Assembly: GCA_018400755.1 (NCBI GenBank)
Contig: JAGYLU010000010.1
Coordinates: forward strand, 1 to 47,246
Length of the DNA: 47,246 nucleotides
Origin: Acholeplasmataceae bacterium
GTDB lineage: Bacteria > Bacillota_I > Bacilli_A > Acholeplasmatales > Acholeplasmataceae
Direction: 5' to 3'
Part shown: positions 1 through 47,246 of the stretch, in pieces
Layout of the letters: each line of letters starts with the position of its first letter
How positions within the stretch are numbered: the stretch's first letter is position 1
Translations under genes and position numbers: made by a program
The notes under the pieces: model-generated
The model's input: the letters and a program-made list of their open reading frames with translations, nothing else
The model's database searches: none
What the model was told of the DNA's origin: nothing

Positions 1-122
1 TTCAAAGTGAGAAAGTCTTACTATTTTTGTCCACTTTCTTGACAGAGATCTAATCCTCAATTTTTCATTACAACTGTGGTGCTAAGGGTATTTTCATTTT
101 TTGCCTCAATCATTTAAACACT

Positions 123-1184
123 CTATAAATCTGCACTTTTCACAAGTTCGAACAACTTGTGATTGATATAAATCTTATCTCTACCAACCATTTCGGATAC
201 CAAAACGCCCGCTTTTTCCAACTCTAACAAATATGTCGATGCAGTTTTTCTGCTGACACCAAGACCTTTTTCAACATAGCTGATTTTTGTATAAAACTCA
301 CAAAATAGCACATCAACAAGCTCTTTTGAATATATTTTTGGCAATTTTTCTTGTATTTCTCGTTTGATCATGTCAATTAGTTTTACAATATCTTTCATAA
401 CATCAAGCGTATTGATTGATGTTTCTTCTATACCTTTTAGCAAATATAGAATGAGAGATTCCCAATCATTTTCATCTCTAACGGACTGTAGATTAACATA
501 GTATTGTTGTTTGTTCTTGTTGATATATTTGCTTAAATATAGAATGGGTGAATCCAATAATCCTTTTAGCACCAAATATAGGATATTAATGATCCTTCCT
601 GTTCTTCCATTACCATCATAGAAAGGATGAATAGATTCAAACTGATAATGTATGATTGCTAGTTTAACGAGATCATCCACCTCATCATCTTGATTGATGT
701 AGTTTTCTAAATTAGTCAGTAAATCCATGATGTCATCATAATTTGTTGGAGGTGTATAGATGACTTCTTTTGTCTTATCATTGACAAGAACTGTACCAGG
801 GACTCTTCTGATCCCTGCATCGCTATTTTCGATCATACTTTGAATAGTGATGATCATATTGGTTGAAATGAATCCGTTTTGATTGACTAGTTCGTACCCT
901 CTCCACAAAGCTTTTCGGTAGTTGATGACTTCTTTTGAAGGACCTGTTTCTTTTGCACCACTCATCGCTTTGTACAGTTCGTCATGTGTTGTAATGATGT
1001 TCTCAATTTCAGAACTGTTTTTTGCTTCATTAATCATAGCAGCATTGATTAAAATGTTTTTATTTGGAATGACATCAGAAAACCCTTTAAGTTCGGCTAA
1101 CACTTTATGTGTCTTCAGTAATTGCTTTAGGATAATAATAGAATCAAATTTGTCATGTGGTGGTAGTTTCGAGAGTTTAAACAT
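123..1184 (-). CDS. Fic-domain AMP-transferase-like protein with C-terminal winged helix
   Basis: 353 aa. The Fic core HPFYDGNGRTGR (residues 186-197) holds the catalytic His and the nucleotide-binding loop; Fic enzymes usually transfer AMP from ATP to target-protein hydroxyls. An inhibitory-helix motif SSEIEN (57-62, fitting [S/T]xxxE[G/N]) lies N-terminal to the core, as in self-inhibited class II Fic proteins. The last ~60 residues look like a winged helix (KISYVEKGLGVSRKTASTYLLELEKAG region), suggesting DNA binding. An upstream in-frame start (1235) is rejected because AAAGGAGG sits 6 bases before the ATG at 1184. It is a single gene with its own promoter, clearly more AT-rich than its neighbours, so possibly acquired. 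Its target is unknown; it could act as a regulator or a stand-alone toxin. Confidence 0.9.
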   Translation of the reverse strand: MFKLSKLPPHDKFDSIIILKQLLKTHKVLAELKGFSDVIPNKNILINAAMINEAKNSSEIENIITTHDELYKAMSGAKETGPSKEVINYRKALWRGYELVNQNGFISTNMIITIQSMIENSDAGIRRVPGTVLVNDKTKEVIYTPPTNYDDIMDLLTNLENYINQDDEVDDLVKLAIIHYQFESIHPFYDGNGRTGRIINILYLVLKGLLDSPILYLSKYINKNKQQYYVNLQSVRDENDWESLILYLLKGIEETSINTLDVMKDIVKLIDMIKREIQEKLPKIYSKELVDVLFCEFYTKISYVEKGLGVSRKTASTYLLELEKAGVLVSEMVGRDKIYINHKLFELVKSADL

Positions 1185-1203
1185 GTTACCCCTCCTTTGT
1201 TTT

Positions 1204-1232
1204 ATTGTATAGGAAGTTTTTACCCACGTCAA
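1204..1232 (-). promoter_or_regulatory. fic promoter
   Basis: On the minus strand TTGACG (1227-1232) and TACAAT (1204-1209) are separated by exactly 17 bases. The predicted transcript start falls about 13 bases before the ATG, so the leader is little more than the Shine-Dalgarno sequence. Confidence 0.75.
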
Positions 1233-1265
1233 CATAATGCGGGTAAATTATACTATATTTTACCC
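1219..1265. promoter_or_regulatory. Three alternating 7-bp operator half-sites over the fic promoter
   Basis: TTTACCC (1219-1225), its inverse GGGTAAA (1241-1247) and TTTACCC again (1259-1265) flank and overlap the fic -35 region. Exact 7-bp arms in alternating orientation suggest a dimeric repressor site. The Fic protein's own winged helix is an obvious candidate (inference). Confidence 0.6.
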
Positions 1266-1317
1266 ATATAATAGAAATCCAAGTAAAGCCAAGTGAGAAC
1301 TCTTAGCTTTATCATGC

Positions 1318-1342
1318 GAAAAGACCCCTGACGGAGTCTTTG
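1318..1342 (-). terminator. Terminator of tRNA-Leu
   Basis: Minus-strand hairpin with arms 1333-1341 and 1320-1328 (one mismatch), a 4-base loop and a short T run, directly downstream of tRNA-Leu. Confidence 0.6.
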
Positions 1343-1351
1343 ATGTCACTT

Positions 1352-1436
1352 TGGTGCGGGTGACAGGACTTGAACCTGCACGCCCGAAGGCGCTAGATCC
1401 TAAATCTAGTGCGTCTGCCAATTTCGCCACACCCGC
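1352..1436 (-). tRNA. tRNA-Leu (anticodon TAG)
   Basis: 85 nt with encoded CCA and a long variable arm as expected for Leu. The anticodon loop TTTAGGA gives anticodon TAG, and the T-arm GGTTCAAGTCC is present. Confidence 0.95.
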
Positions 1437-1445
1437 GCAAAAAGG

Positions 1446-1474
1446 ATTATACCCTTTTTTTCGCGGTGTGTCAA
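1446..1474 (-). promoter_or_regulatory. Strong promoter of tRNA-Leu
   Basis: Perfect TTGACA (1469-1474) and perfect TATAAT (1446-1451) with a 17-base spacer, just after the stop of the upstream surface-protein gene and ending 9 bases before tRNA-Leu. Confidence 0.85.
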
Positions 1475-1477
1475 CGG

Positions 1478-3022
1478 TCATTGTTTTCTTCGTCTGAATT
1501 TTTCCAGGTAAAAGACAACCCCGATCCCCAAGCCTAAAATCATCACGGATATGATGGTCACCCAAGGGATGTTTTGATCCGCTTCCGAAACAATGACAAG
1601 AATCTCATCGCTCATCACTCTTTCTTCCAAAACATAGTTGATGGTCACCAAATACTCACCACGTTGATCAGGACTAAGAAGATAATCATTGTCACTGATC
1701 CTGATCTCTGTAATCATCATTCCCAATGCCAGATAACGCTCAGTCATGATCCTGATCAGCTCTGACTCATCAAGCACATCATCCACGGTTGTCCTGATGA
1801 TTCCATCACTGAGACTGAGTACCGGAGCAGCATCTCTCACCACATGGATATTGATGTGTTTGAGACTGGCAAGACCGTGACTGTCCTCAGCCGAAAGTGT
1901 CACCCTATAAACGCCTGGCGTCTGACTTTTCTGATACTCGTCATAGACCATCACAAGGTCAACGAACTGATTGTCAGAGACATCAAAGGCCTCATACCTG
2001 CCAATGATCTCCTCATCACTCATCGGTATGTCACTCGCATAGATGAACACATCCGGTGGTCCACTGATTTCTGGTCCTTCGTTTTCAAAGACAACCACCA
2101 TGACACTCAAAATCGTCTCATTTCCGGATGTGTCCTTGGCTTCAAACACCACCTCATAGGTCCCTGGCTCGGTCGCCCCGATCATGGCATTTGAGACAAT
2201 CCGGATATCCGATCTTGTCATCTCATCAACATCATCGGAAACGTCCAATGCCCCAATCAATACCGATGGGTCCACATCAAACGTCTCATAAGGTCCCATC
2301 TCAGTGATGACCTCAATCACCGGCGGCGTCCGGTCCACTAACGACACATCAAGGTCAAATGTCACCATGACCCCCTGGTCTTCTGCCTCATAGGTCACCA
2401 AGAACATCCCTGTGGGCGTTGTCCGCCCTTGATAGGCCTCATCATCCATTCGGATTGACAAAGGCATCCCGCCCGTTCCTGTTCCGCTCACAAGCGCACT
2501 CAAGTCATCTGAAGACGGCGGGTTGCTGGCATCAAACTCAATGGTTCCTGAACATCTTCGGTCTCTTCCAAATGGGATGAACCCAGAGAAATCCTGATAG
2601 GATCCCTCATAGATCATCGCATCATAAGATGATTCCGGCAAGACCGGAATGTTTGAGATCGTGACCTCATCGGTCGTTGCGACAAAACTCGCATGAATCC
2701 GTCTTTGGTTGACATCATCTTCAAAAGGCACATCCAAAGACACACCATCACGATCTTCGACCGACATCATCAGAAAATCCACATAACCCGCGTGCTGACC
2801 GATAAATCCATAATCGAGCACCACCGTATGCAAGACGCCCGCTTCAAGCACAATCGGATCCTTGGTGGTTGCCAGATACGTGCTGTCATCAGAGACGACC
2901 AGATTCGATAGATCAAGCAGATTCCTATTGATTTCAGTTCCAACCTCAACCGCCCTGACCTCAACGCCTCGTGTCATCACCGCCATAAACATCAGAAAAG
3001 ACATCAACAACTTATATCTCAT
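1478..3022 (-). CDS. Secreted, membrane-anchored protein with Ig-like domains
   Basis: 514 aa from the ATG at 3022, preceded by AGGAGGG; the 27 extra residues of the longer reading frame lie upstream of this site. The N-terminus (MRYKLLMSFLMFMAVMTRG) is a signal peptide. The middle holds repeated Ig/DUF5011-like beta-sandwich modules: 'TPPVIEV...PGTYEVVFEAKDTSGNET' and 'EGPEISGPPD...PGVYRVTLSAEDSHG' are typical. The C-terminus is one membrane helix followed by FRRRKQ, so most of the protein faces outside. There is no LPXTG sorting signal. It is probably a surface adhesin or structural protein; the specific role is unknown. Ig-like assignment is from residue pattern only. Confidence 0.8.
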   Translation of the reverse strand: MRYKLLMSFLMFMAVMTRGVEVRAVEVGTEINRNLLDLSNLVVSDDSTYLATTKDPIVLEAGVLHTVVLDYGFIGQHAGYVDFLMMSVEDRDGVSLDVPFEDDVNQRRIHASFVATTDEVTISNIPVLPESSYDAMIYEGSYQDFSGFIPFGRDRRCSGTIEFDASNPPSSDDLSALVSGTGTGGMPLSIRMDDEAYQGRTTPTGMFLVTYEAEDQGVMVTFDLDVSLVDRTPPVIEVITEMGPYETFDVDPSVLIGALDVSDDVDEMTRSDIRIVSNAMIGATEPGTYEVVFEAKDTSGNETILSVMVVVFENEGPEISGPPDVFIYASDIPMSDEEIIGRYEAFDVSDNQFVDLVMVYDEYQKSQTPGVYRVTLSAEDSHGLASLKHINIHVVRDAAPVLSLSDGIIRTTVDDVLDESELIRIMTERYLALGMMITEIRISDNDYLLSPDQRGEYLVTINYVLEERVMSDEILVIVSEADQNIPWVTIISVMILGLGIGVVFYLEKFRRRKQ

Positions 3023-3068
3023 ATGTATCCCTCCTGACCTATCATTGGCAAGTGATGTTTGAATTACT

Positions 3069-3095
3069 ACAAAAAAGAACCCAAACCGGGTTCTT
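3069..3095 (-). terminator. Terminator of the Gln-Gln-His tRNA operon
   Basis: Minus-strand 8-bp perfect stem (arms 3088-3095 and 3075-3082), 5-base loop, then TTTTTT. It lies just after tRNA-Gln(CTG) and upstream of the Ig-like gene. Confidence 0.85.
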
Positions 3096-3105
3096 ATTGT
3101 CATGT

Positions 3106-3179
3106 TGGCAGGGCTAGCTGGATTCGAACCAACGATCGAAGGGTCAGAGCCTTCTGCCTTGCCGCTTGGCTATAGCCCT
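3106..3179 (-). tRNA. tRNA-Gln (anticodon CTG)
   Basis: 74 nt with encoded CCA. The anticodon loop CTCTGAC gives CTG. The acceptor arms AGGGCTA and TAGCCCT pair fully. Confidence 0.92.
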
Positions 3180-3196
3180 ACATGATATGAAAGAGG

Positions 3197-3270
3197 TGGC
3201 AGGCCCAGCTGGATTCGAACCAACGATGAGGGAGTCAAAGTCCCTTGCCTTACCCCTTGGCTATGGGCCT
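3197..3270 (-). tRNA. tRNA-Gln (anticodon TTG)
   Basis: 74 nt with encoded CCA. The loop CTTTGAC gives TTG and the acceptor arms AGGCCCA and TGGGCCT pair. It is closely similar to the adjacent tRNA-Gln(CTG), so a local duplication is likely. Confidence 0.94.
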
Positions 3271-3278
3271 GTAAATAG

Positions 3279-3355
3279 TGGGGCGGCCGAAGGGAGTTGA
3301 ACCCTCCAGTGTCGGAGCCACAATCCGATGCGTTAACCGCTTCGCCACGGCCGCC
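3279..3355 (-). tRNA. tRNA-His (anticodon GTG)
   Basis: 77 nt with encoded CCA and the extra 5' G typical of tRNA-His. The anticodon loop TTGTGGC gives GTG. It is the first gene of the minus-strand tRNA operon. Confidence 0.94.
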
Positions 3356-3374
3356 ATATGATAGCGCAACTATA

Positions 3375-3402
3375 ATTATACAATATTTTTGATTTTTGTA
3401 AA
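3375..3402 (-). promoter_or_regulatory. Promoter of the His-Gln-Gln tRNA operon
   Basis: TTTACA (3397-3402) and TATAAT (3375-3380) with a 16-base AT-rich spacer, about 20 bases upstream of tRNA-His. Confidence 0.75.
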
Positions 3403-3431
3403 GTGAAATTGTGTAATTTTAGGATGCTCGG

Positions 3432-3460
3432 TTGTCTTCATTTCGATAATCATGTATCAT
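3432..3460 (+). promoter_or_regulatory. Promoter of the bitopic membrane-protein gene
   Basis: TTGTCT (3432-3437), a 17-base spacer, TATCAT (3455-3460). It ends 23 bases before the start codon at 3483. Confidence 0.6.
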
Positions 3461-3482
3461 ATCTAAGAAAGGTTGTGTTGAG

Positions 3483-4442
3483 ATGTTCAAATGGATAGGA
3501 CGTATCCTCTACGTCGTCTTGATTCTCTACCTGACATATCAGGTCTATGGCTTTGCCTATTTCTCCAAACTCCAATCCTATTACGAGGACAATGTCCTTG
3601 AGGTCATGGATGACGAACTTGCCTATCTTGAAGGCATGGTCACCTTGATGGGCCTCGACTATGTCCAGAAGACGCCTCTCTACAGTTATGAAAACAACAC
3701 CGGTGATTATCAGCTCAGGGTATCGATCCATACCATCGGAGCAACCGTTGAAGACACCTTGGTGGATGGCTTCCTGATTTTCGTCAATCGCCTATCGATT
3801 GTCGAAGATGGTGTCTTGCTCGAGAATCCCGCGATCAAGATCACGGTGAATCTCTCCGCAGAAAGTCTCTATGATGGTGAGACCTATATCAGTGAAGGCA
3901 GTCGGTACTATAATCCAGATAATCCCTTCTCATACTACAATGTGCCCGTACTCCTGCTCTTTGATACCGATAACTTCCTGAAAGTCCCGGATAGCGAAGT
4001 CTTCGCATCACTTGAAACCATCACCGTCACCCACATCTCAGAAAACGAAGAAAACAACGGTGATGATGGTTTCAGTACCATGCCGATGTTCATCGCCAGC
4101 ATCAATCCCATCGAAGAAGCCGTCAATGGAGGCAACAAGGATACTTTGGTCTTTGATTCCGAGGCGTATCGTCTCGCCGACGATTTTGCCGGAACCACAC
4201 CTTCCGCTGAAGAGCTTGTCGCCTTCGACCTGACCGCCGAAGTCGGCGACATGAGCGGTTACAACGGTGTCATTATCAGAACCATGGTCATCTACTTCCT
4301 GGTTGTCATGGCATTAAGTTATCTGCTCTTCTTCCATAAGGCCGTCAGAGACAAAATCAGAATGAAGCATGTCAAAGACCGCGGTCCTGATCTGCAAAGC
4401 AAATCACTCTTCAAAGATTTCGAGGAACCCTCCAAAAAGTAG
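3483..4442 (+). CDS. Hypothetical two-helix membrane protein
   Basis: 319 aa. One N-terminal membrane helix (residues ~4-28, IGRILYVVLILYLTYQVYGF) and one near the C-terminus (~258-285, MVIYFLVVMALSYLLFFHKA) flank a ~230-residue soluble domain that should be extracytoplasmic. The tail (HKAVRDKIRMKHVKD...) is basic and cytoplasmic. The soluble part is rich in acidic residues and shows no motif I recognise. AGAAAGG precedes the ATG. It has its own promoter and a perfect-palindrome terminator, so it is monocistronic. Function unknown. Confidence 0.85.
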   Translation: MFKWIGRILYVVLILYLTYQVYGFAYFSKLQSYYEDNVLEVMDDELAYLEGMVTLMGLDYVQKTPLYSYENNTGDYQLRVSIHTIGATVEDTLVDGFLIFVNRLSIVEDGVLLENPAIKITVNLSAESLYDGETYISEGSRYYNPDNPFSYYNVPVLLLFDTDNFLKVPDSEVFASLETITVTHISENEENNGDDGFSTMPMFIASINPIEEAVNGGNKDTLVFDSEAYRLADDFAGTTPSAEELVAFDLTAEVGDMSGYNGVIIRTMVIYFLVVMALSYLLFFHKAVRDKIRMKHVKDRGPDLQSKSLFKDFEEPSKK

Positions 4443-4469
4443 AAGATGGACATATGTCCATCTTTTTCT
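4443..4469 (+). terminator. Terminator of the bitopic membrane-protein gene
   Basis: Perfect 22-nt palindrome (4443-4464) followed by TTT, immediately after the stop codon. Confidence 0.8.
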
Positions 4470-4478
4470 TCATCATGA

Positions 4479-4508
4479 TTGCCTTTCAAAAGTGGTTTGT
4501 GTTATACT
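4479..4508 (+). promoter_or_regulatory. Promoter of tRNA-Trp
   Basis: TTGCCT (4479-4484), an 18-base spacer, TATACT (4503-4508), 19 bases before the tRNA. Confidence 0.65.
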
Positions 4509-4527
4509 TATTCATGCTGAAACACTT

Positions 4528-4602
4528 AGGGGTATGGTGTCAATGGTAGCACAGCGGTCTCCAAAACCGTCGGTGCGGGTTCGAATCCTGCTACCCCTGC
4601 CA
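4528..4602 (+). tRNA. tRNA-Trp (anticodon CCA)
   Basis: 75 nt with encoded CCA. The anticodon loop CTCCAAA gives CCA, and acceptor arms AGGGGTA and TACCCCT pair. No UCA-anticodon Trp tRNA is seen and TGA is used as stop throughout, so the standard bacterial code applies. Confidence 0.95.
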
Positions 4603-4613
4603 TCAGCTTGATC

Positions 4614-4634
4614 AGGCGTCTGACGCCTTTTTTT
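4614..4634 (+). terminator. Terminator of tRNA-Trp
   Basis: Stem AGGCGT/ACGCCT followed by seven T. The T run overlaps the stop codon of the convergent phoR gene. Confidence 0.8.
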
Positions 4635-6330
4635 ATTGTTCACGATGCCTTGGCAACAAAATCCTGATGGTTGTTCCTTTGCCGAGTTGTGACTGAAGGT
4701 CAATAGTTCCCTCATATTTCATCGTGATGTGCTTCACAATCGCCAGTCCCAACCCTGTGCCACCTTCGATTCTGCCCTTGTCAATCCGGTAAAAACGTTC
4801 AAAGACGCGGTGCCTGTGTTCCGGGGCAATCCCAATCCCATGGTCTGCAACGGAGAAACTGATATGTTGTTCCTTGATATCAAGATGGATCTCAATCTCA
4901 CCTTGGTCATGACTGTATCTGATGGCATTTTCAATCAGGTTCTTGAACAATGTCCTGATATCGAGTGGATCTGCCATCATGACGACCGCTTTGATGTTTG
5001 TTCTGATCGTGATGTTCTTTTGCTTGGCCATGATTGAAAGCGACTGGATGACATCCCTTAGTACCCCGTCGAAGGGAACGTCGCTTTGGTCGCCGTCTTT
5101 GAGATGCTCAAGTCTTGAAAGCATGAGCATATCCTCTACAAGTGCAGTCATCGTCTTTGTCTGACCGACAATCATCGAGGAGACATGCTTCACTTCATCC
5201 TTGTCAATCAACTGGTGTTCGATCAGTTCGGCATACCCGCGGATGGCCGTCAAGGGCGATTTGAGTTCATGCGAGGCATGGGCGACGAAATCCCTTTTCA
5301 TCTGTTCGATGGCCCGCTTCTGGGTGACCTCATTCATGAGGATCAGTGCCGTCGCATCCTTCTCATCATAGGGCTTCTGATTCACCTGAAACGCTTTGAC
5401 CTCATAGAGTCTGTCTTTGATCCGGATATCAAAAGAAGCGGGATGTTCGCCTTTGTTGACAGCGGAAAGAGCCTGTCTGATCTCGATTGGCCGAATGAAG
5501 CCAATCGCTTCCTGATTGATGTGTGAATCGGTCAGTGCAAAGATGTCTTTGGCATCTGTGTTGTAATAGAGCAAAGCTTCGTTGGCATTGAAAATCAGCA
5601 CCGCTTGACGCATGACATCGAGGACTTTCGAGAGTTGCTCCTGATAGCGTTCGATCGCTCTGACATGGGATGAGAGTTCGTTGTTGATCTCATTCATCTC
5701 CAAGACGATCTCGTTGATTTCCTGATAAGGGCCTCGTGGGGCGATCACCATATACCGTCCGTCTTTGATGCCCTTCATCCCTTCCTTGATGGCAGACCAT
5801 GGTTTGAGAATGTGATCATTTAATCTCCTAAGGCCCACATAGTAGATCAGAAGGACACCAACACCACCAAGTAAGAGCATCATGATCAACCTCGCATACG
5901 CATCAGCTTGGGACTCAAGCGGGACAGAGACCCTCACGATCGATCCGTCATCAAGCTGTTTTGCGACATAGAGCAACTCGATGCCGATGGTGTCGGAACG
6001 TCTTGTTGAAATTGACCCAATGTCCTTGATCTCTGGTCTCTCATGCTTGTCGGTCCCAACCGTCTCATCATGCGAGTCAGCGATGACGATGCCATCTTGG
6101 TCAAGAATTGTGATTCGGCGGTCAGAATCGGTTGTCCAGATATCAACAAATGTCTCTGGCGAACCCTGATAGGACTCAAAAGCCAAGACGACCTCATCAA
6201 GGACAACATGCATGAAGATTTCGCGTTGTTTTTTCTGATAATCACTCACTGTCCAGAACACAACAGCAAACATGGCCACGAACGCGGCCAAGACCAATAG
6301 CATATTATTCCGGACGATGGCCTGTCTCAT
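4633..6330 (-). CDS. phoR: PhoR-type sensor histidine kinase
   Basis: 565 aa. Two membrane helices (~8-28 and ~147-167) enclose a ~120-residue extracytoplasmic sensor. A HAMP-like linker, a PAS domain (~235-335) and the kinase core follow: H-box HASHELKSPLTAIRGY with phospho-acceptor His354, N-box NLIENAIRYS, G1 DHGIGI, F-box FERFYRID and G2 GGTGLGLAIVKH. It phosphorylates the response regulator encoded just upstream. The ATG overlaps the phoP stop (ATGA), so translation is probably coupled. It is the last gene of the phosphate operon, which implies phosphate-starvation sensing, normally through contact with PhoU and the Pst transporter. Confidence 0.93.
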   Translation of the reverse strand: MRQAIVRNNMLLVLAAFVAMFAVVFWTVSDYQKKQREIFMHVVLDEVVLAFESYQGSPETFVDIWTTDSDRRITILDQDGIVIADSHDETVGTDKHERPEIKDIGSISTRRSDTIGIELLYVAKQLDDGSIVRVSVPLESQADAYARLIMMLLLGGVGVLLIYYVGLRRLNDHILKPWSAIKEGMKGIKDGRYMVIAPRGPYQEINEIVLEMNEINNELSSHVRAIERYQEQLSKVLDVMRQAVLIFNANEALLYYNTDAKDIFALTDSHINQEAIGFIRPIEIRQALSAVNKGEHPASFDIRIKDRLYEVKAFQVNQKPYDEKDATALILMNEVTQKRAIEQMKRDFVAHASHELKSPLTAIRGYAELIEHQLIDKDEVKHVSSMIVGQTKTMTALVEDMLMLSRLEHLKDGDQSDVPFDGVLRDVIQSLSIMAKQKNITIRTNIKAVVMMADPLDIRTLFKNLIENAIRYSHDQGEIEIHLDIKEQHISFSVADHGIGIAPEHRHRVFERFYRIDKGRIEGGTGLGLAIVKHITMKYEGTIDLQSQLGKGTTIRILLPRHREQ

Positions 6331-6989
6331 TCGACCATGTAACCGACACCCCGGATGGTCCTGATGACCATCTCGGAGTTGTGTTCCAGCAATTTGTCAC
6401 GAAGCGCTTTGATATGCATGTCAAGGGTTCTTGTCTCGCCGATATAATCTGTTTCCCAGACGTTCATGAAGATGTCTTCTTTTCTGACAACCAATCCCTT
6501 TTGCGAGATCAATAGCTTCATGATCTCGTATTCCTTGTTCGTGAGATAAACATCGTTCTCATCGACAAAGAACTTGTGCCTGCTGTCATCGAGGATGACG
6601 TTTTTGAGTGAGAACAGGTCACGATCCTTATGCTTTCTCAGTTTGGACTGGATCCTAGATGTCAGTTCCAATACGCCAAATGGCTTTGTCATATAATCAT
6701 CCGCACCAAGATCAAGGGCGGTGACCTTGTCCATCTCATTTTGCAATGCTGAGACCATCATCACCGGAATCTCCGAATCCAGTTTCCGGATGGTTCTGAG
6801 CAACTCAAGACCACTGATATCAGGAAGCATGATATCTAGAAGGACCATATCCGGACGGTTCTTTGCGAAAGCGTCCAAAAAAGCCTCACCTTGTTTGAAT
6901 CCGATACCTTTCAGTCCTGCGTTTAGAATCGTTTTCTCGATGATGTAGCCGATGGCCTGATCATCTTCAACATAATAGACTAGTGGCAT
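6327..6989 (-). CDS. phoP: PhoP/PhoB-type response regulator
   Basis: 220 aa, OmpR/PhoB family. The receiver domain has phospho-acceptor Asp52 (VLLDIMLPD) and the conserved Lys102 (TKPFG). The C-terminal winged helix ends with RTIRGVGYMVE. A GTG two codons upstream (6995) is only one base from AGGAGG, whereas the ATG at 6989 has seven bases of spacing, so 6989 is preferred. The Shine-Dalgarno overlaps the phoU stop codon. It likely binds the Pho boxes upstream of pstS and so autoregulates the operon. Confidence 0.93.
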   Translation of the reverse strand: MPLVYYVEDDQAIGYIIEKTILNAGLKGIGFKQGEAFLDAFAKNRPDMVLLDIMLPDISGLELLRTIRKLDSEIPVMMVSALQNEMDKVTALDLGADDYMTKPFGVLELTSRIQSKLRKHKDRDLFSLKNVILDDSRHKFFVDENDVYLTNKEYEIMKLLISQKGLVVRKEDIFMNVWETDYIGETRTLDMHIKALRDKLLEHNSEMVIRTIRGVGYMVE

Positions 6990-7000
6990 GCTCACCCCTC

Positions 7001-7663
7001 CTAGAATAGCTCAGTGTGTTTGTGCTTGCCGGTTTCGATGAAGATGATCCATTCCGCGATGTTGACGGCATGGTCACCAATCCGTTCGATGTACTTGGCA
7101 ACCATCAACACATAGATGGCTTCATTGGGATCAATTTTCTCATTCTTCAGTTCAGTTGTGATCTTTTGAACGACAAGATTGAACAGATCATCCACCTCAT
7201 CATCCATCTGAATGACTTTCAAAGCAATGTTCCGGTCCACTTTGACAAGCGCTTCAACACTTGATAGGACCATGCGTTCGATCACTTCGATCATCTCTGT
7301 GGTCAAAGGCATCACCCGGCGGTTACGCTGATCGGAAAGATGAAGCGTCATTTCCGCGATATCAGAAGCGTGGTCGCCAATCCGTTCGAGGTCGGTGATC
7401 AGTTTCAAGATCCCGGTGACGAGTCTGAGGTCGGTCGCCAGTGGCTGTTCCCGCCAAATGATCCTGAGTGCATCCTTGGCAATCTCCTCTTCCATCCGGT
7501 CCACCTCATCATCAAGGCTCATGACCCGTTTGGCGGCCTCAAGATCGTTTTCTTTGAAGGCGTTCAATCCGGCCTTGACATTGGATAAAGCAAGATCCGC
7601 CATCTGGATGACGTCTCTTTTGATGCTCTCAATGGCTTTTAGCAATGTTTGTCTTTGGGGCAT
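7001..7663 (-). CDS. phoU: Phosphate transport regulator PhoU
   Basis: About 220 aa, all-helical with two copies of the PhoU repeat, each carrying the acidic metal-binding signature: DDEVDRMEEEI in the first and DDEVDDLFNLV in the second, plus the family sequence ERIGDHASDIAE / ERIGDHAVNIAE. PhoU restrains PhoR kinase and Pst activity when phosphate is plentiful. A start at 7678 overlaps the pstB stop, but GGAGG lies within those first codons, 8 bases before the ATG at 7663, which is chosen. Confidence 0.93.
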   Translation of the reverse strand: MPQRQTLLKAIESIKRDVIQMADLALSNVKAGLNAFKENDLEAAKRVMSLDDEVDRMEEEIAKDALRIIWREQPLATDLRLVTGILKLITDLERIGDHASDIAEMTLHLSDQRNRRVMPLTTEMIEVIERMVLSSVEALVKVDRNIALKVIQMDDEVDDLFNLVVQKITTELKNEKIDPNEAIYVLMVAKYIERIGDHAVNIAEWIIFIETGKHKHTELF

Positions 7664-7677
7664 GGTGGTTTCCTCCA

Positions 7678-8448
7678 TTATCCGAACCTTCCTGTGATGT
7701 AGGCTTCGGTTTTGGGATTGTCAGGCGTTGAGAACACCTTCGATGTCGCACCGTGTTCAATCAGTTCTCCCATCAGGAAGAACGCGGTCTGATCGGAGAT
7801 CCTCGCGGCTTGTTGCATGTTGTGAGTGACGATGATGATGGTGTATCTCTCTTTCAATTCTACCACCAAATCCTCAATTTTTTGCGTCGCAATCGGATCA
7901 AGTGCCGATGTCGGCTCATCCATCAGGATGACGTCTGGCTTCATTGCGATCGTTCTCGCGATACAAAGCCGTTGCTGCTGCCCACCAGACAGAGAAAGCG
8001 CAGACTCTTTTAGGCGGTCTTTGACCTCATCATAAAGGGCAGCTTGCATCAGCGATGACTCGACAATCTCATCAAGAATCTCTTTTTTCTTGACCCCTTG
8101 GCACCGTGGTCCGTAAGCGATGTTGTCATAGATTGACATCGGAAAGGGATTGGGTTTCTGAAAGACCATCCCGACCCGTTTCCTGAGACCGATGACATCG
8201 GTCTCAGAGGCATAGATGTTCTCATCATGAAACATGACCTTACCATCAATCCGACATTCCTCAATCAGGTCATTCATCCGGTTCAACACTCTCAAGAACG
8301 TCGACTTCCCACATCCGGATGGTCCGATCAAGGCTGTGACCTCATGTTCAAGACACTCCAGACGGATGTCCTTCAAGGCTTGGTTTTCACCATAATAGAG
8401 ATTCAATTGATTGACGCTGAAAGCGATATTTGTCTTCTTCTCGTTCAT
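7678..8448 (-). CDS. pstB: Phosphate ABC transporter ATPase PstB
   Basis: 256 aa, normal length. Walker [10 protein letters not shown] (42-50), Q-loop [10 protein letters not shown] (PstB-specific), signature [16 protein letters not shown], Walker [14 protein letters not shown] and switch His VTHN are all present. It powers phosphate import with PstA and PstC. Its ATG overlaps the pstA stop by four bases. Confidence 0.97.
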
Positions 8449-9653
8449 TTGGTTACCCCATACTTTCTAAGCATACGTTTTGACAGAAACTTGATTGATA
8501 TATTCATGGATAAGACGATGATCAGGATGATGATGGCAATCGTCGAGGATAACTCGACATTGGCGGGCTCATCAGACATCATCGCCCAGATATGGACAGC
8601 AAGCGAGGTCGATTTGCCGGTCAATGTGATGTCATCCTTGATACTCGTGCCAATCGCGAAGACGAGCGCCGCGCTTTCACCGATGATCCTACCGATCGCG
8701 AGAAGCGTCGCGGTCAGGATCCCCGCCGAGGCATTGGGAAGAACAACCTTGAAGGTCGTCTGGGTCCTGCTCGCCCCAAGGGCAAGCGAGGCGTGCCGAT
8801 AATCATCAGGCACGACCTTGAGACTCTCCTCGGTCGTTCTGATCACAACCGGAAGCAAGATGACAGCCAGTGTCAAGGCCCCACTGATGATGTTCCCGCC
8901 GGTAGCATCCGTAAGCCTGACGGTCATGGGGACGAAGATTGCGAGTCCCATCAGACCGTAGATGATCGATGGTACGCCGGTCAGGGTCTCAATGAATGAT
9001 CTGATCAGACGCGTCAGACGGGTCTTCGGTGCGAACTCATTCAGATAGAGGGCCGCACCTATTCCAACCGGAAGGGCGAACACCAAAGTCAGCCCGATCA
9101 GATAAAGGGTCGTGATGATCGAGCCTCTGATGCCTCCCCCACTGGTCTGAAACTCAAGTTCCCTGAAGGTCTCCATGGCATCAAAATCATCAATCATCCT
9201 CTTAGCACCATATCTGGACAAGGTCGAGGGTTGTCCCTCGAAAGCGATTCTGATCAATGTATCATCGACATCAAGGTCCAAGTATTCCTCGCTCACCCCT
9301 CTGTTCACAAGCTGATTGAGGGGAGAGTCAGGATGCACATAAGCGACAACAACCACAATGTTGCCCTCAAGGTTGGTATCATCCTTGAAACCAACACCCC
9401 AAGTGCTTGAATAGTAGATATCATCATCGAGTCTCTGATCCGGTTCACAATCACAGATCATAACCCCTTCAACCATCTCAGCGATATGGTTGACAGCCTT
9501 GTAGTCATGGGTGATGAGATCCAGGTTTAGAAGATGCGCCCCTTTGGCAAACACATATCCGAGAATGGAAAGCAACGCGAAGAGACTGATGAACGCCGCC
9601 CCATAAGTGACTGTCTTTAGAATCGAGTCTTTGACTCTCAGTCTATTTGACAT
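8445..9653 (-). CDS. pstA: Phosphate ABC permease PstA with a large extracytoplasmic insertion
   Basis: 402 aa, over 100 longer than usual PstA. The C-terminal ~230 residues are a normal permease with six helices and the ATPase-coupling loop [30 protein letters not shown]. Between helix 1 (~18-40) and helix 2 (from ~178) is an extra ~120-residue domain. Its residues ~85-170 read like a PDZ domain: GVGF loop, then [37 protein letters not shown] and ETFRELEF. Start: an upstream ATG at 9683 exists, but AAAGGTGG precedes the ATG at 9653, which overlaps the pstC end by 11 bases. PDZ identity is inferred from pattern only. Confidence 0.92.
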
Positions 9654-10590
9654 GGACGTTTCCCACCTTTCTCTTGACCGCATTCAAGACAAGATTGGTG
9701 AGCAGGATCACCGCCATCAACACCAGGCCCACACTGAACCGGATGTCATAGTCGATACCTACAGTCTCATGATGCCCTTCGAGCATGATGGTGGTCAGGG
9801 TCGATGTCGTATCGAAAATATTGAATGAAACGCCGGAACGACGTCCCCCGGAGACCAGTGAGACAGCTGTCGCCTCGCCAAGAACGCGTCCGATCCCAAG
9901 GATCGCCGACGTGAAGATCCCTGATTTGGCTGCCAACAAGACGACTTTGAAGTGGGTTTGGGTCGGACTCGCCCCAAGGGCAAGTGACGCATGTTCGAGA
10001 TCCTTGTCGACGCTTCTGATCGCAACCTCGGAAATGCTCGTGATTGTTGGAATCGTCATCAAAGCGAGGACAATGACCGATGAAAGCACCGAGTTCCCTC
10101 CTTTGGACTGATACCCAACGGCATTTGAGAGATTGTAGACCAACTGCAAAATCAATCCCGCTCCGAACAACCCATAGATGATTGATGGAATGGATGCCAA
10201 CATCTCAACCACGGTGCGAAGCATCTCCGCAAGTTTCTTCGGGGCGATCTTGGCAATGAACAACGCCGTCAGGACGCCAATCGGAAATGAGATCAATAGT
10301 GATAGAAACGCGACAAAGAACGTGTTGACAATCACAAAGCCAACCGCATAGAGACTAGACTGCGCATAAGGCCCCGTCAGCCAAACACTGCCGGTCAGAA
10401 ACGGAATGACCTCAACCCGGCCAAGGCCGTTGTTGTCGGTGATAAAAGGTCCAAGTCCTTTGGCCAGGATGACGCCGGCAATGACGAAGACAAACGACGC
10501 TGAGATGAGCGCGACGACCTTGAGTGAATTGGCGGTCAGTTTGTCAATCAGAGCGGTCCGTTTGCCGTGTTGATGTTCGATTGGTGACAT
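9643..10590 (-). CDS. pstC: Phosphate ABC permease PstC
   Basis: 315 aa with six predicted helices and the permease coupling loop [31 protein letters not shown]. It pairs with PstA to form the membrane channel. AAGGAGGAG (10595-10603) lies 4 bases before the ATG at 10590; the in-frame start at 10620 is inside the terminator hairpin and is rejected. Length and topology are typical, without the insertion seen in PstA. Confidence 0.96.
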   Translation of the reverse strand: MSPIEHQHGKRTALIDKLTANSLKVVALISASFVFVIAGVILAKGLGPFITDNNGLGRVEVIPFLTGSVWLTGPYAQSSLYAVGFVIVNTFFVAFLSLLISFPIGVLTALFIAKIAPKKLAEMLRTVVEMLASIPSIIYGLFGAGLILQLVYNLSNAVGYQSKGGNSVLSSVIVLALMTIPTITSISEVAIRSVDKDLEHASLALGASPTQTHFKVVLLAAKSGIFTSAILGIGRVLGEATAVSLVSGGRRSGVSFNIFDTTSTLTTIMLEGHHETVGIDYDIRFSVGLVLMAVILLTNLVLNAVKRKVGNVHVK

Positions 10591-10607
10591 GATACTCCTC
10601 CTTACAG

Positions 10608-10634
10608 GAAAAAGGCCCATGACTCATGGGCCTT
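10608..10634 (-). terminator. Terminator/attenuator between pstS and pstC
   Basis: Perfect 10-bp stem (arms 10625-10634 and 10612-10621), 3-base loop and T run on the minus strand, between the pstS stop and the pstC ribosome site. Partial termination here would make more binding protein than transporter, a common arrangement in pst operons. Confidence 0.85.
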
Positions 10635-10659
10635 GGCCTGATTCATCAATACGTTATGA

Positions 10660-11622
10660 TTATGCGGTTGGGACATCGGCCCATGTGCTGTATGTGCCTT
10701 CGTAGATCTTCTTGAGTGTTTCAGCGGTCATGTTTGTGATAGGATTGTCTTTGTGAACGATCGCGACAATCGCATCCCATGCGAGTTGGCCATAATTCGC
10801 TTCATCGATTGCAACAGGTTCATCACCAGGTGTGAGTTTTTCAGCATCTTTGAAGGGGCGTGATGCGAATCCGACATCCTTGCCGACATCGCCATCTTTC
10901 TGGTCACCATAAGTGCGCTTGTAGGCATCGCTTGATCCGGTGTGGTCATGTTCGGCCACGAAGTTTCCAGCCTTGGCAGTGAAGGCCGTCGTCAGAGCGG
11001 TTGCGACACTGGTGATCGAGTTTGATCCACCGAAACGGACAACGACAAGGGAGTTGTCTTCCAAAGTGATCGGATAATCATCTTTGATATCATCCCAGGT
11101 CACGGTCGAAGACAGTGCGATCGCGCCTTTGTTGGCGATGATGTCAGCAGCATCGGTGGTTCCAAGGAATGCGACGAAAGCTTCAACGAGATCCTCAACA
11201 GCTTGACTCGGATAGTCGCCTTCGGCTCTGACCATCCAGTTGAAGGGACGCTTCAGACCATACGTGTTGTTCATGACGTTTTCAATGGTCGGTTCGACAC
11301 CTTCGAACTCAAGACCCTTGATGGTGTCATTGATGCTGGAAAGTGAGACATAACCAATGCCGTATTCATCAACGGTCATGGCGGTCATGATGCCAGCGTT
11401 GTCTTTGGTGACAAACCCATCAGCAAGCAAGCTGTCATCGGTTGCCGCATCTCCGAAGCCAATACCGTTCATGAATCCGTCGCGGGTACCTGAACTGGTA
11501 TCTCTTGTGTAAACAACGACTGTGCTTGTCAAATCAAATTCATCTTGATCCTCAACTTCTTCACAGGCCACAAGACCAGCGAATGCGAAGAGAAGAACAA
11601 CTGCGATTAACCATTTTTTCAT
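10660..11622 (-). CDS. pstS: Circularly permuted phosphate-binding lipoprotein PstS
   Basis: 320 aa. Signal peptide with lipobox LVAC (Cys20), so membrane-tethered. The family's usual C-terminal half comes first: VVVYTRDTSSGTRDGF (phosphate loop SGTR), YGIGYVSLSSI, FEGVEPTIENV, then the 'FVAFL...IIANKGAI' end (residues ~34-170). The usual N-terminal half follows: VVVRFGGSNSITSVATALTTAF, DHTGSSDAYK, DVGFASRPF, AIVAIVHKDNPITNMTAETLKKIYEGTYSTWADV (190-318). Every segment of one PstS is present once, in swapped order. AAAGGAG precedes the ATG. First gene of the operon, driven by Pho boxes. Confidence 0.93.
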   Translation of the reverse strand: MKKWLIAVVLLFAFAGLVACEEVEDQDEFDLTSTVVVYTRDTSSGTRDGFMNGIGFGDAATDDSLLADGFVTKDNAGIMTAMTVDEYGIGYVSLSSINDTIKGLEFEGVEPTIENVMNNTYGLKRPFNWMVRAEGDYPSQAVEDLVEAFVAFLGTTDAADIIANKGAIALSSTVTWDDIKDDYPITLEDNSLVVVRFGGSNSITSVATALTTAFTAKAGNFVAEHDHTGSSDAYKRTYGDQKDGDVGKDVGFASRPFKDAEKLTPGDEPVAIDEANYGQLAWDAIVAIVHKDNPITNMTAETLKKIYEGTYSTWADVPTA

Positions 11623-11655
11623 GTGTTTTTTCTCCTTTTTTTATTTTCCATGGTT

Positions 11656-11721
11656 ATTATACAAATCTCTTCCCTTGCGTGATACCAAGCCATGGTAAGG
11701 GTTATGTAAAGACCATGTAAA
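11656..11721 (-). promoter_or_regulatory. Pho-box promoter of the pst-pho operon
   Basis: Four direct repeats, each 11 bases apart, on the minus strand: TTTACA (11716-11721), TTTACA (11705-11710), CTTACC (11694-11699), TTGGTA (11683-11688). They match the B. subtilis PhoP consensus TT(A/T/C)ACA with 5-base gaps. A perfect TATAAT (11656-11661) follows 21 bases after the last repeat and there is no good -35 box, as expected for a PhoP-activated promoter. Confidence 0.88.
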
Positions 11722-11724
11722 GGA

Positions 11725-11750
11725 GAAAAAATGCCCCGTCACCGGCGCAT
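11725..11750 (-). terminator. Terminator of the ABC-2 exporter operon, containing its stop codon
   Basis: Minus-strand stem with arms 11744-11750 and 11731-11737 (one mismatch) followed by TTTTT. The TGA stop of the upstream permease lies in the loop region. It ends only four bases before the first Pho box. Confidence 0.7.
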
Positions 11751-12620
11751 TGATTTTCCCATTCTCAAGTATGAGAGATAAAGCAAGACCGCAACCATCA
11801 AGGCAATCACGAGCATGATCCATCCCATGTTGACATCCTGGCCAAGAATCCCCACGTATTCCGTCCCATAATGAAGCTTGATGTCCATCATCACCTCAGG
11901 TGGGACACTGGCTTCCAAAATCTCATAAGGTTCAGCCAGCAACAACCGCCTGAGGACAATCGTCATATGGGTAAAGGGAACAAGTGAGGCGACATAGGTC
12001 ATCGATTTGCCAAGGACAAAGAGTGGCATGTAAATCCCTGAGACGAATCCCACAAACGTGCCAAGCACCCCAGACAAAGTACCAAAGGCGTTGACGGTCT
12101 TGATCAGTGTCACCATGAAAATCATGAAGCTTGAAGAGATGAAGGTATAGACAATCAAGAGCCCAATCACTTTTAGAATCGTCACCGCGTCATACCAATA
12201 ACCGGAACTGATCCCGACATAGAGGATGGTGAGCCCCCACATCACTAGTGTCAAGGTCGCGGTCACGAGGATCGCGGCCGCGTAATAAGACAGAATGACC
12301 TTCTCTCTTCTGATTGGTGTGACCAGAAACGCATCCAACCGTTTTTGTTCGAGGTCAAGGACAACATTGCCCATGATGCCTAGCGAGAGGGAGACAGTAT
12401 TGATCACCAGAATCCCTCCCATCATGATCCCCACCGTGAGATAGGTCTTAAATGATTCCTCGAAGACATTCATGCTCTCATATGAGACATATTGTCTGCC
12501 AATAAAAAGGAAATAAAGCGCAAGCATGATCAAAATGCTCAAGAACGAGAAGAACACAGCGGCCTTGTCACGCAGAAACTTGAGCATATGTCTTTTGACC
12601 AGAGCCAAAAAGTCATCCAT
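11739..12620 (-). CDS. ABC-2 type exporter permease
   Basis: About 293 aa with six predicted helices. Helix 1 (AVFFSFLSILIMLALYFLFI) is followed by a large loop and five further helices, the ABC-2 layout of drug, lipid or polysaccharide exporters. The longer start at 12635 places GGAGG inside the coding sequence, so the ATG at 12620 is preferred; it overlaps the ATPase gene's end by 8 bases. It forms a two-gene exporter with the ATPase upstream. Substrate unknown. Confidence 0.88.
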   Translation of the reverse strand: MDDFLALVKRHMLKFLRDKAAVFFSFLSILIMLALYFLFIGRQYVSYESMNVFEESFKTYLTVGIMMGGILVINTVSLSLGIMGNVVLDLEQKRLDAFLVTPIRREKVILSYYAAAILVTATLTLVMWGLTILYVGISSGYWYDAVTILKVIGLLIVYTFISSSFMIFMVTLIKTVNAFGTLSGVLGTFVGFVSGIYMPLFVLGKSMTYVASLVPFTHMTIVLRRLLLAEPYEILEASVPPEVMMDIKLHYGTEYVGILGQDVNMGWIMLVIALMVAVLLYLSYLRMGKSMRR

Positions 12621-13518
12621 TGTGGTTTCCTCCAATCACTTCGATGAACACATCATCCATCGTGCCCTTGATCAGTTCAAACGTTTTGATGTTTGCCCTC
12701 GCGGCATTGATGATGTCAATCGCATCAACGCTTTCCTCGACCGTCACAATCGTCATGTCAGCGACCACCTCAAACGGTTTTTCCATCGTCCGAAGCAGTG
12801 TATGTAGCAGATTGACATCATGAGGCACGATTTTCAAACGGTCACTGGAATAGGTGTCTTTCAAGGTGGCAGGGGTGCCACTCGCGACAATCCTACCCTT
12901 GTCTATGATCACGACATGATCAGCCTCAGCCGCTTCTTCCATATAATGGGTCGTCAGAAAAATCGTCAACCCTTCCTGTTTGCGTAACGCATTGACAAGC
13001 TTCCAGACGGTTTGTCTGGTTTCAGGATCAAGTCCGGTCGTCGGTTCATCAAGCATCAGGATCTTCGGATTCGAAAACAGGGCCCTTGCGATCTCGACCC
13101 GTCTTTTCTGTCCGCCTGAAAGCGTCTGAAAACGACGGTTCGCGATGTCCTGAAGTGAGAGAAACGCCTCGATCTCCTGATATCTTCTGATGGCCTCGCG
13201 CCGGTTGTTGGTCGCGAGTGTGCCTCTGACGACCAGGTTCTCTTTCACGGTGAGCTCGTTGTCAAGCACATTCTCCTGAAAGACAACCCCGATGGCTTTG
13301 CGGATATCCTTGGGATCCTTATGGCTGTTGATCTCAATCGTCCCAGCATCAGGTGCAAGCAAGGTTGTCATGCAGTTGATGGTTGTCGACTTTCCGGCCC
13401 CATTGGGACCAAGAAAGGCAAACAAACTGCCAGCATTGACCCAAAACGAGATATCATCAACTGCGACGATGTCTCCAAATCGCTTGGTCAGGTGGTTCAC
13501 TTCAATAATTTTGTCCAT
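12613..13518 (-). CDS. ABC exporter ATPase (DrrA-like)
   Basis: About 301 aa. Walker A GPNGAGKST, Q-loop VVFQENVLDNELTVKENL, signature LSGGQKRRVEIARALF, Walker B ILMLDEPTTGLDP and switch TTHYMEEA. A ~85-residue C-terminal extension is typical of the daunorubicin-resistance (DrrA) group, which energises ABC-2 permeases. GGAG lies 6 bases before the ATG at 13518; 15 upstream in-frame codons are dropped. Partner: the permease overlapping its 3' end. Confidence 0.9.
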   Translation of the reverse strand: MDKIIEVNHLTKRFGDIVAVDDISFWVNAGSLFAFLGPNGAGKSTTINCMTTLLAPDAGTIEINSHKDPKDIRKAIGVVFQENVLDNELTVKENLVVRGTLATNNRREAIRRYQEIEAFLSLQDIANRRFQTLSGGQKRRVEIARALFSNPKILMLDEPTTGLDPETRQTVWKLVNALRKQEGLTIFLTTHYMEEAAEADHVVIIDKGRIVASGTPATLKDTYSSDRLKIVPHDVNLLHTLLRTMEKPFEVVADMTIVTVEESVDAIDIINAARANIKTFELIKGTMDDVFIEVIGGNHNG

Positions 13519-13586
13519 GTGCGTCTCCATATGGTCATCGTTTGGCGTCATCCAAAACATCAATCGAGCGGATCAGATGTCTTGAT

Positions 13587-13630
13587 CAAATGCGCCATTT
13601 GATTTTATGCTATCATATCAGGCCAGGCAA
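13587..13630 (-). promoter_or_regulatory. Exporter operon promoter with inverted repeat at the start site
   Basis: Minus-strand TTGCCT (13625-13630), 17-base spacer, TAAAAT (13602-13607). Directly downstream is a perfect 6-bp inverted repeat, CAAATG/CATTTG (13587-13601, 3-base centre), over the likely transcription start. This is a plausible repressor operator. Confidence 0.6.
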
Positions 13631-13780
13631 TAAAAGGATTTTTTATGATAAACTGGCAAAATCCGCCCATGAGCGTTGTCATATCCGAGTTGATGATGGT
13701 GAAAAAATGTCTGCTGGGTACTGTCTGTCCGCTAAACTGGCACTCTTGTATCTATTTTGCCAATTTCTTGTTCAAATGGG

Positions 13781-13809
13781 TTGACAACATATAAAAGGCA
13801 TGCTAAAAT
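13781..13809 (+). promoter_or_regulatory. Promoter of the small heat-shock gene
   Basis: Perfect TTGACA (13781-13786), 17-base spacer, TAAAAT (13804-13809). Confidence 0.8.
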
Positions 13810-13818
13810 ACAAGTGAA

Positions 13819-13845
13819 ATGGCACTTGAAGTATATGAGTGCCAA
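13819..13845 (+). promoter_or_regulatory. CIRCE-like HrcA operator
   Basis: ATGGCACTT, 9 bases, GAGTGCCAA. The arms match the CIRCE consensus TTAGCACTC-N9-GAGTGCTAA in position and spacing, with 7 of 9 arm positions complementary. It overlaps the predicted transcript start, where HrcA would repress under normal conditions. Confidence 0.75.
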
Positions 13846-13869
13846 TCATAGAAAAGGAGGCAATATACC

Positions 13870-14310
13870 ATGTTTGGTCTGACACCGTTCAACCGCAATG
13901 CCCTACGTCTGAACGAAACGGATCCGTTCAGAAATCTGATTGATGAGGTCTTAGGTGATGCGATGCTTCCGATACGAAGCCTCAGAAATGACACCTTCAA
14001 GATCGACGTCCGCGAAGAAGGCGATGCCTTCATGATTGATGCTGATCTTCCCGGATTTGCCAAGGAAGACATTGCCATCAGCTATGAAGACGGAGACCTC
14101 GCCATCGAAGTCAAGAAAGATGAAGAAAAAAACGATGAGCAAAAGACCTACATCCACCGCGAAAGAAGGCTTTGCCACATGAGAAGAACCCTTCGTCTTG
14201 GTGACCTCGATCCGGAAGGCATCGATGCCACATTGAAGGACGGCATCCTCTCCATCACCGCAAAAAAGGCACAAGTCATCAACAACACCAAACAGATCCA
14301 AATCAAGTAA
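13870..14310 (+). CDS. Small heat-shock protein (Hsp20/alpha-crystallin)
   Basis: 146 aa, normal length. The alpha-crystallin domain (~40-140) has the conserved FKIDVREEGDAFMIDADLPG, DIAISYEDGDLAIEVK and IDATLKDGILSITAKK, with the G-x-L-type hydrophobic motif near its end. It is an ATP-independent holdase that oligomerises and keeps unfolding proteins soluble. AAAAGGAGG precedes the ATG. Regulation: strong sigma-A-like promoter with a CIRCE-like operator, so repression by HrcA and induction by heat are likely. Confidence 0.95.
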   Translation: MFGLTPFNRNALRLNETDPFRNLIDEVLGDAMLPIRSLRNDTFKIDVREEGDAFMIDADLPGFAKEDIAISYEDGDLAIEVKKDEEKNDEQKTYIHRERRLCHMRRTLRLGDLDPEGIDATLKDGILSITAKKAQVINNTKQIQIK

Positions 14311-14315
14311 GACAA

Positions 14316-14356
14316 CAAAAGAGGCTCCGATGGCCATCCACCGGATCCTCTTTTTC
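14316..14356. terminator. Bidirectional terminator between hsp20 and the thioesterase
   Basis: Two 13-base arms (14321-14333, 14338-14350; two mismatches) flanked by AAAA and TTTTT. It serves both convergent genes. Confidence 0.8.
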
Positions 14357-14374
14357 ATTGTCCTCTTACTGATT

Positions 14375-14791
14375 CTATGTCACCGGTAGCGCACGTTCAA
14401 ACGTCTGATAAATCTCAGGGTGGCTTCTTCTGATCGAGATCGGACGCATCCGTTCATCCACCCATGCCAGAACCGTCTCACCGGTGTTCACAAGCATTCC
14501 TTTGTCGTCATATAGACGATGTCTGAAAACCATCTTGACGTGTTTCATATCGACAAGTTCGGTCAGAAGACGATACTCCTTGCCAAACCGGGCCGGCGCG
14601 TGATAGTGTCCTGACAAAGAGACGATCGCCAGATAAAGGCCTAAGGCTTCCACCTCATGAAACTTCATGCCAAGATCTTCCATCAGCCGGATCCGTCCCA
14701 TCTCATACCAGATGGCATAGACGCTGTGATGGATGATGCCCATTTTGTCAGTTTCCTGATACCTGGGGTCAATCGTGATTGTTGATGTCAT
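14375..14791 (-). CDS. Hotdog-fold acyl-CoA thioesterase (YbgC/4HBT type)
   Basis: 138 aa. The family's N-terminal signature YQETDKMGIIHHSVYAIWYEMGRIRLM carries the catalytic Asp and the HHSVY segment, and the length is typical. Such enzymes hydrolyse acyl-CoA or acyl-ACP thioesters in the cytoplasm; the exact acyl substrate cannot be read from sequence. GAGGTGAG precedes the ATG and overlaps the stop region of the upstream protease gene, so the two are probably co-transcribed. Confidence 0.88.
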   Translation of the reverse strand: MTSTITIDPRYQETDKMGIIHHSVYAIWYEMGRIRLMEDLGMKFHEVEALGLYLAIVSLSGHYHAPARFGKEYRLLTELVDMKHVKMVFRHRLYDDKGMLVNTGETVLAWVDERMRPISIRRSHPEIYQTFERALPVT

Positions 14792-14802
14792 CTCATCTCA
14801 CC

Positions 14803-15717
14803 TCAGTAAGCCCTTTCTGAAATCGCCTCATACCGGATATCAAGACCCAGACCATCAATCCAGGACATCACCACATAGGATGGGATCGCATAGCCAAGAT
14901 TCTCAACCCCGTCGGAGACAATCTTGAAGGTCGTGACCCCGATAACCGCTCCATAGGCATTCACAAGCGGTCCTCCGGAATTGCCGGCATTGATCGCAGC
15001 ATCCGTCTGGATCGCCCTGACAAGGATTCCGTCATCATCGAAATATCTGATCGGCGCGGAGACGATTCCAGAGGTGACAGACAGTCCATAGCCATTGGCG
15101 TTACCAATGGCGAGGATCTCTTCCCCATAAAAGAGTCTGATCGCCTCTAAGTCTTCATAAAGCGGATCTTCAGGATCTGTCAGATCAAAAAACGATAGGT
15201 AGGAAACGCTCTGGTCCGCTGCCATAGACACCTTGAGGAGAGCAAGATCAAGATCTGGATCCGTCTCAATGACCTCTAACTCAAACCAGACGTCACTGTC
15301 CGCATATTCACCATGGATCTCAATATCGTGATAGACAAAATCATCTAGCGTCTCCTCTTCTTCGAGCCTTACCACATGGGCGTTGGAGATGACATAGCCA
15401 TCTTCGGTGATGAAGAAACCGGTCGCTTCCGATCCGGCTTGTTCACGAACCGTCCGTCTGGTCGTCCCGAAAAATGAGAAGACCGACTCCGTATAACTGT
15501 AGTCAAAGGTCACCTCAAGCTCGATGGTCGCTGACAAAACCCGTTGCGAGGTCAGGATACTGTCGGCTTCCTCACGGTCAAAGAGGGTCTCATCAACCCC
15601 TTCGAGGCCAAAATCAAGATCGACTTTTCCTCCTGAGGGATCCAAGAGATCCACCAGCCCGCATGATGTCAGCATCAGGACCAAACTGATGATCAAGACC
15701 AATCCAAATCGTTTCAT
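14803..15717 (-). CDS. HtrA/Deg-type serine protease lipoprotein without PDZ domain
   Basis: 304 aa. Lipoprotein signal with lipobox LTSC (Cys19) at the chosen start; 19 upstream codons of the longer frame lie over the promoter spacer and are dropped. The trypsin-like S1C triad is present: His in YVISNAHVV, Asp in DLDLALLKV, Ser in AINAGNSGGPLVN. The chain ends about 45 residues after the Ser, so the usual C-terminal PDZ domain is missing. Likely an extracytoplasmic quality-control protease. AAAGGG lies upstream at a rather long spacing (~12). Confidence 0.9.
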   Translation of the reverse strand: MKRFGLVLIISLVLMLTSCGLVDLLDPSGGKVDLDFGLEGVDETLFDREEADSILTSQRVLSATIELEVTFDYSYTESVFSFFGTTRRTVREQAGSEATGFFITEDGYVISNAHVVRLEEEETLDDFVYHDIEIHGEYADSDVWFELEVIETDPDLDLALLKVSMAADQSVSYLSFFDLTDPEDPLYEDLEAIRLFYGEEILAIGNANGYGLSVTSGIVSAPIRYFDDDGILVRAIQTDAAINAGNSGGPLVNAYGAVIGVTTFKIVSDGVENLGYAIPSYVVMSWIDGLGLDIRYEAISERAY

Positions 15718-15745
15718 GTATGCCACGCCCTTTCTGGTCGTCTTT

Positions 15746-15774
15746 ATCCTAACGCACCGGCGTGGCCTTGTCAA
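15746..15774 (-). promoter_or_regulatory. Promoter of the protease-thioesterase pair
   Basis: Perfect TTGACA (15769-15774), 17-base spacer, TAGGAT (15746-15751). Confidence 0.75.
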
Positions 15775-15817
15775 TCATTGTCACAAATGATGGGAAAAGA
15801 CGGTCAATCATGGCAAA

Positions 15818-18220
15818 TCACATGTCATACCTTCTGAATAGGTCAGCCGGTGCGATTCTGGTCAGACGACTGATCGAAATCATACCGAAGAGCACATTCG
15901 AGACCATCAAAAAGAGCGCTCCAAGAAGGGCGGTGATCCCGTTCATATAGACCATATAGGTCAAAATGGTCACATTTTCGGTCCTGAGCACCAACAGGAT
16001 TCCGATGACATACCCGACCAAGGTTGTCATCACCGTGAGCACTGTGACCTCAAGCGCGAACGCCTGCTTGAGCTTTCTGGAAGGCATCCCAAGGGCGCGC
16101 ATGACGCCCATGTCATGAAGCCTTGACAACATCGATGAACGCATCATGAAAAGGACTCCGATGCCAGAAAGCAGTACGATAAACAAGGACACAAACAAAA
16201 TCGGCAAGAGTTTCCGGCTCGTATTGACAGCTGCGGTAACCGCTGATCCATAGTCCCAATCAGCGTCAAGACCTTCATCCCTAAGCGCATTCATCAGACT
16301 CAGAGGCTCATCGGTATTGATATAGACATCACCGATCGCGGACAGATACATATAATACTCGATATCGGTATTGTATCCGATAAATGGCGTGATCCCCATA
16401 TCCAGATGGTCAACATCATAAAGTCCTGAGATCACATAGGTCCGATACCGATGGGTTGTCTCATCATTGAAGGCAAAGTAGGGAATGATTGTTCCAAACC
16501 AGGTATCTGGAGCGAGCACTTCCCTTTGTCCTTCGATTGGCATCCGTCCTTCGGTGACAATAACCAATTCCGGGAATCGGTCGTATGAGAGATAGGACCG
16601 CGCGACGACCGAGGATCCCCTGGCCAATAGCGTCGCGCCATTCCTGGTGGCATAGACCCTTTGGGCTCTGGTATCGACGATGCCGCTGATCGTCATCGTC
16701 ACATTCAGAATATCGACCTTCTCACCAATCAGTTGCTGCTCATTCCAGATGCCATATCTGGTCAGAAGGTTATAACGACCGTTGGTCTCCTCAAAGACCT
16801 TGATATCGATGACGAACTCATCATCTGTTTCCGGCATATGGCCGGCAATCAGATCATGGGCATCAATATGATCGACCAGATCAATCATGCCTTCAAGATT
16901 GTAGGTCGCGGTTTCGCCTGTGATCGAAGGAATGGTGATGGGAATCGTGGTGTTCTGATAAGGGTTGATGAACAGGTCAGCCCCTTCGGATGAGGCTTCG
17001 GTGATGGTCTCAAAAGGAATCCCATAGGTTTGCTTGAAGAGTCTGACGTTTTGCTCGAGTTCCGCGACAAAGACCTCCCGGTTGAAGAAGTAATTCCCGA
17101 CGATCGATGCTGAGAAAGCGACGATCATCCCCGCCAGCAAGAAGCCCATGACGATGACTTTCCCGCTTCCAAATAGAGATAAGACCCGTCTCATCGCATC
17201 TTTGATGCTCTCCTTAAGTGATAAAACCTTGGACGCACTGGTCCGTTTCAAGCCTTCCAATGAAAGATCCTTGAACAAAAAGGCGGTATCCGTCAGAGGG
17301 TCATTGGCCTTAGAAGCATCTTCGATAATCCGTTTTTTGCCATCGACAAGCCTGACTTTCCTGACCCCTTGGGGCACATCGACAAACAAGGTGTCATCTT
17401 TTTTGATCAGCCGGATATTGAGTGAGGACAACGGATCATCGGAGTTGGAATAGACCCTGATTGGCCCGTCATCCTTGATCAGATCAAATTTGGACAGATC
17501 GATCAGATCGTTGTCTTCGACCTCAAAACGCGTCTTGACATCATTTAGGACATCACCAATCACTTTGCCGTCTTTGAGGGTGATGATCCGGTCCCCATAA
17601 TATGAGGCAATCTCAGTCTCATGGGTCACGAGAACGACAAGCCGTTCCTGTGAGATCGCCTTGATGACCTTGATGATTTCGACCGTGTTCACACTATCAA
17701 GATTCCCGGTCGGTTCATCGGCGAACACGACCTTGGGATTTTTGACGATGGCGCGGGCAATCGCCACCCTTTGCTGTTGCCCGCCGGAAAGATCAGAGGC
17801 TTTGCGGTTTTCAAAATGATCCATCCCGAGGGCATGAAGCGCATGGGCGACCTTGGCCTTGATGTCTTCTTCCTGTTCAATCCCGAGCATCCTAAGCGGC
17901 AAAGAGACGTTCATCCCAACTGTCTCATGGGTGATGAGCTCATAATTCTGGAAGATGTAACTGACGTCTTCGGTCCTTAACCGATCCCAGATCCGATCAT
18001 CTTTCTTCGAGATGATGGTGCCATCATAGCTGATCGTGCCCTGGTCAGGGGTATCAAGACCGCCCATGACATTCAATAGTGTGGTCTTGCCTGATCCAGA
18101 CGCGCCTAAAAGAACGACCAGACCTTTGTCAGGAAGTGTCAATTGAATGTCATTGATGGCGAAAAAGGGCTTCTTGTCGCCACCGATATAGGATTTGGTG
18201 ACATGGCTCAAGGTGATCAT
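15818..18220 (-). CDS. Fused ABC ATPase-permease (MacB/FtsX type), protein B
   Basis: 800 aa. The N-terminal ATPase (~1-225) has Walker A GASGSGKTT, signature [16 protein letters not shown], Walker B VVFADEPTGNLD and switch His VTHE. A linker leads to helix 1 (~352-372), a ~290-residue extracytoplasmic domain, and three C-terminal helices with the FtsX/MacB_PCD loop MRSSMLSRLHDMGVMRALGMPSRKL. This family (MacB, LolCDE, BceAB) moves peptides or lipids rather than importing nutrients. GGAGG lies 7 bases before the ATG, and the start overlaps the preceding gene by ATGA. It probably forms a heterodimer with that gene's product. Confidence 0.92.
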   Translation of the reverse strand: MITLSHVTKSYIGGDKKPFFAINDIQLTLPDKGLVVLLGASGSGKTTLLNVMGGLDTPDQGTISYDGTIISKKDDRIWDRLRTEDVSYIFQNYELITHETVGMNVSLPLRMLGIEQEEDIKAKVAHALHALGMDHFENRKASDLSGGQQQRVAIARAIVKNPKVVFADEPTGNLDSVNTVEIIKVIKAISQERLVVLVTHETEIASYYGDRIITLKDGKVIGDVLNDVKTRFEVEDNDLIDLSKFDLIKDDGPIRVYSNSDDPLSSLNIRLIKKDDTLFVDVPQGVRKVRLVDGKKRIIEDASKANDPLTDTAFLFKDLSLEGLKRTSASKVLSLKESIKDAMRRVLSLFGSGKVIVMGFLLAGMIVAFSASIVGNYFFNREVFVAELEQNVRLFKQTYGIPFETITEASSEGADLFINPYQNTTIPITIPSITGETATYNLEGMIDLVDHIDAHDLIAGHMPETDDEFVIDIKVFEETNGRYNLLTRYGIWNEQQLIGEKVDILNVTMTISGIVDTRAQRVYATRNGATLLARGSSVVARSYLSYDRFPELVIVTEGRMPIEGQREVLAPDTWFGTIIPYFAFNDETTHRYRTYVISGLYDVDHLDMGITPFIGYNTDIEYYMYLSAIGDVYINTDEPLSLMNALRDEGLDADWDYGSAVTAAVNTSRKLLPILFVSLFIVLLSGIGVLFMMRSSMLSRLHDMGVMRALGMPSRKLKQAFALEVTVLTVMTTLVGYVIGILLVLRTENVTILTYMVYMNGITALLGALFLMVSNVLFGMISISRLTRIAPADLFRRYDM

Positions 18221-20421
18221 AGACGTGCCTCCCCATCCCGGTCAAGGGCTTTGATGACAGAAAAGCCGAAGACCTTGCGGTTATACATCCTAGCGACAAA
18301 GACCGAGAGAAAGACCGAAATCACAAAGAGGATGACATACTGGTAGAAAAAGAGATAGCGCATCGCGAGACTCAACGTGTAAAGATAATGTGAGAGGATC
18401 CATAGGGCCACCACCGTGAATCCAAAGGCAATCACCCCGATCAGGACTTGCTCGAAGACCACCTGTCTTGAAAGATATGCCCTGCTCGCCCCGATCGAAC
18501 GGTAGATGGCAAAGTCTTTCTTGCGGGCAAGACTGATGTTTCTGACGACAACCCCGACCACGGTATAAAGGGCGAGCCCGACCAGAAAAACAATCGAATA
18601 AGCCAGACTCTCAAACTCCGAGGCGGTCAGGATCCGTTCCCTGGTGGTGGCGGTGAAGACGTGATAGAAGACACGGTATTCATCTTGGTCAATCATCCTG
18701 GTCAGAATCTTCCCATCGGTCAGGTCGTGGACATTCAAGACCAATGACATCGGCTCATAGTCCTCACCGAAAAACAGGTCGATCATCTCATTTTGGAAGC
18801 TTGTGCTCATGATGATGACTTCGTTTGGGGTATCGGTGACGATCACGTCATCGATACTGACCGGAAACTTGATCCGGTTGTCAAAATAAGGACCAAAATT
18901 GAACTCATAATCAACGATCTGGATTTCTCCTGGATCAGGTAACACCCTTGAAGGAATGATCACCTGTCCTTCTTCTAGGGTCGGATCGAACAGATACTCG
19001 ATACCGGAAAATGAACTCCTGACCAATTGGTCACGGTCATTGTAGTGATAATAGAAGTGTTGCTTGCGGGCAAGATTCAAAAGACCATCCAAAGCGATCG
19101 CTTTGGACTCAAAAAGACTGCTGTTGAAATAGACCGACATGTTGTTCCCGCGGATGGTTGACCCCGAAATCGTAAACGTCTCTCCATAGGTTGAGATGTA
19201 TTCGTAAAACGTCCCAAACATCAACAACTGATCACCAATTGAAAGGTCATGAAGTTCCATCGCAAGATCCGACATCACGACCTCATGTTCACCAGGGAGT
19301 GTGCCCGAAGTCAGGTCTTCCTCGTTTAGGACAACCGCGTCATCCATCCTAATCTCACCTAAGGGATAGTTCTCGCTACTGACACTTTTTCCGACCCGTC
19401 CGAATGCCCGGTAAGCCTCAAATGATGGTTCATAGATGCCCACCGACCGAATGATCGGATCGTTTTCGAAAAGAACTGGATCAAGGGCTTCCTCATCACG
19501 ACGGACAAGCCTGATCTGATGGGATGAATCGTTATCGGCGACGCCTTCACCAACCAGGATATCCTCGGAATACATAATGAAGGCATAGATAAAGATAAAG
19601 ACCCCGATCACGAGCATCTGGAGGATCAGTTGGAACAAAAAGCGACCGGGCGTCGCGAACACGTTTCTCGCCCCGGCTCCAACGAGTGTCTTCAAAGGAA
19701 TGGGATGACGGTCTTTCTTGATCAGTCCATCTTTTTCCCCAGCATCCTTGAGGGGGACATCTTCGACAATCTCGCCATCTTTCATCCGGATGTGTCTGGT
19801 CGCGTATGGCGCGGCATCGGCGAAATGATGCGTCACGAGGACAATCAGACGGTGCTTGCTGATGGCGTGAAGAAGTTTGAGCGTTTCCTCTCCGGAAACG
19901 CTATCCAGATTCCCGGTTGGCTCATCGGCGACAATCACCGGACAATCCTTGGCGATCGCCCTGGCGATCACGGCCCGTTGTTTCTCACCACCGGAGAGTT
20001 TCGCAGCCCGTTGGTGGATCCGATGTGACAACCCGACCATCTCGATCAGTTCGAGGGTTCTTTCATGTCTTTTTTTCTCATCATAGCCTTGGAGCTCAAG
20101 GGCTAGGATGATGTTTTGATAGACGGTATAGGAATCGATGATGTTGTAGTTTTGGAAGATGAAACCGATATTGTCAGCCCGGTAGGTCTCCCAGGCATCA
20201 GGGGTGTAATGGGCGGTTTCCTCACCACCGATCAACATGCTTCCTTCTTCGTATCCGTCAAGACCGCTGATGACATTCAACAGGGTTGACTTGCCTGATC
20301 CGGACTCACCGGTGATGACAACAAACTCACCAATCGAAAGATCGAGACTGACGTCTCTGAGACCGACCACGACCGACCGCTTGGCGATATAGTATTTATA
20401 GACGTTTTTGAGGGAAATCAT
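18217..20421 (-). CDS. Fused ABC ATPase-permease (MacB/FtsX type), protein A
   Basis: 734 aa. N-terminal ATPase: Walker A GESGSGKST, signature LSGGEKQRAVIARAIA, Walker B VIVADEPTGNLD. The permease part has one helix (~270-290), a ~310-residue outside domain, and a C-terminal FtsX block (SLARKKDFAIYRSIGASRAYLSRQVVFEQ). AAGGTGA precedes the ATG at 20421; 17 upstream codons overlap the leader hairpin and are dropped. The two proteins share layout but differ in sequence, which fits two subunits of one transporter. Substrate unknown; antimicrobial-peptide defence or lipoprotein/lipid handling are the usual roles. Confidence 0.92.
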   Translation of the reverse strand: MISLKNVYKYYIAKRSVVVGLRDVSLDLSIGEFVVITGESGSGKSTLLNVISGLDGYEEGSMLIGGEETAHYTPDAWETYRADNIGFIFQNYNIIDSYTVYQNIILALELQGYDEKKRHERTLELIEMVGLSHRIHQRAAKLSGGEKQRAVIARAIAKDCPVIVADEPTGNLDSVSGEETLKLLHAISKHRLIVLVTHHFADAAPYATRHIRMKDGEIVEDVPLKDAGEKDGLIKKDRHPIPLKTLVGAGARNVFATPGRFLFQLILQMLVIGVFIFIYAFIMYSEDILVGEGVADNDSSHQIRLVRRDEEALDPVLFENDPIIRSVGIYEPSFEAYRAFGRVGKSVSSENYPLGEIRMDDAVVLNEEDLTSGTLPGEHEVVMSDLAMELHDLSIGDQLLMFGTFYEYISTYGETFTISGSTIRGNNMSVYFNSSLFESKAIALDGLLNLARKQHFYYHYNDRDQLVRSSFSGIEYLFDPTLEEGQVIIPSRVLPDPGEIQIVDYEFNFGPYFDNRIKFPVSIDDVIVTDTPNEVIIMSTSFQNEMIDLFFGEDYEPMSLVLNVHDLTDGKILTRMIDQDEYRVFYHVFTATTRERILTASEFESLAYSIVFLVGLALYTVVGVVVRNISLARKKDFAIYRSIGASRAYLSRQVVFEQVLIGVIAFGFTVVALWILSHYLYTLSLAMRYLFFYQYVILFVISVFLSVFVARMYNRKVFGFSVIKALDRDGEARL

Positions 20422-20467
20422 TGGCTCACCTTCTTGTCCAAACTTTGATCTGTGGTTGTATGAAAAA

Positions 20468-20523
20468 GACACAGCGTTTCGTTGTGTCCCTATTATAGCA
20501 CAACGACAAAGACTGTGTCTTTG
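20468..20523 (-). promoter_or_regulatory. Promoter with two dyads upstream of the fused ABC pair
   Basis: Minus-strand AAGACA (20516-20521), 18-base spacer, perfect TATAAT (20492-20497). A perfect inverted repeat CAAAGAC/GTCTTTG (20507-20523) overlaps the -35. A second dyad with arms GACACA/TGTGTC (20468-20488) lies at the transcript 5' end and is followed by TTTTT, like an early terminator or a 5' stabilising hairpin. Confidence 0.6.
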
Positions 20524-20566
20524 AAAGCCTTTAAGACGAGACAGACCATTTGATCCTTAACTCATC

Positions 20567-21217
20567 TCAATCATCTGTCCCTACTTCTGTCATCTTCACA
20601 ATCGGATGTCTCAAATTGATGATGCCCATCAGGATCATATAGAGACCGACCAGGATCATGCCTGACCCATCAATCATCCTGATGAAGGATAGATCAGTGC
20701 TCGTGATCATCAGAAGATACGTTGTCACGATGACCATATCAACCATGGTTTTGGCTTGATATAGCCTTTTTTGTGTTTTCGCGATCGCATCCTTGTGTTG
20801 TCTCTCCAACGCTTTGTACCTGACAAAAAACCACCCATTCACAAGCATCCCAAGAATCGCGACGACAAGACCCATGATGATGTTCTTCTCTTCGTATTGC
20901 TCATTTAGAAGTCCTCTGACTCCAAAGATCACCAAGACTGATGCGGAGACAAAAAGCGTCAATGACACCAGATATCTGACCCGTTTCTCCAACAATTGCC
21001 TACTCTTTGGATCAGGGGTTTCAATCATGATCTTACGGTATGTGAGATAGGCCAAGACCAACGCCAGAAACTCAACAGATCGCCTGATGAAATCACCGAT
21101 CTGGGTGAGTGAACCGCCAATCAAGACTCCAATCAAGGTCACAACCGGAGCCCAGGCCGACAACAGCATCGCGACCAACAAGGTCTTTTCCTGTTTGTCG
21201 ATCACTCTTTTTGTCAT
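20567..21217 (-). CDS. Divergent CDF-type transporter-like membrane protein
   Basis: 216 aa, six predicted helices. Helix 2, GDFIRRSVEFLALVLAYLTYRK, and helix 5, KTMVDMVIVTTYLL, sit where cation diffusion facilitators carry metal ligands, but the usual HxxxD pairs are replaced (R/E and V/T), and the cytoplasmic C-terminal domain is absent. It may no longer move zinc or manganese in the usual way. The ATG at 21217 overlaps the stop of the prenol-kinase-like gene (ATGA), with GGGTGG upstream, so the two are translationally coupled. Confidence 0.65.
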   Translation of the reverse strand: MTKRVIDKQEKTLLVAMLLSAWAPVVTLIGVLIGGSLTQIGDFIRRSVEFLALVLAYLTYRKIMIETPDPKSRQLLEKRVRYLVSLTLFVSASVLVIFGVRGLLNEQYEEKNIIMGLVVAILGMLVNGWFFVRYKALERQHKDAIAKTQKRLYQAKTMVDMVIVTTYLLMITSTDLSFIRMIDGSGMILVGLYMILMGIINLRHPIVKMTEVGTDD

Positions 21218-21858
21218 ATCATCCACCCCACAGCCTGATACAAGAGGATCATCAAGGTCAGAAAGACCGCACAACCAATTGGAACCACAACCGTATCAAA
21301 TCCTTTTTTGGAAAACAATTCCAAAGCGGAAACAAACGGGGCCGCAAGCATCGCAGTCAGTAGCGATAGGATCCAAGGATGACCAGCATAGAGAAGAAGC
21401 ATCAGAAAAAGGGCGACAAAAGAGACAATGGTCATCGCATTGCTTCCAAAAAACGTCTTCTTCCCATCGACTCCGATCACTTTCACGGTGGTTTTTCCAA
21501 ACCGCTTCCCCAAAAGCGCAGCCGCGGCATCCCCAAACCCCCAAGTCACAGTCGCTGTCGCAATCACTGGTTTGTACGCCTCTCCCAAAATCCCCCAAAA
21601 CACAACAAACATCACAATGAAACTGATTTGGACGAGCACAAGTGATTCCCTGAGCTCCCCGCCATCTTCGAGACGGTCCGTCATCGCTTTTTTATACCAC
21701 TCGGTCTTCTCTAGGACATACAAGAGCGGAAACGCGACCACGACAAGCACCACACATGACAAAACGGCTCGCCACCACACTTCAAAAACATGCAACAAGA
21801 CCAATACCGAAAGGGCATAGGCAAGATGCTGACTCTTTCTCGCCCATTCGTTGTTCAT
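21214..21858 (-). CDS. Membrane CTP-dependent prenol/dolichol-kinase-like protein
   Basis: 214 aa with about six helices. The family signature is clear: N-terminal NNEWARKSQHL (RK..H), then TVTWGFGDAAAALLGKRFGK and DGKKTFFGSNAM, as in dolichol, phytol and farnesol kinases and related CDP-lipid enzymes. These phosphorylate a lipid alcohol, usually with CTP, inside the membrane. Start at 21858 is chosen because the RK..H motif normally lies at the very N-terminus; the ribosome site there (CAGG) is weak, and 21924 remains possible. Substrate could be a polyprenol or terpenoid, which would suit the carotenoid genes nearby (inference). Confidence 0.75.
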   Translation of the reverse strand: MNNEWARKSQHLAYALSVLVLLHVFEVWWRAVLSCVVLVVVAFPLLYVLEKTEWYKKAMTDRLEDGGELRESLVLVQISFIVMFVVFWGILGEAYKPVIATATVTWGFGDAAAALLGKRFGKTTVKVIGVDGKKTFFGSNAMTIVSFVALFLMLLLYAGHPWILSLLTAMLAAPFVSALELFSKKGFDTVVVPIGCAVFLTLMILLYQAVGWMI

Positions 21859-21924
21859 ATGAAGAACCTGTTTGTAAACACGGGAAAAGCGCACAGAAAA
21901 ACAGGTAGTAGATCGAAGCAACAT

Positions 21925-22607
21925 CGTCCTGATGACAAGTCAGCCATCCTAGCACTACTCTATTTTTAAAATAAAGCCAATAGGATATAAACTTGTGACA
22001 TTATTTTCTCTTTGATACTTTGGAATTCTCTTTAGACCGCATCGGGATATGCTCACGCATCTAAGGCTGGAGCATCCATTGCACATCGACATATCTTGAA
22101 TATCTTTTCAAGGAGGGCAACCAGTGAAAGATGATGTTGCATCCGGTGGCTCACATACTCTTTTGAAGAAGCCCTGATAGATGTCTTAAACCACCATCAA
22201 TGATGCCACATCAAAGCCTTATCAGCAGCGGGCTGGGTATCGGCCTGTAACACCTTCTACCCACTTCAACGGCATCGCGGGTTGATGGAAGAAGCCATAC
22301 CGGAGGACGTCCTACTCTTATCATGTCATCTTAAGAGCGCTGCCACCCCGCGGCCCCACCATCAGGAAACAGAATGCTTATAGACATCTTCACAAATCGG
22401 AAGCCAATCCACCAGATGTTTCATTATCTGCTGAGTTAGTAGCGCGGTGACCCTAGTTCAGTTGAAAAAATCTATACCATGGGTGAACACGCCTTTGAAG
22501 ACATCAGCCACGTCTGAAGGAACTTCAAACGTTTCAGAAATAGATGCATGTACGCCTTGAACAAGAACATGCCAATCAAGTGATAAAAACGATATGTTGG
22601 TCATAGA
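21925..22607. other. Gene-free stretch, possibly degenerate coding sequence
   Basis: About 680 bases with no sustained reading frame on either strand. On the plus strand short protein-like runs appear in different frames (for example EHAFEDISH...RNFKRFRNRC near 22480-22550). This resembles a frameshifted gene or mobile-element remnant, but no family can be named. Confidence 0.3.
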
Positions 22608-22644
22608 AAAGAACCTTGGGAAAAGCGATCTCCCAAGGTTCTTT
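22608..22644 (-). terminator. Long hairpin, probable terminator of the chimeric lipoprotein gene
   Basis: Perfect 14-bp stem (22608-22621 with 22631-22644) and 9-base loop. On the minus strand it is followed by TTTTC, downstream of the 22778 gene. Confidence 0.65.
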
Positions 22645-22646
22645 CA

Positions 22647-22731
22647 TCCCACACAATAATTGAAAGGCTCATTTCCCACACAATAATCGAAAGGCTCAAT
22701 TAGTCATCCCACACGATTATTGAAAGGACCT
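22647..22731. repeat. Three tandem imperfect ~25-bp repeats
   Basis: Copies start at 22647, 22674 and 22707 with core TCCCACACAATAATTGAAAG; copy 2 has one change and copy 3 two. Spacing is 27 and 33 bases. They lie in the 3' region of the chimeric lipoprotein gene, next to a strong hairpin. Too few and too short for a CRISPR array. Confidence 0.7.
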
Positions 22732-22777
22732 TTTTTATTAATCCTATCATATGACGAAACCTTAACTCATCTGATGA

Positions 22778-25411
22778 TCAGTCCAATCCTAACAATTCAA
22801 TCTCATTCTTGATGGCCAGTGCGAACTCAGTCTTTGTGATCAGTCCTTTAGCAAACTGTTCATAGATGGGTCCGAGTTCATACATGCCAAACCCCGAAGG
22901 CATCTCATTGTACCATATCGCATAGGTCTTCTCTGCCTGAATCCAACCATGGACGGCTTTGCCAACCGGCCATGTCGGGGCATATGGGTTATTGATGAAC
23001 GGCGACACAAAAGAATCACTACTGGCCATAATCTGTTGGCCCTCTGGTGTCAATCCCAAGTCGCCCAAGAATTGCTTAGCGTAATTGGTATTATCAGTGT
23101 CTTTGTTCACCGCATAATATGTGAAAGCGGAGGCGAAAAGACGATCCGCGTCTCCAAGGGCCGATGCATGAGGGGCGATTCCAACCTCAAACCCCAATCC
23201 ACCTTGTATCAAAACTTCATCAACCCAGTTACCCTGATGCAAAAAGGCTGTCTGTCCCAACTTGAACGCATTCACTTGGTCACTATAGTTCCACGATGTC
23301 AGCAACACTGGATCGCTGTGATTGATTAACAGCTCAACCCAATTGGCAAGCGCGTCGAGACGGTCCACATTGACGACTCCATTGAGCAAGTCATCAATGA
23401 CGCTTCGATCATCCATAGCGAGCCCGCTACTGAGATAGCCATTGAAGTTGTGCATCCCGGTTGTCCAGTACATGCCTTCTCCAGCCGCTAAAGACACCAT
23501 ATGCTCAAGCCCATCGATGTTGGCTGCCTCAATGGCTTGGAATGCTGCCTCATAAGCGTTGATATTGATCAACGTATCAGGATCAACCCCTGCCTCATCA
23601 AGAATGTCCTTGTTATAGATCATTCCAAATCCCTCGATAATGACGGGGAACCCTATGACCTGATTGTCATAGACCCACTCAAAATCAGTCTCGCTGACCC
23701 ATTCTTGATCACTCAGATCAAGCATCTTGTTTTCCAACATGCCAAAATACTCTCCAACTGCATAGTCATCAACCATGAACATATCGGGTTGTCTATCTGA
23801 TTGTAATGCGTTCATCAAATAATCATAATACTGCTCTGGATGAGCGAGTGATACTTGGACATCCACCCCATTGGCTTCGCCCCACATGTTCGCGAACATC
23901 AACAGTGCGCTATGGTTCTGTTCTTTGTTGTGAAAAATCCAAAGCGACTGATATTCGTGCCATGATGCGTAAAGCGTCAAGTCTTCATCTAGCATGACCG
24001 TTGCTTCGAAAGGGACAGTCAATGCCTCATCCGAATACCATCCATCAAAAACAAAGTCCTCCTCATAAGGTTCAGGAAGCATCAATGGCGCACCCGCAAG
24101 CCATTGATAGTGTCGGTCTTCCTGAATGCCATTCATCACCAATGTGATGTCCTTGAACTCTGATGGATCACTGTTCCAATGCACGAAGACACCATTGGGT
24201 TTCCATGATTCATGCCAGCCCTCGGGTTCAGCGTTTATCTCGGCGAAGAAAGTCATGATGCCAGTCAGAATGAAGCCATATTTTTGAATCTGTGTGACAC
24301 TTTCCGGAATATGAAACGATGTGAGACGCGGTAGCACGGCAAAGGCATATGCCTCAATGCTCTCAAGTTGCGATATCCCTTCAAAAATCACTTGCTCAAG
24401 GTCATTCATCATGAAAAATGCAAAAGACCCAATCGACGTCACTGACTCAGGAATACGCACTGTCCGAATTTTGATGTCATCTACGACTATACCCTGATCA
24501 TCAAACATCATCATGGCTTCTTTCTCCGCATAGGTCCCAAACATCTGAGAGCCGAGACGTCTGACCGGATAGCCATCGATCTCACAAGGAATCACAACAT
24601 CTTCATTGGTTCCGACATAGGACGTGATGGTCACAGCCCCATCTTTGATGATATAGGTGAAAGGAATCCTTGTCCATCGCGCTTCAAACTCAATGCTCTC
24701 CAAGTCTTCAAAATGAAATGGAAAGTCAACTTTAAGCCCGTTATGATACCATCCATCAAAGACGAATCCGGCTTTGACCGGTTCTACCGGAGCTTCGATG
24801 ATCGATGTCTGTGACACATAAAAGTAGTCATACATCGGACCTCGTTCCTCAAAGCGGAAAACGACGCGGTGTTCCATATATGCCATCGGTGTGATGATTC
24901 GACCAGCGATATCTTCCCGTCCATCGGAATAGACAACCACCAGATCACCGGTTGCGTTCAAATAGACATTTGTGATACTGATCCCGTCTTCCCCTTTGAT
25001 GCTCTCAAGCCAATCCTCATAACTGACCTCAACGGTACCTGACTCAACCCCCGCCTCATAATATGCCATCAGTCTGAGTGTCAGTTCGTCATAGGTCATA
25101 TGGACACGAAGCGTTGTGGTGACACCTTGGTAAGTCACCACCAGATCATACGTTCCGGGCTCATCAAGCATCGCCATCTCTTCATTATCAATCATCGAGA
25201 CATCAATATCCAAAATCTCCGTCGATCCATCACTCATGGTGACAATCAACTGAATGCCCTCAAGGTCGAATGCCCCGAGTTCATAAGACTGTTGTAGCGA
25301 CGTCATATCAATCTGAATAGACTCAACTGACGGATCGCGGTCTTTCCCGCAAGCCCCGATCATCACCATCATCAACACAAAAATAACCCACCCCAACATG
25401 TGTTTCATCAT
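22778..25411 (-). CDS. Chimeric lipoprotein: Ig-like, InlB repeats, leucine-rich repeats and sugar-binding protein
   Basis: 877 aa. Lipobox IGAC (Cys21). In order: an Ig-like domain (~27-105) ending PGTYDLVVTYQGVTTTLRV; a YxDWL/GEDGIS module; an InlB/Listeria B-repeat (VKAGFVFDGWYHNGLKVDF...EARW); BspA-type leucine-rich repeats (VRIPESVTSIGSFAF, FHIPESVTQIQKYGF); a second B-repeat (EEDFVFDGWYSDEAL...LYASW); and from ~490 to the end a family-1 extracellular solute-binding protein (QPDMFMVDDYAVGEYF, GFPVIIEGFGMIYNKDIL, GQTAFLHQGNWVDEVL). No permease or ATPase gene for a sugar importer is adjacent. GGGAGGAG precedes the ATG. Probably cell-surface, combining adhesion modules with ligand binding. 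Confidence 0.9.
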   Translation of the reverse strand: MMKHMLGWVIFVLMMVMIGACGKDRDPSVESIQIDMTSLQQSYELGAFDLEGIQLIVTMSDGSTEILDIDVSMIDNEEMAMLDEPGTYDLVVTYQGVTTTLRVHMTYDELTLRLMAYYEAGVESGTVEVSYEDWLESIKGEDGISITNVYLNATGDLVVVYSDGREDIAGRIITPMAYMEHRVVFRFEERGPMYDYFYVSQTSIIEAPVEPVKAGFVFDGWYHNGLKVDFPFHFEDLESIEFEARWTRIPFTYIIKDGAVTITSYVGTNEDVVIPCEIDGYPVRRLGSQMFGTYAEKEAMMMFDDQGIVVDDIKIRTVRIPESVTSIGSFAFFMMNDLEQVIFEGISQLESIEAYAFAVLPRLTSFHIPESVTQIQKYGFILTGIMTFFAEINAEPEGWHESWKPNGVFVHWNSDPSEFKDITLVMNGIQEDRHYQWLAGAPLMLPEPYEEDFVFDGWYSDEALTVPFEATVMLDEDLTLYASWHEYQSLWIFHNKEQNHSALLMFANMWGEANGVDVQVSLAHPEQYYDYLMNALQSDRQPDMFMVDDYAVGEYFGMLENKMLDLSDQEWVSETDFEWVYDNQVIGFPVIIEGFGMIYNKDILDEAGVDPDTLININAYEAAFQAIEAANIDGLEHMVSLAAGEGMYWTTGMHNFNGYLSSGLAMDDRSVIDDLLNGVVNVDRLDALANWVELLINHSDPVLLTSWNYSDQVNAFKLGQTAFLHQGNWVDEVLIQGGLGFEVGIAPHASALGDADRLFASAFTYYAVNKDTDNTNYAKQFLGDLGLTPEGQQIMASSDSFVSPFINNPYAPTWPVGKAVHGWIQAEKTYAIWYNEMPSGFGMYELGPIYEQFAKGLITKTEFALAIKNEIELLGLD

Positions 25412-25607
25412 CTCATTGTCTCCTCCCTAATACACTCACATCTCCAATAAGGCATTCACGTTGAATGTCCTCAACACACTTAAGCATCTCGCTGTAACCA
25501 CATCCCCCTCTCTGTATCTATCATAAAATGAAGCTAATAAGTCATAACGGTTTTAGGTCTATATCTTATCACATCATCGCCTTGATGTCACATCATCAGG
25601 AATCTCA

Positions 25608-25634
25608 ACAAAAAAGTGCTCAATCGAGCACTTT
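25608..25634 (-). terminator. Terminator of the YwaF-like gene
   Basis: Perfect 9-bp stem (25626-25634 with 25613-25621), 4-base loop, then TTTTTT on the minus strand, 12 bases after the stop. Confidence 0.9.
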
Positions 25635-25645
25635 CTATGAGCGTA

Positions 25646-26353
25646 TCACAGGGTTTCAACCGTCACGGCCTGTTTCACATGGCGCCGAGCCCTGATTGTC
25701 TCATAAACATAGAGCACACCACCATGAAGGGCCAGGACAATCCATCCCAGAACAAACCAGTTCAAAGGGGTTCCTGAGAGAATGGGTGTATTGATATGCA
25801 TCGCGTCCCCATATCCGAGTTCAGAGATGAGCACGAGCCCATAGATCATGTAAAATGACAGTCCAATTGGAAACAAGTGCCACTTCTTAAGCATTGGCTT
25901 GACAAATCCAAGCCGAAACATCATGATCACCAAGAAGACCATCACGGTGTGATGGACAAGTCCGGAGATCGTCATTGGATAGAAGATGGAGTCGCTTTGA
26001 CCGATGAAATCAGGATAGATCAATGTCGTGAGTCCCCCGTAGAGACCGACAAAGGCAACACTATGGAAGAATGGTGAATCCTTTTTGAGTGTCATCGTCC
26101 CAAGTGATAGGAAGAGACTCGATGCCCCACAGAAAGACCCCGGTAAAAATCCCGAAAATGACCCTTTGGTCAACGCGATGGATGTCCTGTTCCACATGAT
26201 AGCAACAAACAACACCGCTCCGATGATCCTGATCACTAGGATGATCTTCTTCTCATCTTTCGCCATTTTGATGATCCATCTTGACAAAGGGATCATCAAA
26301 GTGATTGAAACCAACAAATAAAGTATATGTTCAATTCCAAAAATGTCCGGCAT
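25646..26353 (-). CDS. YwaF/TIGR02206-type integral membrane protein
   Basis: 235 aa, about seven helices. The family pattern is visible: LPGSFCGASSLFLSLG (usually LPLHLC), then GLYGGLTTLIYPDF and SGLVHHTVMVFLVIMM with the paired His. The function of these proteins is not established. The longer frame starting at 26503 runs back through the promoter, so the ATG at 26353, with GAGGT upstream, is used. Monocistronic, with its own promoter and terminator. Confidence 0.75.
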   Translation of the reverse strand: MPDIFGIEHILYLLVSITLMIPLSRWIIKMAKDEKKIILVIRIIGAVLFVAIMWNRTSIALTKGSFSGFLPGSFCGASSLFLSLGTMTLKKDSPFFHSVAFVGLYGGLTTLIYPDFIGQSDSIFYPMTISGLVHHTVMVFLVIMMFRLGFVKPMLKKWHLFPIGLSFYMIYGLVLISELGYGDAMHINTPILSGTPLNWFVLGWIVLALHGGVLYVYETIRARRHVKQAVTVETL

Positions 26354-26390
26354 GATTTCTTGACCTCGCATAAGAGTATGAAACGCCCAT

Positions 26391-26420
26391 AGTATACACC
26401 TTATAAGGTCAAAACAACAA
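26391..26420 (-). promoter_or_regulatory. Promoter with palindrome in the spacer, YwaF-like gene
   Basis: Minus-strand TTGTTG (26415-26420), 18-base spacer, TATACT (26391-26396). A perfect 12-bp palindrome ACCTTATAAGGT (26398-26409) fills most of the spacer, where a bound repressor would block polymerase. Confidence 0.6.
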
Positions 26421-26553
26421 GCCCGTCCAGAAAATAACCATGCTATCTGTTTGATAACATCATTGGCGTAAGACCAAACATATTCATAGAGCAGCCGCTC
26501 CAAGACGTTTCATGTCATGTGACCAGGATACGTCATGAGTCACCATGTCTGGG

Positions 26554-26598
26554 CGATCAAAAAAGTGCTTTCCCTTATGGAAGGCACTTTTTTGATCG
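26554..26598. terminator. Long symmetric terminator after the carotenoid desaturase
   Basis: A nearly perfect dyad running GATC-A6-GTGC... to ...GCAC-T6-GATC around a short loop. It has T runs on both strands, so works in both directions. It follows the stop of the desaturase gene at 26624. Confidence 0.88.
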
Positions 26599-26623
26599 TC
26601 ATCAACAGTCATGACGCTTGATA

Positions 26624-28138
26624 TCAGGACTTCGGACCTTGAAATCTCTTGTCCCTAAGAATCTGTTCGACAACTTGCTGACCGGAAAGCACCACCATCG
26701 GCATGCCCCCACCAGGATTGACAGATCCTCCGACAAAGTAGAGATTCTGATAGAAAGGACTCTTCTTAGGTGTCTTGAACCCAAGGTTCTTTTGTTTGTC
26801 GGAGATAACCCCATAGATCGATCCCTGATTGGAATAATACATCTCTTCAATCGTCTCAGGCACCCAGAGTTCCTCGGTCACGATATGCTTCCTAAGATCA
26901 TGAAGACCCATGCGTTCAAGCTTATCAAGGACATGTTCACGGTATGTATGGTATGCCTCATCGGTGAAAGGATGGTCTTTGTCAATCACCGGGATATGGG
27001 GCAGAATCTTGATGATTTCTGTGCCTTTGGGACCTTGACTCGGATCGGTCTTCATTGGCGCGACCAGATAGATGGTCGGATCTTTGGACAACCGGTGGTT
27101 ATGGAAGATGTTATCAAAGTTTTGCTTTGAATCATTTGAGAAAAAGAAGTTGTGGTGTCTTAGGATCTCATAAGGCTGATCAACCCCAAGGTGAAGAGCG
27201 AACCCTGAACAAGCTGGACCGTACTTGGCCTTGATTCCTTTGATCCGCTTCGGTTCTTCTCTTGAGATCTTTTCATAGAAAGGGATGACCTCCATGTTTG
27301 AGACCAGAAGATCGGTCTTGATCACCGTATCATCTTTCAAGACCAATCCGGTGATGGTTTCCCCTTCTTTCTCAATGGCCTTGACCTCAGTCGTTGTCAT
27401 GACCTTGATGTCAAGGGATCTGATCAGTTTCTCAAGCCCTTTCGAGAGCCCAAACATCCCATCCTTGACATACCAGAGATCATAGGTCCACTGCACATAG
27501 GGAAGGACATTCAAGACTGCGGGGGCGTCATAGGGAGAGGAACCGACATATTTGATGAAGTAATTCATGATATCGATCAGATATGGGTTCTTGATGTGAT
27601 GTCTCACCGCCTGATCCATGGTTTTGAACATATCACTGTCCTTGATGATCCGATGCCACGGATAAACCTTGAGACTTTGCAAGGGTGTCTCAATCTGGTT
27701 TTTGAAGTAGACCTGATCAGTGAAGTCATGGATATGCTTCGTGTAATCAAAGAACCGTCTCAAATCACTTAAGTCATCGGCACTGACCTTGTCGCTGGTT
27801 GTCATCTTGTCAATCGATTCAGCAAGATCAATGATGGTTCCGTCTTCAAAGATATTGCGCCAATGTGGTCTGACTGGAACAAACGTCATCACATCTTTCA
27901 GCTCTTTGCCGTGCATGGCAAAGAGTCTCTCAAAGATGTGTGGCATCGTCAGAATCGATGGTCCAAGATCAAATGAGAACCCATCCTTTTCAAGCACATT
28001 CAGTTTCCCACCCAAATGTTCATTCTTCTCGATCAATGTGACCTTGAACTGTGGATGGGCAGCGAGGCTGATGGCGGCACTCATGCCGCCCAGACCGGCA
28101 CCAAGGACTGTCACGTGGATTTTTTGCATGTTAATCAT
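26624..28138 (-). CDS. Phytoene desaturase-family FAD oxidoreductase (CrtI/CrtN/CrtP type)
   Basis: 504 aa, full family length. N-terminal FAD fold VTVLGAGLGGMSAAISLAA (GxGxxG) with EKNEHLGGKLNVL, then FDLGPSILTMP. The C-terminal signature is YFVGGSVNPGGGMPMVVLSG. These enzymes desaturate or oxidise carotenoid precursors at the membrane. Whether it acts as desaturase or oxidase cannot be told from sequence. Its ATG overlaps the stop of the upstream desaturase remnant (ATGA), so the two were one operon. No phytoene or squalene synthase gene is in the window. Confidence 0.88.
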   Translation of the reverse strand: MINMQKIHVTVLGAGLGGMSAAISLAAHPQFKVTLIEKNEHLGGKLNVLEKDGFSFDLGPSILTMPHIFERLFAMHGKELKDVMTFVPVRPHWRNIFEDGTIIDLAESIDKMTTSDKVSADDLSDLRRFFDYTKHIHDFTDQVYFKNQIETPLQSLKVYPWHRIIKDSDMFKTMDQAVRHHIKNPYLIDIMNYFIKYVGSSPYDAPAVLNVLPYVQWTYDLWYVKDGMFGLSKGLEKLIRSLDIKVMTTTEVKAIEKEGETITGLVLKDDTVIKTDLLVSNMEVIPFYEKISREEPKRIKGIKAKYGPACSGFALHLGVDQPYEILRHHNFFFSNDSKQNFDNIFHNHRLSKDPTIYLVAPMKTDPSQGPKGTEIIKILPHIPVIDKDHPFTDEAYHTYREHVLDKLERMGLHDLRKHIVTEELWVPETIEEMYYSNQGSIYGVISDKQKNLGFKTPKKSPFYQNLYFVGGSVNPGGGMPMVVLSGQQVVEQILRDKRFQGPKS

Positions 28139-29579
28139 CCTTTCTCCAAGTATTTGGATGTGATGATGGCCGACTGATAGATCGTTGGCAGCCCACTTCC
28201 AGGATGGGTGCCACCGCCAACAAGATAGAGGCCTTTGATATCCTCAAAGTTGTTATGGGGTCTGAAATACATCATCTGTGAGAGTTTGTGCGAGAGGTTG
28301 AAGACCGCCCCTTGGTAGACATTGTAATCATCTTGCCAATCTTTGGGGGTGATGATCATTTTGGTGAGCGTATGGGCTTCTAAGTCGATATCGAACTTCT
28401 TTTTGATCGACTGGTAGACAAGGCTTTCGATGTGACTTTGATAGGACGTCCAGTCTTTCGGACTCGTCATGTTTGGAAGGGGAACAAGCAGATAGAGTGC
28501 GGACTTCCCTTCTGGTGCCATTGTCTTGTCAATCACGGACGGATTATGGATGTAATAGCTGATGTCGTCGGTGAATTCGCCTTTCGAGAGCTTTCTTAGG
28601 TAGTCATCATAATCATCAGAAAAGACGATCTGATGATGACTGAATGGAAGCAGCGTATCAAGGCCCAGATAGATGTTCATGGTTGAGACCGAATAATCTT
28701 TCTTGGCCACCTTCTCATGCGTGTATGTTCTGAGTTGATCGTTATCGATCAGCTCGGTTGCCATGTATGCAAAATCAGCATTGGCGACAACCGCGTCATA
28801 CAAGACATCTTTGTCATCAACACGGATGCCATAGGCCTTCCGGTCTTTGACAAGAATCTTTTGAACAGTCGTCTTGGTCTTCACAGACCCGCCATTTCTG
28901 ATGATCAGTTCCGCCATCTTCCGGTTGATCGCATTCAATCCACCTTCCGTATGATAGAGCCCTCCATCATGTTCCAGAAAGGGGAGAAGCGAGGAAAGCC
29001 GAAGGGGCATCAAATGAAGGCCATCCGGATACTTGACACGAACCAAGGCTCGGATGACCCGGGCTCGGATTCCGGTTTGTGAGTGACTGATAGACAAGCT
29101 GAAACGGGTGATCTTGGGAAGCATACGGAGTGTATCCGCTTTGACATAATCGAAGATCGATGCAAACGACCGCTTGAGTAGCGGCGTGACCGCATCAGCT
29201 TTGCTATTCTGGACTTTTCGCCACTTAAGTACGCATCCCCGGCATCTTTGTCAGGCGTCCGGCAGGCCACTTGTTGTGCATTGATCAGTACTCAGTTCAA
29301 GGTGTGATACGGAAGGGTAGCTAGGTACAAAGGATCAAAGATTGATCGGTCAAGCTCTTTGTGAAGTCATATCCACGCCCAGTCTGAAAGACATTCTCCA
29401 AGAGGCTCGACCCATACATCAAAATGTCAGGTCGGCATCAAATGATCCATCCGATGTCAACCGCTGGGCGGCACCAACCTCATCATCTTTCTCATAGATG
29501 GTCATCGTGACCTTGTTTGATAAAGATGGGTACCTTAAGCCCCGGGTTGGCCCCAATCCACAGCAATCCGTTTGTTCAT
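28135..29579 (-). pseudogene. Second carotenoid desaturase, N-terminus broken
   Basis: The last ~329 codons (28135-29124) read cleanly and show the family C-terminus: HTEGGLNAINRKMAELI, then LYLVGGGTHPGSGLP. The FAD-binding N-terminus is missing from that frame. Upstream on the same strand, pieces of it appear in several frames: MNKRIAV at 29579, TMTIYEKDDEVG near 29500, and KRSFASIFDYVKADTLRMLPK leading into the intact part. At least three frameshifts and some lost sequence separate them, so no FAD site is made. Either a decayed gene or a poorly sequenced patch. Confidence 0.8.
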
Positions 29580-29642
29580 ATGCATGCGTGCTTCCCTCGG
29601 ATTTGAATTCGATTTGAAGATGTTGTCTTAAGAACTACTTAG

Positions 29643-31898
29643 TTAAAGACACAACCGATAGACCACCAAATTTCCATGATATTGAAGAGATGCCAGCAAA
29701 ATAGAAAAACCTCCACAATGGAGTTTTGTGGCTCTCTGATGATCCGGGATGGCGAATTGATTCCAATATCTATGTACGGTCTGGTTCATAGCATCATAGT
29801 GACCTAGTTTGCCTTTGTTCCAACCCCGATTGTAACCGCCTCCCCTGACATAATGCTTCAGCGATGACGCATGAATATCAAAACAGATCTCAGCGACATT
29901 GCCGCTCATGTCATAGAGTCCAAGTTGCGTGGGACGCAATCCCCCAACCACTTGCGTGCTGTTATTCGAGTTGGCATCATACCAAGATACCGCAAGCGTC
30001 TCCATTCCATCAAACGCATCATAAGCCCGATAAGCACCAGCAGCGAAGTTTCCGGGTGTCCAGTAACCACTAGGCGTGAAAAGAGATGCTGTCAAAGGCT
30101 CGGGATCAAGGAGCATCCGAGCCGCCATGTTCCACTCGCTGTTCAAAGGCAGACGATACCCCGGATTGATACTTTGGATGGCATCATCAGCATCCGTTGT
30201 GGTTGCGTTCTTGATGATCTGATTGGAGGCGTCACGGTAGATAGGGGTATATGATGTCATCTCAGATAATGCATTCAACCAGACAATGATGTCCCGATAA
30301 GAGATATCCGTCACCGGAAGCGACTGACCAGAAGGCATGGCCCCAACGATGCCGTGGGATCCTTCCCGACCAAGATTCGAAAAGACATACCCTTGGGTTT
30401 CTCCCCAACGTCTGACCTCATACCAAACCGAATATGTGGTCTCGATAACGGCTATCCTAAATCCACCCCTGACATCATCAATCCCATCATCAGCCTCGTC
30501 TGAGGGGACAGTGTAGTTCATCCCTGAGCCCACCGGGGCGGTGGTGATTGAAAGCCAATCGGCGTAGAGGGTCGCGTCATTCTCAGGGGCATGGGTGACC
30601 CTGGTGGTCAGTGATGAATCCTGGTACCAACCAGCAAAGACATGTTCATCCCTGGTCGGAAGAAAGGACATCAGTGATGTGCCGATTGGCACATCCGCTT
30701 GGTCGATATGGGTACCACCATTGTTGATAAAACTCAGACTCACCGTTTCCAATGCCCAACCCGCATAAATCGTCATATGGACATCGGGCAGGGTATCAGA
30801 GTCATAGGGGATGAGCAATGACTCATCCTCATACCAGCCCGTGAAAAGATGATTGGCCAAAACCGGATCATCCGGTTTTTCAAAAGGATCCCCGGGATGA
30901 CCGCTCAGAGGCAAGACCTCTGAACCGTCATAGGTCTCAAAGGAAAGTGTGACATGCCATAATGCATAAAGGGTCAGATCATGGGCTGGCATCCGTCCAA
31001 AATCGTATGGTTCTGTCCCCTCTAGATCCAAATACCATCCCGCAAACGTCTGTGAATCCTTGACTGGATCATCAGGTTCAGGCACGAAGGTGTCAAAGAC
31101 GACATCAGCCGGGTCAATCAGTGACCCTCCCACTGTGTCATAGGTCACGGTATAGGTCAAAGGTGTCCATTTCGCATAGAGTGTCAAATCATGAGCCGGC
31201 ATGTCACCAAAGACATAAACAGTCTCGTAAGTCGGACTCAAATACCATCCATCAAAGGCGTATCCCTCGTAGGTCGGTTCAGCGGGAGGAACAACCACAG
31301 TGTCATATAACACATCCGAAGACACAAGTTCAGATCCCCCCATGGTGTCATAGAGGACCGTGTATGACAAGGTCTCCCATCCGGCATAAAGGGTCAAATC
31401 ATGGGCTGGCATATCACCAAATTCGTGCAAGATCTCACGGGCAGCATCCTCATACCATCCGGTAAACGCATGTCCATCATAGATCGGATCCATGGGCGGT
31501 TCAGTCTCTTCCCCATAGTGATAAGATGCGTTCTCGATGGTGCTTCCGCCGGTATCTTGATAAATGATCTGATAGATGGCAGGTGTCCAATACGCATAGA
31601 CAGTGACGTCCTGTGCGTCCTCATCAACGACATAGGTCGTGATGTCAAAAGGGTCTTTGAATGTCTGATCGTCTAGAAACCACCCTTCAAACACATAGCC
31701 CGTCCAAATCGGATCATCGGGCCAAACACTCAAATCACTGCCATCAAAGGCAATCGGATCAATTGCTGGTCCGCCATGAACTTCAAAGGCGATGTTCACG
31801 ATTTTCTGGATGATGTCTTCCTCATCACAAGATGTCATCACGAAGGTTGAAAGAAGAAGAAAAACGAAAAACATGGTCTTCATCAGTTTTCCAAACAC
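29643..31898 (-). CDS. Lipoprotein with six InlB B-repeats and a formylglycine-enzyme-like domain
   Basis: 751 aa. Lipobox MTSC (Cys24). Six ~65-residue B-repeats (~32-440), each with the (F)xGWYxD and LTLYAxW pattern. The rest (~455-735) is a FGE-sulfatase/SUMF1-type domain: WGETQGYVFSNLGREGSHG, SLPVTDISYRDIIVWLNALSE, NPGYRLPLNSEWNMAARM, LGLYDMSGNVAEICFD, YVRGGGYNRG. The paired active-site cysteines of true formylglycine enzymes are not evident (one Cys near the end), so it may bind a ligand rather than oxidise cysteine. GTG start, chosen because GGAGG lies exactly 7 bases upstream; the next ATG is too far away. Confidence 0.9.
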   Translation of the reverse strand: MFGKLMKTMFFVFLLLSTFVMTSCDEEDIIQKIVNIAFEVHGGPAIDPIAFDGSDLSVWPDDPIWTGYVFEGWFLDDQTFKDPFDITTYVVDEDAQDVTVYAYWTPAIYQIIYQDTGGSTIENASYHYGEETEPPMDPIYDGHAFTGWYEDAAREILHEFGDMPAHDLTLYAGWETLSYTVLYDTMGGSELVSSDVLYDTVVVPPAEPTYEGYAFDGWYLSPTYETVYVFGDMPAHDLTLYAKWTPLTYTVTYDTVGGSLIDPADVVFDTFVPEPDDPVKDSQTFAGWYLDLEGTEPYDFGRMPAHDLTLYALWHVTLSFETYDGSEVLPLSGHPGDPFEKPDDPVLANHLFTGWYEDESLLIPYDSDTLPDVHMTIYAGWALETVSLSFINNGGTHIDQADVPIGTSLMSFLPTRDEHVFAGWYQDSSLTTRVTHAPENDATLYADWLSITTAPVGSGMNYTVPSDEADDGIDDVRGGFRIAVIETTYSVWYEVRRWGETQGYVFSNLGREGSHGIVGAMPSGQSLPVTDISYRDIIVWLNALSEMTSYTPIYRDASNQIIKNATTTDADDAIQSINPGYRLPLNSEWNMAARMLLDPEPLTASLFTPSGYWTPGNFAAGAYRAYDAFDGMETLAVSWYDANSNNSTQVVGGLRPTQLGLYDMSGNVAEICFDIHASSLKHYVRGGGYNRGWNKGKLGHYDAMNQTVHRYWNQFAIPDHQRATKLHCGGFSILLASLQYHGNLVVYRLCL

Positions 31899-31960
31899 AA
31901 AAAAACCTCCTCTGTTCTCCCATTCCCCGGGTCATCCTCTTTGGTGTCATTGAATGCCTT

Positions 31961-31989
31961 ATTTTATCACAGTCCATGACTTATGTAAA
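31961..31989 (-). promoter_or_regulatory. Promoter of the InlB-FGE lipoprotein gene
   Basis: TTTACA (31984-31989), 17-base spacer, TAAAAT (31961-31966). About 60 bases of leader precede the GTG start. Confidence 0.7.
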
Positions 31990-32126
31990 TAAGACGTCAA
32001 TATGGATGAATCCGGTGGTGATCGCCAGATAGTTCGCCATCGAACTGATGAAAACCGCTCATTTTAGGCTATAATAATGACAGGTTCGAGCACATCCATC
32101 AATTGTTTATTCATCAAGGAGATTCC

Positions 32127-33290
32127 ATGAGCAAGAAGAAACTGATGTTACTCTTCGTCATCTACATCGCATTTATCGCCCTAGGACTCCCTGACGCCCT
32201 TCTTGGTTCAGCCTGGAATCTGATCGAGAGGACCTCTCGGTCTCTCTTAGAACCCTTGGTTTCATGGCCTTTGTCGTCTATCTGATGTCGGTGACGGCAA
32301 CTGCAACGCCCCGTCACGATGAAACTGCTCCAGACCAAATGGGATGCGTTGCGTCAGCATCCTGATGACTGGTACCGCCCTTATTGTTCTACCAGTCGGT
32401 CGGAGGCGTTCTGGCATATGCTCTTCTTGCCTTCTTTGGGGAACAGGCATAGGCGCGTCGATGCTCCCTCAATCACTATCTCGCCATCAATTACAAAGCC
32501 CGCCACATGAATTTGCTTCACGCTCTTTTTTGTAATAGCTCGGCGTGACTGCGGTCAGCGAATCATGGCGATTGCCTTGAACAATGAACAATGGCGAATC
32601 GGTTACCTCACGGTTGGCATCATCCTCCTCGTCATCATACGAAAGTCGTGTTTCTCTCATTTCCCCCTTTGGGCCGAGAAAACTTTGTGAAAACCATACC
32701 CGTCGAGGTTCAAAGACATCATCAAGACCAAAGGCGTCATCAACGCCACCCTGATCTTCTTATTCTATGTTCACTTGGAATCTCTTGCCGGGGTTTGGAT
32801 CGCCAGCTACATCTTCATCGAAAAAGGGCTTGGTTACGCTGAATCCGCACTATTTACAACCACTTATTTTTTGATGTTGACGATTGGCAGGATCATTTCC
32901 GGAATCATCGCCAACCGGGTCTCGGCCAGATCATTGGTCATGGCCGGTGAGTTACTGATTCTCCTTGGTGCCGGACTCTTGTTCATCAATGTGTCAAGTC
33001 CTTGGTTTTATGTTCTTGCTGTCTCATTGATCGGACTCGGTTCCGGACCCGTCTTTCCAAACATGATGATGCTTAACATCACCATTTTTGACAAACGGGT
33101 CCTTTCAAGGGTAATCAGCCTTGAGATGGCAATCGGTTATGTCGGTTTTGGACTGCTCACACCTCTGGCAGGCATGGTCTTCCAACAATTCGGGATCAGT
33201 CTCTATCCCTTTCTGATGGCCGGTGTTGCCCTGCTGACCCTCTTCTTGACAAGACATCTCTTCAAGTTGAAGCCAGAGCTGACCCCGTGA
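32127..33290 (+). pseudogene. Major facilitator superfamily transporter, N-terminal half frameshifted
   Basis: ATG at 32127 after AAGGAG begins a normal first helix (KKKLMLLFVIYIAFIALGLPDALLGSAWN). Between ~32250 and 32780 the protein continues in shifting frames: GFMAFVVYLMSVTATA, MTGTALIVLPVG, GTGIGA, then AIALNNEQWRIGYLTVGIILLV. From ~32780 to the stop it reads cleanly for ~170 residues of six helices. At least five indels are needed. The original was a ~390-aa sugar or metabolite permease; substrate unknown. Confidence 0.82.
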
Positions 33291-33319
33291 TTGCCGTATG
33301 GCATCACGTGTGCTAAAAT
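33291..33319 (+). promoter_or_regulatory. Promoter of the DUF368-galU pair
   Basis: TTGCCG (33291-33296), 17-base spacer, TAAAAT (33314-33319), starting right at the stop of the MFS remnant. Confidence 0.65.
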
Positions 33320-33352
33320 AGAGACATCAGATCACTTTCGGGAGGCATGTCC

Positions 33353-34228
33353 ATGAAGTCTCTTGTCGCGTGTCTCAAAGGTGCGATTGTTGGTTTCGCC
33401 AGTGTCCTTCCTGGCATCAGCGGATCGCTTTCAGCTGTCATCCTTGGCGTCTATGAGTCACTATTAAGTGCGCTCTCAAGACTCATCATCGCGCCAATCG
33501 AGACTTTCAAGGTCCATTACGGCCTGTTCCTTGGTATTCTCTTTGGGATTCTTGTTGGCGCGCTATCGATGGACTATCTCTATCAAAGCGTTCCGATCCC
33601 TTTGCTTCTGCTCTTTGCCGGAGCCATCGCCGGATCCCTTTCCAGACTCTTCGAAAAGACCGATTTTCACAAGAAGCCTCAGACAAGCCTATCCTTGATG
33701 GCGGTCACATTCCTGCTCTTTGTCTTATTGATCAGTCTTTCCGATCATCCTGGACGTTCATTTGAACTTGGCTTCGCAAGCGCTTTTCTGGTCGCTCTTC
33801 TGGCATCTGCTGCCATTTTGGTCCCAGGTCTCTCCGCGGCGACCATGTTGATTGTGCTGGGAGCTTATCAGGAGGTCATCGGTCTTGGAAGAACGTTGAT
33901 CAACATACTCACAGGAGAAGCCAACGGTCTGTTTTCGGACTTCTTGGTCTCAACCCTCGGTCTCTTGCTAGGTACCGTGATTGGTATCGTGATCGTCGCC
34001 AAAGGTATCTCACTGCTGCTGAATAGATTCCCCAGACACGTCATGGCAGTCGTCTTCGGTCTCGCTTTGGCCTCCCTCTATAGCCTCTTCAAAGCCGCCT
34101 TTGACCTCTATCAGGGTGTCCCAAGAACGCCAACATGGATGATGATCTTGGCGATCTTGATCTTTATCGCGAGTACGATCCTGTCCCATCTGTTTTCAAG
34201 AATTTCCACCAAGGAGATGATCACATGA
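33353..34228 (+). CDS. DUF368 (PopT-type) polyprenyl-phosphate transporter
   Basis: 291 aa, eight or more helices. DUF368 is recognised from the duplicated half-motifs KGAIVGFASVLPGISGSLSAVILGVYE near the start and LASAAILVPGLSAATMLIVLGAYQEV in the middle. Members of DUF368 are now known to recycle undecaprenyl phosphate across the membrane. GGGAGG sits 7 bases before the ATG at 33353; an ATG two codons earlier is too close to it. The stop overlaps the galU start (ATGA), linking lipid-carrier recycling to nucleotide-sugar supply. Confidence 0.88.
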   Translation: MKSLVACLKGAIVGFASVLPGISGSLSAVILGVYESLLSALSRLIIAPIETFKVHYGLFLGILFGILVGALSMDYLYQSVPIPLLLLFAGAIAGSLSRLFEKTDFHKKPQTSLSLMAVTFLLFVLLISLSDHPGRSFELGFASAFLVALLASAAILVPGLSAATMLIVLGAYQEVIGLGRTLINILTGEANGLFSDFLVSTLGLLLGTVIGIVIVAKGISLLLNRFPRHVMAVVFGLALASLYSLFKAAFDLYQGVPRTPTWMMILAILIFIASTILSHLFSRISTKEMIT

Positions 34229-35127
34229 TTACCAAAGCCGTCATTCCCGCCGCCGGTTACGGCACCAGGTTCCTACCCATCACCAAAGCCTTGCCGAAGG
34301 AACTCCTTCCAATCATCGACCGCCCCACGATCGAATTCATCGTGAATGAGGCCATCGCAAGCGGCATCACCGACATTCTTCTGATCGTCTCTAGCAACAA
34401 GAACACCATCATTGATTATTTCGACTACAACATCGAACTTGAGACCATCCTTCTCACCAAAGACAAGATCAAGGAATACGAGACCATCCGTCACGTCGCC
34501 GAAGGGGCGAACATCCACTACATCAGACAAAAAGAACAGCTTGGCCTGGGCCCACGCTGTCCTACAAGCAAAGCGCTGACGGCAATGAACCTTTCGCGGT
34601 TCTCTTAGGCGATGACATCTATATGACCAAAGGCACCCGTCACAAACAACTGATTGATGCCTGTAGACAAACCCATTCGTACATCACCAGAACCCTTCAA
34701 GAGTCCCTGAAGGTGCTGAAACCTATAAGCTGACGCCATCCCCGAGGATGGACAAGGGCCTTTATTGATTCCTTGTTGGTCATCGAGAGAGCTGATTCAC
34801 AAAGGACGCCCCCTCAAGGTGTCATTGGTAGCGGTATATCCTATCCCTGGGATGTTCACATACTCAAAGCCAGACAGCCGGTATCGGCAATGAAATCAAC
34901 TGACCGATGCCATCAAACGGATGATGGCAAGCACCCGTCTCTGCCTGACCATCACCGGAAAGCGTTACGATATCGGAAGCAAGATCGACTACATTGAAGC
35001 ATTCGATGGACTTGAAGATGAATCTATCAAGACAATCTCCAGAACATGCTATCTACCAAACTGCGGCATCAGTTCTATGATAAATTGCCCAGAAGCCATC
35101 GCTGGGCACGCTATTCCTAATGGATGA
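34225..35127 (+). pseudogene. galU: UTP-glucose-1-phosphate uridylyltransferase, frameshifted
   Basis: The first ~105 codons are perfect GalU: KAVIPAAGYGTRFLPITKALPKE (nucleotide-binding loop), PIIDRPTIEFIVNEAI, IRQKEQLGLG. From ~34540 the frame breaks repeatedly, yet the expected pieces follow in order: NEPFAVLLGDDI, KQLIDACRQTH, GVIG...YILSPGMF, DAIKRMMAS, GKRYDIGSKIDYIEAF. At least four indels. An intact product would make UDP-glucose for glycolipids or polysaccharide. Loss of galU would be costly, so sequence error is a serious alternative. Confidence 0.85.
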
Positions 35128-37347
35128 TGTCGGGGTTTTGAATCGATCAGGACAAATAATTTTGTCGCCTTCGTCATATAAGAAAGTTGTTATCTTCCGA
35201 TAATGTTCTCAAGGTCATAGACATTGACATCGTTGATTGATAAAGGTATCAGTCTGTGGCCTCATCAAAACAAAGTCCAACGATGAAGCATGAATTCAGC
35301 AATATTGTTATCATTACAGCGTAGATCGGACCGACGCAGATGCCGTCTCAGTCAAAGCTGATCTCCCGTGCCGGCGCTGTGAATGTGATCTCATCCAGCT
35401 CTTCGTGCGCAGAGATCCGGATAGTACCGATGATTGAACGGCATTGTCTCCTGCATAATCGATGGGATCGATGATGACCGTGTAAAGGGGCCTCAGATGC
35501 ATGTCTTTGAGTTTCTGACGGATCAGACCACGGGACAGTAATCCCTACGACAATCAGGATAATGACGAGTATGCCAAGCATGTCATAGTTCTAACCACTG
35601 TTTTCCACGGTAAAATTTCCTCCATATTCGAAAACCTTGTTCATGAAAATCATACCACATGAATGCGTTTGTTTTTCAATCACCCCATACAACGTATGAC
35701 GAATAATCAAAAGAGACTTCAGCCTCATCCGCCAAAATTAAAAATGAAGCTAGTTAGGTCCTCACTTCTTGAACATATGTCTGACCTTGAACTCATCTTT
35801 AATCTTCTCGCGCGTCTGGCACGCTCATTGCGTTTTTGTGTTTCATGGATGCATCTCCATCACAATCTTCATCTGATATTGCCAATCTCTTCTTTCAACA
35901 TTTCAACCGATGTTTCCCTTTAACATCTTCGAAAGCATTCGTCTGACATTTCTACTGAATGATGGCGGTGACGCCAAGGGCATCAACGACGCAGACCTTC
36001 AAGGCTTTGACCTTCTTCTTGCTGTCGAAACCCATGTTTCAGAGATCAGTCTCAATCGCGGACTCGATGCTATCCACGCCCGATGAGACCACCGGTCGGT
36101 GATGGCAGGAAGACCTTGTTCATTAAATGAGTTGTGAAAATCAATGTTCTGACCCAGATACGAATGTCGAAATCGGTGATCTCATCATTAGATGATGTTT
36201 GATGAGATATGACGATGTAAGCCGCTGGACCATCTTTGGCATTGATATTGAAGGTTGACACGATGTTGAATTTCTTGTTTGAAAACGCGAGGTCAAAAAC
36301 TGAGACAACAACAAGTTACGTACCAACATCAATACAATACCACAAGAAACCAAAGACAGTCGACTCAAAGTAACCAGAATAAACGCCCGCTCACCAATAT
36401 TCCTGTCTGATATGGTCAATCATCAGGTTGACCTTCTTAAATGTCCTGAAAGATTGTAGTACTTCTCACTGAACCTGGCTCCATGACGGACAAGATAGAC
36501 CATCATGTTATGGGCATTCCAATCAACATAAAGACAGCAAACCAGTCAAGGTCATCTTGCGTATACTGTGCCATCAGATCGTCAGCATGTCCTTGCGGTC
36601 ACGCATCACACAGACCCGCTTTCCTTAAATCAATGGATTCCTTGAATCTGGCCAGCATCGATGACAGCCGGTCCTTCCCTCTTTCGTCCTTCATTCGCTG
36701 CTGCTGATCGAATCCGGTAAAGCTCTTTTCGACAAACAGTGACACCAATCCGGGGTCATCGGCATTGAAAATAATCATGATGAATCTTTCTGGACATCAA
36801 GGGCGTCTTCTCAACCCAATTTGGTGATGTCTTCTTGAACGGGGTATTGACATAGACACTGATGCCTTCTAGATACTCTGACGACAAAGGTTTTCATCAC
36901 CACGCAAAAAATCATCGTTTCGACTGTTCAGTTCCAAAACCGTCTTGAGCACATGCGTGAAGGTTTGAACTCGGCGATGGTCAGCTCGTCAGTCCTTGAG
37001 ACCGGCGACCATCCCCTGTTTCTTCAAGAAAATGATTTAAGAAGCACTTTAAGCAGTGGTTTATAGGTCAACAGATCGACCAGATGCCTTGTTCTCAGGC
37101 CGGTCAAAGAGCCCCCAGATAAATCATCCGCATACCCTTGTCTTCATTGAGATGTGCCTTTGTCTCAGTATAAGACCTGACATATCTGATATGTAATCAA
37201 TGTTCTCAAGCATGAAGAGAATCATCTTAGAAGCACCTCAAGGCCCGGGTCAACTCAAGGTCGGCTTCTGTTCATGCGAAGCCAAACATCTCAACATCCC
37301 GTTTTCAATGACGCTACTCAATCCAACGGTTTTGCCTGTCCAGGTCT
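35128..37347 (-). other. 2.2-kb stretch of scrambled, unidentified coding remnants
   Basis: No complete gene. Minus-strand protein-like fragments change frame every few dozen codons: GKTVGLSSVIENGMLRCL near 37330, HLNEDKGMRMIYLGALFDRPENK near 37100, EGISVYVNTPFKKTSPNWVEKTPL near 36830, and FNINAKDGPAAYIVISHQTSS near 36230. A TM-like start (MLGILVIILIVVGI) lies at 35581. I cannot name the families. Together with the galU 3' part this is the longest damaged patch in the window. Confidence 0.5.
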
Positions 37348-37656
37348 TCAGTCTCCTTTGTCATCCAACCCCGAAATCGCATCCAATCCTTCTGTGACCA
37401 ACCGTTCATAATCGGACATCGGTCGTTTCTCGGTCGGTGTCGAAAGCGTCAACAGTTGATCCAAGGTGATCTCAAACAAAGCCGCGATCCTGATCAGGTT
37501 CTGGATATCAAAGGAACTCTTTCCTCTTAGGTTTTGTGAGACAGCTGACTTTGAAATCGAGAGAACATGGGCAAGATCATCTTGGGTCATGTTCTTTTTC
37601 TTCAAGAGTTTTCTGATGTGTTCGCCGACTTTGACGTTATCGATGACGTCAGGCAT
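37348..37656 (-). CDS. Xre-family helix-turn-helix regulator
   Basis: 102 aa. The HTH_3 domain occupies ~10-65: VGEHIRKLLKKKNMTQDDLAHVLSISKSAVSQNLRGKSSFDIQNLIRIAALFEITLDQLL. GGGGGG lies ~8 bases before the ATG at 37656; the longer frame's 15 extra codons are dropped. The short C-terminal tail has no known ligand domain. It is oriented into the scrambled region, so it may have been co-transcribed with that lost gene, and away from the divergent ABC exporter, which it might control. Confidence 0.88.
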   Translation of the reverse strand: MPDVIDNVKVGEHIRKLLKKKNMTQDDLAHVLSISKSAVSQNLRGKSSFDIQNLIRIAALFEITLDQLLTLSTPTEKRPMSDYERLVTEGLDAISGLDDKGD

Positions 37657-37824
37657 AGCGTCGCCCCCCTTTGCTGGTTTTGTGATTTCATTATACGTCA
37701 TTTGAACTGTGATTTGAAGAGGGTTTGTCCTTAACCGTCATGACCGGTCTTAAGCATGGGCGTCACCTTTTGACCGTCTCTTCTCATCAAAGAGTTAAGT
37801 GCAACTGAACTTCTTGATCTCATC

Positions 37825-37853
37825 TTGCCATGGGAAACAGTTAGTGATAGAAT
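37825..37853 (+). promoter_or_regulatory. Promoter of the ABC exporter pair
   Basis: TTGCCA (37825-37830), 17-base spacer, TAGAAT (37848-37853), 37 bases before the ATG. Confidence 0.7.
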
Positions 37854-37890
37854 GGTTGATGAGAAAACGATTCCAAATACGAGGTGACTT

Positions 37891-38604
37891 ATGATCCAGA
37901 TCAACCATGTCTCAAAGTCTTATGACGGAAAGAAAAAAGCCCTTGATGACGTCAGCCTGACCATTGAAAAAGGCGACATCTACGGCTTTGTCGGCCATAA
38001 CGGGGCCGGCAAGACAACCCTTTTGAAATCCATTGCCGGTATCATCGATTTCGACCAGGGAGAGATCACGGTCGCGGGCATGTCCATCAAGGATGATCCC
38101 CTTGGGGTCAAAGGGATTCTTTCCTATATCCCTGACAATCCCGATGTCTATGAATCACTTTCTGGCAATCAATACCTGGCGTTCATCTCTGATGTCTTCA
38201 TGATCCCAAAGACCGAACGCGAGAACGCGATCGCCGAATATGCCAGACTCTTTGAGATCGAGAGTGCCCTTGCCAATCCCATCGCCTCTTATTCTCACGG
38301 CATGAAACAAAAACTCGTGATCATCAGTGCCCTGATCCACAAACCCAAAGTCTTCCTGCTCGATGAACCCTTTGTCGGCCTTGATCCCAAAGCCAGCTTC
38401 CAGCTCAAGGAGATATTGACCGACATGTGTGCCAAAGGCACATCGATCTTCTTCTCAACCCACGTCCTTGAAGTGGTTGAGAAGTTATGTAACAAAATCG
38501 CCATCATCAAAGAAGGCAAGATCGTCGCATCCGGTCTGACCACTGAGATCATCACAAACAAATCCCTTGAAGACATCTTCATGGAGATCCAAAAAGAATC
38601 ATGA
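37891..38604 (+). CDS. ABC exporter ATPase
   Basis: 237 aa. Walker A GHNGAGKTT, Q-loop SYIPDNPDVYESLSG, signature YSHGMKQKLVIISALI, Walker B VFLLDEPFVGLDP and switch STHVLEVVE. SHGMKQ in place of LSGGQ is typical of the group that serves ABC-2-like permeases (YhaQ/EcsA-like). GAGGTGACTT precedes the ATG. The stop overlaps the permease start (ATGATG). Confidence 0.93.
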   Translation: MIQINHVSKSYDGKKKALDDVSLTIEKGDIYGFVGHNGAGKTTLLKSIAGIIDFDQGEITVAGMSIKDDPLGVKGILSYIPDNPDVYESLSGNQYLAFISDVFMIPKTERENAIAEYARLFEIESALANPIASYSHGMKQKLVIISALIHKPKVFLLDEPFVGLDPKASFQLKEILTDMCAKGTSIFFSTHVLEVVEKLCNKIAIIKEGKIVASGLTTEIITNKSLEDIFMEIQKES

Positions 38605-40205
38605 TGACCAAGACCTTGCTTGGGGTCTTCCTGAAAGAGAACTTCTCCTTCAGAAGGATCCTTGGCTTCGATGCCAAAAAGTCCAAAACCAAGGCCATCC
38701 TGATCATCTTGGCCATGGTCTATGCCCTTGCTGTCTTCATTGGTCTCTTCGGTTATCTCTTCTTTGACCTGGGCAAGGTCTTGAAAGAGATGAACCAGAT
38801 GCGTCTCTTGTTGTCGTTTGCCGCAATCTATGCCTTAGGTCTTTCCATCATCATCGTGCTCTTCAGAGCGGATGGGACGTTGTTTCATACCAAGGACTAT
38901 GAGATTCTTTCTCCTTTGCCGATTCCAAATAAGACCATCCTTCGGGCCAAGGTCCTGATTCTCTATCTGATGGTCATCACCATGGCTTTTCTCGCCACCG
39001 CTCCGATCCTTTTCGCCTACTTCTATCACAATGGCGTATCCGTTTTCGGACTGCTCGCCTACGTGGTTGGATTTCTGGTTCTGCCTTTGGTCCCCTTCAT
39101 CATCATGTCGTTCCTATCTCTTCTGATCAGCCGGATCACCGCCAGGATGCGTCACACCAACCTCATCAAGATTGTCGTCCTCTTTGTCTTGGTCATCGTC
39201 TTGATGCTCGCCTCATTTTCAATCAATGATCCTGAGATCAATCCCTTGACCGGGCAAATTGATCTCTTCAAGGGCATTTCAGATCTCTATCTGCCCTTTG
39301 CATGGTTCATGGACGCTGTTCATGACCAGTCGCTTGTGGCCTTGTTGCTCTTGGTTGCTTCCCATATCGGTGCGTTCTATCTCTACATCGAAGGCATCTC
39401 AGGAATCGCCCATAAGAGCAACCAAGCCTCAAGAAACATCATCATGTCAAAGACCGGCAAAGTCTATCAACACAAACAAAAAAGCGTCACCAGGACGCTT
39501 GTCGAAAAAGAACTGAACACATTCCTCTCCATTCCGATCTACGCCCTCAATGCCGGACTCGGGCCCATCATACTCCTTATTTTCTCGATTGCCTCACTGT
39601 TCTACCAGGAAGGTATCCAAAATGTGCTCCAAGAGATGATTGCCGAGGGCCTTGAAACATCGGCTTTGATTCTCATCTTGGTCGGTTTCTCGATCGCTAT
39701 GACCTATACACCAGCGATCAGTCTCTCCCTTGAAGGCAAGCGCTTCTGGATCGTGAAGAGTCTGCCAATCAGGACACAGACACTCATCATGTCAAAAGTC
39801 CTCTTCAATGTGGCCCTGATTGCCCCAATCGCCCTAGTGAGCATCATCCTCTTCACCTTCTCATTCGCAATCCCCTTCATGTCCGGTCTTCTGATGATGG
39901 TTCTGGCTCTGATCTTCTCGGTGTTGATCTCGCTCTTTGACGCCACCGTGAATCTCTTCATCCCCAAGTTCGACTTTATCAACCCTGTTGAGGTCATCAA
40001 GCAAAGCGCAGGCGCACTTCTCGCCGTCTTTGGCGGTTTTGCTTGGCTTGCCATGAGTGGCTTCATCTGGTATCTTCTCGCTGGCAAGATTGATGAGACG
40101 TGGATCATGGTCTTGTTGATCACATTCAATCTGATCCTTTCCATCCCCTTCTATCTCTTGATCCATCTGAAATCAGATCATCTTGTCAGAAAGATGAACG
40201 CTTGA
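38601..40205 (+). CDS. Large ABC exporter permease
   Basis: 534 aa with about 12 predicted helices, twice the usual ABC-2 size, so the two halves may form the whole membrane part. Hydrophobic segments start at ~30 (AILIILAMVYALAVFIGLFG) and continue to the end (WIMVLLITFNLILSIPFYLLIHL). Directly coupled to the ATPase upstream by overlapping stop and start. A strong terminator follows. Substrate unknown. Confidence 0.88.
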   Translation: MMTKTLLGVFLKENFSFRRILGFDAKKSKTKAILIILAMVYALAVFIGLFGYLFFDLGKVLKEMNQMRLLLSFAAIYALGLSIIIVLFRADGTLFHTKDYEILSPLPIPNKTILRAKVLILYLMVITMAFLATAPILFAYFYHNGVSVFGLLAYVVGFLVLPLVPFIIMSFLSLLISRITARMRHTNLIKIVVLFVLVIVLMLASFSINDPEINPLTGQIDLFKGISDLYLPFAWFMDAVHDQSLVALLLLVASHIGAFYLYIEGISGIAHKSNQASRNIIMSKTGKVYQHKQKSVTRTLVEKELNTFLSIPIYALNAGLGPIILLIFSIASLFYQEGIQNVLQEMIAEGLETSALILILVGFSIAMTYTPAISLSLEGKRFWIVKSLPIRTQTLIMSKVLFNVALIAPIALVSIILFTFSFAIPFMSGLLMMVLALIFSVLISLFDATVNLFIPKFDFINPVEVIKQSAGALLAVFGGFAWLAMSGFIWYLLAGKIDETWIMVLLITFNLILSIPFYLLIHLKSDHLVRKMNA

Positions 40206-40221
40206 ACAATCCTCACGAATC

Positions 40222-40258
40222 AAAAGACCGAATCCTAAGTGTTGGATTCGGTCTTTTT
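40222..40258 (+). terminator. Terminator of the ABC exporter operon
   Basis: Perfect 13-bp stem (AAAGACCGAATCC and its complement), 8-base loop, TTTTT. The flanking A run lets it also serve the convergent symporter gene. Confidence 0.9.
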
Positions 40259-40278
40259 CATCATCAATATAAGTTTGG

Positions 40279-41661
40279 CTACTTCGCCAGTCTTTCCTCA
40301 AGTTCTTTGGTGATCTTGTCATAAAACGCGGTATCAATCTTGAAATGCTTGCGGTAGACGACATAAGAGATCAAGATCAGGATCAAAGGAATCACGATCA
40401 TCGAAAGCCTTAAAATCAGTAGCATCGAATCATTGACAAGTGATGCGATCATCTCTCTGACAGCCTCATTGCTCATCTCGGGATTTGAGTCTTTGGCTTC
40501 GGTCACCGGGTTGATGACGTTTCTGTTGAGTCCTGAGACCGCGAGTGTCACAGCCACGATCGCGGTTTGAAAGGCTGATGCCAGTTTGGTGACAAACGGG
40601 TTGATCGCAAAGACAACACTCTCATTTCTTGTTCCAATTTTCCACTAGCGTATTCGATTGTGACCTGGCGCAATAAGCGTGGAACCTGGATGAAGCCCTG
40701 CCGGAAGAATAAGGCGAGTCCGGCGTTAAACAGCGACAATTGATTTTGATCCCGTATCCGGCACTCATGAAAGTGCGTATCCGATCACTAATCCTTAACA
40801 GCAGCGATAAACGAAGATGTTCAATGGTCATCTTTTTTGGCCAAAGGGAAAGAGCGCGAAGTGCGGAAAGCGCTACGCGAGAATGCCTGAGAACAGGGTG
40901 AGCTCAGTACGCCATAAACCTCAAATCATAGTTGAAGAATAGTGCCTAGGCTCGTGGTGACGAAATAACCGGTATTAAACAGGATGTGACGATGATGCGA
41001 CCAGCTGGTCGTTTTCACTGATAATTGAAGAACGCCAGCAACCAGCGTCGTCTTCCTGAACCTACATCGGTATTAGCGCTCTTCTTCTCGCCAGCACCGG
41101 AAAACAACCACTTGGGAAGGACAAAGATCGACGCCACCACCAAAGCGATCAGAAGAACGCCTGTTTGGGACCACCACCGAAGTTCTGATAGATGATGGAA
41201 CGAACGCGATGACCAGAAACATCCGGACTGGCAGATAGCTAACGCCGTGATGATACAATTCCGATTCCTTCTGATTGGTCGTAAACAGAAGGATACATCG
41301 ACCAATAGGAAATGTCATTCATTGTAAATGGCATTCCAGCCCAGCGCGATGATACCAAAGATGGTAGTAGACGCCCATCCCGTCAATCCATAATCCTGAA
41401 ACAGAAACATGAAGACCCGCTGAAAGCATCGCCTGGGAGAGAATCATATTTGAACTTTGAACTTCGTCTTGGTATTGTCAGCCTTGACCCCCATCATGGG
41501 GTCATTGACAATCACCAATCTGACCTCAACAGCGTTCCCAGTCGGAAAGCCTAAGGCATCCGTCAAAGCTATCAGATAGGTGGCGTATAGCATCATCATA
41601 TCCCTATGCCAGTCAAGGGGCATCGAATAACTCAGTTTGAGCGTCTGCTGGCTTTAGCCAT
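40279..41661 (-). pseudogene. GPH-family sugar:cation symporter, frameshifted
   Basis: AAAGGAC and ATG at 41661 begin MAKASRR; from there the melibiose/lactose-symporter order can be followed through changing frames: MMMLYATYLIALTDALGF, NDPMMGVKADNTKTKFK (the family's N-DP-MG-ADxT motif), IFGIIALGWNAIYNE, FFLIALVVASIFVLPKWLF, IEYASGKLEQ, ESVVFAINPFVTKLASAFQTA. The last ~110 codons are clean. At least six indels lie between ~40620 and 41650. It imported sugars, perhaps galactosides given the alpha-galactosidase 3 kb away. Confidence 0.82.
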
Positions 41662-41832
41662 GTTTTGTCCTTTGATATGAGATTTTGAAATGGGTATTTA
41701 CAGTCCATTATATGCAATCGTGAGCCTTTGCAAGTTTGATAAATCACCAGTGATTCGCAATCGGTTGTGAATCAGTCTTTCATCCGATGATCCATCTTCA
41801 CCCCATGACTAAACCTATTCAGGAGGACCACA

Positions 41833-42725
41833 GTGTTAGCCCCATCACATTCAGACTACTCAGGCATTGACTGATGACCAAAGTATCAGTACCTAGAGAT
41901 GTCTGCCATTCCCTCAAACCAAACAGTTTACCTCCTTACCACCATTCTTTGAGTATGCGAAAGCCCATCCCATCTTTGACGATACGCACAAATCTCATGG
42001 GCCTTTGGGAGAAAAGGGTGTCATCGTTGGTCTTGTCGCTTGTGAGATGACTAATAGAGTGAAGCGTTTGCCAGTGTCAGAAAGCAGCTACTCCTGGATA
42101 CCTGCTTCGAAATGGTTGACTATGCCCAAAGACCCATCTCTATGTCATCAAAGACGAAAACCACATATCCAGAATCTGGGTGATCGATCATGAGACCGAC
42201 AAACGTGATCTTCTGAGATCGAAAGGTTATGCCATGATCGCCAAAGACGCGGTCACCATATTTGATTATCAGAAGCCATTTCCAAAGACTCTTCTGCCAC
42301 CAGGCTATGAGATCATCAGTCTCAAAGATGAGAATGATCTTCAAAAAATCCATCGTTGTCTTTGGGAAGGATTCAATCATGGCGATACCCCTGATGATGA
42401 TCTCTCAGGACGGAAGCTGATGCAATCAGGCCCTCACTTCATGCCTGAACTCACAACCATCGTGAAGAACCCTGAAGGACAGTATGCAACCTATGCTGGC
42501 ATGTGGCTCGACCAGAAGAACCATTATGCCTATTTGGAACCACTGGCGACCATTCCCTCAGAACGAAAAAAAGGACTGGCTCAAGCTGCCCTTGTCGCTG
42601 CCATGGAAAAGACAAAAGCCCTCGGGGCAACATACTGTTTTGGAGGGTCTTTGGACTTCTATTTGAACATGGGTTTTGAACCCATCGCCATCCGTGAGTT
42701 ATGGGAAAAGAAGACTTCTATCTAG
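41833..42725 (+). pseudogene. GNAT N-acetyltransferase, N-terminal part frameshifted
   Basis: AGGAGG, 6 bases, GTG at 41833 begins LAPSHSDYSGID and breaks. Later pieces appear in other frames: FFEYAKAHPIFDDTHKSHGPLGEKGVIVGLVACEM (41955-42055), then RPISMSSK / YVIKDENHISRIWVIDHETDKRDLL. From ~42180 a clean 181-codon frame runs to the stop with the GNAT acetyl-CoA region (YLEPLATIPSERKKGLAQAALVAAMEKTKALGATYCFGG) and NMGFEP. The C-terminal acetyl-CoA fold could still be made from an internal start. Substrate unknown. Confidence 0.7.
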
Positions 42726-42764
42726 GAGATACAAGTGATGATCATTGACTTTGATTCAATGTTG

Positions 42765-42796
42765 AACCTGGGCATGGGCGCGGGTTTTTCTTTTTG
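42765..42796 (+). terminator. Probable terminator after the acetyltransferase
   Basis: AACCTG pairs with CGGGTT across a 10-base loop, followed by T runs interrupted by a C. Confidence 0.55.
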
Positions 42797-42844
42797 ATTG
42801 CTATGACCTGAATTGATATGAAACATAGCGTCCCATACAAATTT

Positions 42845-42908
42845 TTACGTTTCATAATGACGATTTTTTACGTTTGAAATTGACTAATTGTTACGTTTGT
42901 GGTAATCT
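42845..42908 (+). promoter_or_regulatory. Promoter with three phased TTACGTTT repeats, DUF4143 gene
   Basis: TTACGTTT occurs at 42845, 42868 and 42891, exactly 23 bases apart each time. The third lies inside the 17-base spacer between TTGACT (42880-42885) and TAATCT (42903-42908). Direct repeats at this fixed spacing over a promoter suggest cooperative regulator binding. Confidence 0.65.
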
Positions 42909-42933
42909 GAAATCAGGAAAGTGAGGGGATATC

Positions 42934-44220
42934 ATGTCATTGAAACCATTGGGTTATCGACCTCGATTGATCGATCAAACGATCATAGAGCATTTAGACA
43001 TCTTTGGTGCGGTATGTATTGAAGGTCCCAAATGGTGTGGAAAAACCTGGACATCTTTGAATCACGCCAACAGCGTTTCTTATATTGGGGATTCTGAAAG
43101 CAACTTCCAAAACAGGACGCTTGCGATGATAGATCCCAAAGCTGTGCTAAAGGGTGATGCACCGAGATTGATTGATGAGTGGCAAGAAGTACCGTCTTTA
43201 TGGGATGCTGTAAGGTTCGAAGTTGATCAGTCCAATCTGCGGGGTCAATTTATCCTAACTGGGTCTTCAACACCAAAAATGAAAGGTGTATTGCACAGTG
43301 GTACGGGAAGAATCGATAAGATCAGAATGAGAACAATGTCACTTTTTGAATCTGGGGACTCTAGTGGTGAGGTCTCGCTCATTGACTTGTTCTCAAACAA
43401 AGTGGCAGCAACACAAACAAGACCAACAACTTTGGAGCAGCTCATAGAATATGTTGTGAGGGGCGGTTGGCCAAAAAGTATGGGACTATCCATATCTCAA
43501 TCCATCAAGATACCGCAGTCATACATAGAATCGATCATCAATGATGACCTAGAAAAGCTTGATGGCATCAAAAGGGATAAAGCAAAAGTCAGAGCATTGC
43601 TTAAATCACTCGCGAGAAACGAGAGTACCTTAGCAAGTCACCGTACCTTGAGAAATGATATTCTTGAATTTGATCATGAAACGATCCATGAACAAATCAT
43701 TCCTTCATACATCGATATGTTTGAACGCCTTTTTCTGATTGAAAACCAGATGTCTTTTCATCCAAACGTCCGTTCAAAAGCGCGCATAGCGAAGTCACCT
43801 AAAAGGCACTTTGTTGATCCTTCATTGGCAGTTGCGGCACTGAAACTATCCCCAACGATGCTCTATAATGACTTAAATCTTTTTGGGTTTCTCTTTGAGT
43901 CTCTTGTCGTTCGCGACTTAAAAATCTATGCGGGCTTGTATGGAGGAGAGGTGTTTCATTATAAACACTATGACACCAATCATGAGCTTGATGCTGTCGT
44001 AGAACTCAAAGATGGTCGATGGATTGCCATTGAGATCAAACTTGGTGCCAATCAAATCGATCAAGCAGCGAAAAACCTACTAGACATGAATCAGTATTTT
44101 ACTGAAGATGAGTCATCAACCAAACCGACTGCGCTCGTCGTCATATGTGGTATAACCAGTGTCAGTTATCAAAGAGAAGATGGAGTCATCGTTGTGCCCT
44201 TTACAGCATTAAGGCCATAA
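42934..44220 (+). CDS. AAA-family ATPase with DUF4143 domain
   Basis: 428 aa. N-terminal ATPase: P-loop GPKWCGKTW (31-39), Walker B-like RLIDEWQEVPSLWD, sensor FILTGSSTPK. The C-terminal DUF4143 half ends in a PD-(D/E)XK-like fold (ELDAVVELKDGRWIAIEIKLG, with D, E and the K of EIK). This family is common, scattered by transfer and poorly understood; many copies are single genes like this one. GAGGGG precedes the ATG. Codon use looks more AT-rich than the neighbouring transporters. The gene is intact between damaged stretches. Confidence 0.92.
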   Translation: MSLKPLGYRPRLIDQTIIEHLDIFGAVCIEGPKWCGKTWTSLNHANSVSYIGDSESNFQNRTLAMIDPKAVLKGDAPRLIDEWQEVPSLWDAVRFEVDQSNLRGQFILTGSSTPKMKGVLHSGTGRIDKIRMRTMSLFESGDSSGEVSLIDLFSNKVAATQTRPTTLEQLIEYVVRGGWPKSMGLSISQSIKIPQSYIESIINDDLEKLDGIKRDKAKVRALLKSLARNESTLASHRTLRNDILEFDHETIHEQIIPSYIDMFERLFLIENQMSFHPNVRSKARIAKSPKRHFVDPSLAVAALKLSPTMLYNDLNLFGFLFESLVVRDLKIYAGLYGGEVFHYKHYDTNHELDAVVELKDGRWIAIEIKLGANQIDQAAKNLLDMNQYFTEDESSTKPTALVVICGITSVSYQREDGVIVVPFTALRP

Positions 44221-44316
44221 ACCAATCAAATAAAGCCTATTTTGCATGATCATGACTCATTCACATCGAATTTTCCCAACTAAACACGTGCGTTTGCCTC
44301 GTATCAAATAGCGATA

Positions 44317-44352
44317 AAAAACACAGGCCATTGTTCGAATGCCTGTGTTTGT
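44317..44352. terminator. Bidirectional terminator between DUF4143 and alpha-galactosidase genes
   Basis: Perfect 10-bp stem (44319-44328 with 44341-44350) and 12-base loop. The minus strand has TTTTTT after the stem; the plus strand has TTTG. Confidence 0.85.
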
Positions 44353-44425
44353 TGGTTGATGACATGTTGATCTCTAGTCAGTTCAATATCGATATTGACG
44401 ACATAATGCCTTCAATCAGAACAAA

Positions 44426-46769
44426 TCACACTGATGACATGTTGCCATCAGTTGCCTGTTTGGAGTCACGGACTGCCGCAACATACAAGGTTGATCCAAA
44501 ATCAGACATCAGCCTGGTGTGATCATTTTGATCAGTGCCCATGAACTGCTGACTGAGTTTGAGTCCTCGCATCAGGTGTTCACCGGATGCCACATACCGC
44601 TCTTTGGCTCCTCCTGAACCGATGTCCCAAAGCATTGAAGAGCACGCCTTCAGGTTTACAGATTTGATTGGCAAGAGACGTGACTGACCAGATCTTAAAG
44701 CGTGTTGAGATACTTTGCTCAAAGGCGTTATTCCTCATAGACCTTGTCACGTTCAGGTGATGAACCAGTAGTGATGTCAACGTCTCAGGACTTGGTTACA
44801 ACAAGATTGAAACATCGATGATATATTCATCCCGTATATCTTTGGAACATGATACTCGTTGTCTCTTTGGTCTTGTTAGATCTGGAAATGTTGAACTGAA
44901 ATGTCTTGCGGTGGGTTTTGTAAGTGATCATTTGTGGTCAAGCTTTTTCTCTCTTGGGGTGATGAACTTGGGGATTGAGTTCATATCCCAACTACCAAAC
45001 AACGATCAGAACTGGTTGAAAGCGGCGATGTCTGATCACGGTTTGGGCATGCCGAGACTAAAGACGCGTAGCTGATGACCGATGGCTGATGAAAATGAAT
45101 GATGCTTCTCCCTGGATGGCAATGAAATTGGATCGGTGTTGTCCGAGGCCCAGATCTGCGGGGTGTAATAAAGCATGCCAAGGTCAAAGCGGTTGCCGCC
45201 CGAGGCACAACTCTCAATCAGTAGCTCCGGATGTTTTGCCCTGATTCTTTCAAAGACCTGATAAAGACCAAGGATATAGGCATGAAAAAACATGCCTTGA
45301 TCCCTTAAGGTCGGGCTATGCATGTCGGTGATGTGCCGGTTCATATCCCACTTCACATAGCTGATGTCATACGTGTCCAAAAGGCCTGTGATCTTTTCGA
45401 CGATCCGGTCTTGGACCGCTGGTCTCGAGAGGTCCAAGACCAGTTGGTTCCGCCCCTTCTCGGGCAGTCTTCCAGGAACTAGAATCGCATGGTCGGGGTG
45501 GGCCTTATAATAGTCACTTTCGGGGTTGACCATCTCCGGCTCGACCCAGATGCCGAAGGATAGGCCCTGTTTTTTGATTTTTGATATTGGCTTTGTCAAG
45601 CCCTTTTTGAACTTCTTGCGGTTGACGTTGTAATCTCCAAGACCCTTGGTGTCATCATTTCTTGTTGAGAACCAGCCGTCATCCAAGACGACCGTCTCAA
45701 CCCCAAAGGACTTGGCCTTTTTGGCAAAAGACAATAGTTTCCTTTGATTGATGTCCATGAAGTACGCTTCCCAGGTGTTCATCACCACCGGTCTTTCTTT
45801 CATCTTGAATGCCTCAGGCACCAGATGATGGTTCACAAACTGATGAAAAGACTTTGACAGATCATTTAAGCCCTTTGATGAGAAACTGATTACCGCTTCC
45901 GGGGTCTCAAACGTCTCATTTGGTCCAAGCGGCCACGAGAAGGCGTGAGGATTGATACCGGTCATCACCCGCACGAGACCATGATTCGAGACCTGGATGG
46001 CCCCATAGTGGTTTCCACTATAGATCAGATTGATGCCAATGCAATCCCCATGATCCTCATGGGTATGCTTCTTGGCCAGGATGATCCCTGGATTATGGCG
46101 GTTGGATGAGTTTCCGGTGGTTGAGTCAATCACATAAGTGCCTTGAAACAAAGGTTGTCTGGTGGCATTGGCTTCCTTGATCCATCCCCCGTAAAGAGAG
46201 ATGAGGTCATAATCCTTCCCATAGACATCCATCATCATGCTCATGATCTTCCTGATCTCAACAGGTTTGTCACTTGTGTTCTTCAGGACTGTCCGTCTCG
46301 TATAGACATCCGCGTCTGGATAGACGGTGTAGACCAAGGTCAGTTCCAAAGGGAAAAGCGCATCTTCCAATACGATCTCAAGTGTCTCAGAGTCACACGC
46401 CCCACGACCATGAGGCATCCCCTTGGGAGGGATGATGCCTTTGGTGATGCGGTGCGTCTTATAGATGAAATCGGTGACGAATGTCCCATCTGGCATCTTC
46501 AGTTCAAGCGGGGTGAGCCGGAAATCCCCTTTCCCAATCCCTGAGTATTCCATAGGAAGCATATCAAGAAACACCTTGTGTCCGTCCCGCTCATAAAGCG
46601 TCGCGGTCCCAACCCCGGCATCAAGCTTGATGGACAAGTCCTGATCATCTTCTGGTCTCAAACGGTTTCCAAGATAAAGGTGTTCAATCTGTCCTGTAGG
46701 CACAATCTTCATGATGTAGTCCAAGTGTTTGGTTGAGAGATGAATGATGTTGTTATCAAATGTGATCAT
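44426..46769 (-). pseudogene. GH36 alpha-galactosidase, C-terminal part frameshifted
   Basis: The clean part (45120-46769, ~550 codons) has the GH36 core: nucleophile Asp in YVKWDMNRHITD and acid/base Asp in IWASDNTDPI. After that the frame breaks, but the family's C-terminus continues in other frames: ASLVSACPNRDQTSPLST near 45080, GYEL near 45010, and SGEHLMRGLKLSQQFMG...SDFGSTLYVA (44470-44590). At least three indels. An intact enzyme would hydrolyse melibiose or raffinose-type sugars. AGGGAG precedes the ATG at 46769. As written, the protein would lose its C-terminal beta domain. Confidence 0.88.
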
Positions 46770-46780
46770 GGGTTCTCCCT

Positions 46781-47246
46781 TCAAGAGATGGATTTGAGAT
46801 GAGGATGTTGTTTCAAGAAGCCTTGAACAGCCTGATCGGTAAGGCGCTTGAGTGGATGTCCCAGATGATTGGGATCAATCAAGAGCCGGTGATCATGGTC
46901 CTCTTCAAGATAGACCTTGAAGCCTTCGGTATTGAACCAGAAATGAATGCCCCAGTTGAACAGATTCCAAGGTTCTTCATAAGGGTTGATCTCGTAATCA
47001 ATATAGACAAACCGGTTGTCACTCAAGACAAAATTGGCTGGAAAGTAGTCAATCGTGTAGCCTTTGGCCTCAATGTCTAGAAACCTTGAAAAGAGTTCAG
47101 GGTAGAGATCTGTCCGAAGATCACCATTTGCGATCAGCTGTGCGGCTGTCATTCCTGGAACATAGGTCTTGACCAACACCTGTTGTTCATGGTCATAAGT
47201 GATCAGTTTAGGAACATCGACACCAATCTTGGTCAATTGCTGATAC
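46781..47246 (-). CDS. Kinase-like (APH/protein-kinase fold) protein, cut by window edge
   Basis: The last ~150 residues of a protein whose start lies outside the window; the frame is open to the edge. Kinase-fold landmarks are visible: hinge-like LVKTYVPGMTAAQL, a catalytic-loop-like DYFPANFVL (Asp and Asn), and IDYEINPYEEPWNLFNWG in place of DFG. It probably phosphorylates a small molecule or protein; substrate unknown. It ends 11 bases before the alpha-galactosidase ATG, so shares its operon. Confidence 0.7.
   Translation of the reverse strand, partial: YQQLTKIGVDVPKLITYDHEQQVLVKTYVPGMTAAQLIANGDLRTDLYPELFSRFLDIEAKGYTIDYFPANFVLSDNRFVYIDYEINPYEEPWNLFNWGIHFWFNTEGFKVYLEEDHDHRLLIDPNHLGHPLKRLTDQAVQGFLKQHPHLKSIS

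Follow-up and report, generated by a model that had tools for sequence, protein, structure and literature searches.

The gene at positions 10660 to 11622 (minus strand) of the window, by which we mean the whole 47,246-nucleotide stretch of Acholeplasmataceae DNA analyzed here, encodes a 320-residue lipoprotein, PstS, that is one complete copy of the protein with its halves swapped, i.e., circularly permuted. We put at roughly 0.9 the probability that this protein is the working, permuted phosphate-binding lipoprotein of a high-affinity PstSCAB importer. With less assurance, we consider it probable that PstS of the Acholeplasmatales type is subject to a "rolling" permutation, that is, repeated tandem fusion and re-trimming, reversal included, with an extra domain in PstA alongside. 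Below, C stands for the canonical second half and N for the canonical first half, so that the window PstS is C-N.

Behind a signal peptide with the lipobox GLVAC (residues 1 to 20, lipobox at 16 to 20; positions 11563 to 11622, minus strand, as are all window features given here), whose Cys20 was conserved in the homologue alignment, the C-half occupied residues 33 to 170 (11113 to 11526) and the N-half residues 192 to 318 (10669 to 11049). The C-half was delimited by a half-HMM together with NCBIfam model TIGR02136 (295 positions long), of which residues 34 to 166 covered positions 163 to 291 as the better of two stretches; the N-half was delimited by a half-HMM together with Pfam model PF12849 (267 positions long), of which residues 195 to 316 covered positions 12 to 125. 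Against the solved canonical PstS chains 4q8r, 4gd5, 1twy, and 4n13, the protein likewise aligned in two stretches of swapped order (E values down to 2e-22). Half-HMMs built from the family, a separate search that the original prediction had proposed as a check, gave the order C then N in the window PstS and in all intact close homologues and N then C in 30 canonical homologues, and each half was present exactly once in the window PstS; the protein is therefore permuted rather than duplicated. The reversed order and the single copy of each half had both been foreseen from the sequence, and no profile alignment placed both halves in the usual order. The sites of the old and new ends also agreed with what had been proposed: the half-HMM matches were separated by a linker between the old C and N termini at residues 171 to 191 (SSTVTWDDIKDDYPITLEDNS; 11050 to 11112), close to the predicted residues 175 to 190, and the new termini lay between W-x-DV and the SGTR strand. 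Measured as the gap between half-HMM matches, this linker had a median length of 22 residues in 92 permuted units.

All phosphate-loop motifs of PstS (R-x3-SGTR, GS-x-S, TGS, and ASR) were found in the window protein. The C-half contains R40-x3-S44-G45-T46-R47 and GIGYVSL...GVEPT.EN, and the N-half contains GGSNS, TGSS, DVGFASR, and NPIxNxT...W-x-DV. The loop RDTSSGTR (residues 40 to 47; 11482 to 11505) has a spacing that we take to be equal to that of R135-S139-G140-T141 in Escherichia coli. In an alignment of 24 homologues, R40, S44, G45, T46, and R47 were near-invariant, and S200, S202, T228, G229, S230, S254, and R255 were invariant. Canonical PstS proteins (TIGR02136 type; 4GD5, 4Q8R, and 1TWY) share with the window PstS both halves, the phosphate-loop motifs, the lipoprotein nature, and the operon context and differ from it in their N-C order and in the junction between N and C, which is constant in length and carries GG-x-D.

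The gene heads an operon in which pstS is followed by pstC (9643 to 10620; TIGR02138, 209.5 bits, over the cutoff), pstA (412 residues, 8445 to 9683; TIGR00974, 232.4 bits, over the cutoff), pstB (ATPase, 7678 to 8448; TIGR00972, 418 bits), phoU (7001 to 7678; TIGR02135, 191 bits), and genes for a response regulator and a sensor histidine kinase, read from their sequences as phoP (6327 to 6995) and phoR (4633 to 6330). Pho-box direct repeats (TTTACAT-GGTC-TTTACAT-AACCC-TTACCA, 11693 to 11721) are present, with TTTACAT-N4-TTTACAT situated 99 bases upstream of pstS, and matching repeats preceded pstS in 15 of the 24 homologous loci, versus 0.7 expected from base shuffles. The intact, Pho-box-driven operon that had been claimed for this gene was thus borne out. 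As one collinear match, the window PstS missed the TIGR02136 cutoff (114.6 versus 206.6 bits), as would a different solute-binding protein, for instance of the sulfate or tungstate type, with a distant likeness to PstS. However, a linear model has no way of joining swapped halves into one match, so that a sub-cutoff score is to be expected; the credible matches were to PstS families only, the phosphate loop has kept its motifs, and the gene stands at the head of pstCAB-phoU behind a Pho box. We therefore regard such an identity as very improbable. Since the pst operon, the Pho box, and the conserved loop motifs coincide with the only PstS match in the genome, the window PstS is most likely a working phosphate receptor, the binding of phosphate itself being what we infer from these features. 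The low score also has a practical side: permuted PstS proteins, scored too low by linear profiles, may go unnoticed or receive a generic binding-protein annotation.

Prediction from the single sequence was of no use (pLDDT of 32.7). An AlphaFold model made with 24 permuted homologues reached a mean pLDDT of 86.7 and a pTM of 0.81, and its top Foldseek match in the PDB was 4H1X (E = 1.9e-22; TM score of 0.70 normalized to the query and 0.86 to the target), PstS2 (SP_2084) of Streptococcus pneumoniae. The second match fell to an E value of 5.7e-5, and there was no further PstS among the 50 matches listed; the absence of canonical PstS from these is what a sequential aligner would be expected to give. 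In sequence, too, 4H1X was collinear with the window PstS (query residues 32 to 316), and its alignments to 4q8r and 4gd5 each broke into two stretches of swapped order. The fold as modeled is thus kept after permutation, with an end-to-end match to a solved permuted PstS, and the permuted order has a solved precedent, available from the PDB since 2012. The original prediction had set the window protein against every PstS known to its author, a contrast that does not survive 4H1X, in which the swapped order and the breakpoints are identical. The two proteins differ in other respects: they share 22% identity in the structural alignment, they belong to different tree groups, and the linker of 4H1X, unlike that of the window PstS, resembles a direct join of the canonical termini. 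In a search of the open-access literature, we found no paper describing permutation in PstS or in 4H1X. As far as we could find, what is new is the insert in PstA and the set of forms described below (tandem, permuted at another breakpoint, or apparently reverted); the order itself is known.

A genome scan recovered 25 related loci in other records, including those of the named strains of Peloplasma aerotolerans and Paracholeplasma vituli. Of these, 23 aligned with the window PstS end to end or nearly so at 46 to 73% identity to it (one of the 23 begins at a contig edge); of the remaining two, one is frameshifted and the other, a near-copy of another locus, was omitted from the alignment. Across the class, about 89 of the 296 genomes sampled (by row count) had a C-N match that was collinear over at least about 200 model positions, and some 20 had the two stretches in canonical order; the query profile was itself permuted, so these counts indicate that the form is common and not what share it holds. 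Restriction of the permutation to the genus of the window was rejected by these matches. Because the window genome is a 239-contig draft, a swapped order produced by misassembly or by a rearrangement within this one gene had to be weighed, an assembly rearrangement within the gene having been named beforehand as a possible refutation. Against an artifact, the same order, breakpoints, and homologous linker recurred in the 23 intact homologues of other assemblies (two belong to named strains) and in several single-contig genomes, which leaves the artifact a negligible chance. As separate observations, genome G631 carried two distinct C-N PstS proteins (L167 and L168), G202 carried one C-N and one canonical N-C PstS (L076 and L089), and at L025 (5956 to 6507) and L166 (G576, of the window's genus) pieces of pstS were found in differing frames, reflecting frameshifts or sequencing errors.

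In the permuted protein, the lipid anchor comes first and the SGTR-bearing half next; the linker of about 20 residues ties the old C terminus to the old N terminus, and the chain ends at W-x-DV, near its start, with the fold and the phosphate site retained. The tether would then leave from what is probably the lobe with the W-x-DV and SGTR elements instead of the lobe of the old N terminus. Opening of the chain at the new termini would be tolerated because these are few residues apart in canonical PstS, where the N-to-C gap is only 3 to 7. The permutation most likely arose by duplication, that is, by tandem fusion followed by trimming, and this cycle would have been rerun in the window's order and related orders to give the C-N-C-N and C-N-C-N-C-N proteins, the second permutation in G199, and the scar-bearing N-C forms.

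Tandem fusions were indeed found among the relatives. C-N-C-N PstS genes were present in seven genomes (loci L057, L058, L059, L060, L061, L164, and L165), frameshifted in one (G585) and in one open frame in G033 (622 residues), G110 (651 residues, of the window's genus), G144 (593 residues, a single-contig genome), G158 (678 residues), G261 (643 residues), and G611 (664 residues), and one genome (G280, L062) encoded a C-N-C-N-C-N protein of 910 residues. The copies within a tandem protein were 75 to 98% identical, and divergence was, by eye, greatest toward the end of the inner N-half. A diverged inner end beside a near-identical remainder suggests gene conversion and a particular role of the final copy. 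A tandem in the ancestral order, N-C-N-C, was not found in the genomes searched, the first permutation being an old event. The missing intermediate would also suit a different history, in which PstS was split into two genes that were then fused in the opposite order with no tandem duplication. Yet the intact matches included no split half-genes, fused C-N tandems recur in the group, and scar-bearing N-C proteins resemble the outcome of duplication and trimming, so that we judge fission and fusion unlikely and prefer an origin through tandem duplication.

A second permutation was found in genome G199 (L117, approximately 2343 to 3273, minus strand), as a single copy with pstC directly after it. 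The order of the segments in this protein was lipobox, tail of the C-half (model positions 101 to 137), linker, entire N-half, C-half positions 1 to 100, and stop, which makes one complete PstS copy with a breakpoint different from that of the C-N form. Its N-to-C junction was of canonical length, and it may therefore derive from the original N-C-N-C tandem rather than from a C-N-C-N protein; it may thus be another product of trimming of that original tandem.

Three genomes, G609 (L161), G610 (L162), and G592 (L163), encoded PstS proteins in N-C order with remnants of the permuted form. Their half scores were 112 to 128 bits, versus 31 to 76 bits in ordinary canonical proteins. The N-to-C junction, normalized to the model, was 4 in 29 of 30 ordinary canonical PstS proteins, usually with GG-x-D, and 7 to 19 in the tandem proteins; in the three N-C proteins it was 11 in two and 7 in one, the GG-x-D motif was absent, and in two of the three the junction carried FDTSK-x-I, which is the post-lipobox spacer of permuted proteins. 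A C-terminal tail of 26 to 27 residues matched the profile of the permuted C-to-N linker in these three only (46.5, 45.1, and 35.2 bits, versus 2.6 bits for the next best canonical tail). Such a tail and junction are what would be left if a C-N-C-N protein were trimmed to N-C, and we read them as an apparent reversal. The three proteins might instead be unpermuted ancestors whose C-terminal tail later became the linker, as holding them outside the permuted clade was not rejected in an AU test (P = 0.098). In the tree, however, they were nested with C-N and C-N-C-N forms in a clade that had support (99/91), their genera contain C-N species too, and their junctions are tandem-like in length, lack GG-x-D, and, in two, contain the spacer motif. 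The ancestral reading consequently appears to us rather doubtful, and reversal by trimming is preferred; the scars in the sequences are strong, and the tree by itself is not decisive.

In trees built with the PstS halves reordered, the C-N proteins split into three groups: group A is large and holds the window PstS along with those of the Acholeplasmatales and numerous others, group C is small, and group B, which includes 4H1X, was placed among canonical PstS proteins. Uniting all C-N proteins in one clade was not rejected (AU test, P = 0.28), so that the C-N order may have had one origin or two. A placement of G199 outside the permuted clade was not rejected either (P = 0.16).

Circular permutations are, to our knowledge, mostly known as isolated, ancient events, and the steps of duplication and trimming have rarely been observed. 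PstS in one bacterial order seems to display such steps: a permuted single copy, tandems, a second breakpoint, and a scarred return. If true, this "rolling" would be a natural, ongoing permutation by duplication with its reverse included, and the natural intermediates, if expressed, would make the model of duplication and trimming testable. Permutation by duplication has been reviewed for DNA methyltransferases and for saposin and swaposin (PMC3320104). As that model predicts, tandem intermediates and trimmed products are both present in the PstS family; unlike in the reviewed cases, a single bacterial order here contains tandem and permuted forms together with differently permuted and apparently reverted ones. 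TpMglB-2 (Tp0684) of Treponema pallidum resembles the window PstS in being a tethered substrate-binding lipoprotein with a naturally occurring circular permutation; its authors proposed a permuted subclass tied to tethering (PMC4990184). Unlike the window PstS, it binds glucose, has a Type I/Cluster B fold, and has had three strands of one lobe moved and not nearly half of the protein (PMC4990184).

Between its TM1 and its permease core, the adjacent permease PstA carries an extracytoplasmic insert of about 110 to 130 residues (residues ~57 to 183; 9135 to 9515, within pstA). The insert was seen in L001 to L025, L117, L118, L136, L147, L148, and L151 to L160, including every group A and group C locus whose pstA was read (in L155 it was seen and not cleanly excised). 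Unlike in the window, it was absent from PstA in the five canonical loci read and in both group B loci examined, group B being that of 4H1X. It also adjoined the scar-bearing N-C PstS genes and therefore groups these with the permuted lineage. A conserved pattern, [YF]S..WG[IV]...D......G...V.V.Y[VI]...SP, runs through the insert. No Pfam model matched it at an E value of 10, and a profile search of the PDB gave nothing credible; a PDZ-like identity suggested by eye (WGIxL loop, SP motif, and C-terminal helix) lacked profile support, and we leave the insert unnamed. The insert, of a family unrecognized so far, marks most of the permuted lineages and may bear on the docking of the retethered binding protein. 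Elsewhere in the window, a 541-residue protein (1478 to 3103) had a signal-like N terminus, repeated Ig-like segments (DUF5011-like by eye), and a C-terminal membrane anchor.

Follow-up and report, generated by a model that had tools for sequence, protein, structure and literature searches.

The fused gene and its surroundings

The window, that is, the whole stretch of DNA analysed here (47,246 nucleotides), corresponds to one entire contig (C2) of the draft genome of an Acholeplasmataceae bacterium, which comprises 2.23 Mb in 239 contigs and is 95% complete. On its minus strand, positions 22778–25411 encode an 877-aa lipoprotein in an intact open reading frame under translation table 11; since the frame is already intact under this table, a reading with code 4 (TGA as tryptophan) was dropped. 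All features of this gene given below lie on the same strand. The sequence reveals a strong ribosome-binding site, AGGGAGGAG (25420–25428), 8 bases 5′ of the ATG, and a putative signal peptide with a lipobox-like IGAC motif in residues 1–21 (25349–25411). The gene is flanked by two terminator-like hairpins, one upstream, after a TMEM164-family gene (25605–25640; −14.2 kcal/mol, z −4.8), and another downstream (22606–22660; −25.5 kcal/mol, z −5.1). Neither is among the output of a consensus terminator scan. The gene is probably a separate transcription unit.

Several neighbouring elements deserve mention in their own right. Between the stop codon of the fused gene and its terminator there is an imperfect 27-base tandem repeat of 3.1 copies (22635–22727), which has a partial copy on contig C1 (80% over about 50 bases). 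The TMEM164-family membrane protein is encoded immediately upstream of the fused gene (25646–26503, minus strand), and farther along lie two adjoining phytoene-desaturase-type (CrtI family) genes (26624–28138 and 28135–29124, both on the minus strand), in the second of which the family models are matched by their C-terminal part alone. A Fic/DOC-family protein (SoFic-like; 123–1235, minus strand) is encoded by DNA of 33% G+C against about 47% around it and, judging by this low G+C, was perhaps acquired. A GH36 melibiase-like enzyme (45036–46784, minus strand) is encoded some 20 kb from the fused gene, close to the end of the contig.

Domain architecture and the surface-protein stalk

The encoded protein consists of a Big_3 domain, an InlB repeat, BspA-type leucine-rich repeats (LRR), a second InlB repeat, and a complete family-1 solute-binding protein (SBP; about residues 488–877), in this order. 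The Ig-like, InlB and BspA-LRR modules that the original prediction had assigned to the N-terminal half all score above the Pfam cut-offs, though the match to the LRR covers a short region of 68 residues. The Big_3 Ig-like domain (residues 47–104; 25100–25273) reaches 22.7 bits against a cut-off of 21.2, and the LRR (residues 314–381; 24269–24472) are recognized by LRR_5 with 42.2 bits (cut-off 27.7). Flg_new, the Pfam profile of the InlB B-repeat, gives 47.4 bits (cut-off 27) over two stretches; the first repeat, about residues 184–246 (24674–24862), was placed with the help of other proteins of the genome, and the second (residues 445–482; 23966–24079) is the better of the two stretches. Thus, the proposed profile search recovered every named module type with Pfam, and NCBIfam agrees, with a MalE-like match at 488–796 and List_Bact_rpt in two stretches. 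AlphaFold2 assigns residues 170–467 a pLDDT mostly below 50, from an alignment that holds no relatives of the N-terminal half.

The first 174 residues (24890–25411) form a leader module common to large surface lipoproteins. All nine compared surface proteins, of 530–2212 aa and taken from the same genome and its relatives, match it at 26–38% identity. A Pfam scan of eight of the nine found InlB repeats in seven, two of which also bear LRR_5, while Pfam gives no match in the leader-sharing proteins L199 and L052, the latter from the same genome. With InlB repeats, BspA-type LRR and the shared leader all present, the fused protein belongs to a set of modular surface proteins. The InlB/BspA-type lipoproteins of this kind (e.g., L194, L197, and L052) have the same leader, InlB repeats and partly LRR_5, but, unlike the fused protein, they carry no SBP head. 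In two other proteins of the genome, an InlB module is joined to RCC1-like repeats.

InlB repeats are also combined with an FGE-sulfatase-like (SUMF1-type) domain in three proteins of the genome, one encoded in the window (29643–31898, minus strand) and two elsewhere (L170:1237-2889 and L172:957-2939). Another protein of the window (1478–3103, minus strand) shows weak matches to the Ig-like surface domains InlK_D3 and Bact_surface_Ig-like.

The sugar-binding head

The C-terminal half of the protein (residues 488–877; 22781–23950) had been described as a complete family-1 sugar-binding protein, and both profiles and structure prediction, together with the NCBIfam match, bear this out. SBP_bac_8 matches residues 511–805 (E 7e-16; 49.9 bits, cut-off 26) and SBP_bac_1 residues 512–792 (59.2 bits, cut-off 27). 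AlphaFold2 predicts residues 487–877 at a pLDDT of about 95, with the two-lobed fold of an SBP apparently intact. In VIA-align, the predicted head matches sugar SBPs over its full length; the best match is the solved structure 7eho_B (Z 34.5 over 371 residues), and RafE and MsmE are also near the top.

The head has its nearest relative in the same genome, a stand-alone 417-aa SBP encoded on contig C90 (53% identity), whose gene is located directly behind two BPD_transp_1 permease genes. A tree of 82 SBPs places the C90 SBP next to the fused head as its sister (support 100/93); the end branch of the fused head measures 2.1, the longest of all, and that of the C90 SBP 0.26. The tree program warns about the placement of long rows, and the long branch of the fused head makes its position less sure. 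The head is a duplicate of a C90-type SBP. The two are homologous over the whole head and share the same fold, but SBPs of the C90 type, which are MalE-like and linked to GH65 and GH13 genes, stand alone, possess their own signal peptide and are located beside permeases, whereas the fused copy has no operon. Accordingly, the latter groups with the C90 subfamily in the tree but has neither its conserved N-lobe positions nor the neighbouring permease pair.

A scan of named genomes with the subfamily alignment found 302 relatives, the best 80 of which were kept; an earlier scan of named genomes that used the whole fused protein had found no relative. The gene neighbourhoods of these 80 loci were characterized by annotating one representative of each gene cluster, except for the MalK-like ATPase, whose name is a reading of its sequence, and the counts are lower bounds, many loci being cut by contig ends. 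Both permeases of C90 have homologues, interpreted as orthologues, in at least 68 of the 80 loci, the best matches being 65–73% identical. GH65-type genes are present in at least 45 loci, LacI regulators in at least 34, beta-phosphoglucomutase in at least 28, GH13 genes of the sucrose-phosphorylase/TreS kind in at least 23, sugar kinases in at least 20, and MalK-like ATPases in at least 10. Because the related operons carry GH65 and beta-phosphoglucomutase genes, an alpha-glucoside was probably the ligand of the ancestral SBP, and the C90 subfamily most likely imports alpha-glucosides that are split by phosphorolysis. The genome itself has one GH65 gene, which is not beside C90 but on contig C196, where it adjoins a HAD-family gene. 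Most of the named relatives that have the SBP as a separate protein are metagenome bins whose titles read Tenericutes, Izimaplasma/Izemoplasmatales, Bacilli or Clostridia; they indicate no host.

Isolation from import permeases

No BPD_transp_1 permease is encoded within 12.7 kb of the fused gene. The nearest permease pair, farther away, is part of a phosphate-type (Pst-like) operon, and the nearest ABC ATPases (15818–20472) are FtsX-fused and of the exporter type, in keeping with the earlier observation that the gene has no import permease or ATPase nearby. Among the 16 SBP_bac_1 hits of the genome, 14 have two same-strand permeases within 4.6 kb and one is at a contig end, which leaves the fused SBP as the sole complete hit with no permeases nearby. 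Candidates for a MalK-type ATPase are present elsewhere in the genome. For the distant ABC importer that had been envisaged as a possible partner, there is now a concrete candidate, namely, the permease pair encoded on C90 next to the SBP most closely related to the fused head.

Lobe-specific divergence

The limits of the lobes in the head were set by homology to MBP, with the help of alignments. In these terms, the two strongly diverged parts of the head, residues 488–592 (23636–23950) and 763–812 (22976–23125), both belong to the N-lobe. Compared with the C90 SBP, the N-lobe of the fused head is identical at 56 of 152 positions (37%), and the C-lobe at 147 of 233 (63%). The C90 SBP itself shows no such contrast against the 80 relatives, with median identities of 0.55 (N-lobe) and 0.54 (C-lobe), and none of the 81 other sequences has an N-minus-C lobe difference larger than that of the fused head. 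At sites with a consensus of at least 70%, changes restricted to the fused copy affect 32 of 75 positions in the N-lobe versus 16 of 118 in the C-lobe (Fisher p 1.3e-5), while changes restricted to C90 number three and four, respectively. Positions conserved in at least 95% of the other sequences are broken by the fused copy in 17 of 78 cases, mostly in the N-lobe, compared with 14 of 81 in the next highest sequence and 2 of 78 in C90; some of the N-lobe changes fall at positions invariant in 81 of the 81 others.

Recombination that replaced the N-lobe in one step does not account well for this pattern, since a conserved C-lobe stretch separates the two diverged N-lobe stretches, and since residues 488–580 match nothing elsewhere in the genome but the C90 SBP, at 33%. 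The divergence of both stretches argues instead for a changed function or a relaxed constraint in this lobe.

How rare is the fusion?

A search for the same architecture elsewhere, proposed together with the original prediction, found none in the 80 named loci (the best of 302), in 160 genomes of the order or in 395 genomes of the class. All 80 named relatives are stand-alone proteins in ORFs of 411–515 aa. In the order, 12 of the 160 genomes have the subfamily, with 13 matches that include one fragment at a contig end; no genome but the source genome has a second copy, and the copy in the window is the only fused one. In the class, 32 of the 395 genomes have the subfamily, and the 33 matches other than the fused copy, out of 34, lie in ORFs of 410–494 aa. 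Two other genomes of the genus contain no subfamily member, one of these genomes being only 67% complete. The entries returned by a literature search list no paper on such a fusion.

Nevertheless, the statement that domains of these kinds are normally found in separate proteins turned out to be too strong, as some UgpB-like SBPs of the same bacterial order carry Ig-like stalks, and one an InlB repeat. Long SBPs were surveyed in 17 genomes at least 90% complete, which gave 113 SBP_bac_8 matches; 41 ORFs of at least 550 aa (36 from the relatives and five from the genome itself) were scanned with home-made InlB and LRR models that scored their positive controls. One sequence of the survey, L242, is truncated where its contig begins. 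An InlB repeat was detected in one of the 41 ORFs (L209, 767 aa; G064:C50, L209:2639-4939), which is UgpB-like by NCBIfam and adjacent to permeases, and LRR in none of them. Bact_surface_Ig-like domains precede the SBP in L206 (G004:C37, L206:2422-4278) and in L225 of the genome itself (C167, L225:454-2376), UgpB-like by NCBIfam, both again with permeases adjacent. Like the fused protein, these three UgpB-like proteins are lipoproteins whose C-terminal SBP is preceded by surface-type modules, but they belong to another SBP subfamily, have adjacent permeases and lack LRR. SBPs of about 1000 aa found in the order (L190, L191, and L192 in this genome) likewise combine a long N-terminal extension with a C-terminal SBP; their N-terminal half has no Pfam match and neither InlB nor LRR, and the three of this genome have adjacent permeases. 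InlB/Ig stalks are possibly a general way to mount SBPs in this order. The fused gene stands apart in that an SBP of the alpha-glucoside type is mounted on an adhesin-type stalk with LRR, that an operon is lacking, and that the change is lobe-specific.

In the same survey material, the 670-aa ORF L223 (genome G015) looks, by its sequence, like a permease fused to a polyamine-type SBP.

A surface receptor derived from an importer?

These observations suggest that a part of an importer has turned into a surface receptor. We assign a probability of about 0.47 to the reading that the fused protein derives from an importer and serves at the surface, as a glycan receptor or adhesin-like binder, rather than as a dedicated importer SBP. 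In this view, an alpha-glucoside ABC importer (the C90 operon) gave rise to a second copy of its SBP, and the mature domain of this copy was attached to the kind of N-terminus that surface lipoproteins of this bacterial family typically have. The result would be a lipid-anchored Ig/InlB/LRR stalk bearing a Venus-flytrap sugar-binding head. With the N-lobe remodelled and the C-lobe of the importer kept, the head most likely binds another glycan, in the role of a surface receptor. The full course of events within one lineage, from the duplication of an importer SBP and its grafting onto a stalk, through its separation from the operon, to the remodelling of the N-lobe that made it a non-transport surface glycan receptor, with the C-lobe half-site kept and the parent copy little changed, is proposed tentatively. 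The fusion, the duplication, the distance from permeases, the contrast between the lobes and, by prediction, the intact fold are established here; surface exposure, glycan binding, changed specificity and loss of coupling to transport are inferred. The sisterhood with C90, the lack of permeases nearby, the flanking hairpins, the surface leader, the contrast between the lobes and the predicted well-folded head would all fit a receptor. On the other side, a C-lobe 63% identical to that of C90 is what continued docking would give, and the fast change can equally reflect relaxed constraint.

The C-lobe identity also underlies the main rival, which we consider less likely, that the protein is a second, transport-competent SBP docking on the permeases of C90 (or on others) and widening the ligand range, its modules being a mere spacer or stalk. 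Since stalked UgpB-like SBPs exist beside permeases, such stalks are compatible with transport operons, and a stalk alone implies no loss of transport; MalK-type ATPase candidates in the genome could serve here as well. However, every other complete SBP_bac_1 hit of the genome has neighbouring permeases and the fused one does not, and the N-lobe, only 37% identical to that of C90, has changed at positions invariant in all 81 other sequences. In the maltose system, the N-lobe too contacts the permeases, which also speaks against a docking SBP with so altered an N-lobe.

Less probable still is a decaying duplicate under relaxed constraint, in which ligand binding is fading or already gone and the head persists solely as a structural part of a surface protein. 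The longest end branch of the 82 (2.1 vs. 0.26 for C90) and the 17 changes at 78 highly conserved positions would agree with decay, but the 877-aa frame is intact, the predicted fold is confident, and general decay would not be expected to spare one lobe and concentrate the change in the other. Finally, a mis-assembly joining two genes near residue 488, which the original prediction had named as a refutation and which is conceivable in a draft genome of 239 contigs and for an architecture known from one genome only within the surveyed sets, is very improbable on indirect evidence, as the junction preserves the frame and coincides with the beginning of the mature SBP domain, the two halves are alike in GC (0.465/0.470) and GC3 (0.51/0.54), the SBP half is just 53% identical to the C90 copy and so is not that copy mis-joined, and the repeats within the gene are short and imperfect.

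If the fused protein is indeed a surface glycan receptor, the C90 SBP and its fused duplicate would represent a before-and-after pair, within one genome, of the passage from a transport protein to a surface receptor, and the receptor reading predicts which lobe changed its specificity. Whatever the function, SBPs have acquired surface-protein stalks repeatedly in this order, and such mounting bears on how SBPs work in bacteria whose lipoproteins may face the medium directly.
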